From: Gemmatimonadota bacterium
GTDB lineage: Bacteria; Gemmatimonadota; Gemmatimonadetes; Gemmatimonadales; Gemmatimonadaceae
Assembly (NCBI GenBank): GCA_025359135.1
Contig: JANYHJ010000238.1
Span: 1-64,000, forward strand
Reading direction: 5' to 3'
Length of the DNA stretch: 64,000 nucleotides
In this document: in pieces, positions 1 through 64,000 of the stretch
How the letters are laid out: the number at the start of each line of letters is the position of its first letter
Numbering within the stretch: position 1 is the stretch's first letter
The notes under the pieces: model-generated
Databases searched by the model: none
Told to the model about the DNA's origin: nothing
The model's input: the letters and a program-made list of their open reading frames with translations, nothing else
Position numbers and translations under genes: made by a program

Positions 1-1
1 G

Positions 2-271
2 GATTCCGACGAGCAGTTCTTCTACAAGACCCGCAAGAAGGCGCTCGGTCCGTTCAAGAAGCAGCTCTGGTCGCTGCCCAGCGCGGTCCAGCAGAAGCTC
101 GACGCGGCCTACGATGCCAAGTTCGAGTTTCTCTTCACGCAACTCGCGGTCGGTGGCACCGCCGCACCCGTCGCGCAGTTCGTGAAGCCGCCGGTGCAGC
201 ATCGCCCCGCGCCGCAGGGCGCGGAGTCGCTGGTGCCGGCCGCCCCCGACGACGCGGACCTGAGCGACTGA
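2..271 (+). CDS. C-terminal end of an unrecognised protein
   Basis: The window opens inside this gene; the reading frame begins at base 2 and ends at TGA 269-271, giving 89 residues. The visible part has a basic, aromatic stretch (DEQFFYKTRKKALGPFKKQLW) followed by a likely helix and a low-complexity, Pro/Ala-rich, acidic tail. It has no membrane segment. The family is not recognised. A cytosolic enzyme whose last helices are followed by a disordered tail would fit. The next gene starts about 70 bases later on the same strand. Confidence 0.55.
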   Translation, partial: DSDEQFFYKTRKKALGPFKKQLWSLPSAVQQKLDAAYDAKFEFLFTQLAVGGTAAPVAQFVKPPVQHRPAPQGAESLVPAAPDDADLSD

Positions 272-342
272 CGCATTCGGCCGTGCCGAACACGCGACCA
301 CCCGTCGCGTGCACGGCACGGACGGAGCGGCATCCCGCGCCC

Positions 343-1290
343 ATGGCCAGCATGTCGTTTCCCACGCCGCCGCCCGACGTCACCACCTCGAGGCCGTCGC
401 TCGTGGTCGATGTCGTGGCGTCGACCAGCGACTCGCTCAAGGACTACGTGCGCCGCGTCTGGCGCCACGCGAGCGAGGACGACGTGCTCTTCCTCGCCTC
501 GGGCATCTCGTTCGACCTGCTGCTCGCCGTGGTGCCGCTCGCGCTGCTCATCATCGCGGGGTTGGGCGAGCTGCTCAACAAGTCGCCCGACGCCTCGATC
601 CGCGCCGTGCTCGACGTCGCGGGCCGCTTCCTGCCGCAGGACGGTACGCGCGCCAAGAGCTTCGAGGGGATCCTCCGCGACATCATCCGCACGCGCGGCT
701 CGGCCGGACTGTTCGGCGCCATCACCTTCCTCTGGTTCTCGACGCGCCTCTTCGCGTCGCTCCGCAGTGCGCTCGACCGCGTCTTCGGCTTCATGCACGC
801 GCGGCGCAGCATCATTGCCGGCAAGTGGCTCGACATCAAGGTCACCGTCTACACGTCGCTGCTCGTGATCGGATGGACGGCGCTGAGCGCCTACCTGGCG
901 ATCGGCCGCGCAGTGCCAGGCACCAAGCCGGGCAACCCCACGCTCGTTGGCACGGCCACGTATGTCGGCGGCCGCATCTTCGCGGTGCTCGTCTTTCTCT
1001 ACGTCTTCTGGAGTTTGTATCGCTACCTGCCGAGCCGCCGCGTGCGGCCGCTCACTGCACTCGTCGCCGCGGCGTGGACCACGGGCATGTTCGAGCTCGC
1101 GCGCTGGCTCTTCGGCATCTACGTGCACGCGATGAACCCCGCCTCGCTCTACACGAGCACCCTCGCGGCCATCGTCGTCGCCATGTTCTGGATCTACTAC
1201 GCGGGCATCATCTTCACCTTCGGCGGCGAGATCGGGCGCGTCTTCGAATTGCGCCGCGCCGAACGCCTGGGCACCGAACCGTGGACCTGA
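343..1290 (+). CDS. YihY/BrkB-family inner membrane protein
   Basis: This is a polytopic membrane protein of the YihY/virulence factor BrkB family (once misnamed RNase BN), of unknown biochemical role. After a short N-terminal tail, residues near the start resemble the family opening (AxLLFLASGISFDLLLAVVPLALLII). Several further hydrophobic segments follow, including a C-terminal AAIVVAMFWIYYAGIIFTFGGEI region that is typical of the family. The length of about 315 residues is normal. An upstream GTG at 283 is in frame, but ATG 343 is preferred because the extra residues are low-complexity; ATG 352 is another option. Confidence 0.85.
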   Translation: MASMSFPTPPPDVTTSRPSLVVDVVASTSDSLKDYVRRVWRHASEDDVLFLASGISFDLLLAVVPLALLIIAGLGELLNKSPDASIRAVLDVAGRFLPQDGTRAKSFEGILRDIIRTRGSAGLFGAITFLWFSTRLFASLRSALDRVFGFMHARRSIIAGKWLDIKVTVYTSLLVIGWTALSAYLAIGRAVPGTKPGNPTLVGTATYVGGRIFAVLVFLYVFWSLYRYLPSRRVRPLTALVAAAWTTGMFELARWLFGIYVHAMNPASLYTSTLAAIVVAMFWIYYAGIIFTFGGEIGRVFELRRAERLGTEPWT

Positions 1291-1348
1291 TCCGTGATAG
1301 ACCATTGCAGCAACAACCTCACGCGCGCATGCGGCCGCGGCCCAATCC

Positions 1349-2371
1349 GTGATTGATCTCCGCAGCGACACCGTCACGCGGCCAACGGCCGCGATGCGCC
1401 AGGCCATGGCCAACGCCGAAGTCGGCGATGACGTGCTCGACGGCGACCCGACCACACACGCGCTCGAAGCGCGCGTCGCCGAACTGCTCGGCATGGACTG
1501 GGCGCTGTACTGTCCTTCGGGCACGATGGCCAACCAGGTCGGACTTGGGCTACTCGGAAGGCCGGGAACCGAAGTGCTGCTCGATGCGCGCGCCCACATC
1601 ATCGAGAAGGAGAAGGCGGCCGCGGCCGTCATGAGCGGCCTGCAGGTGCACCCCGTGGCGGGAGCGGGCGACGTCATGACCCCCGACGATCTCGAGCGCG
1701 CGTTCCCGGCGCCCAATCGCTACGGCACGCCGTCGAGCGTGGTGGCGCTCGAGAACACCCATAACAGCGCCGGCGGCCGCGTCACCTCGCTCGCCGACAT
1801 GCAACGCATGGCCGACATCGCGCGCGCGCATGGCTGCACCGTCTACCTCGACGGCGCTCGGCTCTGGAATGCGGCCGTCGCGCTCGGAACGGACGTGAAG
1901 ACGCTCGCCAGTGTCGCCGACGTGACGATGGTCTGCTTGTCGAAGGGATTGGGCGCGCCGGTCGGTTCATGCGTGGCCGGTCGGGGACGCGTCGAGCCGG
2001 CGTGGGAGATCCGCACGCGCATGGGCGGCGGCATGCGCCAGTCCGGCGTGATCGCCTCGGCGGCGCTGCACGGGCTCGAGCACCATCGCGCGCGACTGCA
2101 CGAGGATCACGCCAACGCGCGCCTTTTTGCGGCTGCGGTGGACGGCAAGGGCGGCGCACGCGTCGTGCCACCTGACACGAACATCGTCATGATCGACTTG
2201 GGCGTCGGCGTGCAGGCGAGCGTCGTCGCGGCTGCGATCGCGGCCGATGGCGTGCGCGTGAGCGTGTGGACGGCGACACGGCTGCGCGCCATCACGCATC
2301 TTGATGCGACGCGCGCGCAAGTCGAGCAGGCCGCCCACGTCGTTGCCCACCACCTGGAGGCCAGTCGATGA
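1349..2371 (+). CDS. ltaE: Low-specificity L-threonine aldolase
   Basis: A PLP-dependent aldolase of the beta-eliminating lyase fold that cleaves L-threonine or L-allo-threonine to glycine and acetaldehyde in the cytoplasm. The N-terminus MIDLRSDTVTRPTAAMR is the family hallmark. YLDGARLWNAA (near residues 166-176) supplies the aspartate that contacts the PLP ring nitrogen, and Lys199 in CLSKGLGAPVGS is the expected Schiff-base lysine. The length of 340 residues is normal. It starts at GTG 1349 and its last codon overlaps the next gene by 4 bases (ATGA), so the two are probably co-translated. Confidence 0.93.
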   Translation: MIDLRSDTVTRPTAAMRQAMANAEVGDDVLDGDPTTHALEARVAELLGMDWALYCPSGTMANQVGLGLLGRPGTEVLLDARAHIIEKEKAAAAVMSGLQVHPVAGAGDVMTPDDLERAFPAPNRYGTPSSVVALENTHNSAGGRVTSLADMQRMADIARAHGCTVYLDGARLWNAAVALGTDVKTLASVADVTMVCLSKGLGAPVGSCVAGRGRVEPAWEIRTRMGGGMRQSGVIASAALHGLEHHRARLHEDHANARLFAAAVDGKGGARVVPPDTNIVMIDLGVGVQASVVAAAIAADGVRVSVWTATRLRAITHLDATRAQVEQAAHVVAHHLEASR

Positions 2372-2736
2372 AGCACAGTCCCGGATTTCTCGCGCTCGTC
2401 AACGATGCGCGGAAGGACGTGAAGGAGTGCAACGTGGAGCAGGCGCGTGCGCGTCTCGCGAGCGGCGATCCTGTGTACTTCGTGGACGTGCGCGAGGACC
2501 ACGAGTACGCCGCCGGGCACGCCCAAGGCGCCAAGCACATGAGCAAGGGGATCATCGAGCGCGACATCGAGGTCGCGGTGCCGCAGAAGGATGCGGAGCT
2601 GATCCTCTATTGCGGCGGCGGCTTCCGCAGCGTGCTCGTGGCCGACGCGCTCAAGAAGATGGGCTACACGAACGTCACGAGCATGGACGGTGGGTGGCGC
2701 GCGTGGAACGAGGCGGGGGCGCCGGTCGCGAAGTAG
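2368..2736 (+). CDS. Rhodanese-domain sulfurtransferase
   Basis: A single-domain rhodanese homologue of 122 residues. The domain shows the CH2A-like segment PVYFVDVREDHEYAAGHAQGA and an active-site loop whose persulfide-carrying cysteine is Cys82 in YCGGGFRS, followed by the usual C-terminal MDGGWRAWNEAGAPV. There is no signal peptide, so it is cytoplasmic. It overlaps the threonine aldolase stop codon by 4 bases. The physiological sulfur acceptor cannot be told from sequence. Confidence 0.9.
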   Translation: MKHSPGFLALVNDARKDVKECNVEQARARLASGDPVYFVDVREDHEYAAGHAQGAKHMSKGIIERDIEVAVPQKDAELILYCGGGFRSVLVADALKKMGYTNVTSMDGGWRAWNEAGAPVAK

Positions 2737-2848
2737 GGCAACAGGCAGGACACTGCCGCAATACGTGGGTTACCTGCATCTGGCAGGACGGCTGTATCGT
2801 GGGCCCATGACACACCTCGCCGTCGCCCACTCCCCGAGGCAGCCAGCC

Positions 2849-2867
2849 GTGGATACATTGTATCCAC
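2849..2867. promoter_or_regulatory. Perfect 19-base palindrome upstream of mazE-like gene (putative operator)
   Basis: GTGGATACATTGTATCCAC has two 9-base arms in perfect inverted symmetry around a single central base. It ends 8 bases before the antitoxin start at 2876. MazE/AbrB-type antitoxins are known to repress their own operons through palindromes in this position, so this is the likely autoregulatory operator. That function is inferred. The site is AT-richer than its surroundings. Confidence 0.7.
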
Positions 2868-2875
2868 ACCTCCTC

Positions 2876-3139
2876 ATGGCGGCTGACATGAAGCTCCGCA
2901 TCGTCCGCGTCGGCAACTCACGCGGCATTCGCCTGCCGAAGGCGCTCCTCGACGAAGCTCGCGTCGGACCCGACGCGGAGTTCGACGCGCGCGTCACCCC
3001 CGACGGCATCCTGCTCGCGCCGGCCCGCACCGTGCGACTCGGCTGGGCCGAAGCAGCCGCGCGTGCGCACGCCGACGGCGACGACGCGCTCATCACGACG
3101 CCCGCTCCGGCATTCGACAGGTCGGAGTGGTCGTGGTGA
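2876..3139 (+). CDS. MazE/AbrB-family antitoxin
   Basis: A small DNA-binding antitoxin of 87 residues. The SpoVT/AbrB fold is visible in MKLRIVRVGNSRGIRLPKALLDEARVG, with the usual G-N-S-x-G-I-R-L-P-K core. A variable C-terminal half (about residues 55-87, ending in DRSEWSW) would wrap the toxin. The start is set by ATG 2876; ATG 2888 is also possible. The stop overlaps the toxin start. A perfect palindrome directly upstream suggests autorepression, with the toxin as co-repressor. Confidence 0.88.
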   Translation: MAADMKLRIVRVGNSRGIRLPKALLDEARVGPDAEFDARVTPDGILLAPARTVRLGWAEAAARAHADGDDALITTPAPAFDRSEWSW

Positions 3140-3468
3140 CGACGCGCGCGCCACGCCGCATGGACGTCGTGCTGGTGCGTCTCGATCCGACCGTTGGTCA
3201 CGAGATGCGCAAGACGCGTCCATGCGTGGTCGTCTCACCCGACGAGTTGAACGGCCGTCTGGCCACGCTGATCGTCGCGCCGCTCACCTCGAAGCGGCGC
3301 ACCGTGCCCTGGCGCGTGGACAGCACCTTCCGTGGCAAGCGTGGCCAGGTCGCACTGGATCAACTGCGGACGATCGACCGCGGGCGTGTGACCCGCAACC
3401 TCGGAGCGCTCGATGCACGCGCAGGGCGGCGTGCGCTCGAAGTGCTGCAGGAGATGTTCGCGAACTGA
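3136..3468 (+). CDS. MazF/PemK-family mRNA interferase toxin
   Basis: A type II toxin that, by family knowledge, cleaves single-stranded RNA at short sequence motifs and is neutralised by the protein encoded just upstream. The MazF core is clear: RRMDVVLVRLDPTVGHEMRKTRPCVVVSPDELN, then TLIVAPLTS, then GQVALDQLRTIDRGRV, about 110 residues in all. GTG 3136 overlaps the antitoxin TGA and has GGAG about 8 bases upstream, so it is preferred over the in-frame GTGs at 3127 and 3133. Confidence 0.9.
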   Translation: MTTRAPRRMDVVLVRLDPTVGHEMRKTRPCVVVSPDELNGRLATLIVAPLTSKRRTVPWRVDSTFRGKRGQVALDQLRTIDRGRVTRNLGALDARAGRRALEVLQEMFAN

Positions 3469-3594
3469 TCCGAGCCGCAGTGTCGCGCAAGGTCCGTTCG
3501 CTCTTGGACTTGGTGCGTCTCTGCGGAGACCTATTCGAAGAGTGACACAAAGACGACTTCGCTGCTGCGGATGTGAGCGGCGGAGCTCCCTGCA

Positions 3595-3954
3595 ATGAGG
3601 ATGCACATGCCGTTCGCTTCATTCATGGCGATATACGCGGCGGCAGTGGGACAACTTGCTGTGCTTCCTGTTTCGGCCAAGTTGGCGTTGGGCATCACTG
3701 GCTCAGCTGCCTACGTCTGGCTTGCCTTCGCGACAGCTCGGCAACATGAAAAGACGTTTCGTCTTCGAATACACAGGAGCAACTCGAGCGACTCCCCATT
3801 TGAGCCGGGGACATGGTGGCCACTGGTACTCCTCGACGCATCCAACTTCGCGCCCGAGGGCCGATCCGCTCGCCGCCGATTGATGCTGCTCCTGTCTGCG
3901 TGGAGTCTCGTAACCATGTTGGACGTGGCACTTCTCGCCCTCTTGTTTGGCTGA
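3595..3954 (+). CDS. Small two-segment membrane protein, unknown function
   Basis: A 119-residue predicted inner-membrane protein not recognised as any family. Two hydrophobic stretches are visible near the N-terminus (FMAIYAAAVGQLAVLPV and LALGITGSAAYVWLAFATA), then a polar loop with several Arg, Ser and Trp residues, then a C-terminal hydrophobic helix (LVTMLDVALLALLFG). Codon use is more AT-tolerant than in neighbouring genes, hinting at weaker constraint or recent arrival with the toxin-antitoxin pair. ATG 3607 is an alternative start. Confidence 0.5.
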   Translation: MRMHMPFASFMAIYAAAVGQLAVLPVSAKLALGITGSAAYVWLAFATARQHEKTFRLRIHRSNSSDSPFEPGTWWPLVLLDASNFAPEGRSARRRLMLLLSAWSLVTMLDVALLALLFG

Positions 3955-4027
3955 GAGCACGCACGGAGTCACAGGAGTCGCGTGCCAAGCGTGCGCGGAG
4001 ATGTTGAGATTTGGGCTCGCCCGCCAC

Positions 4028-4738
4028 TCACCCCACGGGTGCCAACAACGGCTGCGACCTTCGCCGCACCTGCCCCACCGCGCGAAAATCCAACCCCATC
4101 TCCGCCATCATCGGCCCCGAGATGAGCGACACCACGGGCCGCCCCAGCCTGACCGCCGCCAATGGCGACCCACTCGGCACGTCGATCGACGCCGCCGCGA
4201 AGCCCCACCGTCCGCGGATGCGCGACGTGAAGTGCACCACCTCTCCCGAGTCGAGCACACTCACGGTTCCACCGGCAACCGCAAACGGAAGCGTCAGCAT
4301 CGGACGCCCATAGCGCACGTGGCACAGGATCCCCTCGGGCCCCATCACCACCGCCTCCCCCGGCATCGCACCGTTCCACGCGAAGCTCGCCATCTCCTTC
4401 GGCAGTCCCATCCGCCGCCCGCCGGTCACGGAGTCGGCCGAGTCCACGTAGATGTGCGACACGAAGAAACCGTGCGCGCCGGCATGCTTCACATACGCGC
4501 ACCCCACCACCAGCTCGTGGTACACGAGCGTGCTCCCCGGTCCGTAGTACGAGAGCAGCGTGCTCGCGAGCGTCTTGCCCGGCAGCACTTGCACGATCTC
4601 GATGCCTGCGGGCACGAGCGGCCGCACGGCCTCCACCGGCACGAGATGCGCCGTGAGCAGCGTCGCCGTCGGGCCGACCGGCTGCCACACCTCTCCCGCC
4701 TCGGGGATCGTGCCGGGTCGCGCGTAGCGTGGGGGCAT
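4028..4738 (-). CDS. Acetoacetate decarboxylase-superfamily protein
   Basis: A 236-residue member of the acetoacetate decarboxylase fold. The family signature around the Schiff-base lysine is visible as RRMGLPKEMASF, with Lys114 in the catalytic position, together with the hydrophobic core VYHELVVGCAYVKH. True acetoacetate decarboxylases are of similar length, but many family members are lactonases or aldolases, so substrate is open. ATG 4738 is chosen; a GTG at 4768 is in frame but would add a stretch with no homology. The SRP RNA gene lies divergently upstream. Confidence 0.72.
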   Translation of the reverse strand: MPPRYARPGTIPEAGEVWQPVGPTATLLTAHLVPVEAVRPLVPAGIEIVQVLPGKTLASTLLSYYGPGSTLVYHELVVGCAYVKHAGAHGFFVSHIYVDSADSVTGGRRMGLPKEMASFAWNGAMPGEAVVMGPEGILCHVRYGRPMLTLPFAVAGGTVSVLDSGEVVHFTSRIRGRWGFAAASIDVPSGSPLAAVRLGRPVVSLISGPMMAEMGLDFRAVGQVRRRSQPLLAPVG

Positions 4739-4793
4739 CGCCCGCAAGATGACCGACTTGGCCCCCACTCACCACTCGGCTACCTTCCAGTTG

Positions 4794-4890
4794 CTCCGGG
4801 TCCCGAAGGGCTTCAGCCTTCTAATCCCGTCAGGACCCCGAAGGTAGCAGCGGCATGAGGTGTCTGTCGTCGCTTCGTCAGGCCCGGAGT
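4794..4890 (+). ncRNA. ffs: Bacterial small SRP RNA (4.5S-type)
   Basis: The conserved SRP domain IV element is present at 4829-4851 (GTCAGGACCCC, then GAAGGTAGCAGC), close to the bacterial consensus that binds Ffh. The ends pair with each other: CTCCGGG at 4794-4800 is the exact complement of CCCGGAG at 4883-4889, giving a closing helix for a hairpin of about 97 nt. It sits directly upstream of dnaX-ybaB-recR, a frequent position of ffs in bacteria. Exact ends are estimated from the closing helix. Confidence 0.88.
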
Positions 4891-5026
4891 ATCGCGCGGG
4901 ACGACTCGCCGCCCTTGGGGGCGGATGGGCGCCCGCGCGATGCGTTTCACCCGTTGGTGCGCGCAGCACGCGCCCCCGTGACGCACCTCGCTCCGCGCTC
5001 GCCACTCGCGCCGTAGATTCCGCCCG

Positions 5027-6841
5027 ATGCGTCTCGCTCTCGCCCGCAAGTATCGCCCGCGCTCGTTCGCGTCCGTCGCCGTCCAGTCGCACGTCGCCAA
5101 CACGCTCAAGGGCGCCATCGCCCGCGGCCGCGTCGCCCACGGCTACCTGCTTTGCGGTCCGCGTGGCACCGGCAAGACGACCCTCGCGCGCGTGCTCGCC
5201 ATGGCGCTCAACTGCGAGAACAAGCAGGGCGACGGCGAACCCTGCGGCAAGTGCCAGAGCTGCGAGCGCATCTGGGGCGGCCAGGCCTCCATGGATGTCG
5301 TCGAGATCGACGCGGCGTCCAATCGCGGCGTCGATGACGCCCGCGACCTGCGCGAGCGCGCCCTCTACGCGCCCAGTGGCGACGATCGCTGGAAGGTCTA
5401 CATCGTCGACGAAGCGCACATGCTCACGCGCGAAGCGTGGAACGCGCTCCTCAAGATTCTCGAGGAGCCGCCGCCACGCGTCGTCTTCACCTTCTGCACC
5501 ACCGAGCCGCAGAAGATCGCGCAGGCCGCGCTCCCCGTGCTCTCGCGCCTCCAGCGCTTTGACCTGCGCCGCATCGGGCCGGCCGAGATCGCCGATCGAC
5601 TCACGCACGTGCTGCACGACGAAGACGTCACCTTCGAGCCCGACGCGCTCGCCCTCATCGCACGCGCCGCCGATGGTGGCCTCCGCGACGCGCTCTCGCT
5701 CACCGACCAGGTGCTCGCGTTGGGCTCCGAGGGCGGTGTCACCGTGAGTCGCGTGCGCGATGCCCTCGGTCTCGTGCCCGAGGACGAGTACCTCGCGATC
5801 CTGGACCTCGTGACGGAGAATCGCGCCGGTGACGTCTTCGCCGCCGTCGCGCGCCTCGCCGATCTGGGCGTCGACTTCGCGCTCTTCCTCGCCGGCTTCG
5901 CCGACCTGCTCCGCGGACAGCTCGCCCTCTCGCTCGGCGGCCAGTCCTCGTCGCTCTCCGAGCGCGCCAAGACGGCGCTCGTGGAACGCGCTGGCAAGCT
6001 CGCGTCGGGCGACCTGCTGCGCATGCTCACGCTCGTGCTCGACGTCGAGCCGTTGCTCCGCAAGGCGTCGCAGCCGCAGATGATCCTCGAGACGCTGCTC
6101 GTGCGGCTCGCGCTCCTCGATCGCACGATCAACATCGAGGAGATGCTGCGGCGAATCCCGGAAGGCGGCTCACTCGCGGCAACGCCGGCGCAGAGTGTGC
6201 CGCGCGCCACGGTCGCGCGTCCCGTCGCCCGCGCCGAAGCGGCTCCAGCCGCGCCGCCCGCGCCGCGTCCGGCTCCCCTGCGGGCCACCCCGCCGTCGAC
6301 TGCGGTCACCCCAGAGGTCGCTCCACGTGCCACCGTCGCCCGCGTCGTGCCCGACATGGAGGAGCCGCCGCACCCCGCGGCCGGCAGCCTCGCCGACGCG
6401 GGCCCGCCCTCGGACGTCGAAGTGCGAACCCCTCGGCCCGCCATGGCCGACCTGCCCGACACCAACCGCATCGCCGAGGGGTGGGCCGAGGTCGTGACGA
6501 CCATTCGCGCCAATGGCCGCTTCGTGCTGGCCACGCTGGTCGCAGACGCGGTGCCGGCCGCCATCGGTGCCAGCGGTACCCTCACGCTCGAGGTCGCGGA
6601 CCCCGACACGCTTGAGGGGATCGAACGCGGCGCCGGCGACGTGCTGGCCGCACTGCGCACGCGCTGGCCCGCCATCACGAAGGTCGTGGTTCGTGCACCT
6701 GGGCAGGCTGCGTCGCCAACGCCGGCGCGCACGCGCATCACGCACGCCACGGTCAAGGCCGAGAACATCGCGGCGCTCCGCAAGCGCGACCCGGTGCTCG
6801 GCGCGGCGATCGACGCGCTCGATCTGGAGCCGATGGACTGA
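5027..6841 (+). CDS. dnaX: DNA polymerase III subunit gamma/tau
   Basis: The clamp-loader ATPase of the replicative polymerase, 604 residues. The N-terminal AAA+ domain shows Walker A GPRGTGKT (residues 44-51), a zinc-binding cysteine cluster (Cys63, 73, 76, 79) and Walker B VYIVDEAHML (about 124-133). A long Ala/Pro-rich linker occupies about residues 385-460, followed by a C-terminal domain that in tau contacts the polymerase. No A-rich slippage site for a programmed gamma frameshift was seen. It begins about 135 bases after the SRP RNA and heads the dnaX-ybaB-recR group. Confidence 0.97.
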   Translation: MRLALARKYRPRSFASVAVQSHVANTLKGAIARGRVAHGYLLCGPRGTGKTTLARVLAMALNCENKQGDGEPCGKCQSCERIWGGQASMDVVEIDAASNRGVDDARDLRERALYAPSGDDRWKVYIVDEAHMLTREAWNALLKILEEPPPRVVFTFCTTEPQKIAQAALPVLSRLQRFDLRRIGPAEIADRLTHVLHDEDVTFEPDALALIARAADGGLRDALSLTDQVLALGSEGGVTVSRVRDALGLVPEDEYLAILDLVTENRAGDVFAAVARLADLGVDFALFLAGFADLLRGQLALSLGGQSSSLSERAKTALVERAGKLASGDLLRMLTLVLDVEPLLRKASQPQMILETLLVRLALLDRTINIEEMLRRIPEGGSLAATPAQSVPRATVARPVARAEAAPAAPPAPRPAPLRATPPSTAVTPEVAPRATVARVVPDMEEPPHPAAGSLADAGPPSDVEVRTPRPAMADLPDTNRIAEGWAEVVTTIRANGRFVLATLVADAVPAAIGASGTLTLEVADPDTLEGIERGAGDVLAALRTRWPAITKVVVRAPGQAASPTPARTRITHATVKAENIAALRKRDPVLGAAIDALDLEPMD

Positions 6842-6978
6842 CCAAGGGTCGAGCGACCAATTCGAAGGAAGGGCGCCGAGCGGACCCGTCAAGCGACGCA
6901 CATCACCAACCCCCCGCGCGCTTGCCACCCCCTCCGCGCGACTGGTACCTTTCCGTCCTTGCCCCTCTCAGGACGCCC

Positions 6979-7296
6979 ATGCCCGACATCCTGAAAATCA
7001 TGCAGCAGGCCCAGCAGATGCAGGGCAAGCTGCAACAGATCCAGGACGACCTCGCCAACCGCACCGTGACCGGTGCGGCGGGCGGTGGCATGGTCAAGGT
7101 CGAAGCCGACGGGAAGGGCACGGTCCGCCGCGTCTCCATCGAGCCACAACTGCTCAATCCCGGCGACAAGGAGATGCTCGAGGACCTGATCGCCGTTGCG
7201 GTCGGGGATGCGCAGAAGAAGGCGGCCGAGCTGGCCGCCTCCGAAATGGGCAAGCTCACCGGGGGGCTCGACCTCCCGTTCAAGCTGCCCTTCTAG
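6979..7296 (+). CDS. ybaB: YbaB/EbfC nucleoid-associated protein
   Basis: A 105-residue DNA-binding protein of the YbaB/EbfC family, which forms tweezer-shaped dimers. The family pattern is evident: MPDILKIMQQAQQMQGKLQQIQ coiled N-terminal helix, then VTGAAGGGMVKVEADGKGTVRRVSIEPQLL, then the C-terminal helix with DAQKKAAELAASEMGKLTGGL. The start is ATG 6979; an upstream in-frame extension to 6922 has no homology. It lies 6 bases before recR, the widespread arrangement. Confidence 0.95.
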   Translation: MPDILKIMQQAQQMQGKLQQIQDDLANRTVTGAAGGGMVKVEADGKGTVRRVSIEPQLLNPGDKEMLEDLIAVAVGDAQKKAAELAASEMGKLTGGLDLPFKLPF

Positions 7297-7302
7297 TCCC
7301 GC

Positions 7303-7893
7303 ATGTCGGCCATCGAGGAACTCGCCCTGGAATTCGCCAAGCTGCCCGGAATCGGTCGCAAGACGGCGATGCGCCTGACCTACCACCTGCTCAAGCAGCC
7401 TCCCGAGGCGAGCAAGCGGTTGGCCGGGGCGCTCGCCACGCTCTCCGAGCGCGTCCATCCGTGCGGCACCTGCGGCAACCTCACCGAGACCGCCACCTGC
7501 GCGATCTGCACCGATCCGCGCCGTGATGCCTCGCTCCTCTGCGTTGTCGAGGACGCCTCCGATATTTCCGCCATCGAGCGCTCCGGCGAATTTCGCGGCA
7601 CCTATCACGTACTCGGTGGACGGCTCTCGCCGCTCGATGGTGTGGGGCCCGATGACCTGGCCGTCGAGCCGCTCAAGCGCCGTGTCGCCATGGGCGACGT
7701 GCGCGAGGTGATCGTCGCCACCAATCCGTCGCTCGAAGGCGACGCCACTGCCGTCTGGCTGCAACGCGAACTCGCGGCATCCGGCGTCAGCGTCACGCGC
7801 ATCGCGCGCGGGCTTCCTGTCGGCGGCGACCTCGAGTACGCCGACGTCGTCACCATTGCGCAGGCGCTCTCGGCACGCAGGGTCATGGCATGA
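7303..7893 (+). CDS. recR: Recombination mediator RecR
   Basis: RecR acts with RecO and RecF to load RecA onto gapped DNA. At 196 residues it has the normal length. An N-terminal helix-hairpin-helix (LPGIGRKTAMRLTYHLL) is followed by a four-cysteine zinc finger (Cys54, 57, 66, 69 in CGTCG...CAIC) and a Toprim domain (LLCVVEDASDISAIERSGEFRGTYHVLGGRLSPLDGVGP...). Its C-terminal ARGLPVGGDLEYADVVTIAQAL is the usual family ending. Confidence 0.97.
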   Translation: MSAIEELALEFAKLPGIGRKTAMRLTYHLLKQPPEASKRLAGALATLSERVHPCGTCGNLTETATCAICTDPRRDASLLCVVEDASDISAIERSGEFRGTYHVLGGRLSPLDGVGPDDLAVEPLKRRVAMGDVREVIVATNPSLEGDATAVWLQRELAASGVSVTRIARGLPVGGDLEYADVVTIAQALSARRVMA

Positions 7894-7951
7894 GACGCTA
7901 TATGTGGGCCGCGCATGTGCTCCGCATCTCTCGAACCACGGGGACTTTGGC

Positions 7952-8446
7952 ATGTCGCCAGTAGGCGCCGCGAGCTGGTCGTTCACCGAAGACGACTTCC
8001 ACGCGATCACCGCACTGCTCCAGAAGTTCCTCTACGAGTCCAACGCGCGCTGCGCGTTGCTCGTGGATCGATCGGGGCAGCTGGTCGCGACCGTGGGCGA
8101 GCAACCCACTTTCGACCCCACCGCCTTCGCCACGCTGACGGCGGCGGACTTTTCTGCGAACGACCAGCTCGCCAAGCTCATCGGCGAGAGCGACTTCAAT
8201 TCGCTCTTCCACCAGGGCGAGAAGGAATCGATGTACCTCGCGGACATCGCCCGGCGCGTGATCCTCTGCGTGCTGTTCGACAACCGCACCACCCTCGGCC
8301 TCGTGCGGCTCAAGATGAAGGGCGTCGTCGACGATCTCACCAAGTTGTTCGAGCAGGTGTTCATGCGCGGCCAGTTGGGCGGCGCAGCGGCGCAGACCGG
8401 CCTCCTGGCCGGCGCCGATGACGAAATCGACAAGCTGTTCCAATAG
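7952..8446 (+). CDS. mglB: Roadblock/LC7-domain protein, MglB-type GTPase partner
   Basis: A 164-residue roadblock/LC7 protein. Its position 11 bases before an MglA GTPase makes it the probable MglB, which stimulates GTP hydrolysis by MglA and helps fix cell polarity. The roadblock fold is suggested by [28 protein letters not shown] and [40 protein letters not shown] 7952 is chosen because the longer in-frame extension overlaps recR and lacks homology. The C-terminal tail ([11 protein letters not shown]) is short and acidic. Confidence 0.85.
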
Positions 8447-8457
8447 GAGAATCAGCC

Positions 8458-9135
8458 ATGTCGATGATCAACTACGCCTCGCGCGAGATCAACTGCAAGA
8501 TCGTCTACTACGGCCCGGGCCTGGGCGGGAAGACGACCAACCTCGAGCATGTCTACGGCAAGGTGAAGCCGGACACGCGTGGCAAGCTCATCTCGCTTGC
8601 CACCGAGACCGAACGCACGCTCTTCTTCGACTTCCTGCCCGTCGACCTCGGCACCATCCGCGGCTTCAAGACCCGCTTCCACCTCTACACCGTGCCGGGG
8701 CAGGTCTACTACAACGCCTCGCGCAAGCTCATCCTCAAGGGCGTCGACGGCATCGTCTTCGTGGCCGACTCGCAGCTTGAGCGCATGGAAGCGAACCAGG
8801 AGGCCATGCAGAATCTCTACGACAACATGGCCGAGTACGGGTACGATTTGACGAAGATGCCGTTCCTCATCCAGTACAACAAGCGCGACCTGCCCAACGC
8901 CGCGCCCCTCAAGGAACTGCAGGCGGCCTTGAATCCCGGCTGGGAAGTCACCGAGCCCGGTAAGCAGCGCCTCGCGCCCGATCCGTACCACGCCGGCGAA
9001 AACCTCGTCGAACAGCTGCCCACCGGCGAGTGGATCGAGCACGCGACCTATTTCGAGGCGGTGGCCGTGACCGGCGACGGTGTCTTCGAGACGCTCAAGG
9101 CGGTCAGCAAGCTCGTCCTCAAGTCGCTCGCCTGA
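8458..9135 (+). CDS. mglA: MglA-type small Ras-like GTPase
   Basis: A 225-residue prokaryotic Ras-like GTPase. The P-loop is GPGLGGKTT (residues 20-28), the switch II entry is TVPGQ (78-82) and the base-specificity motif is NKRD (141-144); the P-x-G-Q form matches MglA proteins. MglA cycles between poles in myxobacteria to direct motility; in this lineage its role is inferred to be polarity control. It is preceded by GGAG and follows mglB by 11 bases. Confidence 0.93.
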
Positions 9136-9166
9136 TCGGCGGGTATCCCGCCGACAGGTTCGTCCG

Positions 9167-9871
9167 GTGAACCTTCCCACCACCATCACGGTCGGCCGCA
9201 TCCTGCTGGCGCCGATCGTGACGTGGCTGGCGCTGGTGCCCGAGTGGGAAGCGCGCGCCGCCGGCTTCTGCCTTTTCGTCGTGGCCGCCGTCTCCGATTA
9301 CATCGACGGCGAACTCGCGCGCCAGCGCGCCGAAGTCACCGACCTGGGCAAGCTCCTCGATCCGATCGCCGACAAGCTGCTGCTCTTGGGCACGCTCGCG
9401 GCCATGTACCTGCTGCAGGCGCCGGTCCACGATCGCTGGCCCGCGGGCACGGGTCTCGAGGACGCGGCACAATTCCCGTTCGAGATCGGCTGGAGTGCAC
9501 CGTGGCTCGTCTCGCTGCCCTTCATCGTGCCGGCGGTGGTCATCGGGCGTGAGCTCGTCATGACCATCTTCCGGCAGGTCGCAGCGCGCCGCGGCATCAT
9601 CATCGCCGCCATCGGCCCCGCCAAGTGGAAGACCGCCTTCCAGTCGATCTGGGTCGGCGCCGCCTACGTCTGGTTTTCTGCCCTCACGCTCGCGCGCGCC
9701 GAGGGGTGGGGGCCGCTTCCGGCATGGCGCGCCTTCGCCGCCTTCAACGGCATCGTCGGCGCGGTGAGCATGTGCGCGGCCGTCGCCCTCACGCTCTGGT
9801 CCCTCTGGCTCTACGCGCGCGAGTACGGCCCGCGCGTGGTGGCCGCCGCGCCACCGCACCAGGCCCGATGA
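9167..9871 (+). CDS. pgsA: CDP-diacylglycerol-glycerol-3-phosphate 3-phosphatidyltransferase
   Basis: Makes phosphatidylglycerol phosphate, the committed step to acidic phospholipids, in the inner membrane. The CDP-alcohol phosphotransferase signature D-G-x2-A-R-x8-G-x3-D-x3-D is complete in DGELARQRAEVTDLGKLLDPIAD. The protein has about 234 residues and five to six hydrophobic helices. The start is GTG 9167, preceded by AGG; the longer frame overlaps mglA. An insertion with polar residues (APVHDRWPAGTGLEDAAQ) between helices is longer than in E. coli PgsA. Confidence 0.9.
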   Translation: MNLPTTITVGRILLAPIVTWLALVPEWEARAAGFCLFVVAAVSDYIDGELARQRAEVTDLGKLLDPIADKLLLLGTLAAMYLLQAPVHDRWPAGTGLEDAAQFPFEIGWSAPWLVSLPFIVPAVVIGRELVMTIFRQVAARRGIIIAAIGPAKWKTAFQSIWVGAAYVWFSALTLARAEGWGPLPAWRAFAAFNGIVGAVSMCAAVALTLWSLWLYAREYGPRVVAAAPPHQAR

Positions 9872-11136
9872 GCGCGCCGCGTTCCGCGATCGAGATCGTC
9901 ACCATCGGTGACGAGCTCCTGCTCGGCTTCACCGTCGACACCAACGCCGCCCACCTCGCGCGCGAGCTCGGCGACGACGGCTTCCGCATCGCACGGCGCA
10001 CCACCTGCGGCGATGACGCCGCGCAGATCGCCGACGCCGTGCGCGATGCCTTCGAGCGCACCGGCGCCGTCATCACCACCGGCGGCCTCGGGCCCACCAG
10101 CGACGACAACACCAAATCAAGCATTGCCGCGATCTTCGGCCGTCGCATGCGCCTCGACGAGAACATCTGGGCGCGGCTTCAGCAGATGTGGAAAGCGCGC
10201 GGCTGGCCGGGCGAGATCCCCGAGTCGAACAAGTTGCAGGCGATGATTCCCGAGGGCGCCAAGATCCTCGAGAATCGCCACGGTTCGGCGCCCGGCATCT
10301 GGCTCGAGGACGAGCACAGTCGCTGGGTGGCGATGCTGCCCGGCGTGCCGCGCGCAATTCGCGGCATGCGCGCCGACACGCTGCGCCCGCGGTTGCGCGC
10401 GTGGCGTGGCAGCGCGGCGGTGACCGTCGTGCGCTCGCGTACGGTGCGCACCACCGGCGTGTCGGAGTCCGCGCTGCACGACAAGATGGCCGAGATGCGC
10501 CGCAGGGTGCACGGCCTGCCGCTCGCGTTTCTCCCGGGATGGGAAGGCACCGACCTGCGCGTCACGTCGCGCGGGTTGGGCGACGCGGAAGCCGACGCCA
10601 CGCTCGAACGCGCGGTGGCCGACATTCGTGCGCGCGTCGGTGATGCCGTCTACGCCGAAGGAGCGGACGACATGGCCGACACCGTGTTGCAGGCCATGCG
10701 GGCGCGCGGTTGGCGCGCGGCGGTGGCCGAAAGCTGCACCGGCGGCATGCTCGGCATGCGCCTCACCGCGATTCCCGGTTCGAGCGACGCGTTCGTGGGC
10801 GGCGTGATCGCCTACAGCAATGACGTCAAGGTGCGCGACCTCGGCGTGAACGCGAGCGATATCGACGCGCACGGCGCCGTGAGCGAAACGGTCGTGCTGC
10901 AAATGGCGAGCGGCGTGCGTGGCCGCACCGGCGCGGAGGTTGGCCTCGCGATCACGGGGGTGGCCGGGCCGGGCGGCGGCACGGAAGAGAAGCCGGTGGG
11001 CACCGTCTGGATGGCGATCGACACGCCGCTCGGTGCGCGCGCGGTGATGTCGCGTCTCATCGGCGACCGCGACGAGATCCGCCGGCGCGCGACGCAGGGT
11101 GTGCTCAACCTGCTGAGGAAGGCGCTGTCGGCCTGA
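9868..11136 (+). CDS. cinA: CinA-family protein (competence/damage-inducible; NMN amidohydrolase)
   Basis: A two-domain CinA of 422 residues. The N-terminal MoaB/MogA-like domain carries EIVTIGDELLLGFTVDTNAAHLAREL and TTGGLGPTSDDNTK; the C-terminal domain carries AESCTGGMLGMRLTAIPGSSDAFVGGVIAYSN, typical of nicotinamide mononucleotide deamidases. It probably recycles NMN and pyridine nucleotide by-products. It overlaps pgsA by 4 bases (ATGA). A strong hairpin follows the stop codon. Confidence 0.93.
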   Translation: MSAPRSAIEIVTIGDELLLGFTVDTNAAHLARELGDDGFRIARRTTCGDDAAQIADAVRDAFERTGAVITTGGLGPTSDDNTKSSIAAIFGRRMRLDENIWARLQQMWKARGWPGEIPESNKLQAMIPEGAKILENRHGSAPGIWLEDEHSRWVAMLPGVPRAIRGMRADTLRPRLRAWRGSAAVTVVRSRTVRTTGVSESALHDKMAEMRRRVHGLPLAFLPGWEGTDLRVTSRGLGDAEADATLERAVADIRARVGDAVYAEGADDMADTVLQAMRARGWRAAVAESCTGGMLGMRLTAIPGSSDAFVGGVIAYSNDVKVRDLGVNASDIDAHGAVSETVVLQMASGVRGRTGAEVGLAITGVAGPGGGTEEKPVGTVWMAIDTPLGARAVMSRLIGDRDEIRRRATQGVLNLLRKALSA

Positions 11137-11225
11137 CGGCGCGCCGCGGGCTTGGGCAAGCCAGCTTCGACGCGGACGGACGCGTTTCGTCATGGCGCCT
11201 TGGGACCCCAGTCCGAAGCAATCAA

Positions 11226-11258
11226 CCCCGGCAGGCATTTGAGGCTCGCCTGCCGGGG
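11226..11258 (+). terminator. Hairpin after cinA
   Basis: An 11-base perfect inverted repeat (CCCCGGCAGGC / GCCTGCCGGGG) with an 11-base loop lies about 90 bases after cinA and before the convergent subtilase relic. There is no clear T-tract, so it may act as a weak or bidirectional terminator or as an RNA 3' end stabiliser. Confidence 0.55.
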
Positions 11259-11304
11259 AGGACCTGAGTTGTCTCGGCGTGCTTATCGAAGCGTTCGCTG
11301 CAAG

Positions 11305-13033
11305 CTAGCTAACGCAGTTTGGCGCGCTGTTGCTGACTGTCACGCTCTTGTTGGCTGACTTCACTGATCCAAAGGAGTCTGTCACGGTAACTGTGATCAG
11401 GAAGGACGAGCTGCCACTTGTGTAGACGAACAGGGGATCCTGACTCGTCGCCACACCGTTGATCGACCAAACGAAAGTGTTAGTTCCTGTGCCACCCGAC
11501 ACCGCAACGCTCCATGTGCACTCTCGACTCGGCTTCACGCTAGATGGACCACCGATCTGAAGGCTCATGGGTGGAAAGGCTGACGACTGCACTGCCCGAA
11601 GCGCGTTGACTATTCCGTATCCTGTCGTTGCGCTGGGGTTGTTGCCATTGGAAGAGGAACGTTTCAGCTGTTGAACGACCTCCCACGGCGCAGCCTGCGG
11701 AAATCGCTGCCGGATCAGAGCGATTACTCCGGCAACGTGCGCCGCGCTAATGACTGTGCTACAGAACCCGATCGAGCGAGTGTCGATGTAGTCGCCGCTA
11801 CCCCTTGACGCGAAGGCGGCCCATGGCGCGACTACGGTCACCCAAGACGCGGTGTTCGGTGCATAGTTTGGGCAGGCCGCTTCGACGAACGGAGGGAGCG
11901 TGCTGTCGGCGCGAACTCCGCTGACCGCCACGACGTTCTGATAGCCACCTGGATAAACGGGAACGGTGAATTGATGATCGCCCGCCGCAGATACGAAGAT
12001 CGTTCCCTGCGACCAAAGCGTCGCGATTGCCGTCGCCTCTGATGAGACAATCCCAGTATGCGCCCAATCGCTGACTACGATCGGCCTGTACATCAACCCT
12101 GCCGCGTTCAGTGCCGAATAATAGCTATTCCAGTCGAATAGGTACTGAGTGGCACTCTGAACGTACGCATTCCATATATAGAGGTTCGTGTCGGCGATGG
12201 CTGGCGCGACTCCCACAATTCCCTGTTGGTTGTCACGAGCGGTCAGGGCAGAGAACATGATCGTCCCAACCGCATAGAGTGGGCTGCACGCGTTGAAGTA
12301 TCCGCCGCACTGTGAAGCAGGTATGAATGGAAAATCCGGATCGTAACCCTTTCCGTCTGATATGATCATGATCTTGGAGCCGCTCCCCGTCCAATAGGGC
12401 CACGCCGCCGGGGCATTGATCAATTGCACGTTCCAAGGAGTTACCTGCGTTCCTCCACTTCGTTGCGGCCCTGAGCCACCACGCAGGAGGTTTGAGAAGG
12501 TATTCGCTGGGGGCGCCGCCAAGAGCCGCGTGCGGTCAGGGGTTGGTTCAGCCGCGACAAAGTCAACGAAACTGTCGCGGCGGACAACTGCCGCAGATCC
12601 CGTCGGAAGGTGAATCCGAGCAATGCCTAGGGCCGGGTACGCTCCGAGAACGGAGGCTCCAAGCTCCTGCATGCGGCGGAGCCCACCGTTCACACTCGAC
12701 GCGCGTACTGCGTCCCGCCTACCCCGCCGACGCCAAGTTTCCCATCGACTCCGGATTCTTGAATACAACGTGCGCAACGCCTTGCGAGGCCGTGAGACTC
12801 TGTTCCAGTACTTCGTCGGTCGCTTCAATCGTCGCGCGCAGCACCGCAGTGTCGATGTCTGCACCGATCACGTCAGCAGCGCTCTGCGCCAGTGAACTCA
12901 TACCGACGTCGTGGTCGCGAACGCGCGGCAAGCCCGCGGGCGTTCCGTCCACGCATCCCGTCGCGACGAACAACGCAAATAAGGCGAATCTCGTGACCCG
13001 CTGACCGCTGACGTTCATCTGAAGAATTGTCAT
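11305..13033 (-). pseudogene. Frameshifted subtilase-like lipoprotein lacking catalytic residues
   Basis: A peptidase S8 relic in two frames. The N-terminal part (13033-12719) starts with a lipoprotein signal (FALFALFVATGC) behind a good ribosome site (AGAGGA) and runs into an inhibitor I9-like prodomain (AHVVFKNPESMG) before a stop at 12719. The body continues in the other frame from about 12720 to 11305. One extra G in a GGGG run near 12719-12722 would explain the break. In the catalytic region the usual HGT motif reads VGT and the usual GTSMAAPHVAG reads STVISAAHVAG, so His and Ser are both replaced. A PKD-like C-terminal domain follows (about the last 75 residues). It may be a dead gene, or a pseudoprotease with a sequencing error. 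Confidence 0.75.
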
Positions 13034-13103
13034 TTCTTCCTCTCGTTTACGAACTCTCCAAAATGACGCGTTCCGCGACATCGCGTGGCGCATCTGTGAG
13101 GAA

Positions 13104-14204
13104 CTACTGTGAGCCGGCGACTCTGACTCGCCATAAGCCGCTCGTGGTGCCGACGAGAAGCCTTCCGTCCGCTTGGGCACCGAGGAACAACGGCTCGGCC
13201 ACCATCGCAGGGACGCCACGTTGCACCCATGAGTTCGACGCTGGATCTCGACGAAAGAGCGCCGCACGTCCGCCGGAAACCAACGCGACGGCGTACATCA
13301 CGCTGTCGCCGGAGAGGACAAGCCCTCGGAAAGACACCGCGGATGGAGCGTCGAGCTCGACTGTCCAGACTTTCCCCCCGTCGCGTGACCTGACGACGGA
13401 GTTCGCAAGAACAACTGTGACGTCGTCGTCGTCGCTTGCGTTGACGGCAAGGCCGACGGCAATGTCCCGGCCACGGGGCCCCCAAGGGAAGGTCTGCTCC
13501 CACGTCTGTCCGGCGTCCACGGAGCTCATGAAGCACGCCGTTCCGTTGCCGGTGCCGCATCCTGAGTACATGCGCGTGCCCGAAACGGCGGACTCCCACA
13601 GTCCGATTTGTGCGAGCCCTCCGGCGGACGGAAAGCCGAACACGTAGCTCCACGTACTTCCTTCGTCCAGCGATTGGCGGATCGCGATGGAGTGCCCCAG
13701 GGTAATGCGGCCAGGTTGCCTCTTGCTCAACGCGAACGAGAAGGCGCTGATTTGAAAGGGAGCTGAAACGAGCACGCCTCCATCAGCCGCAGACCACGCC
13801 GTGCGTCCCAGAGGGTGGACGCCTGACAACGGCTGCGAGAACAACACCGCTGACGTCGTGTCGGGATAGAGCTGCGATACGGACGCCCACAGCTGCCGCC
13901 CATCGCTCCCGACCTGCGTGATCCATCGTCGGGCCAGACCATGGAACTGCCAGTCGTACGTTGGGCCGGCAGAGAAGACTCCGTCGCCGTAAGTCCCGGC
14001 CACGATCCCGGAACCGACAGACGTCACCGCGGTGACTCTGCTCCCGGCGAGGCCGAGAAACTGCCAGCACGCGTCCGTCACGTCGGCTTCGCAGGACAAC
14101 ACCGGCCCCGTTGCCCTTTCGCAGCTCGCGGCAAGGCCGGCGAACGCAAGGACCATCGCGAACAGCCGCGCAAAGCGGCCACCGATACCGGGAACAAGGC
14201 GCAT
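13104..14204 (-). CDS. Lipoprotein with BNR/Asp-box repeats
   Basis: A 366-residue exported lipoprotein. The signal peptide ends in a lipobox, LAASC, about residue 28. The mature part resembles a beta-propeller of the sortilin/YCF48 type with Asp-box repeats of the form S-x-D-x-G-x-T-W: SLDEGSTW, SSVDAGQTW and SRDGGKVW. No catalytic site is evident; such propellers usually serve as binding or scaffolding domains. It sits between the subtilase relic and a divergent prepilin-like gene. ATG 14204 is chosen over an in-frame start at 14219. Confidence 0.75.
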   Translation of the reverse strand: MRLVPGIGGRFARLFAMVLAFAGLAASCERATGPVLSCEADVTDACWQFLGLAGSRVTAVTSVGSGIVAGTYGDGVFSAGPTYDWQFHGLARRWITQVGSDGRQLWASVSQLYPDTTSAVLFSQPLSGVHPLGRTAWSAADGGVLVSAPFQISAFSFALSKRQPGRITLGHSIAIRQSLDEGSTWSYVFGFPSAGGLAQIGLWESAVSGTRMYSGCGTGNGTACFMSSVDAGQTWEQTFPWGPRGRDIAVGLAVNASDDDDVTVVLANSVVRSRDGGKVWTVELDAPSAVSFRGLVLSGDSVMYAVALVSGGRAALFRRDPASNSWVQRGVPAMVAEPLFLGAQADGRLLVGTTSGLWRVRVAGSQ

Positions 14205-14394
14205 GGTGCGTGACCCCACGCGGGTTCAACCAGTCTCTGAACAGTCGAGTCGTCATCGGCCGACTATTCGCTTCCTCTGACCCACGCTAGCCCAACTGCC
14301 GCCAACAGTCAAGGTGCGGTGAACGGGTGGACAGCAACGGCCGATACTCACTGCCAACCACGTCGCCCCCACCGTGTCCCGGAGAATCGGCCCT

Positions 14395-14904
14395 ATGCGA
14401 CGCAGTCACGAGCCCGAACCATCGCGGAAGCGGACCGGACCGCCGTCACATCGCGGCCGTCGCGGCTTCACCATGATCGAGCTGCTGTCGACGATGACGA
14501 TCGTCGGCATTCTGGCCAGCGTCGCGACCATGCGAAGTGGTGACGCGCTCGTGCGTGCGCGCTTGGCGCGGGCCGCGGCCGACCTGAGCGCGCTCTCCCG
14601 CGAACTGGCGACGATGGACAGCCTGCCGCCCTCGCTCGCCGCGATCGGTCGCGGCAACCAGCTCGACCCGTGGGGCAATCCGTACCAGTACAAGCTCGTG
14701 CTGATCGACCCAAACACGGGGAGCGTGCTCAACGCCGGGCAGCTGCGCAAGGACCGGTTCCTCGTGCAGGTCAACAGCCGGTTTGACCTGTACAGCATGG
14801 GCCCGGATGGGCGCACGGCGTTGCCACTCACGAGCGCCTTGGGCCAGGATGACATCATCGTGGGGAACGACGGCGGATTCATCGGCGTCGCAGCCGACTA
14901 CTAG
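14395..14904 (+). CDS. Type II secretion/type IV pilin-like prepilin
   Basis: A prepilin-like protein of about 169 residues. The N-methylation site is clear: a basic leader, then RRG/FTMIELLSTMTIVGILASVATM, with Phe at +1 and Glu at +5 followed by a hydrophobic helix. The C-terminal half has NQLDPWGNPYQYKLV, which resembles the GspG pseudopilin D-PWG-YQY motif. ATG 14395 gives a 25-residue leader; GTG 14374 is an alternative. It is isolated, with no secretion machinery nearby. Confidence 0.72.
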   Translation: MRRSHEPEPSRKRTGPPSHRGRRGFTMIELLSTMTIVGILASVATMRSGDALVRARLARAAADLSALSRELATMDSLPPSLAAIGRGNQLDPWGNPYQYKLVLIDPNTGSVLNAGQLRKDRFLVQVNSRFDLYSMGPDGRTALPLTSALGQDDIIVGNDGGFIGVAADY

Positions 14905-14956
14905 CCAGCACGCCACCTCGCACCTCGACACGCCCCTCACCGCCGTCGCCTGAGCC

Positions 14957-15532
14957 ATGACCTCACCAGACGTTCGCGCCGACCGGAAGTCGCTGCACAA
15001 TGCGCAGCGCGCCATCATCGAGGCCTACTCGAATCTCGCCTCCGGGCTGCAGCTTCCGGAAAAGGACGCGCGTCCCCTCGAAGGCGAGCAGGCGCCACCG
15101 CCGCGCCCCGCGGCTGCGCCGGTACGCGAGGCCGCCGCGCCACGCCGCGGTGTGCGCGCGCGCGCGTGGATTCCTGCCGTGGCCGTGCTGTTGTGTGCGG
15201 GCATCCTCGGCGCGTGGATGCTGAATGGACCGTCACGCGACGTGCCCAAGGCGCTCATCGGCACCTGGTCGACCACCCACGCTGACTTTGCGGGGCGCGA
15301 AGTCGTGATCGGCGCCGACTCGATCACGTTGCGCAACGTGCTCGCTGGATCGTCAACGCATGCCATCACGCGCGTCCAGCAGTCCGTCGTCGAAGGCGCG
15401 CGACACGTCGCCATTTCGTACGAGGAGGGCGGCGGACTGCAGCGGCTCGAACTGGTGATGCCCACGGATGGCGCCGCGGGGTTCAGTCTGGCGCGACCGA
15501 AGGGCGTCACGTGGCAGCACCCGTCGCGCTGA
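14957..15532 (+). CDS. Membrane-anchored hypothetical protein
   Basis: A 191-residue protein of unknown function with one transmembrane segment near residues 70-88 (AWIPAVAVLLCAGILGAWML). The N-terminal part is cytoplasmic, starting with a helix (HNAQRAIIEAYSNLASGLQL) and then a Pro/Ala-rich linker. The C-terminal part looks like a small extracytoplasmic beta domain (IGTWSTTHADFAGREVVIGADSITLRNV). It begins 52 bases after the prepilin-like gene on the same strand and may be co-transcribed. Confidence 0.6.
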   Translation: MTSPDVRADRKSLHNAQRAIIEAYSNLASGLQLPEKDARPLEGEQAPPPRPAAAPVREAAAPRRGVRARAWIPAVAVLLCAGILGAWMLNGPSRDVPKALIGTWSTTHADFAGREVVIGADSITLRNVLAGSSTHAITRVQQSVVEGARHVAISYEEGGGLQRLELVMPTDGAAGFSLARPKGVTWQHPSR

Positions 15533-15590
15533 CTTGGGCGCGAGCGCTGATCGTTGGCGTGATGGGTGCCGTGCGTGATGCGGGCGACGC

Positions 15591-15878
15591 TCAGTGTCCG
15601 CTGGTCGTCGCCTCGCGCATGGCCACCACGTGCGCCGCGCCGCGCATCGCCTCGTCGAGCCGGTGCTGTTCCATCGGCTCCGCGTCGCGCCAGAGGCGCA
15701 GGAGCTGCTGCCCGCTGCGCTGGGCGGCCGAGAGATCACCGATGGCGGCATAGGCGCGCGTCCGCAGCAGGAGCAGCTGCGGCAGCATCACCGCGTCGTG
15801 GGCGTTCTCCTCGCGAACGGTCGCGAGCCAGCGCAGCGCCTGGTCGTGTCGCCCTTGTGCCACGAACGTGCCACCCGC
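15591..15878 (-). pseudogene. Remnant of a TPR protein C-terminus
   Basis: About 95 residues reading GGTFVAQGRHDQALRWLATV, then LLLLRTRAYAAIGDLSAAQ, then QLLRLWRDAEPMEQHRLDEA, with the helix-turn-helix periodicity of tetratricopeptide repeats and a plausible natural stop. There is no start codon or upstream TPR context in this frame: upstream the frame becomes the antisense of grpE. It therefore looks like the stranded 3' end of a larger TPR gene. It could be a chance open frame, but its composition is protein-like and unlike the Arg-rich shadows nearby. The rest of the 15533-16040 gap holds only the grpE leader. Confidence 0.5.
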
Positions 15879-16040
15879 CTCGTCGGCAGGGCACGCAGAC
15901 CGGAGCCCGGGCACCTCGACCCTCGGATCTGTCGAAACGGCACGCAGTTTCGGTACGTACGTTGCAACAGGGGTTTCCGCAGTCGAAATTCCCTGATTGT
16001 CGCCTCGCTGGGCGGCTTTTCCCCATCGGACCTTCCCCTG

Positions 16041-16616
16041 ATGACCAATCCGAACGCGTCCTCGGTCGAGAACGCCGCAGTGGATCCTGCCGACGTTCCG
16101 CCCCCGGCCACGCCGGACGCACCGGCCCAGCCCGACGAGGCTGTGGACCCTGCGGCATCCGCTTTCGCATCGGCGCAACGACTCGCCGCCGAGACCCAGG
16201 ACAAGTACCTGCGCCTCGCGGCGGAGTTTGACAACTTCCGCAAGCGCAGCGTGAAGGAGCGTCAGGAGGCGGAGCTGCGCGGCATGGGCGTGCTCATCCG
16301 CGGCGTCCTCGACGCCCTCGACGACCTGGGCCGGTTTGCCCACGTCGACCCGGCCACCGTCGACTCGATCACGATCGTGGCTGGCGTCGACATGGTCGAG
16401 AAGAAGATGCTCAAGTCGCTCTCGGGACACGGCCTCGAACTGGTCAATCCCGTCGATCAGCCCTTCGACCCGGCGCTGCACGAAGCGATCACGACGATGC
16501 CTGCGGAATCGGCGGAGCTCGATCACGTCATCGCCCAGGTCTTCCAGGTCGGCTACCGCTTCAACGGGCAGCTGCTCCGCCCGGCGCGCGTCGTCGTGCG
16601 CAAATGGAACGGGTGA
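16041..16616 (+). CDS. grpE: Nucleotide exchange factor GrpE
   Basis: The exchange factor for DnaK. 191 residues: a disordered acidic N-terminus, then the long dimerising coiled coil (ETQDKYLRLAAEFDNFRKRSVKERQEAELRG) and a C-terminal beta domain (HGLELVNPVDQPFDPALHEAITTMPA... VFQVGYRFNGQLLRPARVVV). ATG 16041 is the start; the longer open frame upstream lacks homology. It lies 11 bases before dnaJ. No CIRCE element or hrcA gene is visible, so heat-shock control is not explained by this window. Confidence 0.96.
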   Translation: MTNPNASSVENAAVDPADVPPPATPDAPAQPDEAVDPAASAFASAQRLAAETQDKYLRLAAEFDNFRKRSVKERQEAELRGMGVLIRGVLDALDDLGRFAHVDPATVDSITIVAGVDMVEKKMLKSLSGHGLELVNPVDQPFDPALHEAITTMPAESAELDHVIAQVFQVGYRFNGQLLRPARVVVRKWNG

Positions 16617-16627
16617 GCTGACCGCGC

Positions 16628-17764
16628 ATGGCCAACACCAAGGACTACTACGCCGTGATGGGCGTGAGCATGGGAGCGTCGCAGGACGCCATCAAGCGCG
16701 CATACCGTCAACTGGCCAAGAAGCACCATCCGGACTCGAACCAGAACGATCCGAAGGCCGCCGAGCGCTTCAAGGAAATCTCCGAGGCCTATCAGGTGCT
16801 CGGCGACGTCGAGAAGCGGAAGCACTACGACGAGATGCGGCGCCTCGGTGCGTACGACGATCTCGGTGCGCCTTCGCGCCCGCGCGGGCCGAAGCCTGGC
16901 GCGACCGGCACGCCCGGTGCGGCCGGGGCGCCTCCGGGCTCGTTCAAGTTCGAGGACTTCGATGTCGGCGGTCTTGGCGGACTCGGCGATCTCTTCGGCT
17001 CGATCTTCAACCAGCCGCGCGGTGGTGGTGCGAGGCAGGCGCAGCAGGGACAGTCGGTCGAGACGACGCTCGAAGTGCCGTTTGCCGTGGCCGCGACGGG
17101 TGGCAAGGTGCCCGTCGATCTCGAGCTCACTGAGGAGTGCGGCACGTGCAACGGGTCAGGTTCGGCGCCGGGCACGCGTCCCACGACCTGCAAGGAGTGC
17201 GGCGGTCTCGGCACGATCAACTTCGGTCAGGGCGGCTTCGCGGTGAGTCGCCCGTGTCCCGCCTGCCTCGGGCGCGGCAGCGTGCCGAGCAAGGTGTGCC
17301 CGACGTGCACCGGCGCCGGTGAAGTGCGTGCGCGCAAGAAGATCCTCATCACCGTGCCGCCCGGCGCCGACTCGGGCACCAAGGTGCGGGTCAAGGGACA
17401 GGGCGGGAAGGGCATGCACGGCGGCGCTGCGGGCGATGTCGTGATCACCTTCCACGTGGCCGACGATCCGGCCTGGTCGCGCGAGGGACTCGACCTCGTG
17501 CGCCGCGTGCCGATCAACGTCGCGCAGGCGACACTCGGCTCCAAGGCGAGCGTCACGACCATCGACGGCAAGACGATCTCGCTCCGCATTCCCGCCGGCA
17601 CGGCGAGCGGCAAGCGCTTCCGCATCACGCGCCAGGGGATCCAGAAGGCCGAGAAGATCGGCGACCTGATCGCGGAAATCGCGATCGAGGTGCCGTCACC
17701 CGTGACGGCGGAACAAGAAAAGCTGATGAAGCAATTCGCGGAGTCGGCCGGCCTCTCGTACTGA
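16628..17764 (+). CDS. dnaJ: Chaperone protein DnaJ
   Basis: Hsp40 co-chaperone of DnaK, 378 residues. The J domain with HPD (KKHHPDSNQND) comes first, then a Gly-rich linker (about residues 75-125), then four CxxCxGxG zinc-binding repeats (CGTCNGSG, CKECGGLG, CPACLGRG, CPTCTGAG) and the C-terminal substrate-binding domains. All zinc cysteines are intact. It forms an operon with grpE; dnaK is not in the window. Confidence 0.97.
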   Translation: MANTKDYYAVMGVSMGASQDAIKRAYRQLAKKHHPDSNQNDPKAAERFKEISEAYQVLGDVEKRKHYDEMRRLGAYDDLGAPSRPRGPKPGATGTPGAAGAPPGSFKFEDFDVGGLGGLGDLFGSIFNQPRGGGARQAQQGQSVETTLEVPFAVAATGGKVPVDLELTEECGTCNGSGSAPGTRPTTCKECGGLGTINFGQGGFAVSRPCPACLGRGSVPSKVCPTCTGAGEVRARKKILITVPPGADSGTKVRVKGQGGKGMHGGAAGDVVITFHVADDPAWSREGLDLVRRVPINVAQATLGSKASVTTIDGKTISLRIPAGTASGKRFRITRQGIQKAEKIGDLIAEIAIEVPSPVTAEQEKLMKQFAESAGLSY

Positions 17765-17886
17765 TATTCGAAGTTCGCTGGCGGGAGAGCGAAATCACCG
17801 ATCCGGTCGCGCCTTCGAAATTGCACGCGCAGCACGCATCACGGCACAACCATGGTGCTCCACGCCGCGCTGCGGTCGCAGCGTCA

Positions 17887-17915
17887 CCTCTGTGCCCCTC
17901 TGTGTGCTCTGAGTC
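17887..17915. repeat. CACAGAGG-type intergenic repeat
   Basis: On the minus strand this reads as a run of near-copies of CACAGAGG with short spacers (plus-strand form CCTCTGTG, CCTCTGTGTG, CTCTGAG). It lies in the convergent gap between dnaJ and the acyl-CoA dehydrogenase gene. Similar CACAGAGG-rich stretches are a familiar interspersed intergenic signature in many environmental bacterial genomes. Nothing else is recognised in the 17765-17966 gap. Confidence 0.45.
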
Positions 17916-17966
17916 TCCCGTCCCCGCACCGCTCCCAATCTCCGTTCCCCTCCTGAAGCTCGGCGA

Positions 17967-19769
17967 TCAGAACCAGGCGTCCTGCATCTCGAACGGCACG
18001 CCGTCCATGCGCACCAGCAGCTCCGCGAGTTGCACGGTGCGCGGTAGCTCCCAGCTCATCCAGTAGCGCGCCGCCTGCAGCTTGCCCGCGTAAAACAGCG
18101 CATCGTCGGCGCTCGCGGCTGAGAGGGCAAGACTCGCCGTCGTAGCCTGCTGCAGCCAGAGCCACGCGACGATCGTGCGACTGGCCAGGTCGAGATAGGC
18201 ACTCGCGTTCGCAAGCGCGCGCACCGGCTCCATGTTCGTTGCGGCCTTGCCGAGTGCGATGGTCGTGGCGCTGAACCGTTCGACCGCCGCCGCGACCGGC
18301 ACCGCGAGTTCCGCCGCCGCGAAGCCCGCCGCCTTGGCCGCGGCCACCGATGCGCCCATGGTCTCGATCAACGCGGAGAACGCGGCGCCATTCTCGAGTC
18401 GCACCTTGCGACCGAGCAGGTCCAGCGCCTGGATGCCGTTGGTGCCCTCGTGGATCGGATTGATCCGGTTGTCGCGCCAAAGCTGTTCGATCGGATACTC
18501 GCGCGCATAGCCGTAGCCGCCGAGTACCTGCATCGCGTTCGAGATCGACTCCTGGCACGCTTCGCTGGGCCACGCCTTGGCCACCGGCGTCAGCACCTCG
18601 AGCAGCAGCGTCGCGCGACGGCGCGCGGCGTCATCGTCGGCCGTTTCCTGCTCGTCCACGAGTTGCGCGCAGGCGAGAATCAGGTGGAGCGCCGCCTCCA
18701 CGGTGGCCTTCTGCGAGAGCAGCATGCGTCGCACGTCAGGGTGCTGCATGATCGACACCTGCGGCGCCGCCGGATTCTTCTCGCCGCTCAAGCGGCCCTG
18801 GTGCCGCTCGCGCGCGTATTGCAACGAGTAGAGGTACGCCTCGTAGCCCATGGCCGCGCCCGCGCGTCCCACGCCGATGCGCGCCTCGTTCATCATGTGG
18901 AACATGTACTGCAATCCGTGGTGCGGCTGCCCGACGAGTTCGCCGATGCAGGCCTCGCGCTCGCCGAAGTTGAGCACCGTGTTGACCGTGCCGCGCCAGC
19001 CCAGCTTGTGGATGAGGCCGCCCAACTGCACGCCGTTCAAGTCACCGCTCTCGCCGGCCTCGTTGACGCGGCGCTTCGGCACGATGAAGAGCGAAATCCC
19101 CTTCACCCCCGCTGGCGCACCCTCGATGCGGCCCAGTACCATGTGCACGATGTTCTCCGACAGCTCGTGGTCGCCACCCGAGATCCACATCTTGGTGCCG
19201 GTCAGCGCGAAGCGGCCGTCATCGAGTGGCGTCGCCTTCACGCGCACGTCGGCGAGCGAACTGCCGGCATCGGGTTCGGAAAGCGCCATCGTGCCGAGGA
19301 ACCGTCCCTCGAACAACGGGAGCAGGTAGCGCCGCTTCTGGTCATCGTTGCCGAACGCGGCCACGAGGTTCGCGACGCCGGTCGCGAGCAGCGCGTACGC
19401 CGCCGTGCCCACGTTGGCCGCCTCGAGGTGGAACATCGCGGCCGTGGCGATGATGTGCGGCAGCTGCAGTCCGCCGACTTCCGCATCATGGGTGGCGGCA
19501 ATGAAGCCGGTCTCGGCGAGCGCCCGCACTGCCGCACCCACCTCGGGAACGATCACCACCTTGCCGTCCACGTAGCTCGGTTCGTGCTCGTCGTTGGCCT
19601 TGCGATGCGGGGCAAAGTGGTCGGCGGCGAGGCCGCGCGTCGTGGCGATCACCTGGTCGAAGGCCTCGCGCGAGTAGTCGTGGAAGCGCGCGCGAGACGT
19701 CAACGCGTCGGCATGCAGGACCTCGTAGAGGAGGAAATCGAGGTCGCGGGGGCTGGGAGCGGCAGTCAT
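17967..19769 (-). CDS. Acyl-CoA dehydrogenase, ~600-residue DmdC-like class
   Basis: An FAD-dependent acyl-CoA dehydrogenase of 600 residues, about 200 longer than the short-chain enzymes, which places it with DmdC-like or AidB-related long forms with an extra C-terminal domain. Recognisable parts are the middle domain MALSEPDAGSSLADVRVKAT and KMWISGGDHELSENIVHMVLG, the flavin-binding VLGGYGYAREYPIEQLWRDNRINPIHEGTNGIQALDLLGRKV. The substrate is not predictable. ATG 19769 is chosen. It converges on dnaJ. Confidence 0.9.
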   Translation of the reverse strand: MTAAPSPRDLDFLLYEVLHADALTSRARFHDYSREAFDQVIATTRGLAADHFAPHRKANDEHEPSYVDGKVVIVPEVGAAVRALAETGFIAATHDAEVGGLQLPHIIATAAMFHLEAANVGTAAYALLATGVANLVAAFGNDDQKRRYLLPLFEGRFLGTMALSEPDAGSSLADVRVKATPLDDGRFALTGTKMWISGGDHELSENIVHMVLGRIEGAPAGVKGISLFIVPKRRVNEAGESGDLNGVQLGGLIHKLGWRGTVNTVLNFGEREACIGELVGQPHHGLQYMFHMMNEARIGVGRAGAAMGYEAYLYSLQYARERHQGRLSGEKNPAAPQVSIMQHPDVRRMLLSQKATVEAALHLILACAQLVDEQETADDDAARRRATLLLEVLTPVAKAWPSEACQESISNAMQVLGGYGYAREYPIEQLWRDNRINPIHEGTNGIQALDLLGRKVRLENGAAFSALIETMGASVAAAKAAGFAAAELAVPVAAAVERFSATTIALGKAATNMEPVRALANASAYLDLASRTIVAWLWLQQATTASLALSAASADDALFYAGKLQAARYWMSWELPRTVQLAELLVRMDGVPFEMQDAWF

Positions 19770-19883
19770 GCGCCCAAGCTGGACACGCGCCTCGCGCCTC
19801 GCAACCACGCCAACGCACACGGCCGCCCGGGAAACCCCGGACGGCCGCGTGATGAATCGTGAGCGGTCAGGGACCGCCCATGG

Positions 19884-20747
19884 CTACTGGCAGTTCGTGA
19901 CCTTGCGGGTCACGAGGTCGAGCGAGCAGACCTTGCCGCCGACGGCGAGCGATGCGTTCTGCGTGCCGTTGAAGGTGACGACGGCCGTGCCGGACACCGA
20001 CTTGGTCACGGGAGTGCCCGACTTGGGCGCAAAGGTCATGGAGCCCGCGAGCGTGATGTTGACCGTACCGCTCGTCGGGAACTGGTGCTGCGGCTCCGGT
20101 GCGGTGCGCACGAGGTTGACCACGTGCACGTCGTTGCTGACCACGTAGGTCTTGACGCCGTTCGAGTCGCTGAAGATCACGGTATCCTGCTGCGTCCCGT
20201 GCCCGTTGTTCGTGAACTTGGTGGGCAGGTGCGGGGCCGCGGTGTCGCGCGTGATCACCGACATGTTGGTGTCGGCGTGGTTCACGATGCGGATGCGCAG
20301 GCGGCTGTCGGCCGTCGAGGTGTCGCGGCCCGCCGTCGACCAGATGGCCAGCGTCGAGTCGATCAGGCCCGCGGTCGAGTTGGTCGCCGCGCCGCCCGCG
20401 AAGATCTTGAACTTGCGTACCACCGACAGGCCGTGCTCCAGCTGGCCGGTGCACGTCCAGAAGCCCGTGCCCACCGTGAACTGGCAGTTGATCGCCGTGC
20501 CGGCCGCCACGGACAGATCCATCGAGCCCGACGGCGTCACCAGGTACGAAACCCCGGCGCTCGAGAGGCCGCTGCCGATCGCGGCGACGGCATCGGACGC
20601 GCTCGCGGCCGAGACGTTCTGCACGTCGGCCTGCACGGCGCTCAGGGAGGCGGGGCTGCTATCCGGCGCGATCCCCTTGTCGGCGTTGCACGCGGCGAGG
20701 GCCACGAGCGTGACGAGAAGGCCGGTCGTGCGGAACGAGGTGCGCAT
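19884..20747 (-). CDS. Lipoprotein of unknown function
   Basis: A 287-residue lipoprotein with a signal peptide and lipobox (LLVTLVALAAC, Cys at about residue 20). The mature protein is Ser/Thr/Ala-rich and appears all-beta, with no motif recognised. ATG 20747 is preceded by CAGGAG about 7 bases upstream; the longer frame to 20825 lacks a signal sequence. A GATAAT hexamer at 20812-20817 on the minus strand could be a -10 element, but no matching -35 is visible. Confidence 0.65.
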   Translation of the reverse strand: MRTSFRTTGLLVTLVALAACNADKGIAPDSSPASLSAVQADVQNVSAASASDAVAAIGSGLSSAGVSYLVTPSGSMDLSVAAGTAINCQFTVGTGFWTCTGQLEHGLSVVRKFKIFAGGAATNSTAGLIDSTLAIWSTAGRDTSTADSRLRIRIVNHADTNMSVITRDTAAPHLPTKFTNNGHGTQQDTVIFSDSNGVKTYVVSNDVHVVNLVRTAPEPQHQFPTSGTVNITLAGSMTFAPKSGTPVTKSVSGTAVVTFNGTQNASLAVGGKVCSLDLVTRKVTNCQ

Positions 20748-21013
20748 GCGAGAGACTCCTGGATGAGAGATGACAGTCGCCGAAGCGGCGGCCGTGCGTC
20801 TGACAAGGAGAATTATCGACCGCACTTGAGTGAACTACGCTGACGCAGCCCCCTGTTCGCAGAGTGTTATTGCTCACACCCGATCGCGTAAGTCGTTGTA
20901 AATCCGTGTATTAGCAAACCCTTAGTGACCGGCGCCGCGCCGGTTGTCCCTCGCTCGACCCGGTCGTCCCGCAACGTCGCGCCATCGAGTTTCACGCGGG
21001 CGATATTGAGCGC

Positions 21014-22165
21014 ATGGCTTCCACGCTCCTCACGCGCGACGTCCCCGATGATCGCGACCGCAGCTGGATGTGGTGGGGGGCCCTGGTCGCACTCGTGCTG
21101 CTCTTCGCCATCCGGCTCACCTTCGTCATCGCGTTCGAACTGGCCGAAGGATCCGGCCGCCTCGGGCCGCGCTTCTTCGACGAGATCACGGGCACGGTCG
21201 TGGGCGTGCTGCCGGTGGGCATCGTCGCCTGGATCCTGCAGCGCTTGCCGATGTCGGCGGCCGGGTGGAAACGCTCGCTGCTCGTCATCGGCGGAACCTT
21301 CGTCCCGATCTCGCTCGCCGACACCTGGTTGCTCCTCAGGCTGCGCGCGGCGCTCGGGCCGGCATTGGGATACACGCAGTACGACGCGGCGGTGGGCCCC
21401 GCGCGCTACGTCTACGAAGGCGCCACCAACCTCGTGCATCTGATCGCGATCGTCGCCGTCTTCACCGCCATCGATCTCGTGCTCGCACGACGCGAGCGCG
21501 ATCGTCGCAGCGCCGTCCTCGAACGCTCGCTGCTCGAAGCCGACCTGCGCGCACTGCGCCTGCGCCTCGAGCCGCACTTCCTCTTCAACGCCCTCAACAC
21601 CATCTCGGCCACCATGTACGAGGACGTGCCGGCGGCCGACGCCCAGCTCGCACACCTGGCCTCGCTGCTGCGCGCCGCCGTGCGCACCGCCGATGCGCAG
21701 GAGGTGCCGCTCTCCGCGGAACTCGAGGTGCTCGACCACTACGTGGCGTTGCTGCGCGCGCGCTTCGAACGGCGCCTCGTGATCGCGGTGGAGGTGGCCC
21801 CCGACGCGACGCGCTGCCTCGTGCCCTCGCTCCTGCTGCAGCCGCTCGTCGAGAACGCCATCCGCCACGGGGGACTCGAGCGTACGGGCGCGGCCGTGGT
21901 GCGCGTGACCATCACGCGCGCGGCGTCGACGCTCTCGGTTGTCGTGCACGACGACGGCCCCGGGCTCGCACCGGGTCGCGATCCGCTCGACACCGGCACG
22001 GGACTCTCGGCCACCATCCAGCGCCTGCGCCTGCTCTACGGCGACGCGCACCAGGTACGCGTGGGCAACGTGCCGGGTGGATTCGAAGTCGCCATGACGC
22101 TGCCGGCCCGCGAGAGCACCGACGTGCCCTCGGCGAACGTGGCGACGACCGTGATGCGGTCGTGA
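21014..22165 (+). CDS. LytS/YehU-type sensor histidine kinase
   Basis: A membrane histidine kinase of 383 residues. Four hydrophobic segments fill residues 18-160. The His_kinase domain follows, with the phosphorylatable histidine in LEPHFLFNALNTISATM, and an N-box (LLQPLVENAIRHGG) and G-box (HDDGPGLAPG, GTGLSATIQRLRLLYG) of the ATPase domain. No separate extracellular sensor domain is present, so sensing is probably within the membrane. It is followed 7 bases later by its LytTR response regulator. Confidence 0.93.
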   Translation: MASTLLTRDVPDDRDRSWMWWGALVALVLLFAIRLTFVIAFELAEGSGRLGPRFFDEITGTVVGVLPVGIVAWILQRLPMSAAGWKRSLLVIGGTFVPISLADTWLLLRLRAALGPALGYTQYDAAVGPARYVYEGATNLVHLIAIVAVFTAIDLVLARRERDRRSAVLERSLLEADLRALRLRLEPHFLFNALNTISATMYEDVPAADAQLAHLASLLRAAVRTADAQEVPLSAELEVLDHYVALLRARFERRLVIAVEVAPDATRCLVPSLLLQPLVENAIRHGGLERTGAAVVRVTITRAASTLSVVVHDDGPGLAPGRDPLDTGTGLSATIQRLRLLYGDAHQVRVGNVPGGFEVAMTLPARESTDVPSANVATTVMRS

Positions 22166-22172
22166 TCGGCGC

Positions 22173-22991
22173 ATGATACGCACCGCGCGCGATCCCGACG
22201 CCCCCATGCGCGTGTTGATCGTGGACGACGAGGCGCCGGCGCGTCGTCGCCTTGCGACGTTGCTCGCCGCCGACAGTACGGTCGAGATCGTTGGCGAAGC
22301 CGAGGACGGCCCGTCGGCCGTCGTCCAGATCGGCGCACTCGCGCCCGACCTCGTGTTGCTCGACATCCGCATGCCGGGCCTCGATGGCTTCGAGGTCATC
22401 GAGGCGCTCGGCTCCGCGATGCCGCCGGTCGTCTTCGTGACGGCGTACGACGAGCACGCCCTCCGCGCCTTCGACGTGCGCGCGATCGACTACCTGCTCA
22501 AGCCGGTGGAATCGCCACGGTTGCGCGCGGCCGTCACGCGAGCTCGGCAATTGCGCGACGCGAGCGCCGCCGACCGCCGACATCGGCATGCTGCCGTCGC
22601 GGCCGTTGCGGCGGAGCAGGCACGCCCGCTGCAGCGGCTACTCGCGCAGGATGCTCGTGGTGAGGCCGCGCTCGTCAGCGTCGATGACCTCGTGCTCGCG
22701 CGCGCGCAGCGCAACTACGTGTCGCTCCGGACAGCGACGGCCGAGTTCCGCGTGCGCGGCACGATCGCGGCGCTCGAGGAACGCTTCGATCGCAAGGAGT
22801 TCCTGCGCGTCAACCGATCCGACATCGTGCGCCTCGCCGCCATCACGCGCCTCGCGGCGTGGTCGCACGGTGACTATCGCATCGAGCTGCCCGGCATCGC
22901 GCTGCTCTGGAGCCGTCGCTATCGCGCGCGGGACGCGGCCCAGTTCGATCTCGCTCGCGAGCGCACACCCGAGGCTCAGGGCAGCGCGTAG
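22173..22991 (+). CDS. LytTR-family response regulator
   Basis: A receiver plus LytTR DNA-binding regulator, 272 residues from ATG 22173. The receiver starts at MRVLIVDDEAPARRRLATLL (ATG 22206 is an alternative start), with phosphoacceptor Asp in LVLLDIRMPGLDGFE and the conserved Lys in DYLLKPVESPRL. The LytTR domain covers about residues 165-265 (VSVDDLVLARAQRNYVSLRTA... FLRVNRSDIVRLAAI). Its 3' end overlaps the convergent PQQ dehydrogenase by 16 bases. The target promoters are unknown. Confidence 0.92.
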   Translation: MIRTARDPDAPMRVLIVDDEAPARRRLATLLAADSTVEIVGEAEDGPSAVVQIGALAPDLVLLDIRMPGLDGFEVIEALGSAMPPVVFVTAYDEHALRAFDVRAIDYLLKPVESPRLRAAVTRARQLRDASAADRRHRHAAVAAVAAEQARPLQRLLAQDARGEAALVSVDDLVLARAQRNYVSLRTATAEFRVRGTIAALEERFDRKEFLRVNRSDIVRLAAITRLAAWSHGDYRIELPGIALLWSRRYRARDAAQFDLARERTPEAQGSA

Positions 22992-24970
22992 GCCACGACC
23001 TGGTCCGAGAGTCCGGTGCCGTAGTCGCCGTGGCCACCCGCGGCAATCACGACGTACTGCTTGCCGCCGATGCGGAACGTCATCGGGGTCGCTTGTCCGC
23101 CAGCCGGGAGCTTGACCTTCCAGAGCTCGCGCCCCGTCTCGATGTCGAACGCGCGCAGCATCTCGTCGCGCGCCGCGGAGATGAAGACGAGACCCCCCGC
23201 CGTCGCGAGCGAGCCGCCGACGTTCGGCGTGCCCCACGCCGCAGCCTCGTTCCCCTCGGGGAGTTTGGGCTCGCGGCCGAGTGGATGCTCCCACTTGGTC
23301 GTGCCGGTGGCCAGGTCAATCGCGGTGATCATGCCCCATGGTCCCTTCACGCAGGGCAGGCCGGCGCCGCTCACCCAGACGGCGCGATCCATCACGAACG
23401 GCGTGCCGCGCATGTTGCCGCCTCTCTCGCCGGGCGCACGCGCGCGCAGCTTGACCCACGCCGCCATGCGCATCGTGTTGACCACGAGCAGCTGGCGCTC
23501 CGGGTCGAACGTCACCCCGCCCCAGTTCACGCCACCTCCATAGAAGGGATACGACAGCGTGCCCTGCAGTGACGGCGGCGTGAAGATCCCCTCGTTCCGG
23601 TAGCCGCGGAACTGCTGCAGGCACTGTGCGCGCGCCTCCGGCGTGGGCGCCCAGATGTCCTCCTCGCGGAGCGCCGCCGTGGGATGCAGGCGGAAGGCGG
23701 CGAGCGCTGGGAAGGGCTGTGTCGGCGATGTCGTCTCGCCGGCCATCGTGCTCGTGGGCACGGGGCGCTCTTCGACGGGAAAGAGCGGCTTGCCCGTCTC
23801 CCGGTCGAGCACGTACACGAACCCCATCTTCGTGGCCACCACGACCGCGGCAATCACGCGCCCATTCCGCCTGAGGTCGATGAGCGTGGGCTGCGACGCC
23901 ACGTCGTAGTCCCAGAGATCGTGGTGGACCACCTGGAAGTGCCAGCGCACCGCGCCCGTGGTCGCATCGAGCGCGACGACGCAATTCGAGAAGAGGTTGT
24001 TGCCCGGCCGTTCGCCGCCGAAGAAGTCGGGACTGGCCGAGCCGGTCGGCACGAAGACGAGCCCGCGCGCCGAGTCGACGGCGAGCGGCGCCCACGCGTT
24101 CGCGGCGCCGGTCTTGCGCGCGCCCTCGGGGCTCCACGTCTCGTAGCCGGGCGTGTTGGGCGAGCGCGGAATCGGATCCCAGGCCCAGCGCAGCGCACCG
24201 CTCCGCGCATCGAAGGCGCGCACGGTGCCGTGCTCCATCTCGACGAGCCGGTTGTCGCCGATGGCCGAGCCGACGATGACGAAGTCCCCGATCACCACCG
24301 GTGGCGACGTCACGCCGTACTGCCCCACCTGTACCTGGCCCACCCCTTGGTCGAGGCGCACCATGCCATCGCTCCCGAACGCGGCGCACGGCTTGCCGTC
24401 GTTAGCGTCGAGCGAGAAGAGGCGGGCGTCGACCGTCGCGAAGAAGACGCGCTTGCGGCAGGCGAGCGCGCCCTCGGCGCCGTTCGCGCGAGCATCGCGC
24501 CAGAGCGCCACGCCACGTGAGACGAACCCCTCGTTGCGCTCGATGTTGAGCTTGAGCTTGGGATCGAAGCGCCAGAGCTGGCGTCCCGTGGCCGGATCCA
24601 TGGCCACGACGCGATTGAGCGGCGTGGAGACGAAGAGCACGCCGTCCACCACGAGCGGCGTCGCCTCGAACTTGGTCGCGCCCGTGTGGCACTTGGCGCA
24701 GCCTTCGCGCGGACCCTCGTCCTTCATCTTGTGCTCGAGGTCCTTGGTGCTCACCTGCCAGGCGAGGGCGAGCTGCCCCACGTTCGTCCGGTTGATGTCG
24801 CTGAGTGGCGACCAGCGTGTGCCGCCCGCGTCGTTGCCGTACGCGGGCCAGCTGACGTCGGCCTTGGGGCTGGTTGGCGCGTCGAGCCGCGGGCGCGTGG
24901 TGCCTTGCGCGGAGAGCGCGGCGGGCAGTGCGAGCGCGATGAGCGGGGCGAAGCGCGAGCGTGGCGTCAT
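22976..24970 (-). CDS. PQQ-dependent quinoprotein dehydrogenase with haem c motif
   Basis: A periplasmic beta-propeller dehydrogenase of the membrane-bound glucose dehydrogenase/ethanol dehydrogenase superfamily, 664 residues. A signal peptide (LIALALPAALSAQ) precedes the first PQQ repeat (WPAYGNDAGGTRWSPLSDIN). PQQ-binding regions such as RGLVFVPTGSASPDFFG and FQVVHHDLWDYDVASQPTLIDL are clear. Unusually, CAKCH (residues 91-95) sits in a loop near the N-terminus, a c-type haem attachment motif inside the propeller rather than in a separate cytochrome domain. The substrate, probably an alcohol or sugar, is unknown. Confidence 0.88.
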   Translation of the reverse strand: MTPRSRFAPLIALALPAALSAQGTTRPRLDAPTSPKADVSWPAYGNDAGGTRWSPLSDINRTNVGQLALAWQVSTKDLEHKMKDEGPREGCAKCHTGATKFEATPLVVDGVLFVSTPLNRVVAMDPATGRQLWRFDPKLKLNIERNEGFVSRGVALWRDARANGAEGALACRKRVFFATVDARLFSLDANDGKPCAAFGSDGMVRLDQGVGQVQVGQYGVTSPPVVIGDFVIVGSAIGDNRLVEMEHGTVRAFDARSGALRWAWDPIPRSPNTPGYETWSPEGARKTGAANAWAPLAVDSARGLVFVPTGSASPDFFGGERPGNNLFSNCVVALDATTGAVRWHFQVVHHDLWDYDVASQPTLIDLRRNGRVIAAVVVATKMGFVYVLDRETGKPLFPVEERPVPTSTMAGETTSPTQPFPALAAFRLHPTAALREEDIWAPTPEARAQCLQQFRGYRNEGIFTPPSLQGTLSYPFYGGGVNWGGVTFDPERQLLVVNTMRMAAWVKLRARAPGERGGNMRGTPFVMDRAVWVSGAGLPCVKGPWGMITAIDLATGTTKWEHPLGREPKLPEGNEAAAWGTPNVGGSLATAGGLVFISAARDEMLRAFDIETGRELWKVKLPAGGQATPMTFRIGGKQYVVIAAGGHGDYGTGLSDQVVAYALP

Positions 24971-25065
24971 GGTCGATCCGGTGAGGGTCACGCCGGAGTG
25001 TACGACCGTCGACGCATCAGGTGTCGTGTGCGGGACGAGCGGGACGCGCCGTGGTTCGAGCGGGA

Positions 25066-26196
25066 CTACGCCGCGATCACCGGCAACGCGCGCTTGGCAC
25101 GCAGCCCCGACTCGATCACGCCGCCGCCCACCAGCGCCTCGCCGTCATACAGCGCCACCGACTGTCCCGGTGCGATCGCCTGCACGCCGCTCGTGAGCGC
25201 GAGTTCGATTTCGTGTCCGTCGTCGCGCACGAGCGTGGCCGGCACGAGCGGCGCGCGGTGTCGCACGCGCGCACCGAACACGCTACCCACGGCGGGTCGC
25301 GCAGCGAGCCAGTTCACTTCGCGCGCCACCACGCCATGTCCCGTGAGCGACGCGCGCGGCCCGATCACCACCGTGCGCGTCGCCGCCTCGATCGACAGCA
25401 CGAACATCGGCTCCGCGAATCCCGCCGGCAGTCCCTTGCGCTGCCCCACGGTGAATCGCACGAATCCGTCGTGCGTCCCCACGCGGCGGCCATCTTCCAG
25501 CACGAGCGGCCCCGGCTGCAGTGCCGCGTGCTCCGTGCCCAACCGCGCTGCCACTACCTCGGCGTGATTCCCGTCCGGCACGAAGCAGATGTCCTGGCTC
25601 TCCGGCTTGCTCGCCACCATGCGGAGTCCCAGCTCGCGTGCCATGGCGCGCGTCTCCGCCTTGGTCCGATCACCGACCGGCAGGATCATGCGCGCGAGCA
25701 TCTCGCGCCGGATCCCCCAGAGAAAGTAGCTCTGGTCTTTGGCCGGGTCCTGTCCCACGTGCAGCCGGCCGTCGATCATCCGCGCGTAATGTCCCGTCGC
25801 GATCCACGGTGCGTCGATGCGGTCCGCCGTTGCCACCAGGTCCGAAAACTTGGTGAACGTGTTGCAGCGCACGCACGGAATCGGCGTGCGGCCGCGCGCG
25901 TACTCCGCCACGAAGTCGTCCACCACGTCGCGCGCGAACGGCGCCTGCAGGTTGAGCACGTAGTGCGGCACGCCGATCCGCTCGCAGACGCGGCGCGCAT
26001 CGTTCACGCTGTCGAGCGAACAGCACGGGCGATCCGGCACGTCGGCGCCGTCGTGATAGAGCTTCATCGTCGCGCCCACCACGTCGAAGCCCTGCTGCTT
26101 GAGCAGCGCGGCGCTCACCGACGAGTCGACGCCGCCCGACATGGCCACGAGCACGCGATCCCCGGGGCGTGGCCCCACTGCGCGCGCTTCGCTCAT
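25066..26196 (-). CDS. mnmA: tRNA-specific 2-thiouridylase MnmA
   Basis: Thiolates U34 of Lys, Glu and Gln tRNAs. 376 residues. The PP-loop SGGVDSSVSA (about 20-29), the catalytic nucleophile cysteine in PCVRCNTFTKFSDL and the second cysteine in SQDICFVPDGNH are all present. The C-terminal beta-barrel ends in GQSVALYDGEALVGGGVI. The cysteine desulfurase gene lies 10 bases upstream, so sulfur donor and acceptor enzymes are expressed together. ATG 26196 is chosen over an unlikely N-terminal extension. Confidence 0.96.
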   Translation of the reverse strand: MSEARAVGPRPGDRVLVAMSGGVDSSVSAALLKQQGFDVVGATMKLYHDGADVPDRPCCSLDSVNDARRVCERIGVPHYVLNLQAPFARDVVDDFVAEYARGRTPIPCVRCNTFTKFSDLVATADRIDAPWIATGHYARMIDGRLHVGQDPAKDQSYFLWGIRREMLARMILPVGDRTKAETRAMARELGLRMVASKPESQDICFVPDGNHAEVVAARLGTEHAALQPGPLVLEDGRRVGTHDGFVRFTVGQRKGLPAGFAEPMFVLSIEAATRTVVIGPRASLTGHGVVAREVNWLAARPAVGSVFGARVRHRAPLVPATLVRDDGHEIELALTSGVQAIAPGQSVALYDGEALVGGGVIESGLRAKRALPVIAA

Positions 26197-26206
26197 GCGG
26201 CGGCCC

Positions 26207-27364
26207 TCAGGCCAGGGCCATCCCGCGGGCCTTCGCCACGAGCGTCGGGAAGACCTGCACCACGCGATCGATCGCGGCATCGTCGGTCATCACGCCGAGC
26301 GAAAGCCGGACGGCCGCGGCCGCGATGTCGGAACGCACGCCGAGCGCCGCGAGCACATGCGACGGTTCCACGCTCCCCGACTGGCACGCCGAGCCGCCCG
26401 AACACGCGATACCGGCGAGGTCGAGCGCCATCAGCATCGATTCCGCGTCGGTTCCGGGTGCGGACACGTTGAGCACGTGCACCGCGCGCGGACCCTCGGC
26501 GCCATGCACGATCAAGTCGGGCACGGCCGCCATGAGCGCCGCCTGCAACCGGTCGCGCATCCGGCCCAGCCGCACGTGCTCAGTTTCGCGCTCCGCGATC
26601 GTCATTTCGGCCGCCACCGCGAGTCCCACGGCGAATGCGACGTTCTCGGTGCCGGGACGACGCCCGCGATCCTGTGAGCCACCGTGGAACAACGGTTCGA
26701 GCGGAGCGCCGCGGCGGATGAACAGCGCCCCGGTTCCCTTGGGCGCGCCGATCTTGTGGCCCGACATCGTCAGGTAGTCGACGGCGAGCTGCGCCGTGTT
26801 CACGTCCAGCTTGCCGAAGGCCTGCACGCCGTCGGTGTGGAAGAGCGCGCCGGCCGCCTTGGCCTGCTGCGCAAGTTCGGGAACCGGATTGATCGAGCCC
26901 GTCTCGTTGTTCACCCACATCACGGACACGACGGCGACGTCGCTCGTCATCGACTCGGCATAGCTCGCCCCGTCCACCTGGCCCGACGGCGTCATGCGCA
27001 CGAGGCGCTCGGCGCCACCTTCGCGCGCGGCCTGGTGCGCTGCGGCCAACACCGCCTTGTGCTCGATCGGCGTCGTCACGACCGTCTTCCGCCCCTTCGG
27101 GCTCATGGCGTGGAACGCGCCGAGCACCGCGAGGTTATCAGCTTCGGTGCCGCCCGAGGTGAAGCAGACTTCGTCGGCCTTGGCGCCGAGACATCGGGCC
27201 ACCCGTTCGCGCGCCTCGTCGAGTGCGGCGCGCGCTTCACGCCCCCAGCGATGCGTGCTGCTCGGGTTCCCGAAGCGGGGACCGAGATACGGGATCATCG
27301 CCTCGACGACCTCCGGACGGACCGGGGTCGTGGCGGCGTGATCGAAGTAGAGGGGTTCCGGCAT
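26207..27364 (-). CDS. Cysteine desulfurase (IscS/NifS family)
   Basis: PLP-dependent enzyme of 385 residues that takes sulfur from cysteine and forms a persulfide. The N-terminus MPEPLYFDHAATTPVRPEVVEAM is diagnostic. The PLP lysine lies in MSGHKIGAPKGTGALFIR and the catalytic cysteine in CSGGSACQSGSVEPSHVLAALG. No iscU or iscR is adjacent; pairing with mnmA suggests tRNA thiolation as the main sulfur sink. ATG 27364. Confidence 0.95.
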   Translation of the reverse strand: MPEPLYFDHAATTPVRPEVVEAMIPYLGPRFGNPSSTHRWGREARAALDEARERVARCLGAKADEVCFTSGGTEADNLAVLGAFHAMSPKGRKTVVTTPIEHKAVLAAAHQAAREGGAERLVRMTPSGQVDGASYAESMTSDVAVVSVMWVNNETGSINPVPELAQQAKAAGALFHTDGVQAFGKLDVNTAQLAVDYLTMSGHKIGAPKGTGALFIRRGAPLEPLFHGGSQDRGRRPGTENVAFAVGLAVAAEMTIAERETEHVRLGRMRDRLQAALMAAVPDLIVHGAEGPRAVHVLNVSAPGTDAESMLMALDLAGIACSGGSACQSGSVEPSHVLAALGVRSDIAAAAVRLSLGVMTDDAAIDRVVQVFPTLVAKARGMALA

Positions 27365-27444
27365 GGCTGGAAAATAGCATCGGCTTGGGCCCACGTGTGA
27401 GGTGGCCGACCCCCCGGAGGAACCGCTAGTTTCCCCACACGAAA

Positions 27445-28200
27445 ATGACTGACTCCGCGCCGCATCTCTCGGTCATCGTCCCGAGCTACAACAACGCCGA
27501 CCGCCTGAGCGCGTCGCTCCGCGACCTCAAGGCGTTCTGTCATGCGCTCCCGTTCACGTGGGAGCTCATCATCGTCGACGACTGTTCCCCCGATCCCGCG
27601 GCCGCGCGCATCCTGCGCGACTTCGCGGAGGCCGAGCCCGGGGTCACGCTCATCCGCAACGAGCCGAACAAGGGGAAGGGCGCGAGCGTCGCGCGCGGCA
27701 TGCTGGCGGCGCGCGGGGCGTTTCGCGTCTTCACCGATGTGGACCTCGCCTATCCGCCGTCCGAGGTGCTCGTGATCCTCAAGGCGCTCGAGGGCGGCGC
27801 CGATGCCGCGATCGCCTGCCGCGTGCACCCGAAGTCCACGTACATCATGAACGTCGGTTTCCTCAACTACATCTACACGCGCCACGTCATGAGCCGGATC
27901 TTCAACCGGATTGTGCGCACGGTGCTGCTGCGCGACGTGCTCGACACGCAGGCGGGTCTCAAGGGCTTCACGGCGAAGATGGCGGAGACGGTTTTCAAGC
28001 GTCTCACCATCGACCGCTTCGGCTTCGACGTCGAGGCACTGTTCATCGCGCAGCAGCACGGCGGCACGGTGGAGCAGTGCCCGATCACCTTCCGCTATGA
28101 CAGCGAGCCGACGACGATGAGTTTCGCCGGCGACAGCGTGCAGATGCTCAAGGACATCGCGCACATCCGCATCGGTGGCTGGAGTGGCCGCTACGAGTAG
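27445..28200 (+). CDS. Family 2 glycosyltransferase (dolichol-phosphate-mannose synthase-like)
   Basis: A 251-residue GT-A glycosyltransferase. HLSVIVPSYNNADRLSASLRDL and LIIVDDCSPDP form the nucleotide-sugar site, and the metal-binding D-x-D is in VFTDVDLAYPPSEV. RFGFDVEALFIAQQHGG is typical of DPM1/polyprenyl-phosphate sugar transferases. No C-terminal membrane helices follow, so it is peripheral. It is coupled to a YdjC-type deacetylase by a 26-base overlap, suggesting that the two act on one glycolipid. Confidence 0.87.
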   Translation: MTDSAPHLSVIVPSYNNADRLSASLRDLKAFCHALPFTWELIIVDDCSPDPAAARILRDFAEAEPGVTLIRNEPNKGKGASVARGMLAARGAFRVFTDVDLAYPPSEVLVILKALEGGADAAIACRVHPKSTYIMNVGFLNYIYTRHVMSRIFNRIVRTVLLRDVLDTQAGLKGFTAKMAETVFKRLTIDRFGFDVEALFIAQQHGGTVEQCPITFRYDSEPTTMSFAGDSVQMLKDIAHIRIGGWSGRYE

Positions 28201-29035
28201 CCCGCGACGCCTCGTGGTGAACGCCGATGACTTGGGCTTCACCGCCGGGGTGAATCGCGGGATCTTCGAGTGCGCCGCGGCCGGCACGGTCACGAGTGCG
28301 AGCGTGATGGTCAACACGCCGGGCTTCGACGACGCGATGGCAGGCAAGGGGAGCGTCCAGCTCGGCCTGGGCCTCCACCTGAATCTCATCGACGGTCGCC
28401 CACTCACGAAGGCGCCGTCGCTCACGGAGGCGTCAACCGGCGGCTTCCATCCGTTCGCGACCTTCCTTGCGCGCGCGACCGCGGGCGTGTTGGTCAAGCA
28501 TGAAGTCGTCGCCGAAGTGACCGCGCAGCTGCAACGGCTGAGGGACGCGGGGGTCAGCATCACGCACATCGACAGTCATCGCCACACGCACGTGCACCCG
28601 ATGGTCTGGCCGGCGGTCGTCGAGGCAGCGAAGGCGCACGGCGTGCGCGTCATCCGCATTCCGCGCGAGCCGATCGCGAACAACGCCGCCCGCGCGCGCG
28701 CGACGCTCTCCAAGCTGCTGCTCGGCGTCGCGATGACGGGCGGCGCGTCGTATGCGGCGGCCAAACGCGCGGGGCTCGCGACGGCGGATCACTTCCGCGG
28801 GATCTCGTCGCAGGGCGCCGCCGACGTCGTCGCGGATGTGCGCGCCGTGCTCGACAATCTCAAGCCTGGCGTCACCGAGCTGATGGTGCACCCGGGGTAC
28901 GTCGATGACGCGCTGCGTGAGCGCGATGGCTACCTGGCGGAGCGCGAGGCGGAGGTCGCAGCGCTCACGTCACGTGTGCTGCGTGCGGCGATCCGTGAGA
29001 GCGGCGTGACGCTCGTCAGCTTTGCAGCCCGCTAG
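28175..29035 (+). CDS. ChbG/HpnK-type (YdjC family) carbohydrate or hopanoid deacetylase
   Basis: A YdjC-family metal-dependent deacetylase of 286 residues. RLVVNADDLGFTAGVNRGIFE supplies the metal-binding Asp, and ITHIDSHRHTHVHPMVWPAV the His cluster, both at the family positions. Members remove acetyl groups from diacetylchitobiose (ChbG) or from hopanoid sugars (HpnK). The start is GTG 28175, inside the glycosyltransferase gene. The pairing with a polyprenyl-type glycosyltransferase makes a lipid-linked sugar substrate plausible. Confidence 0.85.
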   Translation: MAGVAATSSPRRLVVNADDLGFTAGVNRGIFECAAAGTVTSASVMVNTPGFDDAMAGKGSVQLGLGLHLNLIDGRPLTKAPSLTEASTGGFHPFATFLARATAGVLVKHEVVAEVTAQLQRLRDAGVSITHIDSHRHTHVHPMVWPAVVEAAKAHGVRVIRIPREPIANNAARARATLSKLLLGVAMTGGASYAAAKRAGLATADHFRGISSQGAADVVADVRAVLDNLKPGVTELMVHPGYVDDALRERDGYLAEREAEVAALTSRVLRAAIRESGVTLVSFAAR

Positions 29036-29096
29036 CCCGACGGACACGCACCGTGCGCGCTCGCCGCGCGCGCGCGATGCAAACAGCCTTGGCGGC

Positions 29097-29855
29097 TCAG
29101 GCCTTCCCCGGCCCGTACACCTTGGCCCGCACCGCCCACAACGCCGGAAAGAACCGCTGTGCCACCGTGCGATTCAGGTACTTGGCGCCGAGTGTGCCGC
29201 CCGTGCCGCCGGTGAGCGGTCCGATGATGCGCTCTACCAACTGAACATGCAGGAAACGCCACTTCGCGAACCCCTGTTCGTACTCGAGCAGCTCTTCCGC
29301 GAGCAGGAAGTGCGGCGTCGTCTCCTTCGCCGCGTAGACGCCCTCGAGCGTCACCCCCGCCTTCTCCAGCATGCCCTCGTAGAGCGCCTGCAGCGTCGGG
29401 CGGTCGAGCGCCGCCTGCACGAGTGGCGGAATCGGCCCGTGCTCCTTGAGCACCTGGATGAAGTGCTCCTCGCGGAGACCCGAGGCCGCCTCGATCGCGC
29501 GGAACTGGTCGCTCTGCGATCCGCTCGACTTGCCCAGGTAGCCGCGGAACTCCGCGAAGCGCTGCGGCGGCAACGTGTCGAGTGCGGTCAGCGATTGCGC
29601 CACGATGCTCATCAGTCCGTTCAACCGCTTGAGCGTGTTGAGCGCCGCCAGCGAGTCCGCCGCAACCATGTGCGACACGAGATGGTCGATCTCGTGGAGC
29701 ATCACCTTGAACCACAGCTCGCTCGACTGGTGCACGACGATGAAGAGCAGCTCGTCCGGATGCACGGGCGTGGACTGCGGCACCTGCAGCGCGAGCAGCT
29801 CGCTCAGCTTGAGGTAGGTGGGATACGAGATCGCGTCGTCGGCGTGCGTGTCCAT
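29097..29855 (-). CDS. kynA: Tryptophan 2,3-dioxygenase
   Basis: Haem enzyme opening the indole ring of tryptophan, first step of the kynurenine pathway. 252 residues, a little short for the family. The active-site stretch HQSSELWFKVMLHEID, the QFRAIE motif after SGSQSDQ, and a C-terminal GTGGTLGAKYLN that binds substrate are clear. Its start follows bshB1 by 9 bases, so both may be one transcript. No other kynurenine-pathway gene is in the window. Confidence 0.93.
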   Translation of the reverse strand: MDTHADDAISYPTYLKLSELLALQVPQSTPVHPDELLFIVVHQSSELWFKVMLHEIDHLVSHMVAADSLAALNTLKRLNGLMSIVAQSLTALDTLPPQRFAEFRGYLGKSSGSQSDQFRAIEAASGLREEHFIQVLKEHGPIPPLVQAALDRPTLQALYEGMLEKAGVTLEGVYAAKETTPHFLLAEELLEYEQGFAKWRFLHVQLVERIIGPLTGGTGGTLGAKYLNRTVAQRFFPALWAVRAKVYGPGKA

Positions 29856-29864
29856 GCGGATTCC

Positions 29865-30593
29865 CTAGAAGGTGGCCACGCCCAGCGTGGCGACGTCATC
29901 CACGCGCATCGTCTCGGCCGTCCAGAACGGCTCGCCGTAGCGCGTGCGGATCATCGAACCGTAGTGCGCCGCCTGATGGCGGATGATGTCGTAGAGCGGC
30001 TCGCCATTCGGGTAGACTTCGCCCGCCTGGATGAGGCCGTCGAATTGCGACGCGTAGCACTTGATCGCCTCGAGCTTGCGCTCGAACTGTTCCGTGATGT
30101 CCACCACGAACGTCGGCTTCTCGTCGTGCTCGCGGTACGCGATGGCGTGCAGCACCTTGTGCGGCCGGAAGGGCGGCAGCTCGGGCGCCACCTTGGCGAT
30201 GCCGGCAATGAAGCAGGCGTCGCGCACGAGCGCACCGGCCACGTGGTGGTCCGGGTGCCGGCCGCGCAGCGCCGGCGCGATCACCACGCGCGGCTTGAGC
30301 CGGCGAAGCGCGAGCGCGAGCAATGCGCGCGTCTCCGGCGTGTTGAGCAACCCGGCGTCCGGCAGGCCGAGGGTTTCGCGCACCGTGAGCCCCATGATCA
30401 CGCCAGCCTTCTCGGCCTCGGCGCCCCGCAGCAAGACGCTGCCGCGCGTGCCCGTCTCACCGGCCGAGAGGTCGAGGATGCCAGTCGCGCGGCCGCGATC
30501 ATGCGCCGCGATCAGCGTGCCCCCGCACAACAGCTCGGCGTCGTCGCGATGCGCAACAATGGCGAGAACGTCGAGGGGCGTCATGTCGCTCAA
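29865..30593 (-). CDS. bshB1: Bacillithiol biosynthesis deacetylase BshB1-like (LmbE family)
   Basis: A zinc-dependent LmbE-family deacetylase of 242 residues, best matched to BshB1, which deacetylates GlcNAc-malate during bacillithiol synthesis. Zinc ligands appear in AHRDDAELLCGGTL, where the usual AHPDD reads AHRDD, and in APALRGRHPDHHVAGALVRDACF. HKVLHAIAYREHDEKPTFVVDITEQFERKLEAIKCY fits BshB1 well. ATG 30584 is another possible start. The downstream kynA gene is 9 bases away. Confidence 0.87.
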   Translation of the reverse strand: MSDMTPLDVLAIVAHRDDAELLCGGTLIAAHDRGRATGILDLSAGETGTRGSVLLRGAEAEKAGVIMGLTVRETLGLPDAGLLNTPETRALLALALRRLKPRVVIAPALRGRHPDHHVAGALVRDACFIAGIAKVAPELPPFRPHKVLHAIAYREHDEKPTFVVDITEQFERKLEAIKCYASQFDGLIQAGEVYPNGEPLYDIIRHQAAHYGSMIRTRYGEPFWTAETMRVDDVATLGVATF

Positions 30594-30717
30594 TCTACGG
30601 CGCAGCCGTCGGCGTAGCGACCGATGTCATCGTGAGCGCTGACGTTTGCGAGCGACGGTGCATGACACGTGACTGCTGTCGGACGACGGATGACACGCGC
30701 CGATTGTGTGGCGTCGA

Positions 30718-31704
30718 TCAGGCCGGCTGCTGCGCCCAGTCGCGCGGCTTGAGCATCTCCACCAACCGCGCCTCGATGCTGCCCGGCTCCCACACCGGAC
30801 TGTACTCCCACGCTGCGAGCGGCGGCAAGCTCATCAGCACGCTCTCCACCCGCGCGTTCGTGTGCAGCCCGAAGTGCGTGCCGCGGTCGTACACGAGGTT
30901 GAACTCCACATACCGCCCGCGCCGCCACAACTGCAGGTGCCGCTCGCGCTCATCGCTCGGCTCTGACTTCCGCCGTTCGACAATTGGTGCGTACGCCGTC
31001 GCCAATGACTGTCCAACTGCCGCCGTGAACGCGAAGAGTGCATCGAGTCCGAGCTTGCTCTGGTCCTCGTCCGGCCGCAGGTGGTCGAAGAAGATGCCAC
31101 CGACGCCGCGCGCCTCGCGGTTGCGATGGGGAATCGTGAAGTACTCGTCGCACCACGGCTTGAAGCGCGCGAAGAAGCTCGCGTCATGCGCGTCGCAGAT
31201 CGACTTGAGCGCCCGGTGGAAGTGCGCCGCGTCGGCCTCGTGCGGATACGTCGGCGTGAGATCCGTGCCGCCGCCGAACCAGTGGTCCATGCGATTCCCC
31301 GCGGCGTCGGTCAGTTCGAAGTAGCGCACGTTCAGGTGCACCGTTGGTACGCGCGGACTGCGCGGATGCACCACGAGGCTGACGCCCGCGGCGAAGAAAT
31401 CGGTGGAGCCCGCAGCCGCGCCGCGTCCGCCCAATCGCTCCGCCGCTTGCGCGGGCAGCGTCCCCATCACGATCGAGCGATTGAGCCCCGCCTTCTCGAA
31501 GAGCGCGCCGTCGGTCATGACGCGCGCGAAACCACCGCCGCCACCCTCGCGGTCCCAGCGATCTTCGCGGAAGGTTGCATGCCCGTCGAGTCGCTCGAAC
31601 AACGCGCAGAGGAAATCGTGGATCCCCTCGGCCCACGCCATCGCGCGCTCGCGCGCGCCTCCCGCCGCTGCGCCCGGGGCAGGAGCCCCGGCGTCCCGCG
31701 TCAC
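30718..31704 (-). CDS. hemF: Oxygen-dependent coproporphyrinogen III oxidase
   Basis: Oxidatively decarboxylates coproporphyrinogen III to protoporphyrinogen IX using oxygen. 328 residues. Signatures: VSLVVHPRSPRVPTVHLNVRYFEL, WFGGGTDLTPTYP and CDEYFTIPHRNREARGVGGIFFD, and a C-terminal RGRYVEFNLVYDRGTHFGL. The start is GTG 31704, overlapping the hemE stop by 4 bases. Being the aerobic form, it suits AcsF, which also needs oxygen, so this pigment pathway appears to be an aerobic type. Confidence 0.96.
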   Translation of the reverse strand: MTRDAGAPAPGAAAGGARERAMAWAEGIHDFLCALFERLDGHATFREDRWDREGGGGGFARVMTDGALFEKAGLNRSIVMGTLPAQAAERLGGRGAAAGSTDFFAAGVSLVVHPRSPRVPTVHLNVRYFELTDAAGNRMDHWFGGGTDLTPTYPHEADAAHFHRALKSICDAHDASFFARFKPWCDEYFTIPHRNREARGVGGIFFDHLRPDEDQSKLGLDALFAFTAAVGQSLATAYAPIVERRKSEPSDERERHLQLWRRGRYVEFNLVYDRGTHFGLHTNARVESVLMSLPPLAAWEYSPVWEPGSIEARLVEMLKPRDWAQQPA

Positions 31705-32831
31705 GCCAGCAGGGCCGACGAGCGGCCGTACGGCGCAGTCCCGCTCGCTGGAGCCGATGCGGCGGGTGCCGTCCACTCGCGCACCGTGTCGATGAACGCG
31801 CGCGCACTCTCGACCGGCGTCTCCGGCAGGATGCCGTGGCCGAGGTTGGCGATGTAGCCGGTGGAACCGAAGGCATCGAGCATCTTGCGCGTGCGGTGCG
31901 CCACGAACTCCGGCTTCCCGAAGAGCAGCGACGGATCGAGGTTGCCCTGCAGCGCCACGCGATGCCCGGCCAACCGCTTCCGCACGTCCGACGGCTCCTG
32001 CTGCCAGTCGATGCCGAGCACGTCGCAGCCCGTGGCTTCGATGAGATGCTCGAGCGCCCAGCCCGCGCCGGGCGCGAACACCGTCACCGGCACGCCGGCC
32101 GTGCGCGCGATCGCGCACGAACGCGCCAGGTACGGCAGCGCGAACTGCCGGAACTCGGCCGGCGCCAGCGCGCCCGCCCACGAGTCGAAGAGCTGCACCG
32201 CCTGCGCGCCCGCGCGCACCTGCGCCACGAGGAAGTTGCCGACGACGGTCGCGAGCCTCGAGAGCAGCGCGTGCGCCATCTCCGGCGCCTCGACCAGCAT
32301 TCGCTTCGCGACGTGGAAATTCTTCGTTCCCTTGCCCTCGACCATGTACGACGCGAGGGTCCACGGCGCGCCCGCGAAGCCGATCAACGGCACCTGGCCG
32401 TTCAATTCGCGACGCGCGAGCCGCACGCCATCGAGCATGTAGCGCAGGTCGGTTTCGACATCGACCTCGCGCAGTCGCTCCAGGTCCGCCGCCTTGCGGA
32501 TCGGATCCGGGAACTGCGGCCCGATCCCCTCGTCCATGTGCAGCTCCATCCCGAGCGCCTGCGGCACGACGAGGATGTCGCTGAAGATGATCGCCGCGTC
32601 CACGTGCAGCAGCTCCACCGGCTGCAGCGTCACCTCGACGGCGAGTTCCGGCGTGCGGCACATCGTGAGGAAGTCCGACTTGGCACGCACCGCGCGATAC
32701 TGCGGGAGGTAGCGGCCGGCTTGGCGCATCATCCACACCGGCGGCCGTTCGGTGACTTCACCGCGGGCTGCGCGCAGGAAGAGGTCGTTCTTGAGGGCGA
32801 CGGCCGGGGCTGTCGCGAGTCCGTCCGTCAA
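31701..32831 (-). CDS. hemE: Uroporphyrinogen decarboxylase
   Basis: Converts uroporphyrinogen III to coproporphyrinogen III. 376 residues; the family opening PVWMMRQAGRYLPQYRAVR and the active-site region AIIFSDILVVPQALG, plus GFAGAPWTLASYMVEG, are all present. The only sensible start is TTG 32831, which has GGGAG about 8 bases upstream and lies 2 bases after the hemA stop. The C-terminal end is extended by an Ala/Pro-rich tail of about 20 residues. Confidence 0.96.
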   Translation of the reverse strand: MTDGLATAPAVALKNDLFLRAARGEVTERPPVWMMRQAGRYLPQYRAVRAKSDFLTMCRTPELAVEVTLQPVELLHVDAAIIFSDILVVPQALGMELHMDEGIGPQFPDPIRKAADLERLREVDVETDLRYMLDGVRLARRELNGQVPLIGFAGAPWTLASYMVEGKGTKNFHVAKRMLVEAPEMAHALLSRLATVVGNFLVAQVRAGAQAVQLFDSWAGALAPAEFRQFALPYLARSCAIARTAGVPVTVFAPGAGWALEHLIEATGCDVLGIDWQQEPSDVRKRLAGHRVALQGNLDPSLLFGKPEFVAHRTRKMLDAFGSTGYIANLGHGILPETPVESARAFIDTVREWTAPAASAPASGTAPYGRSSALLA

Positions 32832-32833
32832 AC

Positions 32834-34171
32834 TCAGGCTCCCTGCACCCGCGTGGCGCTCTCGCGGGCCACCACCGGCGCGATCGTATGGGACCGTCCG
32901 CTGAGACCCTGCCGCACGCCATGCTCGGCGAACAGCTGGTCCATCGTGAGCATCAGGTCGTCGAGCGTCTCGCCGCGCTGGATCGCATTGCGGAGCGCAG
33001 CCATCGGGCGAGCGAGCAGCTTGGCCACGATGCGGTCGGCCGTGCGCACCGCCACGGCGTCGTCGCCAGCGGCGAACGCCACCTCGCGGCGCGCCACTTC
33101 CACGAGCGCGTCGTGCAGCGGGCGGATGACGGCGCGCGCCGCTGCGGCCGACGACCACTCCATGAAGTTCGCCAGTTCGTCCTCGACGATCGAGCTCGCC
33201 GACGGCACCGCAGCGCGGCGCGCCTCCTCGGCGGCCACGATCGGCGTGTGCAGCTGGTCGAGATCCACCAGCGTGAGCCCCTCAAGAGTGCGCACGGACG
33301 ACTCGATGTTGCGCGGCACGGAGAGGTCGAGCAGCACGAGCGGGTAGCCCGCCGTGCCGCAGTTCTCGCGGCACTCGCGCAGCAGCTCGGCCTTGACCAG
33401 CGGCAGCTCCGCACCCGTCGCCACGATGGCCGCGTCGGCCATCGCCAGTTCGAGGTGCATCGCGTCCCACGGCGCCGCGCGCCCGCCCACGGCGTTCGCC
33501 AACTCGACGGCGCGGCTCATCGTGCGGTTGAGCATCACGACGTCCTGCGCGCCGAACTTCTTGAGCTGACGGATCGCGCGCTCGCCCGTCTTGCCGCAGC
33601 CCACCACGACCACGCGCGCATGCGCGAGCGAGCCGAAGCGGTGCAGCACCATCGCGGCCGCTTCGGCGCCGATCGAGTTGCGGCCGGCGGAGAGCGATGT
33701 CTCGGTGGCCACGCGCTTGCCCGCGCGCAATGCGGTCTCGATCAGGCGGTGGAGCACGGGACCCGCAGTTCCGCGCCCGTTCGCCAACCGGTACGCCGTC
33801 TTGAGCTGGCCCAGAATCTGCCCGTCGCCGAGCACCTGGGATTCGAGGCCGGCGGCCACGCGCAGGATGTGCCGGGCAACATCGATGCCGCTCCGACGCC
33901 TGGCGATCTGCAGCAGCGAGTGTGCCTCGCGCCGGCTCCCCATCCAGCGGCGCGCCAGCGACTGCGTCAGCTGCTCCAGCCCTCCGGTCCGTCCCCTTCC
34001 CGTCCAAGCGTAGAGCTCGGTGCGATTGCAGGTCGAGATCAGCGCCATCTCGCGCATCACCTCATCCCGCGGCGCACCGTACAACGCCTCGAGCCGCTCC
34101 TCCGTGAGGTGGAAACGCTCGCGCGTTGCAACATCAGCGGAATGGAAGTCGACTGCGATCGAAATCAGCAT
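32834..34171 (-). CDS. hemA: Glutamyl-tRNA reductase
   Basis: First enzyme of the C5 tetrapyrrole pathway: reduces Glu-tRNA to glutamate-1-semialdehyde. 445 residues. The catalytic cysteine is Cys48 in ISTCNRTELYAW. The NADPH-binding domain follows (ARVVVVGCGKTGERAIRQLKKFGAQDVVMLNR), then the dimerisation domain. ATG 34171 is preceded by AGGA. A TGTC-N10-GACA motif lies 64-81 bases upstream, and the gene is downstream of bchP on the same strand, so tetrapyrrole supply may be under the photosynthesis regulator. Confidence 0.96.
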   Translation of the reverse strand: MLISIAVDFHSADVATRERFHLTEERLEALYGAPRDEVMREMALISTCNRTELYAWTGRGRTGGLEQLTQSLARRWMGSRREAHSLLQIARRRSGIDVARHILRVAAGLESQVLGDGQILGQLKTAYRLANGRGTAGPVLHRLIETALRAGKRVATETSLSAGRNSIGAEAAAMVLHRFGSLAHARVVVVGCGKTGERAIRQLKKFGAQDVVMLNRTMSRAVELANAVGGRAAPWDAMHLELAMADAAIVATGAELPLVKAELLRECRENCGTAGYPLVLLDLSVPRNIESSVRTLEGLTLVDLDQLHTPIVAAEEARRAAVPSASSIVEDELANFMEWSSAAAARAVIRPLHDALVEVARREVAFAAGDDAVAVRTADRIVAKLLARPMAALRNAIQRGETLDDLMLTMDQLFAEHGVRQGLSGRSHTIAPVVARESATRVQGA

Positions 34172-34234
34172 CGATTCCTGATGATCGTGGATGGGGAGGC
34201 CTACCTAAACGGACGGCGCGGCTGGGAACAAAAG

Positions 34235-34252
34235 TGTCATGCGGACAGGACA
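34235..34252. promoter_or_regulatory. Putative PpsR/CrtJ operator (TGTC-N10-GACA) upstream of hemA
   Basis: TGTCATGCGGACAGGACA matches the full PpsR/CrtJ consensus TGT-N12-ACA and its extended form TGTC-N10-GACA. It overlaps the bchP stop codon and ends 64 bases before hemA. A ppsR gene is encoded 3.5 kb upstream in the same gene string. An 18-base match with 8 fixed positions is expected about once by chance in 64 kb, so position is what gives it weight. Binding is inferred. Confidence 0.5.
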
Positions 34253-35493
34253 CCCGCTAGGTGTCCAATGTTTTTCAGAAAGATGCGAATGTGGGCGAGC
34301 GGCCGCGCGACAACCAGACGTTTACACATGTAAGCCTCGAACGTCAATACCTGCACGTCGCGGTCCTTGCAGATCGTCACGAATCGCTCGCGCCGGCTGT
34401 CATTCGAGTACCAGAATCGCTGCATGATGTCGAGGATCCAGAAGACCTGACCGTGCTCGCGCATGAACCGGCGACGCGCCATGCGCAGCAGGCGCGGGTC
34501 GCGCTGGCGCTCCGCCGCGATCACCGCCTCCGCCGCCCGGCGTCCACCGGTCATCGCGTAGAAGATTCCCTCGCCGCTCGCCGGCGCCACGACACCCGCC
34601 GCGTCGCCCGCGAGAATCACGTCGCGTCCATTGTCCCAGCGCGAGAGCGGCCTGAGCGGAATCGGCGCTCCCTCGCATCGCACGGTTTCCACGTCGGCCA
34701 GGCCCATCTCCGCGCGCAACCGGGCCACGGCGTCGCGCAGCTTGAACCCCTGCTGCATGCTCCCCGTGCCGATCGACGTCGTCTCGCCGTGCGGAAAGAC
34801 CCACGAGTAGAAATCGGGCGACCAGCGTCCGTCGTAGTAGACATCGGCGCGTGCAGGACCGAAGGCCTCGCTTTCATTGGTCGGCGACTTCACCACCTCG
34901 TGATACGCGAAGACGTGGGAGGCCGCGTTCGCGACTTCCGGCATCGCGTCGCGCGCTACCGACGAGAGCGCACCGTCGGCGCCCGCGATCCACGTGGCCC
35001 GCAGCGCTTCGGTCTCGCCGCTCCGCGAACGTCCGCCCACATAGTGCACCGTCGCACGCCCGTGGGCCTCACGCGTGATCGACTGAAAGATCCCCGTGCG
35101 CCGCTCCGCGCCCGCGGCGCGCGCGCGCTCGCGCAGCCACTCATCGAACACCCCGCGATCGACCATGCCCACGTAGCCCGTGCCGACCGGGATGTCGACG
35201 CGCTCGCCGCGCGGCGACACCATCCGCGCCGTGTCGACGCGCGCCACCATCAGCGAATCGGGCACCGCGAAATCCGCGAGCAGCTGGGGCGGCACGGCCC
35301 CCCCGCACGGCTTGATGCGCCCTGCCTTGTCGAGCAGGCACACGGAGAGGCCCTCGCGCGCGAGCTCGTGCGCGGCGGTGGCGCCGGCTGGACCGCCACC
35401 GACCACCACCACGTCGAAGTCGCGGCGCTCGAGGGCGCCGCTCGTCGCATGCGTCATCGGCTGCTCGACGGCGCCGCTCGTCGCGTGCGTCAT
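34237..35493 (-). CDS. bchP: Geranylgeranyl-bacteriochlorophyll reductase
   Basis: FAD-dependent reductase that converts the geranylgeranyl tail of bacteriochlorophyll to phytyl. 418 residues from ATG 35493. The Rossmann motif VVVVGGGPAGATAAHEL (about 28-44), IKPCGGAVPPQLL and the second FAD motif DVILAGDAAGVVAPASGEGIFYAM are intact. The start forms TGATG with the pucC-like stop. A second in-frame ATG lies at 35457 within a tandem 36-base duplication, giving a repeated MTHATSGA at the N-terminus. Either start gives a full enzyme. Confidence 0.94.
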   Translation of the reverse strand: MTHATSGAVEQPMTHATSGALERRDFDVVVVGGGPAGATAAHELAREGLSVCLLDKAGRIKPCGGAVPPQLLADFAVPDSLMVARVDTARMVSPRGERVDIPVGTGYVGMVDRGVFDEWLRERARAAGAERRTGIFQSITREAHGRATVHYVGGRSRSGETEALRATWIAGADGALSSVARDAMPEVANAASHVFAYHEVVKSPTNESEAFGPARADVYYDGRWSPDFYSWVFPHGETTSIGTGSMQQGFKLRDAVARLRAEMGLADVETVRCEGAPIPLRPLSRWDNGRDVILAGDAAGVVAPASGEGIFYAMTGGRRAAEAVIAAERQRDPRLLRMARRRFMREHGQVFWILDIMQRFWYSNDSRRERFVTICKDRDVQVLTFEAYMCKRLVVARPLAHIRIFLKNIGHLAGVLSA

Positions 35494-35502
35494 CAGCTGA
35501 TC
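35431..35502. repeat. 36-base tandem duplication spanning the bchP start
   Basis: 35431-35466 and 35467-35502 are adjacent copies that match at 32 of 36 positions. Each copy contains an in-frame bchP ATG (35457 and 35493), and the outer copy also carries the stop codon of the pucC-like gene in the TGATG junction. The duplicated unit encodes MTHATSGA followed by four or five variable residues. Confidence 0.85.
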
Positions 35503-36833
35503 GCCGCCAGCATCGCGTCGCCGTCGGCCGTCGCGAGGCGGACCCGTGCCTCGGTGCGCGCCGTGGCCTTGAGCGCGAACACCGCGGCGACCGCAAAGAG
35601 CACCGCCTCCACCGCGAACACGGCCACGTACCCGCCGGTGGACGAACCCAGCATGCTGCGGGCGACGTCGCTGCCGGCCGCGCCGAGGAAATTGCCCGTG
35701 CCCATCGCCACCGCCTGGGCGGCACCGAAGACGCCCATGCGGAGACCGGCCTTGCCGTCGGTCTTGTCGACGGTGAGCGCCATCATCGAGGCGAGCGCGC
35801 CGATCGAGTACATGCCGTTGCCGAAGCCCAGCCCGACAAGGGTCGCCCTCAGCACGAGCGCGCTGCCCGTGAGTGGCGAGAGCGCGAGCAGCACGAAGAA
35901 CGCTGACGACATCACGCATCCCGCGCTCGCCCACTTGCTCGACGTGCCGAACCGTGGCGCCATGGCGGCCGTGGCGAGCATGCCGAAGAGCAGTCCCTGC
36001 TGGTGATTGCCCGACACCGCCGTCGACTGCGCCGGCGTCATGCCGAACACCATGCCGGCGAACGGCTCGAGGATCAGGTCCTGCGCACTGTACGCGAACA
36101 TCGCGAGCCCGATGAACCAGCAGAAGCTGCGGGCGGTGGGATCGGCCCAGACGGCGCGCAACGCCACGCGGAACTCGGTGTCGCGCTTCACGCCCTCCAC
36201 GGGGGCGGCCACCGGCGGCGCGGCGCGCTCGAGCCCGCGCACGGCGAGCACCGCCACGACGAACGCCGCCGTGGCCACCATGGCCGTGACCTGCACCAGG
36301 CGCTCGTACGAGAAGGGCACGAGCAGCCGGCTCACCGACACCGTCGTGACGATGAAGCCCGAGATCATCATGATCCAGACGAGCGCCGCCGCGCGTGCGC
36401 GACGCGCCGGCGCCACTCGTTCGGCGAGCAGCGCGAGCAACGGCGTCCCCGCCGCGCTCACGCCCGCGCCGATGCCGAGGAAGCAGAACGTGGCTGCGAC
36501 GAGTCCCCACAGGCGCGACGTCGCGATCGTCGCCGTGGCCGCCGACGCACCAACCCCCGCGAGCGCGAGCAGCGCCATGCCTCCGATGATCCACGCCTCG
36601 CGCCGTCCCGTCACGTCGGAGCCATGACCCATGCTCGGCCGCAGGCCGAACTGGATCACGTTGTGCGCCGCCACGAGCAGTCCGGGCACGAGCGCGGGCA
36701 ACGCGAGCTCCACCACCATCACGCGATTGACGGTCGACGTCATGAGCACGACCACCGCGCCGATCGAGGCCTGCACCAGGCCGATGCGCACGATGTGCGG
36801 CCAGCGGAGCCCCACCTGCGCTTCCTCAGCCAT
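35493..36833 (-). CDS. PucC-family (BCH2) major facilitator, photosynthetic complex assembly
   Basis: A 446-residue, twelve-helix MFS protein of the PucC/LhaA/BCH2 family, which assists assembly of light-harvesting complexes or pigment delivery. The family opening is clear: HIVRIGLVQASIGAVVVLMTSTVNRVMVVELALPALVPG, followed by a conserved RPSMGHGSD loop. In purple bacteria a homologue (orf428) lies between bchG and bchP, as here. The start ATG 36833 overlaps the bchG stop by 8 bases. The truncated copy at 43895 is a different member. Confidence 0.87.
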   Translation of the reverse strand: MAEEAQVGLRWPHIVRIGLVQASIGAVVVLMTSTVNRVMVVELALPALVPGLLVAAHNVIQFGLRPSMGHGSDVTGRREAWIIGGMALLALAGVGASAATATIATSRLWGLVAATFCFLGIGAGVSAAGTPLLALLAERVAPARRARAAALVWIMMISGFIVTTVSVSRLLVPFSYERLVQVTAMVATAAFVVAVLAVRGLERAAPPVAAPVEGVKRDTEFRVALRAVWADPTARSFCWFIGLAMFAYSAQDLILEPFAGMVFGMTPAQSTAVSGNHQQGLLFGMLATAAMAPRFGTSSKWASAGCVMSSAFFVLLALSPLTGSALVLRATLVGLGFGNGMYSIGALASMMALTVDKTDGKAGLRMGVFGAAQAVAMGTGNFLGAAGSDVARSMLGSSTGGYVAVFAVEAVLFAVAAVFALKATARTEARVRLATADGDAMLAAIS

Positions 36834-37785
36834 GGAGCAGGGGCGAGGCGCGCAGCGCGAGCGCCGCGACGAGCATGCCAAGGACCTCGAGCGGCACGCC
36901 CGCTGCGGAGAGCCAGAGCGCCCGTTCCACCGGCGACGCGATGAAGCGATGCATCATGCGCGCCTGCACGAGGATGAGGGCGAGCAGCACGAGCGCGTGG
37001 CCCCACATGCCCCACGCGAAGAGCAGCCCCATCACGCCGAGTTGGCTCATGAGCATGATCGTGCTCGCGATGCGCGCCGCCTCCACTGCGCCGTGCAGCA
37101 CGGGCAGCGAGTTGACCCCCATCTGTCGGTCACCCTCGATGGCCTTGAAGTCGTTGAGCGTGAGGATGCCGTGCCCCGCGAGGGAGTAGAGGCCGATGCA
37201 CCACCACTGCGCGGCCGTCGGCATCTGCCCCGTGAACACGACGATGCCGGTCAGCCACGCGAGTCCCTCGTAGGCCAGCCCGACCGCGGCATTGCCCACC
37301 CAGCCGTTCTGCTTGAAGCGGAACGGCGGCATGCTGTAGCCCCACGCGAGCGCGAGCGCGAAGCCGGTGGCGATCATCCCGAGTGTGCCGAACACCGACG
37401 ACCACGCGAGCGCGAGCAGCGACCAGACGATCGCGATGTAGAGCCCCCACCGTCCGGGAATTCGTCCCGAGGGAATCGGGCGATTCGGTTCGTTGATCGC
37501 ATCGACGTGCCGATCGAACCAGTCGTTGACCGCTTGACTGCTCGCGCAGACCAGCGGGCCGCAGAGGAAGATGCCGCCCGCGAGCGTCCACCCCTTGCCG
37601 GAGAAGGACGCCCCCGACGACGTCACGCCGCAGAGGAATGCCCACATCGGCGGGAACCAGGTCACCGGCTTGAGCAGTGTCAGCACGGCGCCCGGCGCGG
37701 GCAACCGGCGCAACTCGCGCGTCGGCTCACCGGTCGGACGGATGGCGGCGGAACTCACGACGTCAGGGCTCGACGTCGCCGACAT
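36826..37785 (-). CDS. bchG: Bacteriochlorophyll synthase
   Basis: Attaches geranylgeranyl (or phytyl) diphosphate to bacteriochlorophyllide. A UbiA-type polyprenyltransferase of 319 residues with about eight helices. The first Asp-rich motif is NDWFDRHVDAINEPNRPIPSG (Asp88, Asp91, Asp95), and the second appears in LNDFKAIEGDRQMG. The start at ATG 37785 overlaps the ppsR stop by 23 bases and the end overlaps the pucC-like start by 8, so translation is tightly coupled. Confidence 0.95.
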   Translation of the reverse strand: MSATSSPDVVSSAAIRPTGEPTRELRRLPAPGAVLTLLKPVTWFPPMWAFLCGVTSSGASFSGKGWTLAGGIFLCGPLVCASSQAVNDWFDRHVDAINEPNRPIPSGRIPGRWGLYIAIVWSLLALAWSSVFGTLGMIATGFALALAWGYSMPPFRFKQNGWVGNAAVGLAYEGLAWLTGIVVFTGQMPTAAQWWCIGLYSLAGHGILTLNDFKAIEGDRQMGVNSLPVLHGAVEAARIASTIMLMSQLGVMGLLFAWGMWGHALVLLALILVQARMMHRFIASPVERALWLSAAGVPLEVLGMLVAALALRASPLLHG

Positions 37786-39196
37786 GAGCGTCAGCGCTGT
37801 TGAGGAGCTGGTAGCGACGCAGCTTCACGTAGAGGCTCTGCCGGCTCACGCCAAGCAGCTCCGCGGCGGACGTGCGATTGTCCTTCGTGAGATCGAGCGC
37901 GGCGCCGATGAAGTGTCGTTCCACGAGGTCGATCGTGTCGCGCACCAGCTCGCGTAGCGACACCTGCCCCACGAGGCGCGTCAGGTGCTCGACCGCGCGC
38001 GAGATGTCGCGCACGGCCTCAGGTCCCGCCGCCGAACGACGGCCGAGGTCGCGGATCACCCAGCCCACGCACGGCACCTCACCCTCGTCCGACCACACCG
38101 CCGAAACCTCGACCTCGCTCAACGCGCCATGGTGGCCGCGCGCACTCGTTCGCGCGAGGCGCACCACGCCGTGTTCCTTGAGCGCGGCGAGATACCCGCT
38201 CACATCGGCTCCATCGTGGCCGAGCCAGCGCGCCAACGGCAGTCCCACCGCTTCGGCATCGCGTGACACGTTGGCCAGATCGAGGAATGCCGCGTTGGCC
38301 GTGAGGATCTGGCCGCCGAAATCGGTGACGACGAAGGCATCGGGGGCGTGCTCGAGCAGTTCGCTCAAGGGCGGACGCTCCGCGCCATCCTCGCTCACGA
38401 GGCGCAGCAGCATCACGGTGCCGGTTTCCTGGCGGAAGCAGGTCGCCGATGCGGTGAACGGCATGCCCGTGACCTTCATCTCGGCGCGCTCGGTCTCCGA
38501 ACGGCCGGTCGCGCGCGCTTGCGCGAGCATCGCGGTAAGCTGGCCCACGTCCGCGCTGCGCACGCCGACGGGAAAGGTCTGTCCCACGAGGGCATCGGCG
38601 TCGACTGCGAAGAGCGAGAGCGCCGCGCGATTGGCGTCGACGATGCGATGCGTGTCCGCATCGAGCACGAGGATCGCCTCGCTCGCCATCTGGAAGAGGT
38701 GGCGATAGCGCGTCTCGGCATGTCGCAGCCGCCAATGGTCGCGCTCCATCGTCTCCTGCGCCGACACGAGCCGCTGCTGCAATGCGGAGAGGGCGCGGAG
38801 ATCGCGCCCGACCACCACCAGCCGTCGGCCGCGCACGCGGATCGCCGAATACTGCACGGGGAAATCGGTCCGACCGCTCTGCGGGTGGTTGAGCTGCCGC
38901 CGGCGCGCGCTGCCGCGCTGCGTGCCTTCCGCGATCAGCGCCTCCGCCTTGCCCCGCGTCTCCACCGTGACGACCTGCGCGAGCGTGCGGCCGACCCAGC
39001 CCTGCGTGTCGAGCGTCTCGCCCTCGACCGGATTGATGCGGACGTCCTCGATCACGCCGCACGCATCGAGCGTGAGCGCGAAATCACCTCCGACCGTCAG
39101 CAGGTCCGCGGCGACGACGGCATCCATCTCGTCGAACGCGGTGCCGGGTGGCAACGGCGGCCGGGAGGCCATGACGGACGCGGTCCTCTGGCTCAC
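37763..39196 (-). CDS. ppsR: PpsR/CrtJ-family redox/light repressor of photosynthesis genes
   Basis: A transcription factor of 477 residues that represses photosynthesis genes under high oxygen in purple bacteria. PAS domains appear around residues 30-140, 160-270 and 290-395 (for example HLFQMASEAILVLDADTHRIVDANRAALSLF and LLEHAPDAFVVTDFGGQILTANAAFLDLA). A Fis-type helix-turn-helix is at the C-terminus (DNRTSAAELLGVSRQSLYVKLRRYQ). The helix preceding the recognition region reads RHFIGAALDL; the position near Phe429 is where the described proteins have a redox cysteine, so thiol sensing may be absent or use other cysteines. The GTG start overlaps aerR by 4 bases. Confidence 0.92.
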   Translation of the reverse strand: MSQRTASVMASRPPLPPGTAFDEMDAVVAADLLTVGGDFALTLDACGVIEDVRINPVEGETLDTQGWVGRTLAQVVTVETRGKAEALIAEGTQRGSARRRQLNHPQSGRTDFPVQYSAIRVRGRRLVVVGRDLRALSALQQRLVSAQETMERDHWRLRHAETRYRHLFQMASEAILVLDADTHRIVDANRAALSLFAVDADALVGQTFPVGVRSADVGQLTAMLAQARATGRSETERAEMKVTGMPFTASATCFRQETGTVMLLRLVSEDGAERPPLSELLEHAPDAFVVTDFGGQILTANAAFLDLANVSRDAEAVGLPLARWLGHDGADVSGYLAALKEHGVVRLARTSARGHHGALSEVEVSAVWSDEGEVPCVGWVIRDLGRRSAAGPEAVRDISRAVEHLTRLVGQVSLRELVRDTIDLVERHFIGAALDLTKDNRTSAAELLGVSRQSLYVKLRRYQLLNSADAHVGDVEP

Positions 39197-40035
39197 GCGG
39201 AGGGAGAGTCAGTCGCGTCCCGGAGGAGGCCCCGGGCGAGCGCCGGCGCGGCACGTGCATCGAGCGCGATGCCATCGGCGCCGATCACGCGCCACGCATC
39301 GGGATGCTGTTCGAAGCATGGTCCTCCGACGATGACCTTGACGCGTTGATTGCGCGACACCGAGCGCAGTTCAGTGATCAATGCGGCCATCTCGCCCAGT
39401 CGGCGTTCCGACCCGACCGAGAAGCCCACGACGTCGAGGTTGTCACGGCGCACCTCGGCCAGCGCATGTCGCGGCGACACGGGAGGCCCGAGCACCACTT
39501 CCCATTCGTCGCGCGCAAAGAATTCGGCCGCGATGAGCAATCCGAGCAGGTGCTGTTCACCGTCGGCGCATGAGAGCAGCACCTTGCCGACCAGCGGCCG
39601 GTCGGCGCCCGTGCCGCGGAGCCCCCGCGCGCCGGTGAGGTCGTGGAGCGCCCGCTGGATCCGTCCCAGCGACACGGTCACGGCGACGAAGTCGCACGCG
39701 TCGACTTCCCAGAGCTCACCCATGTGGCGCGCCGTGGGCGCGAGCAGGTCGAGCATCAGCGTCTCGGAGAGCACTCCGCCGGCGAGCAGGGCGCGAACGC
39801 GCGCGTTCGCCGCCCCGTCATCGTCGCCCAGCAGGTCCCTGGTGAACCCCTCCAGGTCGGAGGCCACGATTGGGGTGCCGGCCACCATCCCGGCAGCCGT
39901 GGCGTTCGGCGGCGACGTACGGTGGGCGAGCAGGAGGCGCGGCAGGAGCACCTCTTCAATAGTACGGGAGAGCCCACGGTTGGCGGACGCGCCAGCGGCG
40001 CGAACCTCGTCGGACACCCTCCAACTCGTCGTCAT
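39193..40035 (-). CDS. aerR: AerR/PpaA-like B12-binding antirepressor
   Basis: A 280-residue cobalamin-binding regulator that in purple bacteria modulates PpsR/CrtJ. The N-terminal helical bundle contains WEVDACDFVAVTVSLGRIQRALHDL (the W-x-x-D-x-x-x-x-x-V-T pattern of AerR). The B12 domain begins VLLSCADGEQHLLGLLIAAEFF, with the ligand histidine in E-x-H-x-x-G. ATG 40035 has GGGGAG about 7 bases upstream; TTG 40062 would be weaker. It is first in the string aerR-ppsR-bchG-pucC-bchP-hemAEF. Confidence 0.87.
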   Translation of the reverse strand: MTTSWRVSDEVRAAGASANRGLSRTIEEVLLPRLLLAHRTSPPNATAAGMVAGTPIVASDLEGFTRDLLGDDDGAANARVRALLAGGVLSETLMLDLLAPTARHMGELWEVDACDFVAVTVSLGRIQRALHDLTGARGLRGTGADRPLVGKVLLSCADGEQHLLGLLIAAEFFARDEWEVVLGPPVSPRHALAEVRRDNLDVVGFSVGSERRLGEMAALITELRSVSRNQRVKVIVGGPCFEQHPDAWRVIGADGIALDARAAPALARGLLRDATDSPSA

Positions 40036-40104
40036 GCAGCCGCTCCCCGGGTCCGGAGTCAAGCGTTCACGCCGTCGGACACGCCTCGAACTGGGGTCGA
40101 GCGA

Positions 40105-40122
40105 GCCGTTCGATCGAACGGC
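40105..40122. promoter_or_regulatory. 18-base perfect palindrome at the aerR promoter
   Basis: GCCGTTCGATCGAACGGC is perfectly symmetric. It lies directly after the proposed aerR -10 element on the minus strand, over the expected transcription start at about 40119. An operator for a dimeric regulator in this spot would block initiation. It could also fold as a hairpin at the very start of the transcript. It does not match the PpsR consensus. Confidence 0.6.
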
Positions 40123-40125
40123 GCA

Positions 40126-40154
40126 ATAATCCGCGCGGACTCGGGTGTTGTCAA
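40126..40154 (-). promoter_or_regulatory. Sigma70-type promoter for aerR-ppsR-bch-hem string
   Basis: On the minus strand a consensus -35 TTGACA (40154-40149) is followed, after 17 bases, by GATTAT (40131-40126), which matches 4 of 6 positions of TATAAT. The leader to aerR would be about 84 bases. The -35 hexamer belongs to an inverted TGTCAA...TTGACA pair (the other copy at 40178-40183), which could bind a regulator. The whole 40036-40190 gap separates aerR from the divergent bchH relic. Confidence 0.5.
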
Positions 40155-40190
40155 CGGCAGGCTTACGTCACGTCTGCTTGACACCCCCCG

Positions 40191-40796
40191 CAATGGCACC
40201 ACCGGCGCGCCCACAAGGCGAGCCCCGAGCTCATGCAGCGCCTGCTCGGCACCGCCTCGCTCACCTCCCAGAACAACGATTCGGTGGATCTGGGCGCCAC
40301 GGACATCGACCAGTACGTCGAAAGCCTGGGCGGCATGCAGCGGGTGGCCGAACGTGCGCGCGGCGAGGCGATTCCGGTGTACCTTGGGGATCATACCACC
40401 GGGTCCGGGAAGGTCCGCACGCTCACGGAACAGGTGGCGCTCGAAACGCGGACCCGCATGCTCAACCCCAAGTGGTACGAAGCCCAGCTGCAGACGGGCT
40501 ACGAGGGGGTGCGCAACCTCGCCGGGCACGTGACCACCACGTTCGGGTGGTCGGCCACGGCGGGCGAGCGGTCGGTGCCGCAGTGGGTCTACACCGACAT
40601 CTCGAAGACCTTCGTGCTCGACCCGGAGATGCGCGCGCGTATCTCCCGCATGAATCCCGCGGCGGCCTCGGGGATGGCCCAGCGGTTGCTCGAGGCGACG
40701 GACCGCGGATTCTGGCGACCCGATGCGGACACCCTCGCGCAATTGCGCGAGGCCGCAGCCGAACTGGAAGACCGACTCGAAGGCGTGACCGCATGA
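40191..40796 (+). pseudogene. bchH: Truncated magnesium chelatase large subunit, C-terminal sixth only
   Basis: The sequence from about 40206 aligns by eye with the extreme C-terminus of BchH: RRAHKASPELMQRLLG, VELG-like SVDLGATDIDQYVESLGG, IPVYLGDHTTGSGKVRTL, ALETRTRMLNPKWYEAQL, GWSATAG and EDRLEGVTA. Full BchH has about 1,200 residues; only about 200 remain. An in-frame stop at 40179-40181 closes the frame directly upstream, and homology fades near 40195-40205, so the 5' five-sixths are gone. ATG 40233 could start a 187-residue fragment but lacks a ribosome site. It cannot be a functional chelatase subunit. Confidence 0.85.
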
Positions 40797-42492
<1,696 letters not shown>

Positions 42493-42496
<4 letters not shown>

Positions 42497-42831
42497 CCGA
42501 ACCATCCGTGGTGGTGGTGGCCGCTTTGGGCGCGGTTCTCGTGCTGGGGGCGTGGCTCGTCTGGCGCCGCCAGGTGGAGGTGTCCTGCGAGATCGACCTC
42601 GAGTCGACCCACGACCACTTCCACGCCCACGTCTCGCTCGACGGCGTCGAGGTGCACGAGGGCGACGAGGTGGTGGTGCATGGTGCGCCGACGCAGATCG
42701 CGTTCGGCGAGGTGCGCACCGTGAAGGCGCGCGCGACGGTGCACCAGGCCTCGTGGCCGCGCCGGGTGCTGCAGCGCGTCCTCGGCACCTCCGAGATCAC
42801 GGGACTCTACGAAGTCGGCTTCGAGGGCTAG
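42493..42831 (+). CDS. Small membrane-anchored protein between bchM and acsF
   Basis: A 112-residue protein of unknown function. One transmembrane helix at residues 5-25 (SVVVVAALGAVLVLGAWLVW) precedes a beta-rich soluble domain with a His-rich start (STHDHFHAHVSLDGVEVHEGDEVVVHG) and ending SEITGLYEVGFEG. GTG 42493 overlaps the bchM stop and the gene ends 2 bases before acsF, so it is translationally embedded between two Mg-porphyrin enzymes. It may help the cyclase or hold pigment intermediates at the membrane; this is a guess from position. Confidence 0.75.
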
Positions 42832-42833
42832 AC

Positions 42834-43898
42834 ATGTACGATACGGCCACCCGGGCGCCCGTCAACGAACAGACGAAGGCGGCCCAGCAGGACGCGGCGC
42901 TCAATCCGCGCTTCTACACCACCGACTTCGCCGAGATGGACCGGCTCGACGTGAGCCGCTTGCGCGCGCAGTGGGACGAACTCGTGGCGGAGTTCCGCCG
43001 CGATCCGAACAAGGATCACTTCAAGCGGAACGCGGACTTCGACGCCGATTTCGCCGGCTGGGATCCGAAGCTGCGCGAGCAGTTCATCGATTTCCTCGTC
43101 AGTTCGGTGACGGCCGAGTTCTCGGGCTGCATTCTCTACGCCGAGATCAAGAAGCGCGTCAAGAACCCGGACGTGCGCGAACTCTTCGGCCTAATGAGCC
43201 GCGACGAGGGCCGGCACGCCGGCTTCATGAACCACACGCTCAACGACTTCAACGTGGCGGTGGACCTCTCGTTTCTCACCAAGGCCAAGAAGTACACGTA
43301 CTTCCAGCCCAAGTTCATCTACTACGCCACGTACCTGAGCGAGAAGATCGGCTACGCGCGCTACATCACGATCTACCGCAACTTCGAGAAGCAGCCGGAC
43401 AAGCGCTTCCACCCGATCTTCAAGTGGTTCGAGAACTGGTGCAACGACGAGTTCCGGCACGGGGAGGCGTTCGCCGTCCTGATGCGCGCGAACCCGCAGT
43501 TCCTCGAGGGCAAGAACCGCCTCTGGATCCGCTTCTTCCTGCTTGCGGTCTTCGCCACCATGTACGTGCGCGATCACCTGCGCCGGCCATTCTTCGCGCA
43601 GATGGGCATCGACGTCGATGACTTCGATCGTCGCGTCATCAAGCTGACCAACGAGATCTCGCGCCAGGTCTTCCCGGTCACGATGGACACCGACAACCCG
43701 CGCTTCTGGGAGCTGCTGCAGGAGATGTACGAGAACACCATCGCGATCCACGCGGCGGAGAAAGCCGGTGGCTTGGGCGGCACGCTCAAGGCCAAGGCGC
43801 TGATGCTCGCCAACGGCTTCGCGTTCGTGAAGCTGTTCTTCATGCGCCCGGTGGAAATGGCGCTGCCCGCGGACGTCCGGCTCCAGCCGGTCTGGTGA
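42834..43898 (+). CDS. acsF: Aerobic Mg-protoporphyrin IX monomethyl ester oxidative cyclase
   Basis: The oxygen-dependent diiron enzyme that forms the fifth ring of bacteriochlorophyll. 354 residues. Diiron ligands are visible as E95 and nearby (TAEFSGCILYAE), D-E-G-R-H at 124-128 and D-E-F-R-H at 205-209. The anaerobic alternative, bchE, is not in the window. It follows the small membrane gene by 2 bases and its stop overlaps the truncated lhaA-like gene by 4 (GTGA). Confidence 0.96.
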   Translation: MYDTATRAPVNEQTKAAQQDAALNPRFYTTDFAEMDRLDVSRLRAQWDELVAEFRRDPNKDHFKRNADFDADFAGWDPKLREQFIDFLVSSVTAEFSGCILYAEIKKRVKNPDVRELFGLMSRDEGRHAGFMNHTLNDFNVAVDLSFLTKAKKYTYFQPKFIYYATYLSEKIGYARYITIYRNFEKQPDKRFHPIFKWFENWCNDEFRHGEAFAVLMRANPQFLEGKNRLWIRFFLLAVFATMYVRDHLRRPFFAQMGIDVDDFDRRVIKLTNEISRQVFPVTMDTDNPRFWELLQEMYENTIAIHAAEKAGGLGGTLKAKALMLANGFAFVKLFFMRPVEMALPADVRLQPVW

Positions 43899-44302
43899 CG
43901 CCGACCCCCATGGGAACGCTCGCCGAGCAACCGCCGACCGGTCCGGCCGCGGTGGCCGAGACGGCGCCGCGCGCGTCGTCGACTGCGGCGCGCGCCTGGA
44001 TGAAGGTCGGCAACCGCTGGATGCCGTTCGCCGACATCGCCACCTCGGGCGTGCCGCTCTCGCGCTTCCTGCGGTTGTCGATGTTCCAGCTCACCGTCGG
44101 CATGGTGCAGACGCTCTTCTTCGGGACGCTCAACCGCGTCATGATCGTCGAGCTGCACATCTCCGCCACACTCGTCTCGGTGATGATCTTCATGGCCTTG
44201 CTGCCCAGCACGCGCGCCGCGGCCATGGGACTTCCACCGGAAGCGCTGGGCGTCGGCCATGGGATGATGGACGGTCGCCCCGCACCGGCGCCGGTTCCGT
44301 AG
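43895..44302 (+). pseudogene. Truncated LhaA/PucC-family gene, N-terminal part only
   Basis: Residues about 43-98 match the start of LhaA/PucC proteins: WMPFADIATSGVPLSRFLRLS, FQLTVGM and FFGTLNRVMIVELHISATLVSVMI. A complete protein has about 450 residues and twelve helices. After residue 98 (near base 44186) homology stops and an unrelated 37-residue Pro/Ala tail runs to the stop at 44302. The fragment keeps at most two helices. It is translationally coupled to acsF. It could survive as a small membrane peptide, but it cannot be a working transporter or assembly factor. Confidence 0.75.
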
Positions 44303-44352
44303 CATGCGCCACTCCGCGCGTCGCGCCTCCTGAACCGACGACGGTCCCGATC

Positions 44353-45846
44353 GTGACGGACGTCCCGAATATTCGAACCGCCGGCGTGCTGCTGCACCCG
44401 ACGTCGCTTCCGGGATCGCACGGCATCGGAGACCTGGGCGCCAACGCCCTGCGCTTTCTCGACGTGATGGCCGATGCAGGCCTCACGATCTGGCAGATGC
44501 TCCCGCTCGGTCCCACCGGCTACGGCGATTCACCGTATCAGGCCTTCTCGGCCTTTGCGGGGAATCCGCTGCTCGTGAGCGTGCCCGGCGTCGGCGGCGG
44601 CGCGTTTCCCGTCGACCGCGTCGATTTCGAGCACGTCATTCCGCACAAGCGGGCGCTGCTCGAGACGGCGTTCAAGGCGTGGACGCCCGATGCCGCATTC
44701 GCGGCGTTCGTGCATGCGCAGCGTGCGTGGTTGCCCGACTTCGCCCTGTTCATGGCGATCAAGCAGGCACACGGCGGCGTGTCATGGACGGAGTGGCCGG
44801 CCGAGATCGCGCGACGTGAGCCGGCCGCCATGGAAGCGTGGCGCACCAAGCTCACGGGCGCCATCGATCGCGTGCAGTTCGAGCAGTGGATCTTCGCGCA
44901 GCAATTCGCACGCCTGCGCGCGGAGGCCAAGGCACGCGGCATCCAGCTCATGGGCGACCTGCCGATCTACGTCGCCCACGACTCGGCCGACGTCTGGGCC
45001 AACCCCGGGCTCTTCCTGCTCGACCGCAACGGTCGGCCGCGCGTGCAGGCTGGCGTGCCCCCCGACTACTTCAGCGCCACTGGACAGCTCTGGGGCAATC
45101 CGATCTACCACTGGGACGAGATCGCGAAGACGGGCTACGCCTGGTGGATCGCGCGCATGCGCGCCGCGCTCGCGCAGTTCGACTCCGTGCGCCTCGATCA
45201 CTTCCGCGGCTTCGAGGCGTTTTGGGAAGTGCCGGGCGATGCGACGACCGCCGCGAGTGGTCGTTGGGTGCCGGGACCGGGACGTCCGCTGTTCGACGCG
45301 CTCACCAAGGCGCTCGGACCCCTGCCGATCCTGGCCGAGGACCTCGGGTTGATCACGCCGGGGGTGAAGGCGTTGCGCGAGGGACTCGGGCTTCCGGGCA
45401 TGGCGATCCTGCAGTTCGCCTTCGGCAACGATGACCAGGCCGGCGACTTCACGCCGCACAACCTGACGCGCGACCGCGTGCTGTACACCGGCACCCACGA
45501 CAACGACACGACGGTCGGCTGGTGGCAGTCCACGGGCGCGGGCGACTCGACGCGCACGAGCGAGAGCGTGGCCAAGGAGAAGGCGTACGCGATGCGCTAT
45601 CTCGACACCGATGGACGCGAGATGCACTGGACGATGATCCGCGCCGCGATGGCGACGGTGTCGAGCACGGTGCTCGTGCCGATGCAGGATATCCTCGGCC
45701 TCGGCAGCGAGGCCCGCATGAACCTGCCGGGACGACCCGGCGGCAACTGGCAGTTCCGCTTCCGGTGGGATCAGGTGACGCCGGACATCACCCGGCGGTT
45801 GCGCAGCCTGGTGGATACCTACGCACGTCGTCCCGACGCGACATGA
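44353..45846 (+). CDS. malQ: 4-alpha-glucanotransferase (amylomaltase)
   Basis: A GH77 disproportionating enzyme of 497 residues that moves glucan segments in maltodextrin and glycogen metabolism. GVLLHPTSLPGSHGIGDLG, GDLPIYVAHDSADVWANP, RLDHFRGFEAFWEVP with the nucleophile region, ILAEDLG and TGTHDNDTTVGWW are all intact. It interrupts a photosynthesis gene neighbourhood where puh genes would be expected. Its stop overlaps the start of an MFS transporter fragment by 4 bases. Confidence 0.96.
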   Translation: MTDVPNIRTAGVLLHPTSLPGSHGIGDLGANALRFLDVMADAGLTIWQMLPLGPTGYGDSPYQAFSAFAGNPLLVSVPGVGGGAFPVDRVDFEHVIPHKRALLETAFKAWTPDAAFAAFVHAQRAWLPDFALFMAIKQAHGGVSWTEWPAEIARREPAAMEAWRTKLTGAIDRVQFEQWIFAQQFARLRAEAKARGIQLMGDLPIYVAHDSADVWANPGLFLLDRNGRPRVQAGVPPDYFSATGQLWGNPIYHWDEIAKTGYAWWIARMRAALAQFDSVRLDHFRGFEAFWEVPGDATTAASGRWVPGPGRPLFDALTKALGPLPILAEDLGLITPGVKALREGLGLPGMAILQFAFGNDDQAGDFTPHNLTRDRVLYTGTHDNDTTVGWWQSTGAGDSTRTSESVAKEKAYAMRYLDTDGREMHWTMIRAAMATVSSTVLVPMQDILGLGSEARMNLPGRPGGNWQFRFRWDQVTPDITRRLRSLVDTYARRPDAT

Positions 45847-45998
45847 CTGAAAAGCCCGTCCGGTTCCTGACCGTCTGGAACATGAATTTCGGTTTCCTGG
45901 GGATCCAGTTCGGCTGGGCCCTCCAGATGGCCAACATGAGTCTTCGGCGTGAAGAATCCCGGCACGCAGTTCCTGCCGCCGCAGCTCGCGCATCTTGA
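45843..45998 (+). pseudogene. MFS sugar transporter, first ~33 codons only
   Basis: RFLTVWNMNFGFLGIQFGWALQMANMS is the opening of SLC45-like maltose/sucrose MFS carriers, which often follow malQ. After ANMS (near base 45939) the frame changes to unrelated residues and stops at 45998, because the DNA beyond belongs to a puhE-like gene. The gene retains the first half of the first helix. The ATG overlaps the malQ stop (ATGA), as for a once-complete operon partner. Confidence 0.75.
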
Positions 45999-46233
45999 GC
46001 GCTTCTTCGGTCCGTTGCAGAATTCGCCCTTCCTGCCGTTCTCGTTGACGGTGCTGACGGTGGCGACGTTCGCGATGTTCGTGATGGTGGCACGCGACCG
46101 CGCGCCGCAGCGACGTCGCGGATGGTCGCTGGTGTCCACGCTCATGGCGCTCGCAGTGGTGGAGCACCTCTTTCTCTCGTCCCGCTGGAACGCCCCGTTC
46201 TGGCAGTTCTTCCTCGAGTTGCGCGGGCACTGA
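45940..46233 (+). pseudogene. PuhE-like (DUF3623) gene, C-terminal part only
   Basis: From GTC 45940 the frame reads VFGVKNPGTQFLPPQLAHLERFFGPLQ, then FLPFSLTVLTVATFAMFV, then LMALAVVEHLFLSSRWNAPFWQFFL. This resembles by eye the C-terminus of photosynthetic complex assembly protein PuhE (DUF3623), including the L-P-x-H-L, F-P-x-S-V-T and ALAVLEH patterns. A stop codon at 45937-45939 lies directly upstream, and the junction with the MFS fragment falls within a few bases of it. GTG 45949 could start a 94-residue membrane peptide. The normal protein has about 250 residues. Confidence 0.65.
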
Positions 46234-46264
46234 GTGCGCGCGCGACCACCCTTCGGAGGGTGCG

Positions 46265-46777
46265 ATGCTGACACGTCCTGGCGCTGATGAGTACGCCGAG
46301 TGGTATGGGAAATACGTCGCCATGGTACCGGACGGCGACTTCGCCACGGCGATGGCGAGCGGACACGACGCGCTCGTCGTGCGCCTGCGCGCAGCAGCGG
46401 CCAGGTCGCGCTTCCGCTACGCCGAGGGGAAGTGGTCGATCGCCGAATCGGTACAGCACCTGGTGGACGCCGAACGCGTGTTCACGTATCGCCTGCTCTC
46501 GTTCCTCCGCGGTGACACGCAGGCACTGCCGCCATTCGACGAAACCGCGTGGGCGCCGGCCGCGCTCGCGGACGCCCGCGAGTACGGCGCACTGGTGGAC
46601 GAATTCGACGCCGTGCGGCGCGCGACCATCGCACTCGTCCGCAACGCGCCGGCATCGGCGTGGGCCAACCGGGGCACGATGAGCGGCAACACGGCGAGCG
46701 CGCGCGCCGTTGCGTACATCATTGCCGGACACGAGCGGCACCACGACGCGCTCTTCCGCGAGCGGTACGGCGTGTAG
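46265..46777 (+). CDS. DinB-superfamily protein
   Basis: A 170-residue four-helix DinB-like protein. WSIAESVQHLVDAERVFTYRLLSFLRGD carries the first metal-ligand histidine and AYIIAGHERHHDALFRERYG the C-terminal H-x-x-x-H pair. Such proteins include bacillithiol and mycothiol S-transferases (BstA, MST). A bacillithiol-linked role is attractive because bshB1 is in this window, but the pairing is not direct. The preceding GGAGG (46254-46258) supports ATG 46265. Confidence 0.85.
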   Translation: MLTRPGADEYAEWYGKYVAMVPDGDFATAMASGHDALVVRLRAAAARSRFRYAEGKWSIAESVQHLVDAERVFTYRLLSFLRGDTQALPPFDETAWAPAALADAREYGALVDEFDAVRRATIALVRNAPASAWANRGTMSGNTASARAVAYIIAGHERHHDALFRERYGV

Positions 46778-46821
46778 GGAGTGGTGGCGAGCGGTCCGGA
46801 ACGGGGCCATCTTGCAGGGGC

Positions 46822-47613
46822 ATGCGACCGATCCTCCTTCCGTCGTTGACACGTTGGCGCGCGATGCCACGGGTGCGGAGTGCCGTGCGGAGCGCCGGGA
46901 TCGTTGCGGCGCTCGGTATCGGGGCGACGGGCTGCCTCCTGCCAGGCTTGCCGGGCCGGTCCACGGCGATCTCGCTCGCCGAGCGCGCCGAGCAGGGCGA
47001 CATCTCGGCCCTCGCGAAGATGAGCGTGCTGCGCGACTCCCGGTTCAGTTCGGGGCAGCGGGAGATTCGTGTCTGGTTCGCGATGGCCTCGGGGGCGCCC
47101 GACCTTCTGCTGCGCGTGGCGAGTGCGCGCGACGCGAAGGGCCCGTCCGGCGAGTTGTGGGCGTGGTGGCCGCTGCCGTCGGGTGACGGCGATCGTTCGC
47201 TCGCCGGCACCGAGGGCGCGCTCAACCGTCGCACGCGCGACTCGGTGCAGGCGACGGTGAACTGCGCGTCGCTCTTCCGCGCGGGCGGCAACGAAGCGTG
47301 CCGCCTGCGGCTCAAGCAGGAGCCGGACTGGAAGGCGGTGCTCGCGCAGCTCGACTCGCTGCGCGCCTTCACGCTGCCCGACCAGGACTCGCTCCCGCGC
47401 GCCGATTCGCTGGTGCGCGTGGCGGAGCAGCGGCGGATGTCGGAGAACATGATGGTGACCGTCGAGGTGCTCGACGGCGCGGTGTACCGGACCTACACGT
47501 ACACCAACCCTCGGTCGCTCCCGCGCTCGGAGGCGCAGCGCGCGGCGGCGATCGTGGACATGATCGCGGACCTGGCGCGCCGGGCGCGCCGTCCCGACGC
47601 CCGCACGCCGTAG
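46822..47613 (+). CDS. Lipoprotein of unknown function
   Basis: A 263-residue lipoprotein; signal peptide with lipobox GATGC at about residues 34-38. The mature region is helical and polar, with a Cys pair (NCASLF... EACRL) and no recognised domain. AGGGGC just before ATG 46822 supports this start over ATG 46864, which would give a more ordinary 24-residue signal. It is followed by two short genes on the same strand with almost no gaps. Confidence 0.65.
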   Translation: MRPILLPSLTRWRAMPRVRSAVRSAGIVAALGIGATGCLLPGLPGRSTAISLAERAEQGDISALAKMSVLRDSRFSSGQREIRVWFAMASGAPDLLLRVASARDAKGPSGELWAWWPLPSGDGDRSLAGTEGALNRRTRDSVQATVNCASLFRAGGNEACRLRLKQEPDWKAVLAQLDSLRAFTLPDQDSLPRADSLVRVAEQRRMSENMMVTVEVLDGAVYRTYTYTNPRSLPRSEAQRAAAIVDMIADLARRARRPDARTP

Positions 47614-47614
47614 C

Positions 47615-47911
47615 GTGTCGTCGACCGAGGCGCGGCTTGGTGCCGTGTTCGGCACGGCGTTGGCCGAAGTGGCGCGGGTACGCCAGGCGTGCTGGCACCG
47701 GCAAAGCGCTGACGATGCGCGCGCCGAATTCGAGCGCATTGCGCAGGAGTTGGCGTCGCTCGTCGCGAGTGCCGACACGGGCGTGGACATGGAGCGGCTC
47801 GGTTCGCTCGTGCGCGCGGTTGCGGCATGGCAACCTGAACAGGGACTGCCGCTGATCGGTGCGCTGGGCGCGGTGGTTCGCGCGGCGCGCTCGACGACGG
47901 CGGACGCGTGA
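47615..47911 (+). CDS. Small helical protein, unknown function
   Basis: A 98-residue protein predicted to be almost entirely helical (FGTALAEVARVRQACWHRQSADDARAEFERIAQELASLVASA), with no signal or membrane segment. No family is recognised. GTG 47615 starts 1 base after the preceding lipoprotein stop, and the 3' end overlaps the next membrane gene by 4 bases, suggesting a three-gene operon. Confidence 0.55.
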   Translation: MSSTEARLGAVFGTALAEVARVRQACWHRQSADDARAEFERIAQELASLVASADTGVDMERLGSLVRAVAAWQPEQGLPLIGALGAVVRAARSTTADA

Positions 47912-48669
47912 ACGCCAGGCGGGGCGATCCGTGGATGGCGGTGGCGGTCGCAGCCTGGGTTGGCACCGGACTCTGGATCGATCACGCGGCGTCGCTCGAC
48001 GCACAACGCGTGATCGGCGCGTTCACGTGGGCGCTGCTGGCGCTCGCGCTCGTGCGCGAAACGCGCGCCGTGCGCGCGCAAGTGATGGTGGCGCTCGTGA
48101 TCGCGACCGCCGGCGAATACGCGCTCAGTCCCGGGCTCGGCCTCTACGACTACCGGTTTGTCGGGGTGCCGAGCTTCGTGCCACCCGGCCACGGTCTCGT
48201 CTACCTCGCGGCCCTCAACCTCGCGCGTTCCACGCTGGCCGGCCGCTGGGGACCGCTCGTCCGCTGGTCGACCGTCGTGGCCGGAGGATGCTGGGCCCTC
48301 TGGGGCGTGACGATGGCGGCGCGCAGCGACTGGTTCGGGTTCGTGCTGTACGCGGCGTGGGCTGCCTTCGCGCTGCGCGGTGGCGCGCCGATGATCGCCG
48401 TGGGTTGCTGGATCCTCACCACGTGGCTCGAGCTCGTGGGCACGGGACTCGGCAACTGGGCCTGGGCCCCGGCAACGGCGCTGCCGTTCCTGACGATGGG
48501 CAATCCGCCCACGGGGATCGCGGGCGGGTACTGCGTGCTGGACGTGCTCGCGCTGCGCATCGGTCAGGCGCTCGTGGCGCCGCGCGACGATCAGGGGGCG
48601 GCGGGCGGTGTGGAGGGCGGTGAGGGTGGTGCGCGCTTCGCCTCTGCTTCGGCGACGCCGCGCAGCTGA
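47908..48669 (+). CDS. Polytopic membrane protein, unknown function
   Basis: A 253-residue protein with about six to seven hydrophobic helices (for example WMAVAVAAWVGTGLWIDHA, VMVALVIATAGEYALSPGLG, CWALWGVTMAARSDWFGFVLY). Conserved-looking patches are LYDYRFVGVPSFVPPGHGLVYL and MGNPPTGIAGGYCVLDVLALR. The function is unknown. The hydrophilic Gly/Ala tail overlaps the 3' end of the convergent transporter gene by 79 bases, so the true stop could be shared with antisense RNA control. Confidence 0.65.
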   Translation: MNARRGDPWMAVAVAAWVGTGLWIDHAASLDAQRVIGAFTWALLALALVRETRAVRAQVMVALVIATAGEYALSPGLGLYDYRFVGVPSFVPPGHGLVYLAALNLARSTLAGRWGPLVRWSTVVAGGCWALWGVTMAARSDWFGFVLYAAWAAFALRGGAPMIAVGCWILTTWLELVGTGLGNWAWAPATALPFLTMGNPPTGIAGGYCVLDVLALRIGQALVAPRDDQGAAGGVEGGEGGARFASASATPRS

Positions 48670-49703
48670 CCGCTGTTGCGCGTCAGCGCGTACTCGCGCG
48701 CGTACTCGGCGACGCCGTATTCCTCGTCGTAGATGCGGAGCAGCTCGAAGAAGTAGGTGATGGCGAGCGGCCCCATGAGCACGCCGAGCAGTCCGAAGTA
48801 GCGGAGGCCGGCCAGCGCACCGACGAGCGTGATGAGCGGGTGCACATTGGAGACGCGGCGGTTGATGTACGGCCGCACGATGTTGTCGATGTTGGCGACG
48901 ACCACGCCACCGATGCCGGCGAGGATGGCCGCGTGGCCGTACTCCTTCTCGACGAGGAGGACGAGGCAGCCCGGCACCCAGACGATCGCGCCGCCCACGA
49001 CGGGAATGACCGATGCGACCGCGGTGATGACGCCCCAGAACGAGGCGCCCGGTAGTCCGACGAGGGCGAAGCCGATGCCGACGAGCGTGCCCTGCAGCGT
49101 GGCGGTGGCCGCGAGTCCGAGGAAGGTGGCCTGCGTGACGCTCACGAAGCGCGCGTGCAGCGCATCGGCGTTCTTGTCGGAGAAGGGGAGATAGCGCTTG
49201 GTCCGCAGCCAGACGCGGTCGCCGCCCTCGAGGAGGAAGTAGAGTCCGAAGATGGCGATGATGAGGTTGATCGTCCCGCGCGCTGCCGCGCCGGCGGCGC
49301 CGAGCGCCTGTGCGCTCAGCCATTCGAGGATGGTTCCACTGGCCTTGGCGAGCTGCGCGCCGACGTCGACACCGCCCATGCGCTGTCCCCGCAACCAGTC
49401 GAGGAGGGCGTTGTTCTGGATGGCGCGCGCGGCGGCCGGTCCCTCGCCGATGAGGAGCCCGAGCACGACCCCGCCCGGGATGAGGATGAGCAGCGCGACG
49501 AGCACGACCACGAGCGCGGAAGCCCGTGACGGTCCTATCGAGGCGGCGAGGCGCGTGTGCACCGGACCGACGATGACGGTGAGCACGAGCGCGCCGAAGA
49601 GTCCGATCGCGAACGGCGAGAGCGCGATGGCAATGGCGATGCCGAGCGCGAGGATGATCGCACCCGTGATGTTGCGCGGCGAGTCGAGGAAGCTGCCGGC
49701 CAT
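48591..49703 (-). CDS. AI-2E/PerM-family membrane transporter
   Basis: A 370-residue PerM/YdiK/TqsA-family permease with about eight helices. The family core PFAIGLFGALVLTVIVGPVHTRLA, LIIAIFGLYFLLEGGDRVWL, GVITAVASVIPVVGGAIVWVPGC and GPLAITYFFELLRIY is clear. Family members export AI-2, act as Na+/H+ antiporters or have unknown roles. ATG 49703 forms TGATG with the TPR lipoprotein gene upstream; a longer in-frame start at 49796 lies inside that gene. Confidence 0.88.
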   Translation of the reverse strand: MAGSFLDSPRNITGAIILALGIAIAIALSPFAIGLFGALVLTVIVGPVHTRLAASIGPSRASALVVVLVALLILIPGGVVLGLLIGEGPAAARAIQNNALLDWLRGQRMGGVDVGAQLAKASGTILEWLSAQALGAAGAAARGTINLIIAIFGLYFLLEGGDRVWLRTKRYLPFSDKNADALHARFVSVTQATFLGLAATATLQGTLVGIGFALVGLPGASFWGVITAVASVIPVVGGAIVWVPGCLVLLVEKEYGHAAILAGIGGVVVANIDNIVRPYINRRVSNVHPLITLVGALAGLRYFGLLGVLMGPLAITYFFELLRIYDEEYGVAEYAREYALTRNSGQLRGVAEAEAKRAPPSPPSTPPAAP

Positions 49704-50752
49704 CAGCGGACGTCCACGCCGAGGCGCTTGAGCTCGGCTTCGGCGGCGATCGTGCCGAACGCGGCCCACGGGCCGGCACTGCGTGCGCGACGCCATGCGG
49801 CGATCGCGGCGTCGCGGCGGCCGGCGAGGAGGTGCCAGGTGCCGATGCCGTTGTTGTAGGTGGCTTCGTCGAGCGCGTTGGCGGCGTCGGGCGTGTGTGG
49901 CACGAGCGAATCCACCGTCAACGCGCCCTTGTAGAGCAGCAGCAGCTTGTGGTACGACATGTTCTCGATGACGGGCATGTCGGCGGTGATGCCGTCGAGG
50001 ATGCGCTGCGCCTCGTTGTCGCGCTCGAGGCGCCGCAGTGTCATGACGTGCCAGTAGCTCGTGGCCACGCGCGTGTCGACGTTGGGCTTGGCGTCGAGAT
50101 CCTCGCGCTGGACTTCAGCCGCGCGACGGAAGTCGCCGATCAGGTAGTAGGCGAGGAAGAGGTGATAGCGGATGTTGGAGTTGAGCGTGCTCGTGGGAAT
50201 GCCGCGCGGATTGGGCGCGCCGTCGGGTTCGACAACATCCTTCTTGCCGCGGATGAGAAAGCGCGCACGCTCCAGGTCCTTCACGGCGCCATCAAAGTTG
50301 CGGACGCTGATGTAGCGATGGCCGCGGAAGCGCAGCAGGCGCGGATCGTCGGGCCACTTCTCGAGTCCCTCGGAGAAGGTGGCGATGGCTTCCTGGAAGC
50401 GACCGAGGTAGCCGAGACGGCGTCCGACCCAGATGAGCGCGAGGGCGCTATCGGGGTGCGCACGCACTACGGCGCGCGCCGCGTCGAGGTTGGCTTCGAG
50501 GTTCGCCTTGGTGGCCGCCGGGAGCGCGGGGGCGGTGAACGGCTCGTTGAAGAGCGAGACGGCCTCGGTGCCTGCGGGCAGGTGCGCGACGCTGCTCGAG
50601 GTGGGCTGGCGCGTGGCACAGCCCGTGAGGGCGAGGCCGAGCGTGAGCGCGAAGCCGATCGGGAGCGCGAAGCTCCGCACCACGCGTGGCGCCCAGACGC
50701 GCCCTGGGTTATTCGCGGAGTCTTGCAAGGCGTGGTGCGAAGTAGAAGTCAT
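49703..50752 (-). CDS. TPR lipoprotein (paralogue 2)
   Basis: A 349-residue lipoprotein with lipobox LALTGC at about residue 45, followed by a shared motif HLPAGTEAVSLFNEPF. Several TPR-like helix pairs follow (VRAHPDSALALIWVGRRLGYLGRFQEAIATFSEGLEKWPDDPRLLRFRGHRYI). It is about half identical by eye to the gene at 50762, its immediate upstream neighbour, so the two arose by tandem duplication. Its last codon couples to the PerM-like gene. The binding partner is unknown. Confidence 0.75.
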   Translation of the reverse strand: MTSTSHHALQDSANNPGRVWAPRVVRSFALPIGFALTLGLALTGCATRQPTSSSVAHLPAGTEAVSLFNEPFTAPALPAATKANLEANLDAARAVVRAHPDSALALIWVGRRLGYLGRFQEAIATFSEGLEKWPDDPRLLRFRGHRYISVRNFDGAVKDLERARFLIRGKKDVVEPDGAPNPRGIPTSTLNSNIRYHLFLAYYLIGDFRRAAEVQREDLDAKPNVDTRVATSYWHVMTLRRLERDNEAQRILDGITADMPVIENMSYHKLLLLYKGALTVDSLVPHTPDAANALDEATYNNGIGTWHLLAGRRDAAIAAWRRARSAGPWAAFGTIAAEAELKRLGVDVR

Positions 50753-50761
50753 GTCCGGTGA

Positions 50762-51724
50762 TCAACGCATGGGAACGCCGAGGCGCTTGAGGTCGGCCTC
50801 GGCCGCGATGGCGCCGAAGCCGGCCCACGTGCCCGCGCGCGAACGGCGGAACGCCATCACGGCCGCGTCGCGACGGCCCGCGACGAGGTGCCAGACGCCG
50901 ATGCCGTAGTTGAGCGTCGCTTCCTCGAGCGGATGCGCGGTGTCGGGTTCGCGCGGCACGAGCGAATCCACGGCCAAGTCGCCCTTGAACAGAAGCAGGA
51001 GACGCAGATACGCCGCGAGGTGATCGACCTTCGTGTCGCGGTTGAATCCGGCGAGGATGCGATTCGCCTCGGCGTCGCGCCCAAGACGACGCAGGGTCAT
51101 GACGTACCAGTACGAACTGGCGATGCGCGTGTCGGGATCGGTGACCTTGTCGAGATCCTCGCGCTGCACGCGTGCGGCGGCGTCGTAGTGCCCGAGCAGG
51201 TAGTGCGCGAGCGCGAGCTGATAGCGGTTGCCGGCCTGGATCGAGCCAGTGTGCGTTCCCGGCGGGTTGGGCGGGTCCTCGGGCTCTTCCCAGTCGGGCT
51301 GGTTGCGCAGCACCGCATACGACTTCTCGAGGTCGATCACGGCGCCCTCGAAGTTGCGGACCGTCACGTAGCGATAGCCGCGGAACCGCGGGAAGCGCGG
51401 ATCGGCAGGGAACTTCTCCATGCCCTCGGTCCAGGTGGCGATCGCTTCCTGGAAGCGGTAGAGCGCGGCAAGCTTGCGTCCCACCCAGACGAGCGCGAGC
51501 GCGCTGTCGGGGTGAGCGGCCCAGATGGCGCGCCAATGGCCAAGTTCGGCTTCGCCCTTCGCCTTCTCCTCCGGCGTGCTCGGCGGCGCGAAGAGCGGCT
51601 CGTTGTACAGCGACACCGCCTCGGTGCCAGCGGGAAGTTCGGTGACGTTGCTCGAAACCGACTTGCGCGTGACGCAGGCGGTGAGCGCGAACGTCGAGAG
51701 CGCGACGACGTGAAGGATTCGCAT
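50762..51724 (-). CDS. TPR lipoprotein (paralogue 1)
   Basis: A 320-residue lipoprotein with a short signal and lipobox (STFALTAC, Cys at about residue 17), then ELPAGTEAVSLYNEPLF and TPR-like repeats ending FRRSRAGTWAGFGAIAAEADLKRLGVPMR. It parallels the downstream paralogue along the whole length, with matching ends (KRLGVxxR). ATG 51724 is used; the longer open frame overlaps the permease gene region antisense-fashion and is Arg-rich. The spacing to paralogue 2 is 9 bases. Confidence 0.75.
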   Translation of the reverse strand: MRILHVVALSTFALTACVTRKSVSSNVTELPAGTEAVSLYNEPLFAPPSTPEEKAKGEAELGHWRAIWAAHPDSALALVWVGRKLAALYRFQEAIATWTEGMEKFPADPRFPRFRGYRYVTVRNFEGAVIDLEKSYAVLRNQPDWEEPEDPPNPPGTHTGSIQAGNRYQLALAHYLLGHYDAAARVQREDLDKVTDPDTRIASSYWYVMTLRRLGRDAEANRILAGFNRDTKVDHLAAYLRLLLLFKGDLAVDSLVPREPDTAHPLEEATLNYGIGVWHLVAGRRDAAVMAFRRSRAGTWAGFGAIAAEADLKRLGVPMR

Positions 51725-51761
51725 GGAGGAAAGGTAGGGGTTCAAGCGGTGAAGGACCACG

Positions 51762-53009
51762 TCACTCGTAGCGCAGCGCCTCGATTGGATCGAGCCGCGC
51801 GGCGCGGCGCGCCGGGACGACGCCGAAGACGAGCCCGATGCCGACCGAGACCGCGAGCGCGATGAGCGTGAGTCCGAGCGGCGTTTCGCCCTTGACCGAC
51901 ATGGCGAGCGTGACACCGCGTCCCGCGCCCAAGCCGACGATGACGCCGAGCACGCCGCCGATGCCCGTGAGCGTGGCGGCCTCGATGAGGAACTGCATGA
52001 GGATGTCGGCGCGCGTCGCGCCGAGCGCCTTGCGGACGCCGATCTCGCGCGTGCGCGCGGTGACGCTGACCATCATGATGGCCATGACGCCGATGCCGCC
52101 GACCATCAGCGCCACGGAGGCGAGCACGATCATGACGAGGAAGAAGACGCTCGTGATCGAGTTGAAGGTGTCGAGGATCTGGTCCTGCGTGATGAGGTCG
52201 AAGGTGTTCTTCTCGCCGGGACGCAACTTGCGCATCTCGCGCATCACGGTGGTGACCGCCTCCTGCGCGGCGGCCACCGACACGCCGGGCTTCGGCTTGA
52301 CGGGAATCCAGAGCGCGTTCGTCTTGTCGATCTTGAGCTGGTGATTCATCATCTCGTACGGGATGATGGCGCCGACGGCCTGCCCGGGCGGAGCGAAGAT
52401 GTTCGCAGGTTCCTGGTAGAGGCCGATGACGACGGCCGGCCGGCCCGCCACGTGCATGAGCTTGCCGAGCGGATTCTCGCGCCCGATGATGCGCGCCGAC
52501 TGCACCGCGCTGATGACGACGACGTTGGCGCCGCTCCGCAGCTCGGCCTTGGTGAACCAGCGACCGGCCACCAGTTCGCCGCCCTGGATTTCCTGGTAGC
52601 GGTCGTCGGCGCCGAAGATGGCCATGCCGCGCGTGCGTGCGCCATTGTACTCGAGTCGCCCGAAGGCCTGCGCCCAGAGCGAGGCGAAGCCGATTTCCGG
52701 AAGCTCGGCGATGCGCCTGGCCTCGGCCTCGCTCAGGTCCGGGCGCACGCGGATGTACTTGGGGAGCGCCTCGGGGTTGACCGGCGTCTTCGAGAAGATC
52801 TTGAGCACGTAGAACGTGGTCGGGCCCGCCACCTCGATCGTGTGCACGATCTGGTCCTGGATGCCCTGCACGATCGTGGCCATCGTCATGACGGTGGCCA
52901 CGCCGATGACGACGCCGAGGATCGTCAACCCCGAGCGCAACCGCGAGATGCGCAGCGAATCCATCGCCTGCGCGAGATTCTCGCCGACTTGGTCGAAGGA
53001 GAGTCGCAC
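51762..53009 (-). CDS. MacB/FtsX-type ABC permease, type 2 (pair 4)
   Basis: A 415-residue ABC permease of the MacB fold: an N-terminal helix (LRSGLTILGVVIGVATVMTMATIV), a large extracytoplasmic domain, then three helices with RTREIGVRKALGATRADILMQFLIEA and the ending RLDPIEALRYE. It belongs to the type 2 series (opening LRISRLRSGLTILGV) but lacks the C-x6-C pair of the other type 2 proteins. GTG 53009 lies 2 bases after its type 1 partner. It has no ATPase of its own. Confidence 0.87.
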   Translation of the reverse strand: MRLSFDQVGENLAQAMDSLRISRLRSGLTILGVVIGVATVMTMATIVQGIQDQIVHTIEVAGPTTFYVLKIFSKTPVNPEALPKYIRVRPDLSEAEARRIAELPEIGFASLWAQAFGRLEYNGARTRGMAIFGADDRYQEIQGGELVAGRWFTKAELRSGANVVVISAVQSARIIGRENPLGKLMHVAGRPAVVIGLYQEPANIFAPPGQAVGAIIPYEMMNHQLKIDKTNALWIPVKPKPGVSVAAAQEAVTTVMREMRKLRPGEKNTFDLITQDQILDTFNSITSVFFLVMIVLASVALMVGGIGVMAIMMVSVTARTREIGVRKALGATRADILMQFLIEAATLTGIGGVLGVIVGLGAGRGVTLAMSVKGETPLGLTLIALAVSVGIGLVFGVVPARRAARLDPIEALRYE

Positions 53010-53011
53010 CG

Positions 53012-54253
53012 CTACTCGGCCCGGAGCGCGGTGATCGGATCGAGACGCGCGGCGCGGCGCGCCGGATAGACACCGAAGACGACGCCGACGCCCGCGCCCA
53101 GCGTGATGGCGAGCGCCACCGACCACCAGGTGATGCGCGCCGGCAGTGGGCTGATTGCGGCTACGGTGGCGGCGAAGGCCCAGCCCGCCGCGGCACCGGT
53201 GATGCCGCCGACGATGGCGAGCGTGACCGCCTCGACGAGAAACTGCCGCTCGATGTCGCGCGCGCGCGCGCCGACCGCCTTGCGGATGCCGATTTCGCGC
53301 GTGCGCTCGGTGACCGCCATGAGCATGATGTTCATGATCACGATGCCACCGACGACGATGCCGATGCCGACGACGGCGGGGATGACGCTGAAGAGCACCG
53401 CAGTGAGGTTCTGCCAGAACTCGACGAGTGCGGCGGCCGTTTCGATGGAAAAGTTGTTCTCCATGTCGGGGCGCAACCGGCGCGCGACCCGCATCGCTTC
53501 CTCGGCGCGCGCCATCGCACCAGCGACGTCGCGGGCCTCGAACATCTTGACCGAGACGGTGGTCGTGAGGCGCCGGCCGAAGATCATCTCGTAGCGCGTG
53601 ATCGGCACGAGGGCGAAGCCGTCGAACGACTGGCCGAGCACGCGTCCCTTGGGGGCGATGACGCCGACGATCTCGACACGCTCGCCGGCGAGGCGCACGA
53701 ACTGTCCGACGGCGTCCACGCCCACGAAGAGCTTGTCGGCGATGTCGGCGCCGACGACGGCCACGGCGCGCCGCTCGGCGACGTCCACTTCGGTGAGGGG
53801 CCGACCGCGCGCGATGCGGTAGTCCTGGACGTCCTGGTACGGCGGCGTGATGCCGAAGATCGCGACGTCGGCGATGGTGCGGTCGCGCCAGGTGACGTCG
53901 GATTGCGGCGTCGGCCAGCCCGAGGTGAGGCCGATGGCCGCCGCGTCGGGCAACGCCGCGTGCACCGCGTCGGCGTCGGCCATGGTGAGGCGCGGCCGTC
54001 GCTCGACGCGCTTCCACATCTCGTCGTCGAAGAAGCCGACCTGGAGCGGCGTGCGCCGCACCTGAAAGGCGTTGGCCCCGATGACGGCGCCGGCGATGTT
54101 CTCCTTCACGTAGGCGTTCATCCCCTGGATGATCGCGACGACGGCGACGAGGAAGGCGACGGAGACGATGATGCCGAGCAGCGTGAAGAACGACCGCAGC
54201 TTGTTGGCCCGGATCTCGCCGAGCGCGGTCAGGACGACGTCAGCGGTGCGCAC
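53012..54253 (-). CDS. MacB/FtsX-type ABC permease, type 1 (pair 4)
   Basis: A 413-residue permease with opening IRANKLRSFFTLLGIIVSVAFLVAVVAIIQGM, periplasmic domain and C-terminal RTREIGIRKAVGARARDIERQFLVEA and RLDPITALRAE. It is the most divergent of the four type 1 copies (IIVSVAFL where the others have VMIGVMFL-like). The GTG start faces the opposite-strand CsgG-like gene across a 189-base divergent region, which must hold promoters for both. It leads pair 4 with its partner 2 bases downstream. Confidence 0.87.
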   Translation of the reverse strand: MRTADVVLTALGEIRANKLRSFFTLLGIIVSVAFLVAVVAIIQGMNAYVKENIAGAVIGANAFQVRRTPLQVGFFDDEMWKRVERRPRLTMADADAVHAALPDAAAIGLTSGWPTPQSDVTWRDRTIADVAIFGITPPYQDVQDYRIARGRPLTEVDVAERRAVAVVGADIADKLFVGVDAVGQFVRLAGERVEIVGVIAPKGRVLGQSFDGFALVPITRYEMIFGRRLTTTVSVKMFEARDVAGAMARAEEAMRVARRLRPDMENNFSIETAAALVEFWQNLTAVLFSVIPAVVGIGIVVGGIVIMNIMLMAVTERTREIGIRKAVGARARDIERQFLVEAVTLAIVGGITGAAAGWAFAATVAAISPLPARITWWSVALAITLGAGVGVVFGVYPARRAARLDPITALRAE

Positions 54254-54442
54254 CCGGGAAAATTGGCCGGGTGCGGGCCGCGCTCACAGGGGCGGCGGCA
54301 CACCGGGCCGTGCGCGCGGCCGCCGCAGAATCCCCACGCCGGTGACGCGCGTCCTATCGGCCGCGCGCCGGGTCGCCTAGGATACGATGCGTGCGCCCCC
54401 GCTGCGGGCGTGCTCCCACCCGATCGTCTGCGGAGGTATCCG

Positions 54443-55408
54443 ATGCCCGTGTCGCCCCCCTTCCGAGTTGTCGCCACTGCGGCATTGCTGGTGATCGCCG
54501 CCGGTCGCACGGCCCTCGCCCAGGACGACGTCGCGAAGTGCGACAAGCCCATCGGCACGCTCGCCGTCGTCGAACCGCAGAGCGCGAGCATCGGCTACCT
54601 GTCGCAGTACCGGCTCGGTTCGCCCACCGGCCTCATCCGCATGTTCGTGCAGCAGTCCAACTGCTTCATCGTCGTCGAGCGTGGCGCCGCCATGGAGAAC
54701 ATGAAGCAGGAGCGCTCGCTCGCCGCGGGCGGCGAGATGCAGCAGAACGAGAACATGGGGCAGGGCATGATGAAGGCGGCCGACTTCATCCTCACGCCGG
54801 CCGTGGTGATCAGCAACAACGATGCGGGTGGCATGGGCGCGGCCGTGGGCGGGCTGCTCTCGCGTTCGTCGCCGGTGGTGGCCGGCATCGCGGGCGGCAC
54901 GAAGATCAAGGAAGCCGAGACGAGCATGGTGGTGGCCGACGCGCGCACGACGGTGCAGGTGGCCGCCGCGCAGGGCAAGGCGCGTCGCACCGACTTCAAG
55001 GCGGCGATCGGCGCACTAGCAGGTCCCGTGGCCGCGGGCATCGGCGCCTACACCAACACCCCCGAGGGCAAGCTCATCGCGGCGTCGTTCCAGGACAACT
55101 ACAACCAGATCGTCGCGTTCGCGAAGAAGGATGCGACGCTGCTGGCGCGCGCGGGCCGCTTCAAGCCGGCCGGACTCGAGGGCGACCAGCTCAAGGCGGG
55201 CGCATCGTTCCCCGAGGGCGCGACGCTCGTGCCGAAGATCGACAACGTCAAGCTTTACGAATCGCCGGCCGATGGCGCCAAGATCGTCGCGACCCTCAAG
55301 AAGGGGGTCGAGCTGATCTTCCTCGGCACCGAGAAGGACGGCTACCTGCAGGTGCAGGGAAGCGACGGCGAAGGGTGGGTGCGGAAAGTGCTGGTCGCGA
55401 AGAAGTAG
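54443..55408 (+). CDS. CsgG-like secreted protein with C-terminal SH3 domain
   Basis: A 321-residue exported protein. A signal peptide (VVATAALLVIAAGRTALAQ) precedes a CsgG/HfaB-like domain (VQQSNCFIVVERGAAMENMKQERSL, DFILTPAVVISNN, VADARTTVQV). The C-terminal about 60 residues form a bacterial SH3-type fold (VKLYESPADGAKIVATLKKGVELIFLG... GEGWVRKVLV). ATG 54443 has GGAGG 6 bases upstream. It sits alone on the plus strand inside a minus-strand permease array; no curli genes are nearby. Confidence 0.75.
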   Translation: MPVSPPFRVVATAALLVIAAGRTALAQDDVAKCDKPIGTLAVVEPQSASIGYLSQYRLGSPTGLIRMFVQQSNCFIVVERGAAMENMKQERSLAAGGEMQQNENMGQGMMKAADFILTPAVVISNNDAGGMGAAVGGLLSRSSPVVAGIAGGTKIKEAETSMVVADARTTVQVAAAQGKARRTDFKAAIGALAGPVAAGIGAYTNTPEGKLIAASFQDNYNQIVAFAKKDATLLARAGRFKPAGLEGDQLKAGASFPEGATLVPKIDNVKLYESPADGAKIVATLKKGVELIFLGTEKDGYLQVQGSDGEGWVRKVLVAKK

Positions 55409-55439
55409 CGCGCGAGTTCGCTGCACCAATGCGCCACGT

Positions 55440-55469
55440 GGGCGCCGGGACCTCACGGTTCCGGCGCCC
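55440..55469. terminator. Bidirectional hairpin between CsgG-like gene and permease pair 3
   Basis: A 9-base perfect stem (GGGCGCCGG / CCGGCGCCC) with a 12-base loop lies between the converging 3' ends. Its right arm touches the stop codon of the minus-strand permease gene (55469-55471). It has no T-tract on either side. It would separate the three-pair array from what follows. Confidence 0.6.
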
Positions 55470-56731
55470 TATTCGTACCGCAGCGCCTCGACCGGATCGA
55501 GCCGCGCCGCGCGGAACGCCGGCACGATGCCGAAGACGATCCCGGTGAGCGCGCTGGCGAGCAGGGCGGAGATGATGCCGCTGGCCGGCACCGATGCGGG
55601 CAGCGAGGTCGTCGCCTTGACGAGTGCGGCGAGCGCGACGCCGATGAGGAGGCCGACGCCCGCACCGATGGTGGTGACCGTCACCGCCTCGATGAGGAAC
55701 TGCCAGAGGATGAGACCCCTGGTGGCGCCGAGCGCCTTGCGCACGCCGATCTCGCGCGTGCGCTCGGTGACCGAGATCATCATGATGGCGACGACGCCGA
55801 CACCGCCCACGAGCAGGCCGACGGCGGAGAGCCCGATGCCGACGGAGAAGATCGCGCCGAAGAACTGGTTGAAGGTGTCGAGCAACCGGTCCTGCGTGAT
55901 GATCGCGAAGTTGCTGCGCACCGCGGGCCGCAAGCCGCGTCGCCCGCGCATCGTGGCCGTCACCTCGTCCATGACGACGATGCCGTCGGCGTCCTCGCGC
56001 GGCTTGACGCGCAGCCAGACCTGCTTGATGTCGAGGCCGAGGTAGCGGCGCGCGGTCTCGAGCGGGATGATGGCGCGCGGCTTGTCGTTGCCGCGTCCCT
56101 GCAGCTGCAGCAGGAAGCCCGCCTTCGGCTCGTAGACACCGATCACGGTGAACGGCTGCCCGCTCACCATGATCTGCTTGCCGATGGCGCTCTCGCGCGT
56201 GAAGAGGGCGTTGGCGAGCGAATCGTTGATGAGGATCACGCGGGCGCCGCCCGCCTCCTCGGCGGCCGTGAAGTTGCGGCCCGGCACGATGTCGCCCGCG
56301 TCGGTTTCCATCCACTGCGGCGAGTAGGCCTCGTAGCCGACGTTCTCGAGCGCACGGTCGTGGAATTTCATGTTGGCGCTGCCCACGGCCAGCGCGGTGA
56401 CGGCGGCCACCTCGGGGATCTCGCGGATGGCGCGCGCCTCGGAGAGGAGGACGGGCGGGTTCTTGCGGTCGGGACACTTCTCGTCGGTGCCGTCGCAGCC
56501 GAGCGTGATGCCGCGGCGCTGAAGCGCGAACGTCTGCGGGCCGAGCGACTCGACGTCCTGCTTGACGCTCTCGTTCACGCCGTGCACCGCAGCTGCCATG
56601 ATCACGACAACGAACACCCCGACCGCGACCCCCGAGATGGTGAGGACCGCGCGCACGCGATTGGCCGTGAGCGCGTCGATGGCCATGACGACGCCATCCA
56701 CGAGGAAGGCGATGCGGTCGCGGAGGCGCAT
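55469..56731 (-). CDS. MacB/FtsX-type ABC permease, type 2 (pair 3)
   Basis: A 420-residue permease. The opening helix is ANRVRAVLTISGVAVGVFVVVIMAAAVHG; the periplasmic domain contains CDGTDEKC, a C-x6-C pair placed as in the two other type 2 copies; the C-terminal part has ISVTERTREIGVRKALGATRGLILWQFLIEA and RLDPVEALRYE. ATG 56731 lies 2 bases after its type 1 partner stop. By family it moves a substrate from the periplasm or inner leaflet outward through conformational change, powered by the MacB ATPase. Confidence 0.88.
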   Translation of the reverse strand: MRLRDRIAFLVDGVVMAIDALTANRVRAVLTISGVAVGVFVVVIMAAAVHGVNESVKQDVESLGPQTFALQRRGITLGCDGTDEKCPDRKNPPVLLSEARAIREIPEVAAVTALAVGSANMKFHDRALENVGYEAYSPQWMETDAGDIVPGRNFTAAEEAGGARVILINDSLANALFTRESAIGKQIMVSGQPFTVIGVYEPKAGFLLQLQGRGNDKPRAIIPLETARRYLGLDIKQVWLRVKPREDADGIVVMDEVTATMRGRRGLRPAVRSNFAIITQDRLLDTFNQFFGAIFSVGIGLSAVGLLVGGVGVVAIMMISVTERTREIGVRKALGATRGLILWQFLIEAVTVTTIGAGVGLLIGVALAALVKATTSLPASVPASGIISALLASALTGIVFGIVPAFRAARLDPVEALRYE

Positions 56732-56733
56732 GC

Positions 56734-57978
56734 TCACTCGGCGCGCAACGCCGCGATCGGGTCGAGTCGTGAGGCGCGGCTCGCGGGGTAGTAACCCGCC
56801 ACGATGCCGACGCCGGCGCCGAGTGTGAGCGCCATGGCAATCGACCACGGGGCGACGCTCGCCGGCAGCGGCGTGACCGCGGCGATGACCTTGGCGAGCG
56901 CGATGCCGAGCGCGATGCCGATGGCTGCGCCGACGACCGAGAGCGTGGCCGCTTCGATGAGGAACTGTGCGAGGATGTCCTGTCGCCGGGCGCCGAGCGC
57001 CTTGCGCACGCCGATCTCGCGCGTGCGTTCCGCCACCGCCACGAGCATGATGTTCATGATGACCATCGCACCGACGACGAGGCCGATGGCGGGCAGTGCG
57101 GTGCCGAAGAGGACGAGCTTCTCCTTGATCGAGTCGAAGAACGACGCGCCGGTGGAGGCGGCCTCGATGGCGAAGTTGTCGGGCACCGACGGTCCGAGGT
57201 GCCGCTGGCCACGCATCACCTCGCGCACCCGCTCCATGGCGTCGGTCATCGAGGCGGCGTCGCGCGCCTCGACGATGAAGTTGCCGATGTCACCGGCCGG
57301 GTTGGTGACGCGCATCATCGGTGACGTCGACGGCGCGATCACGAGCCGGTCGAGCGAGAAGCCGAAGACCGAGCCCTGCTTCTCGATCAGGCCGATGATC
57401 TCGTAGGAGTCATCGCCGACGCGCAGGGTGCGCCCGAGTGGATTCAGGTCCGGGAAGAAGTGCTCGGCGATTTCGGTGCCGATGACCGCCACGCGCGCGC
57501 CGTCCTGCTGCTCCCGGCCGTTGAAGATGCGCCCGGCGGTGATGTTGTAGCGCTTGATGCGGAAGATGTCGGGTTCCCCGGCGGTGGCCTGCACCTGCCG
57601 AGGGCGATTGAACGTCGAGGCGGCATAGGCGAAGGTGGAGCCGTACACCGAGGATGCGCTGCCGGCCGGCAGGGCCGCGCGCATCGACGGGATGTCGCGC
57701 GCGAAGATGCGCGGACGACGCGCGTAGAGCCGGCGCTGCGCCTCGTTGGGTGGCCCGAAGAAGGACTGCGGGCGCCGGCTAATCGTGAAGGTGTTGACGC
57801 CACCCAGGATCCGCGCGGCGAAGTCGGTCTCGACGTAGCGCGACATGCCCTCCACGATCGAGACGACCGTGATGAGGAACATGACGCCGATCATCACCCC
57901 GAGCAGGGTGAAGAACGACTTCAGCTTCTGGACGCGGATCTGGTAGAGGGCGAGGCGGACCGCCTCGAAGAAGGGCAT
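56734..57978 (-). CDS. MacB/FtsX-type ABC permease, type 1 (pair 3)
   Basis: A 414-residue permease with opening MPFFEAVRLALYQIRVQKLKSFFTLLGVMIGVMFLITVVSIVEGM, a periplasmic domain with no Cys pair, and C-terminal AVAERTREIGVRKALGARRQDILAQFLIEAATL and RLDPIAALRAE. It is most like the type 1 copy at 59293. A 45-base gap with a strong hairpin precedes it, so it may be expressed differently from pairs 1 and 2. Confidence 0.88.
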   Translation of the reverse strand: MPFFEAVRLALYQIRVQKLKSFFTLLGVMIGVMFLITVVSIVEGMSRYVETDFAARILGGVNTFTISRRPQSFFGPPNEAQRRLYARRPRIFARDIPSMRAALPAGSASSVYGSTFAYAASTFNRPRQVQATAGEPDIFRIKRYNITAGRIFNGREQQDGARVAVIGTEIAEHFFPDLNPLGRTLRVGDDSYEIIGLIEKQGSVFGFSLDRLVIAPSTSPMMRVTNPAGDIGNFIVEARDAASMTDAMERVREVMRGQRHLGPSVPDNFAIEAASTGASFFDSIKEKLVLFGTALPAIGLVVGAMVIMNIMLVAVAERTREIGVRKALGARRQDILAQFLIEAATLSVVGAAIGIALGIALAKVIAAVTPLPASVAPWSIAMALTLGAGVGIVAGYYPASRASRLDPIAALRAE

Positions 57979-57995
57979 GCTCGAAAGCTGCCGTG

Positions 57996-58021
57996 CGCGC
58001 CCCCCGGCTCAAGGGGGCGCG
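57996..58021 (-). terminator. Hairpin inside the permease operon (attenuator or processing site)
   Basis: A 9-base perfect stem (CGCGCCCCC / GGGGGCGCG) with an 8-base loop lies 2 bases after the stop of the type 2 pair 2 permease and 18 bases before the next permease start. It has no T-tract. It is in the largest gap between permease genes in pairs 1-3, where all the others are 2-6 bases, so it may lower or set downstream expression. Confidence 0.55.
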
Positions 58022-58023
58022 AA

Positions 58024-59289
58024 CTACTCGTAGCGCAACGCCTCGACCGGATCGAGCCGGGCCGCGCGCACGGCGGGCAGCATGCCGAACAGCACCCCCG
58101 TGAACACGGCGCCGCCGAGCGCGAGAAAGACGGCTTCGATGGGCACCGATGCGGGGACGGGCGTCGTCGCCTTGACGATCCAGGCGATGGCCGAGCCGAT
58201 GGCGAGCCCGATCGCGGCGCCGATGCTCGTGAGCGTGGCCGCCTCGACGAGGAATTGCCAGAGGATCGTGGCCTTGGTGGCGCCGAGCGCCTTGCGGACG
58301 CCGATCTCGCGCGTGCGTTCCGTCACCGAGATCATCATGATGGCCACAACGCCGACGCCGCCGACCATGAGACCCACCGCGGAGAGTGCGAGGCCGACCA
58401 TGAAGATCGCGCCGAAGAGCTGGTCGAAGACGGCCATCATCCGTTCCTGCGTGATCAGGAAGAAGTTGTTGGGCGCGCCCGGGTGCAGCCCGCGCCGGCC
58501 GCGCAGCGACGCCGTCACGTCGTCCATCACGTCGTCCTGCACCGTGCCGTCGCGCGGCTTGACCATGAGCACGATGCCGCGTCGCCAGATGTCGAGCTGG
58601 CGCTTGGCGGTGACGATGGGGATGATGGCGCGCGGCTTGTCGGGGCCGCGGCCGTCCATGGTCTTGAGGAAGCCGCCCTTGGTGTGGTACACGCCGATGA
58701 CGGTGAACTGCTTGTCCTTGACGAGAATCGGCTTGCCGATCGGGTCGGAGTCGCCGAAGAGCTGGGCCTTGAGCGAGTCGTTGATGATGAGCACGGGCTC
58801 GCCGTTCTCGTTCTCCTTCTGCGAGAAGTTGCGCCCCGGGTCGATGTCGCCGACGTCGGTCTGGATCCAGTCGGCACTGTACGCGTCGTAGCCGACGGAG
58901 CCGAGGTAGCGATCCTTGTAGCGCATGGACGCCGAGGCGTTCCAGATCTCCGTCACGGCCTGCACCGAGGGCAGGCGACGGATCATCTGCGCCTCTTCCT
59001 GCGTGATGGCGGGATTCTTGCGCTCGGGGCAGCTGTCGTCGGAGCCGTCGCAGCTGTTGAGGCCGATGCTGCGGCGGCGCACCTGGAACGACGTCGCGCC
59101 GAACGCGTCCACGTCGGCGCGGAAGCTCTGCTTGATGCCGTGCGTCGCGGCAGCCATGGCCACGACGACGAAGACGCCGACCGCGATGCCCATGATGGTG
59201 AGCGCGGCGCGCACCTTGTTGGCGCGCAACGCATCGAGGGCGATGACGACCCCCTCGCTGGCCATGTAGACGCTGTCGACGAAGCGCAT
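58024..59289 (-). CDS. MacB/FtsX-type ABC permease, type 2 (pair 2)
   Basis: A 421-residue permease with opening ANKVRAALTIMGIAVGVFVVVAMAAATHG. The periplasmic domain carries CDGSDDSC, a C-x6-C pair like its paralogues, followed by PERKNPAITQEEAQMIRRLPSVQAV. The C-terminal part has MISVTERTREIGVRKALGATKATILWQFLVEAATLT and RLDPVEALRYE. ATG 59289 follows the type 1 partner by 3 bases. It is nearest to the pair 3 type 2 copy. Confidence 0.88.
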   Translation of the reverse strand: MRFVDSVYMASEGVVIALDALRANKVRAALTIMGIAVGVFVVVAMAAATHGIKQSFRADVDAFGATSFQVRRRSIGLNSCDGSDDSCPERKNPAITQEEAQMIRRLPSVQAVTEIWNASASMRYKDRYLGSVGYDAYSADWIQTDVGDIDPGRNFSQKENENGEPVLIINDSLKAQLFGDSDPIGKPILVKDKQFTVIGVYHTKGGFLKTMDGRGPDKPRAIIPIVTAKRQLDIWRRGIVLMVKPRDGTVQDDVMDDVTASLRGRRGLHPGAPNNFFLITQERMMAVFDQLFGAIFMVGLALSAVGLMVGGVGVVAIMMISVTERTREIGVRKALGATKATILWQFLVEAATLTSIGAAIGLAIGSAIAWIVKATTPVPASVPIEAVFLALGGAVFTGVLFGMLPAVRAARLDPVEALRYE

Positions 59290-59292
59290 GGG

Positions 59293-60534
59293 CTACTCCT
59301 GCCTCAGGGCCGCGATCGGATCGAGCTTGGACGCCCGGCTCGCCGGATACAGTCCGGCCGCGATCCCCACCCCCGCGCCCACGAAGAGCGCCGCCACGAT
59401 GCTCCACGGCGCCACCGACGCCGGCAGAGGCGTGAGCATGGAGATGAGTTTCGCGCCCCCGATGCCGAGCAGGATGCCGATCGCGGCGCCCACCACCGAG
59501 AGCGTGGCCGCCTCGACGAGGAACTGTCCCATGATGTCGCGCCGGCGCGCGCCGAGCGCCTTGCGGATGCCGATCTCGCGCGTGCGTTCGGCCACCGCCA
59601 CGAGCATGATGTTCATGATGACCATGGCGCCGACGATGAGGCCGATGGCCGGCAGCGCCGTGCCGAAGACGATGAGCTTGCTCTTGAGGTCGTTGAAGAA
59701 GCCGAGCGCCGACTCCGACGACTCGAGCATGAAGTTGTCCGGCTTGGTGGGTGGCAGCTTGCGGATCGAGCGCAGCAGCTCGCGCACCGTCTCGCGCCCT
59801 TCGTCCACGGCGGCCTCGGACGGCGCCTGCACGATGAGCTGGTCGATGTTGCCGAGCGGGTTGGTGAGGCGCGTCATCGGCGAGTGGTAGGGCGCGATGG
59901 CGAGCCGGTCCATGGAGAAGCCGAGGACGTTGCCCTGCTTCTCGATCGTGCCGATGACGCGGAAGGGCACGCCCTTGACGCGCAGCTCACGGCCGACCGG
60001 GTCCAGGTTCGGGAAGAAGTGCTCCGCGATCTCGGTGCCGATGACGATGACGGGGAGGCCGAGCTGCTCCTCCTGCTGCGTGAAGGCGCGGCCGCGCGCG
60101 ATGTTGTACTTCTTGATCGTGAAGTAGTCGCCGTCCGCGGCAATCCCCATCACCTGGCGCGGACGGGCGTACGGCGTGGTGGAGTAGATGAACTCCGTGT
60201 TCTCGATCGCGGTGCGGAAGTCGGGGCCGAGCGTGGCGCGAATGGCGGCGACGTCGGGCTCGTAGATGCGGGGGCGCCGCTGCCACTCGCGCCACGTCGC
60301 CTCGGAGACGTTGCCGAACTGGAAGTCCGGGTTGCGCCGCACGTTGAAGGTGTTGACGCCGATGAGCTTGGCGGCGAAATCCTCCTTCATGTAGCGGCTC
60401 ATCCCCTCGACGATCGAGACGACCGCGACGAGGAACATGACGCCGATCATCACGCCCAGCAGCGTGAAGAAGCTCTTGAGCTTCTGCACGCGGATCGTGT
60501 CGAGGGCGAGGCGGACGGATTCCCAGAAATTCAT
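59293..60534 (-). CDS. MacB/FtsX-type ABC permease, type 1 (pair 2)
   Basis: A 413-residue permease with opening MNFWESVRLALDTIRVQKLKSFFTLLGVMIGVMFLVAVVSIVEGMSRYMKEDF. The periplasmic domain includes QVMGIAADGDYFTIKKYNIARGRAFTQQE, a MacB-type segment, and the C-terminus has AVAERTREIGIRKALGARRRDIMGQFLVEAATLSVVG and KLDPIAALRQE. ATG 60534 is 4 bases after the previous gene. It lacks cysteines in the periplasmic part. Confidence 0.88.
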   Translation of the reverse strand: MNFWESVRLALDTIRVQKLKSFFTLLGVMIGVMFLVAVVSIVEGMSRYMKEDFAAKLIGVNTFNVRRNPDFQFGNVSEATWREWQRRPRIYEPDVAAIRATLGPDFRTAIENTEFIYSTTPYARPRQVMGIAADGDYFTIKKYNIARGRAFTQQEEQLGLPVIVIGTEIAEHFFPNLDPVGRELRVKGVPFRVIGTIEKQGNVLGFSMDRLAIAPYHSPMTRLTNPLGNIDQLIVQAPSEAAVDEGRETVRELLRSIRKLPPTKPDNFMLESSESALGFFNDLKSKLIVFGTALPAIGLIVGAMVIMNIMLVAVAERTREIGIRKALGARRRDIMGQFLVEAATLSVVGAAIGILLGIGGAKLISMLTPLPASVAPWSIVAALFVGAGVGIAAGLYPASRASKLDPIAALRQE

Positions 60535-60538
60535 GCGG

Positions 60539-61795
60539 TCACTCGAACCGGAGTGCCTCGACGGGATCGAGGCGTGCGGCGCGCGCGGCCGGCACCATGC
60601 CGAACACGACGCCCGTGATGACGCTGGCACCGACGGCGGCGAGAATCGCGAGTGGCGGGACCGAGGCCTGGATCGGCGTCGCCGCGCGCACGACGAACGC
60701 CAGCCCCCAACCGCCCAGCAACCCGACAAATGCACCGACGCCCGTGAGCGTCACCGCTTCCACGAGGAACTGGAAGAGGATCGTCGCCCTGGTGGCGCCG
60801 AGCGCCTTGCGCACGCCGATCTCGCGCGTGCGCTCGGTCACCGAGATCATCATGATGGCCACGACGCCCACGCCACCGACGAGCAGGCCGACGGCCGAGA
60901 GCGCGATCATGACGATGAACATCGTCCCGAAGATCTGGTTGTACGTGGACATGAGCTTGTCCTGCGTGAGGATCGCCCAGTTCGCGTCGTCGCCTGGCCG
61001 GAGGCGCCGCATCGCACGCATGGCGGCCGTCACGTCGTCCACCGCTTCGGCGGTGGTCACGCCGAGGCGCGGCTTGACCGCGAGTCCCATGTCCCAGAGC
61101 CGGATGTTGAGCGAGCGGTTGAGCGTGAGGATCGGCACGACCGCCTTCGGTCGCGTGCCGCCACTCAGGAACGACGAGTTGTCCTTGTAGACGCCGATGA
61201 CCACGAACGGCACGCCGTTGAGCTGCATCGTGCGTCCGATCGGGTCGGTCTCGCCGAAGAGCCGCTCGGCGGTGATCGTGCTGATGTCGACGACGCGCGC
61301 GCCACTCCGCGCCTCGACCTCGGTGAAGGCCCGGCCGCCCGGCTGGATGTCGGGGGCGGAGAGCGAGCCCCAGTTGCCGGTGTAGGCTTCGAGACCCACC
61401 GACTTGAGCTGCTTGTCGCGGAACTTGGCGGCCGCCGACCAGTCCATGCGTGCGCCTGCCTGCTCCACGGTCGGGAGCCGCCGGATGGCGTCGAGCTCGG
61501 ACATCGTGAGCGACGGATTGCGCAGCCAGCGGCACGTCTCGCCCGAGTCGTCGCAGGCCTCGAAAAAAATCGGGAAACGCGACACGAAGAAGGTGGTCGG
61601 GCCCGCGGACTCGAAGTCGCGGGCCACCGACTGGTTGATGCCGTGCACCGCGGCGGAGATGGTGACCACCGCGAAGACGCCGACGGCGACGCCGAGGATC
61701 GTCAATCCGGCCCGTACCCGGTTGGCCCTCAACGCGTCGATCGCGATGCGCACCCCTTCGGTGAGGTTGTAGAAACGCGCGCTCAAGGAGGCCAT
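60539..61795 (-). CDS. MacB/FtsX-type ABC permease, type 2 (pair 1)
   Basis: A 418-residue permease with opening ANRVRAGLTILGVAVGVFAVVTISAAVHGINQSVARDFES. The periplasmic domain holds CDDSGETC, the third C-x6-C pair in the set, and the C-terminus has MISVTERTREIGVRKALGATRATILFQFLVEAVTLTGVG and RLDPVEALRFE. ATG 61795 lies 2 bases after the type 1 partner, completing the first permease pair behind macB. Confidence 0.88.
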   Translation of the reverse strand: MASLSARFYNLTEGVRIAIDALRANRVRAGLTILGVAVGVFAVVTISAAVHGINQSVARDFESAGPTTFFVSRFPIFFEACDDSGETCRWLRNPSLTMSELDAIRRLPTVEQAGARMDWSAAAKFRDKQLKSVGLEAYTGNWGSLSAPDIQPGGRAFTEVEARSGARVVDISTITAERLFGETDPIGRTMQLNGVPFVVIGVYKDNSSFLSGGTRPKAVVPILTLNRSLNIRLWDMGLAVKPRLGVTTAEAVDDVTAAMRAMRRLRPGDDANWAILTQDKLMSTYNQIFGTMFIVMIALSAVGLLVGGVGVVAIMMISVTERTREIGVRKALGATRATILFQFLVEAVTLTGVGAFVGLLGGWGLAFVVRAATPIQASVPPLAILAAVGASVITGVVFGMVPAARAARLDPVEALRFE

Positions 61796-61797
61796 GG

Positions 61798-63042
<1,245 letters not shown>

Positions 63043-63048
63043 ACGCGC

Positions 63049-63870
63049 CTAGTGGGTCTTGCCGCCCTGCGCGATGCGGGCGACGAACTGCTCCTTCCGT
63101 TCGTCGCTGCTCACCACGCCGTCCCTGAGCACGACCACGCGCCGGGCGTGGCTCGCGATGTCGGGCTCGTGGGTGACCATGATGACGGTCTGCCCTCGCT
63201 GGGCGAGCTCCTCGAAGACGCGCATGATTTCCTCGGAGGTCGTCGAGTCGAGGTTGCCCGTCGGTTCGTCGGCGAGGAGGATCGAGGGCCGGTTGACGAG
63301 GGCGCGGGCGATTGCCACGCGCTGACGCTGGCCGCCGGAGAGCTCGTTCGGCTTGTGGTGCACGCGTTCGCCCAGCTGCACGCGCGTGAGTGCCTCCATC
63401 GCGCGCTCGCGGCGTTCGGCGGCGGGCACGCCCGCGTAGACGAGCGGCAGCTCGACGTTGGCCAGCGCGGTGGCCCGCGGCAACAGGTTGAACGTCTGGA
63501 AGACGAAGCCGATTTCCTTGTTGCGCACGCGGGCGAGTTCGTCGTCGGTCATGGTGGAGACGAGCTGTCCGTTGAGCCAGTACTCCCCCTCATTGGGGGT
63601 ATCAAGGCAGCCGATCATGTTCATGAGGGTCGACTTGCCCGAGCCCGAGGGGCCCATGATCGCCACGTACTCGTTGCGCATGACGGCGATATCGACGCCA
63701 CGGAGGGCGCGCACGATCTCGCCGCCCATGTCGTAGTTCCGTGCGATGCCGCGCGTGACGATGATCCACTCGCTGCTCGGCGACGTGCCCGCGGACGCCG
63801 TGACGGCCTTCCGCTCGCCGGTGGCGGAGATGGCGATTTCGCCAGCGGGCGCGTCGGTGGCTGCGCTCAC
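63049..63870 (-). CDS. MacB-type ABC transporter ATPase
   Basis: A stand-alone ATPase of 273 residues. Walker [10 protein letters not shown] (73-81), Q-loop [10 protein letters not shown], signature LSGGQRQR (177-184) and Walker [13 protein letters not shown] (197-208) are intact. Sequence before residue 35 is a disordered extension. In MacB of E. coli the ATPase and permease are one chain; here they are separate, and this is the only ATPase found near eight permease genes. GTG 63870 overlaps the upstream adaptor stop by 4 bases. Confidence 0.94.
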
Positions 63871-64000
63871 GACTTCTTCTCGGCCGGCTTCTTGGCGTCC
63901 TTGGCCGGCGCTTCCTTCACGAGCGCGCCGTCCTTGAGTTCGCGGATGGCCTGGTAGGTGCCGCCGACGATCTTGTCGCCGTCCTTGAGGCCGCTCACGA
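63867..64000 (-). CDS. C-terminal end of a MacA/HlyD-type periplasmic adaptor
   Basis: The window ends inside this gene; only its last 43 codons are visible. [21 protein letters not shown] resembles the membrane-proximal ending of MacA-type adaptors, followed by a Lys/Ala-rich hydrophilic tail ([15 protein letters not shown]). It overlaps the ATPase gene by 4 bases. It would link the inner-membrane permeases to an outer-membrane TolC-like channel, which would be encoded outside the window. Confidence 0.75.

Follow-up and report, generated by a model that had tools for sequence, protein, structure and literature searches.

Phototrophy is patchily distributed in Gemmatimonadota, a pattern that could stem either from repeated gain or from repeated loss. 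A locus in a genome of the family Gemmatimonadaceae, from a relative of Gemmatimonas, bears on this question. The locus lies in a 64-kb stretch of DNA, called the window here. In the window, a short piece of bchH stands beside intact genes of bacteriochlorophyll synthesis. Is this arrangement the remnant of a complete photosynthesis gene cluster, and if so, what was removed from it and when?

Genomes and criteria

The genome under study is a draft of 4.13 Mb in 243 contigs, estimated to be 94% complete and 0.74% contaminated. The comparison set consisted of 179 Gemmatimonadaceae genomes. G093 and G094 are congeners of the studied genome, while G055 belongs to another genus, which it shares with G044 and G045. 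A BchH was regarded as full-length when it had about 1,200-1,300 residues and matched the whole TIGR02025/PF02514 profile above the 829-bit cut-off. The dN/dS ratio was used against the congener G094 only, and phototrophs outside the genus were left out because of their divergence.

Surviving genes and flanks

In relatives with intact clusters, the left part of the cluster has the order bshB1-hemF-hemE-hemA-bchP-pucC-bchG-ppsR-aerR. The right part has the order bchF-N-B-H-L-M-orf112-acsF-lhaA-puhA and continues to pufC, pufM, bchX, bchY/Z, a bchD-like gene, and puhE. In the window, the left part is retained on the minus strand. The gene for a BshB1-type deacetylase (29868..30626), assigned by TIGR04001 above its cut-off and by synteny, forms the left flank, and bshB1 adjoins the cluster in the full-cluster relatives and in both congeners. 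It is followed by the intact haem pathway genes hemF, hemE, and hemA at the left end of the cluster (30721..34171; NF003727, TIGR01464, and TIGR01035, all above cut-off). Next come intact bchP (34240..35430; TIGR02023, 474 bits), an intact gene for a pucC/bch2-like transporter (35496..36881; PF03209, 269 bits), and intact bchG (36829..37785; TIGR01476, 293 bits). The regulator gene ppsR has an open frame (37766..39196; TIGR02040, 409 bits). An aerR-like regulator gene (39196..40062) is recognised by 36-46% identity to, and the same position as, its counterparts in relatives.

Downstream of the bchH fragment, on the plus strand, are bchL (40848..41747; TIGR01281, 441 bits) and bchM (41744..42496; TIGR02021, 245 bits). 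Both are complete and above the curated cut-offs, in agreement with the preliminary description, which had called them intact. Outside Gemmatimonadota, Prochlorococcus and Synechococcus supply many of the closest DPOR L proteins (about 80-87% identity), a likeness that is in line with lateral transfer of the DPOR genes. Between bchM and acsF lies a conserved ORF of 112 codons (42493..42831), which is 54-71% identical to its counterparts in relatives, is found in all compared Gemmatimonadaceae clusters, and has no NCBIfam match. Intact acsF follows (42831..43898; TIGR02029, 473 bits). The position of acsF between bchM and lhaA is a published mark of this type of Gemmatimonadaceae cluster (PMC7844134), and it is found in the studied genome.

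The right flank (46660..63999) comprises o46660, o47908, a permease gene, and a tandem MacB/FtsX array, and is common to the congener G093. In G044 and G045, too, the MacB/FtsX array lies at the border of the cluster. Within the window the array (53012-63999) has some six paralogous permease genes of the MacB/FtsX type, and it forms the right border of the locus in several genomes. Both outer flanks and the gene order thus match the intact clusters of other Gemmatimonadaceae, and because both flanks match, about 7 kb and about 25 kb can be identified as missing.

In the tree of the flanks, the studied genome groups with G094 (support 100), and the genus groups with the phototroph G109 (92). 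In the cluster tree, the studied genome stands next to G109 with weak support (53).

The BchH fragment and the first junction

The C-terminal fragment of bchH (40182..40796, plus strand) corresponds to profile positions 1077/1078-1271 of 1271. Its frame follows a TGA at 40179-40181 and stays open from 40182 until the stop codon at 40796. The claim of the preliminary description that bchH is reduced to its last ~200 codons holds, as TIGR02025 (BchH, 1271 positions) covers only the final 195 positions. The match reaches 234 bits (E about 1e-69), against the 829-bit cut-off for a full-length protein. The fragment is 64-72% identical to the C-termini of BchH in relatives. A complete bchH elsewhere in the genome had been named as a thing to look for, and searches of the whole assembly with PF02514 and TIGR02025 found no further piece of BchH. 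A family of proteins made of this domain only was also considered and ruled out: apart from the studied genome and a join in G052, the partial BchH matches examined in the 179 family genomes are contig ends, including the short pieces in G069 and G141. The fragment is probably non-functional, since the Mg-chelatase lacks most of its H subunit and the search for an I subunit found none above cut-off.

Upstream of the fragment, an alignment with nine relatives reveals a retained aerR-bchF operator block (40147..40185, plus strand; TGTCAA...TACGTCA...CTTGACA). The aerR-bchF region of the nine relatives has the common block TGTCAA...(T/G)ACGT(C/A)A...CTTGACA. In the window, the operator is kept up to a -35-like TTGACA at 40178-40183, and bchH codons begin within ~30 bp, by about 40215. 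This places the junction, J1, at ~40186-40215. As read from the sequence, no -10 region is present at the expected place downstream of TTGACA. The PpsR pattern TGTN12ACA was also considered as the operator site and rejected; it is absent here and in most relatives, and the common block is TGTCAA...TTGACA.

Relative to G044 and G109, ~6.9 kb are missing at J1, comprising bchF, bchN, bchB, and 85% of bchH. The preliminary description had stated that the aerR promoter region directly precedes the fragment and that bchF, bchN, and bchB are missing. Both points are borne out by the conserved operator block and by the absence of the three genes from the locus, with no copies found elsewhere in the assembly. 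Its proposal that a deletion joined the aerR promoter region to the interior of bchH gains support from the intact clusters, which have the same gene order.

The second and third junctions

Further features, absent from the preliminary description, are a truncation of lhaA at about 44190, a malQ-MFS' piece (44353-45940), and a C-terminal remnant of puhE. The lhaA gene is truncated (43895..44190, plus strand): ~100 of 480 codons are left in an alignment with ten relatives, PF03209 matches at positions 1-36 only, and the gene ends at junction J2. The gene malQ, encoding 4-alpha-glucanotransferase, follows (44353..45846, plus strand; NF011080 above cut-off). It is not a cluster gene and is single-copy in the studied genome. 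Between the lhaA break and malQ is a stretch of 160 bp (44190-44352), which has no convincing match, beyond noise, in the clusters of relatives or upstream of malQ in G094. Next to malQ are the first codons of an MFS transporter gene, MFS' (45840..45940, plus strand), where the alignment with G094:C407 stops at 45940, at junction J3. The malQ-MFS' piece has 76.5% nucleotide identity to G094, in which malQ and the MFS gene adjoin. Past J3, a C-terminal fragment of puhE (DUF3623) is found (45940..46233, plus strand, with puhE sequence from 45943; PF12291 positions 157-236 of 256, E 1.2e-14), and homologues of this fragment sit at the right end of the G044 and G045 clusters. The malQ-MFS' piece stands where about 25 kb of cluster would be expected, as the interval from lhaA to puhE in G044 is ~25 kb. 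All three sharp junctions are packed within 6 kb.

The cluster would thus have undergone at least two large loss events. The first, a deletion of ~6.9 kb, would have joined the aerR-bchF operator to bchH codon ~1077. The second would have removed ~25 kb from the interior of lhaA to the interior of puhE, including puhABC, pufBALMC, bchCXYZ, crt, bchD, and others, and would have left the native malQ-MFS' piece in place of the removed segment.

Genes not found in the genome

Of the missing genes, none of the families searched, namely bchH, bchN/B/Y/Z, bchF, bchX, bchI, and pufL/M, was found elsewhere in the genome. There is no PF00124 match for the reaction-centre genes pufL/pufM and no PF00148 match for the DPOR/COR genes bchN, bchB, bchY, and bchZ. 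For bchF, PF07284 has no match in the genome, and this absence is weaker since the profile was silent in the controls too. These searches also cover bchN, bchB, and bchF outside the locus, which the preliminary description had listed as a check. No BchI subunit of Mg-chelatase is found above cut-off (best TIGR02030 match 33.6 bits vs 467). A second hit at BchX level, which almost every other family genome with a BchL has, is also lacking. Judging from this gene content, the organism would make no bacteriochlorophyll and would not be phototrophic.

State of the surviving genes

The surviving bch genes and acsF show no decay. Their distances to the intact clusters, scaled to the distances of those clusters from one another, are ordinary (bchL 0.98, bchM 1.04, acsF 0.87, and the bchH fragment 1.18). 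Sites that are otherwise invariant carry few private substitutions: 2/182 in bchL, 0/71 in bchM, 2/164 in acsF, and 1/86 in the bchH fragment. The dN/dS of bchP against G094 is 0.20, and that of the housekeeping neighbours is 0.15-0.28. The exception is ppsR, whose relative distance is raised (1.41 vs a reference range of 0.80-1.22 in ten intact clusters) and which carries private substitutions at 17/135 otherwise invariant sites. Since bchL, bchM, acsF, and the bchH fragment survive without decay, either the deletions are recent or the assembly is wrong.

Remnants in related genomes

The congeners and one species of another genus appear to show this locus at further stages of loss. In G093, bshB1-pucC-o46660 lie on a 198-kb contig, and pucC is the only cluster gene left at the locus; bchH, bchL, and acsF were not found in this genome. 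The hem genes usual at the locus are absent from there (G093:C10:66341-69336). In G094, hemF-hemE-hemA and most of bchP are at a contig end, the contig breaking inside bchP. Searches of G094 did not find bchH, bchL, acsF, or pucC, a result that is ambiguous because the genome is 85% complete. In G055 (G055:C2:108001-188000), hemF-E-A, bchP, pucC, bchG, ppsR, and a frameshifted aerR adjoin the MacB array, and neither BchH nor BchL was found in the genome. The G055 locus is a second, independent cluster remnant. Compared with the studied genome, G093 and G055 have the same locus and flanks; left-hand cluster genes are retained in them and the right-hand part is gone.

Among the 179 family genomes, a strong PucC match without BchL occurs only in G093, G055, G141, and G150 (partial). 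This distribution makes a pucC on its own the mark of a former cluster. The cluster contig of G141 ends inside bchH. In G150, which is 74% complete, puhA and the PucC C-terminus are on a 7.5-kb contig (G150:C325), and the genome has no BchL above cut-off and no BchH match. Either a further partial cluster or incompleteness of the bin may explain this. A different arrangement is seen in G052:C596 (1-5200), where the N-terminal codons 1-699 of bchH run in frame into a bchD-like C-terminus, with puhE behind it. The same bin has the remainder of bchH on G052:C274, which overlaps C596 by 120 bp with 97.5% identity. Either a genuine deletion variant or a chimeric contig may account for the join. As it occurs despite the remaining bchH in the bin, such joins can arise from strain mixtures or misassembly.

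Loss, artefact, or retention

We regard the locus as the remnant of a complete Gemmatimonadaceae cluster, left by a real and probably recent secondary loss of phototrophy, with a probability of roughly 0.7. About three quarters of the cluster are gone via sharp cuts inside genes. An artefact of assembly or binning would require that the complete cluster exists, that the contig was built along k-mers that are rare and either chimeric or strain-variant, and that the other 32 kb stayed unbinned. The draft state of the assembly, in 243 contigs, makes this conceivable, as missing pieces could lie on unbinned contigs, and bchL, bchM, acsF, and the bchH fragment would look equally undecayed if misassembly concealed an intact cluster. 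The crowding of the three sharp junctions, the contig break inside bchP in G094, and the comparable bchH::bchD join in G052, whose missing half is in the same bin, point the same way. However, the window is without any N, which means that gap scaffolding did not create the joins, and both flanks are correct for the locus. Moreover, two separate segments must both be missing from a 94%-complete bin, and several independent families are absent rather than displaced. A real loss is also made plausible by G093 and G055, in which long contigs show losses at this locus. We therefore consider an artefact unlikely. Rather improbable, too, is a variant of secondary loss in which the deletions are real but confined to part of a population where full-cluster cells coexist, so that loss is not yet fixed. 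The truncated and continuing bchH versions in G052, 2.5% apart over 120 bp, provide a parallel, and the absence of decay fits a very recent deletion, but the bin yielded no other version of any of the missing genes.

The retained half could also be kept by selection for a non-photosynthetic role, such as haem/tetrapyrrole regulation via PpsR/AerR or isoprenoid reduction via BchP, with the truncated BchH as a functional domain protein. The intactness of the surviving genes, the low dN/dS of bchP, and the independent retention of bchP-pucC-bchG-ppsR in G055 would suit such a role. It is nevertheless very unlikely: a stand-alone BchH this short occurs in no other genome, as the other partial matches examined are contig ends, the G052 join apart; ppsR is accelerated here and aerR is frameshifted in G055; and the G093 locus retains pucC alone. 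Hardly credible is the gain of a partial cluster by horizontal transfer into a lineage in which it was never complete. The Gemmatimonadota cluster itself was originally acquired from Proteobacteria (PMC8547001, PMC7844134), but the truncated genes keep their native order and lie between the flanks that complete clusters have. The cluster tree, with its weak support, also appears compatible with the flank tree, and the cluster genes appear to branch with the Gemmatimonadaceae neighbours of the host.

Implications for phototrophy in Gemmatimonadota

With secondary loss as the preferred reading, remnants of the cluster that sit at the ancestral locus and are broken off within genes provide direct evidence for the loss side of the question. 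They also indicate an order, in which bchFNBH and puh/puf go first and others linger. We lean slightly towards a scheme in which phototrophy was lost at least two times in Gemmatimonadaceae, stepwise from the bchF/puf side. Three stages would be fossilised at one locus, in the studied genome, in G055, and then in G093, and the hem-bchP-pucC-bchG-ppsR side would be the last to go. The undecayed bchL, bchM, and acsF would date the loss in the studied genome as very recent, so strains still capable of photosynthesis may exist among its close relatives. In practice, bchL, bchM, acsF, or bchG alone is unfit for calling a Gemmatimonadota genome phototrophic.

Comparison with known clusters and known losses

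The clusters of phototrophic Gemmatimonadota have been described as complete, or as missing genes through genome incompleteness (PMC7844134, PMC8547001, PMC9426454, PMC12817894). Loss was raised only as a possibility in PMC7844134, and we found no description of cluster remnants or cluster loss in Gemmatimonadota in the open-access literature. The retained parts of the locus are in the same order as in the complete cluster of Gemmatimonas phototrophica AP64 and G. groenlandica TET16 (PMC7844134, PMC8547001), with the hem genes, bchP-bch2-bchG, ppsR, aerR, bchH-L-M, acsF, and lhaA in common. In contrast to AP64 and TET16, the studied genome lacks bchFNB, most of bchH, puhABC, pufBALMC, bchCXYZ, and most of puhE, and has malQ-MFS' there instead.

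Cluster loss is a known kind of event in Proteobacteria, and the loss proposed here would be a further case. In Rhodobacteraceae, loss versus transfer of the cluster is debated (PMC6052148). The absence of the cluster from Citromicrobium JLT1363 (Alphaproteobacteria) has been interpreted as secondary loss (PMC3338782). The likeness to our locus lies in the conserved flanks and the phototrophic close relatives. In JLT1363, one hypothetical gene replaces the whole cluster (PMC3338782), whereas the studied genome, from a different phylum, keeps about ten intact and three truncated cluster genes.
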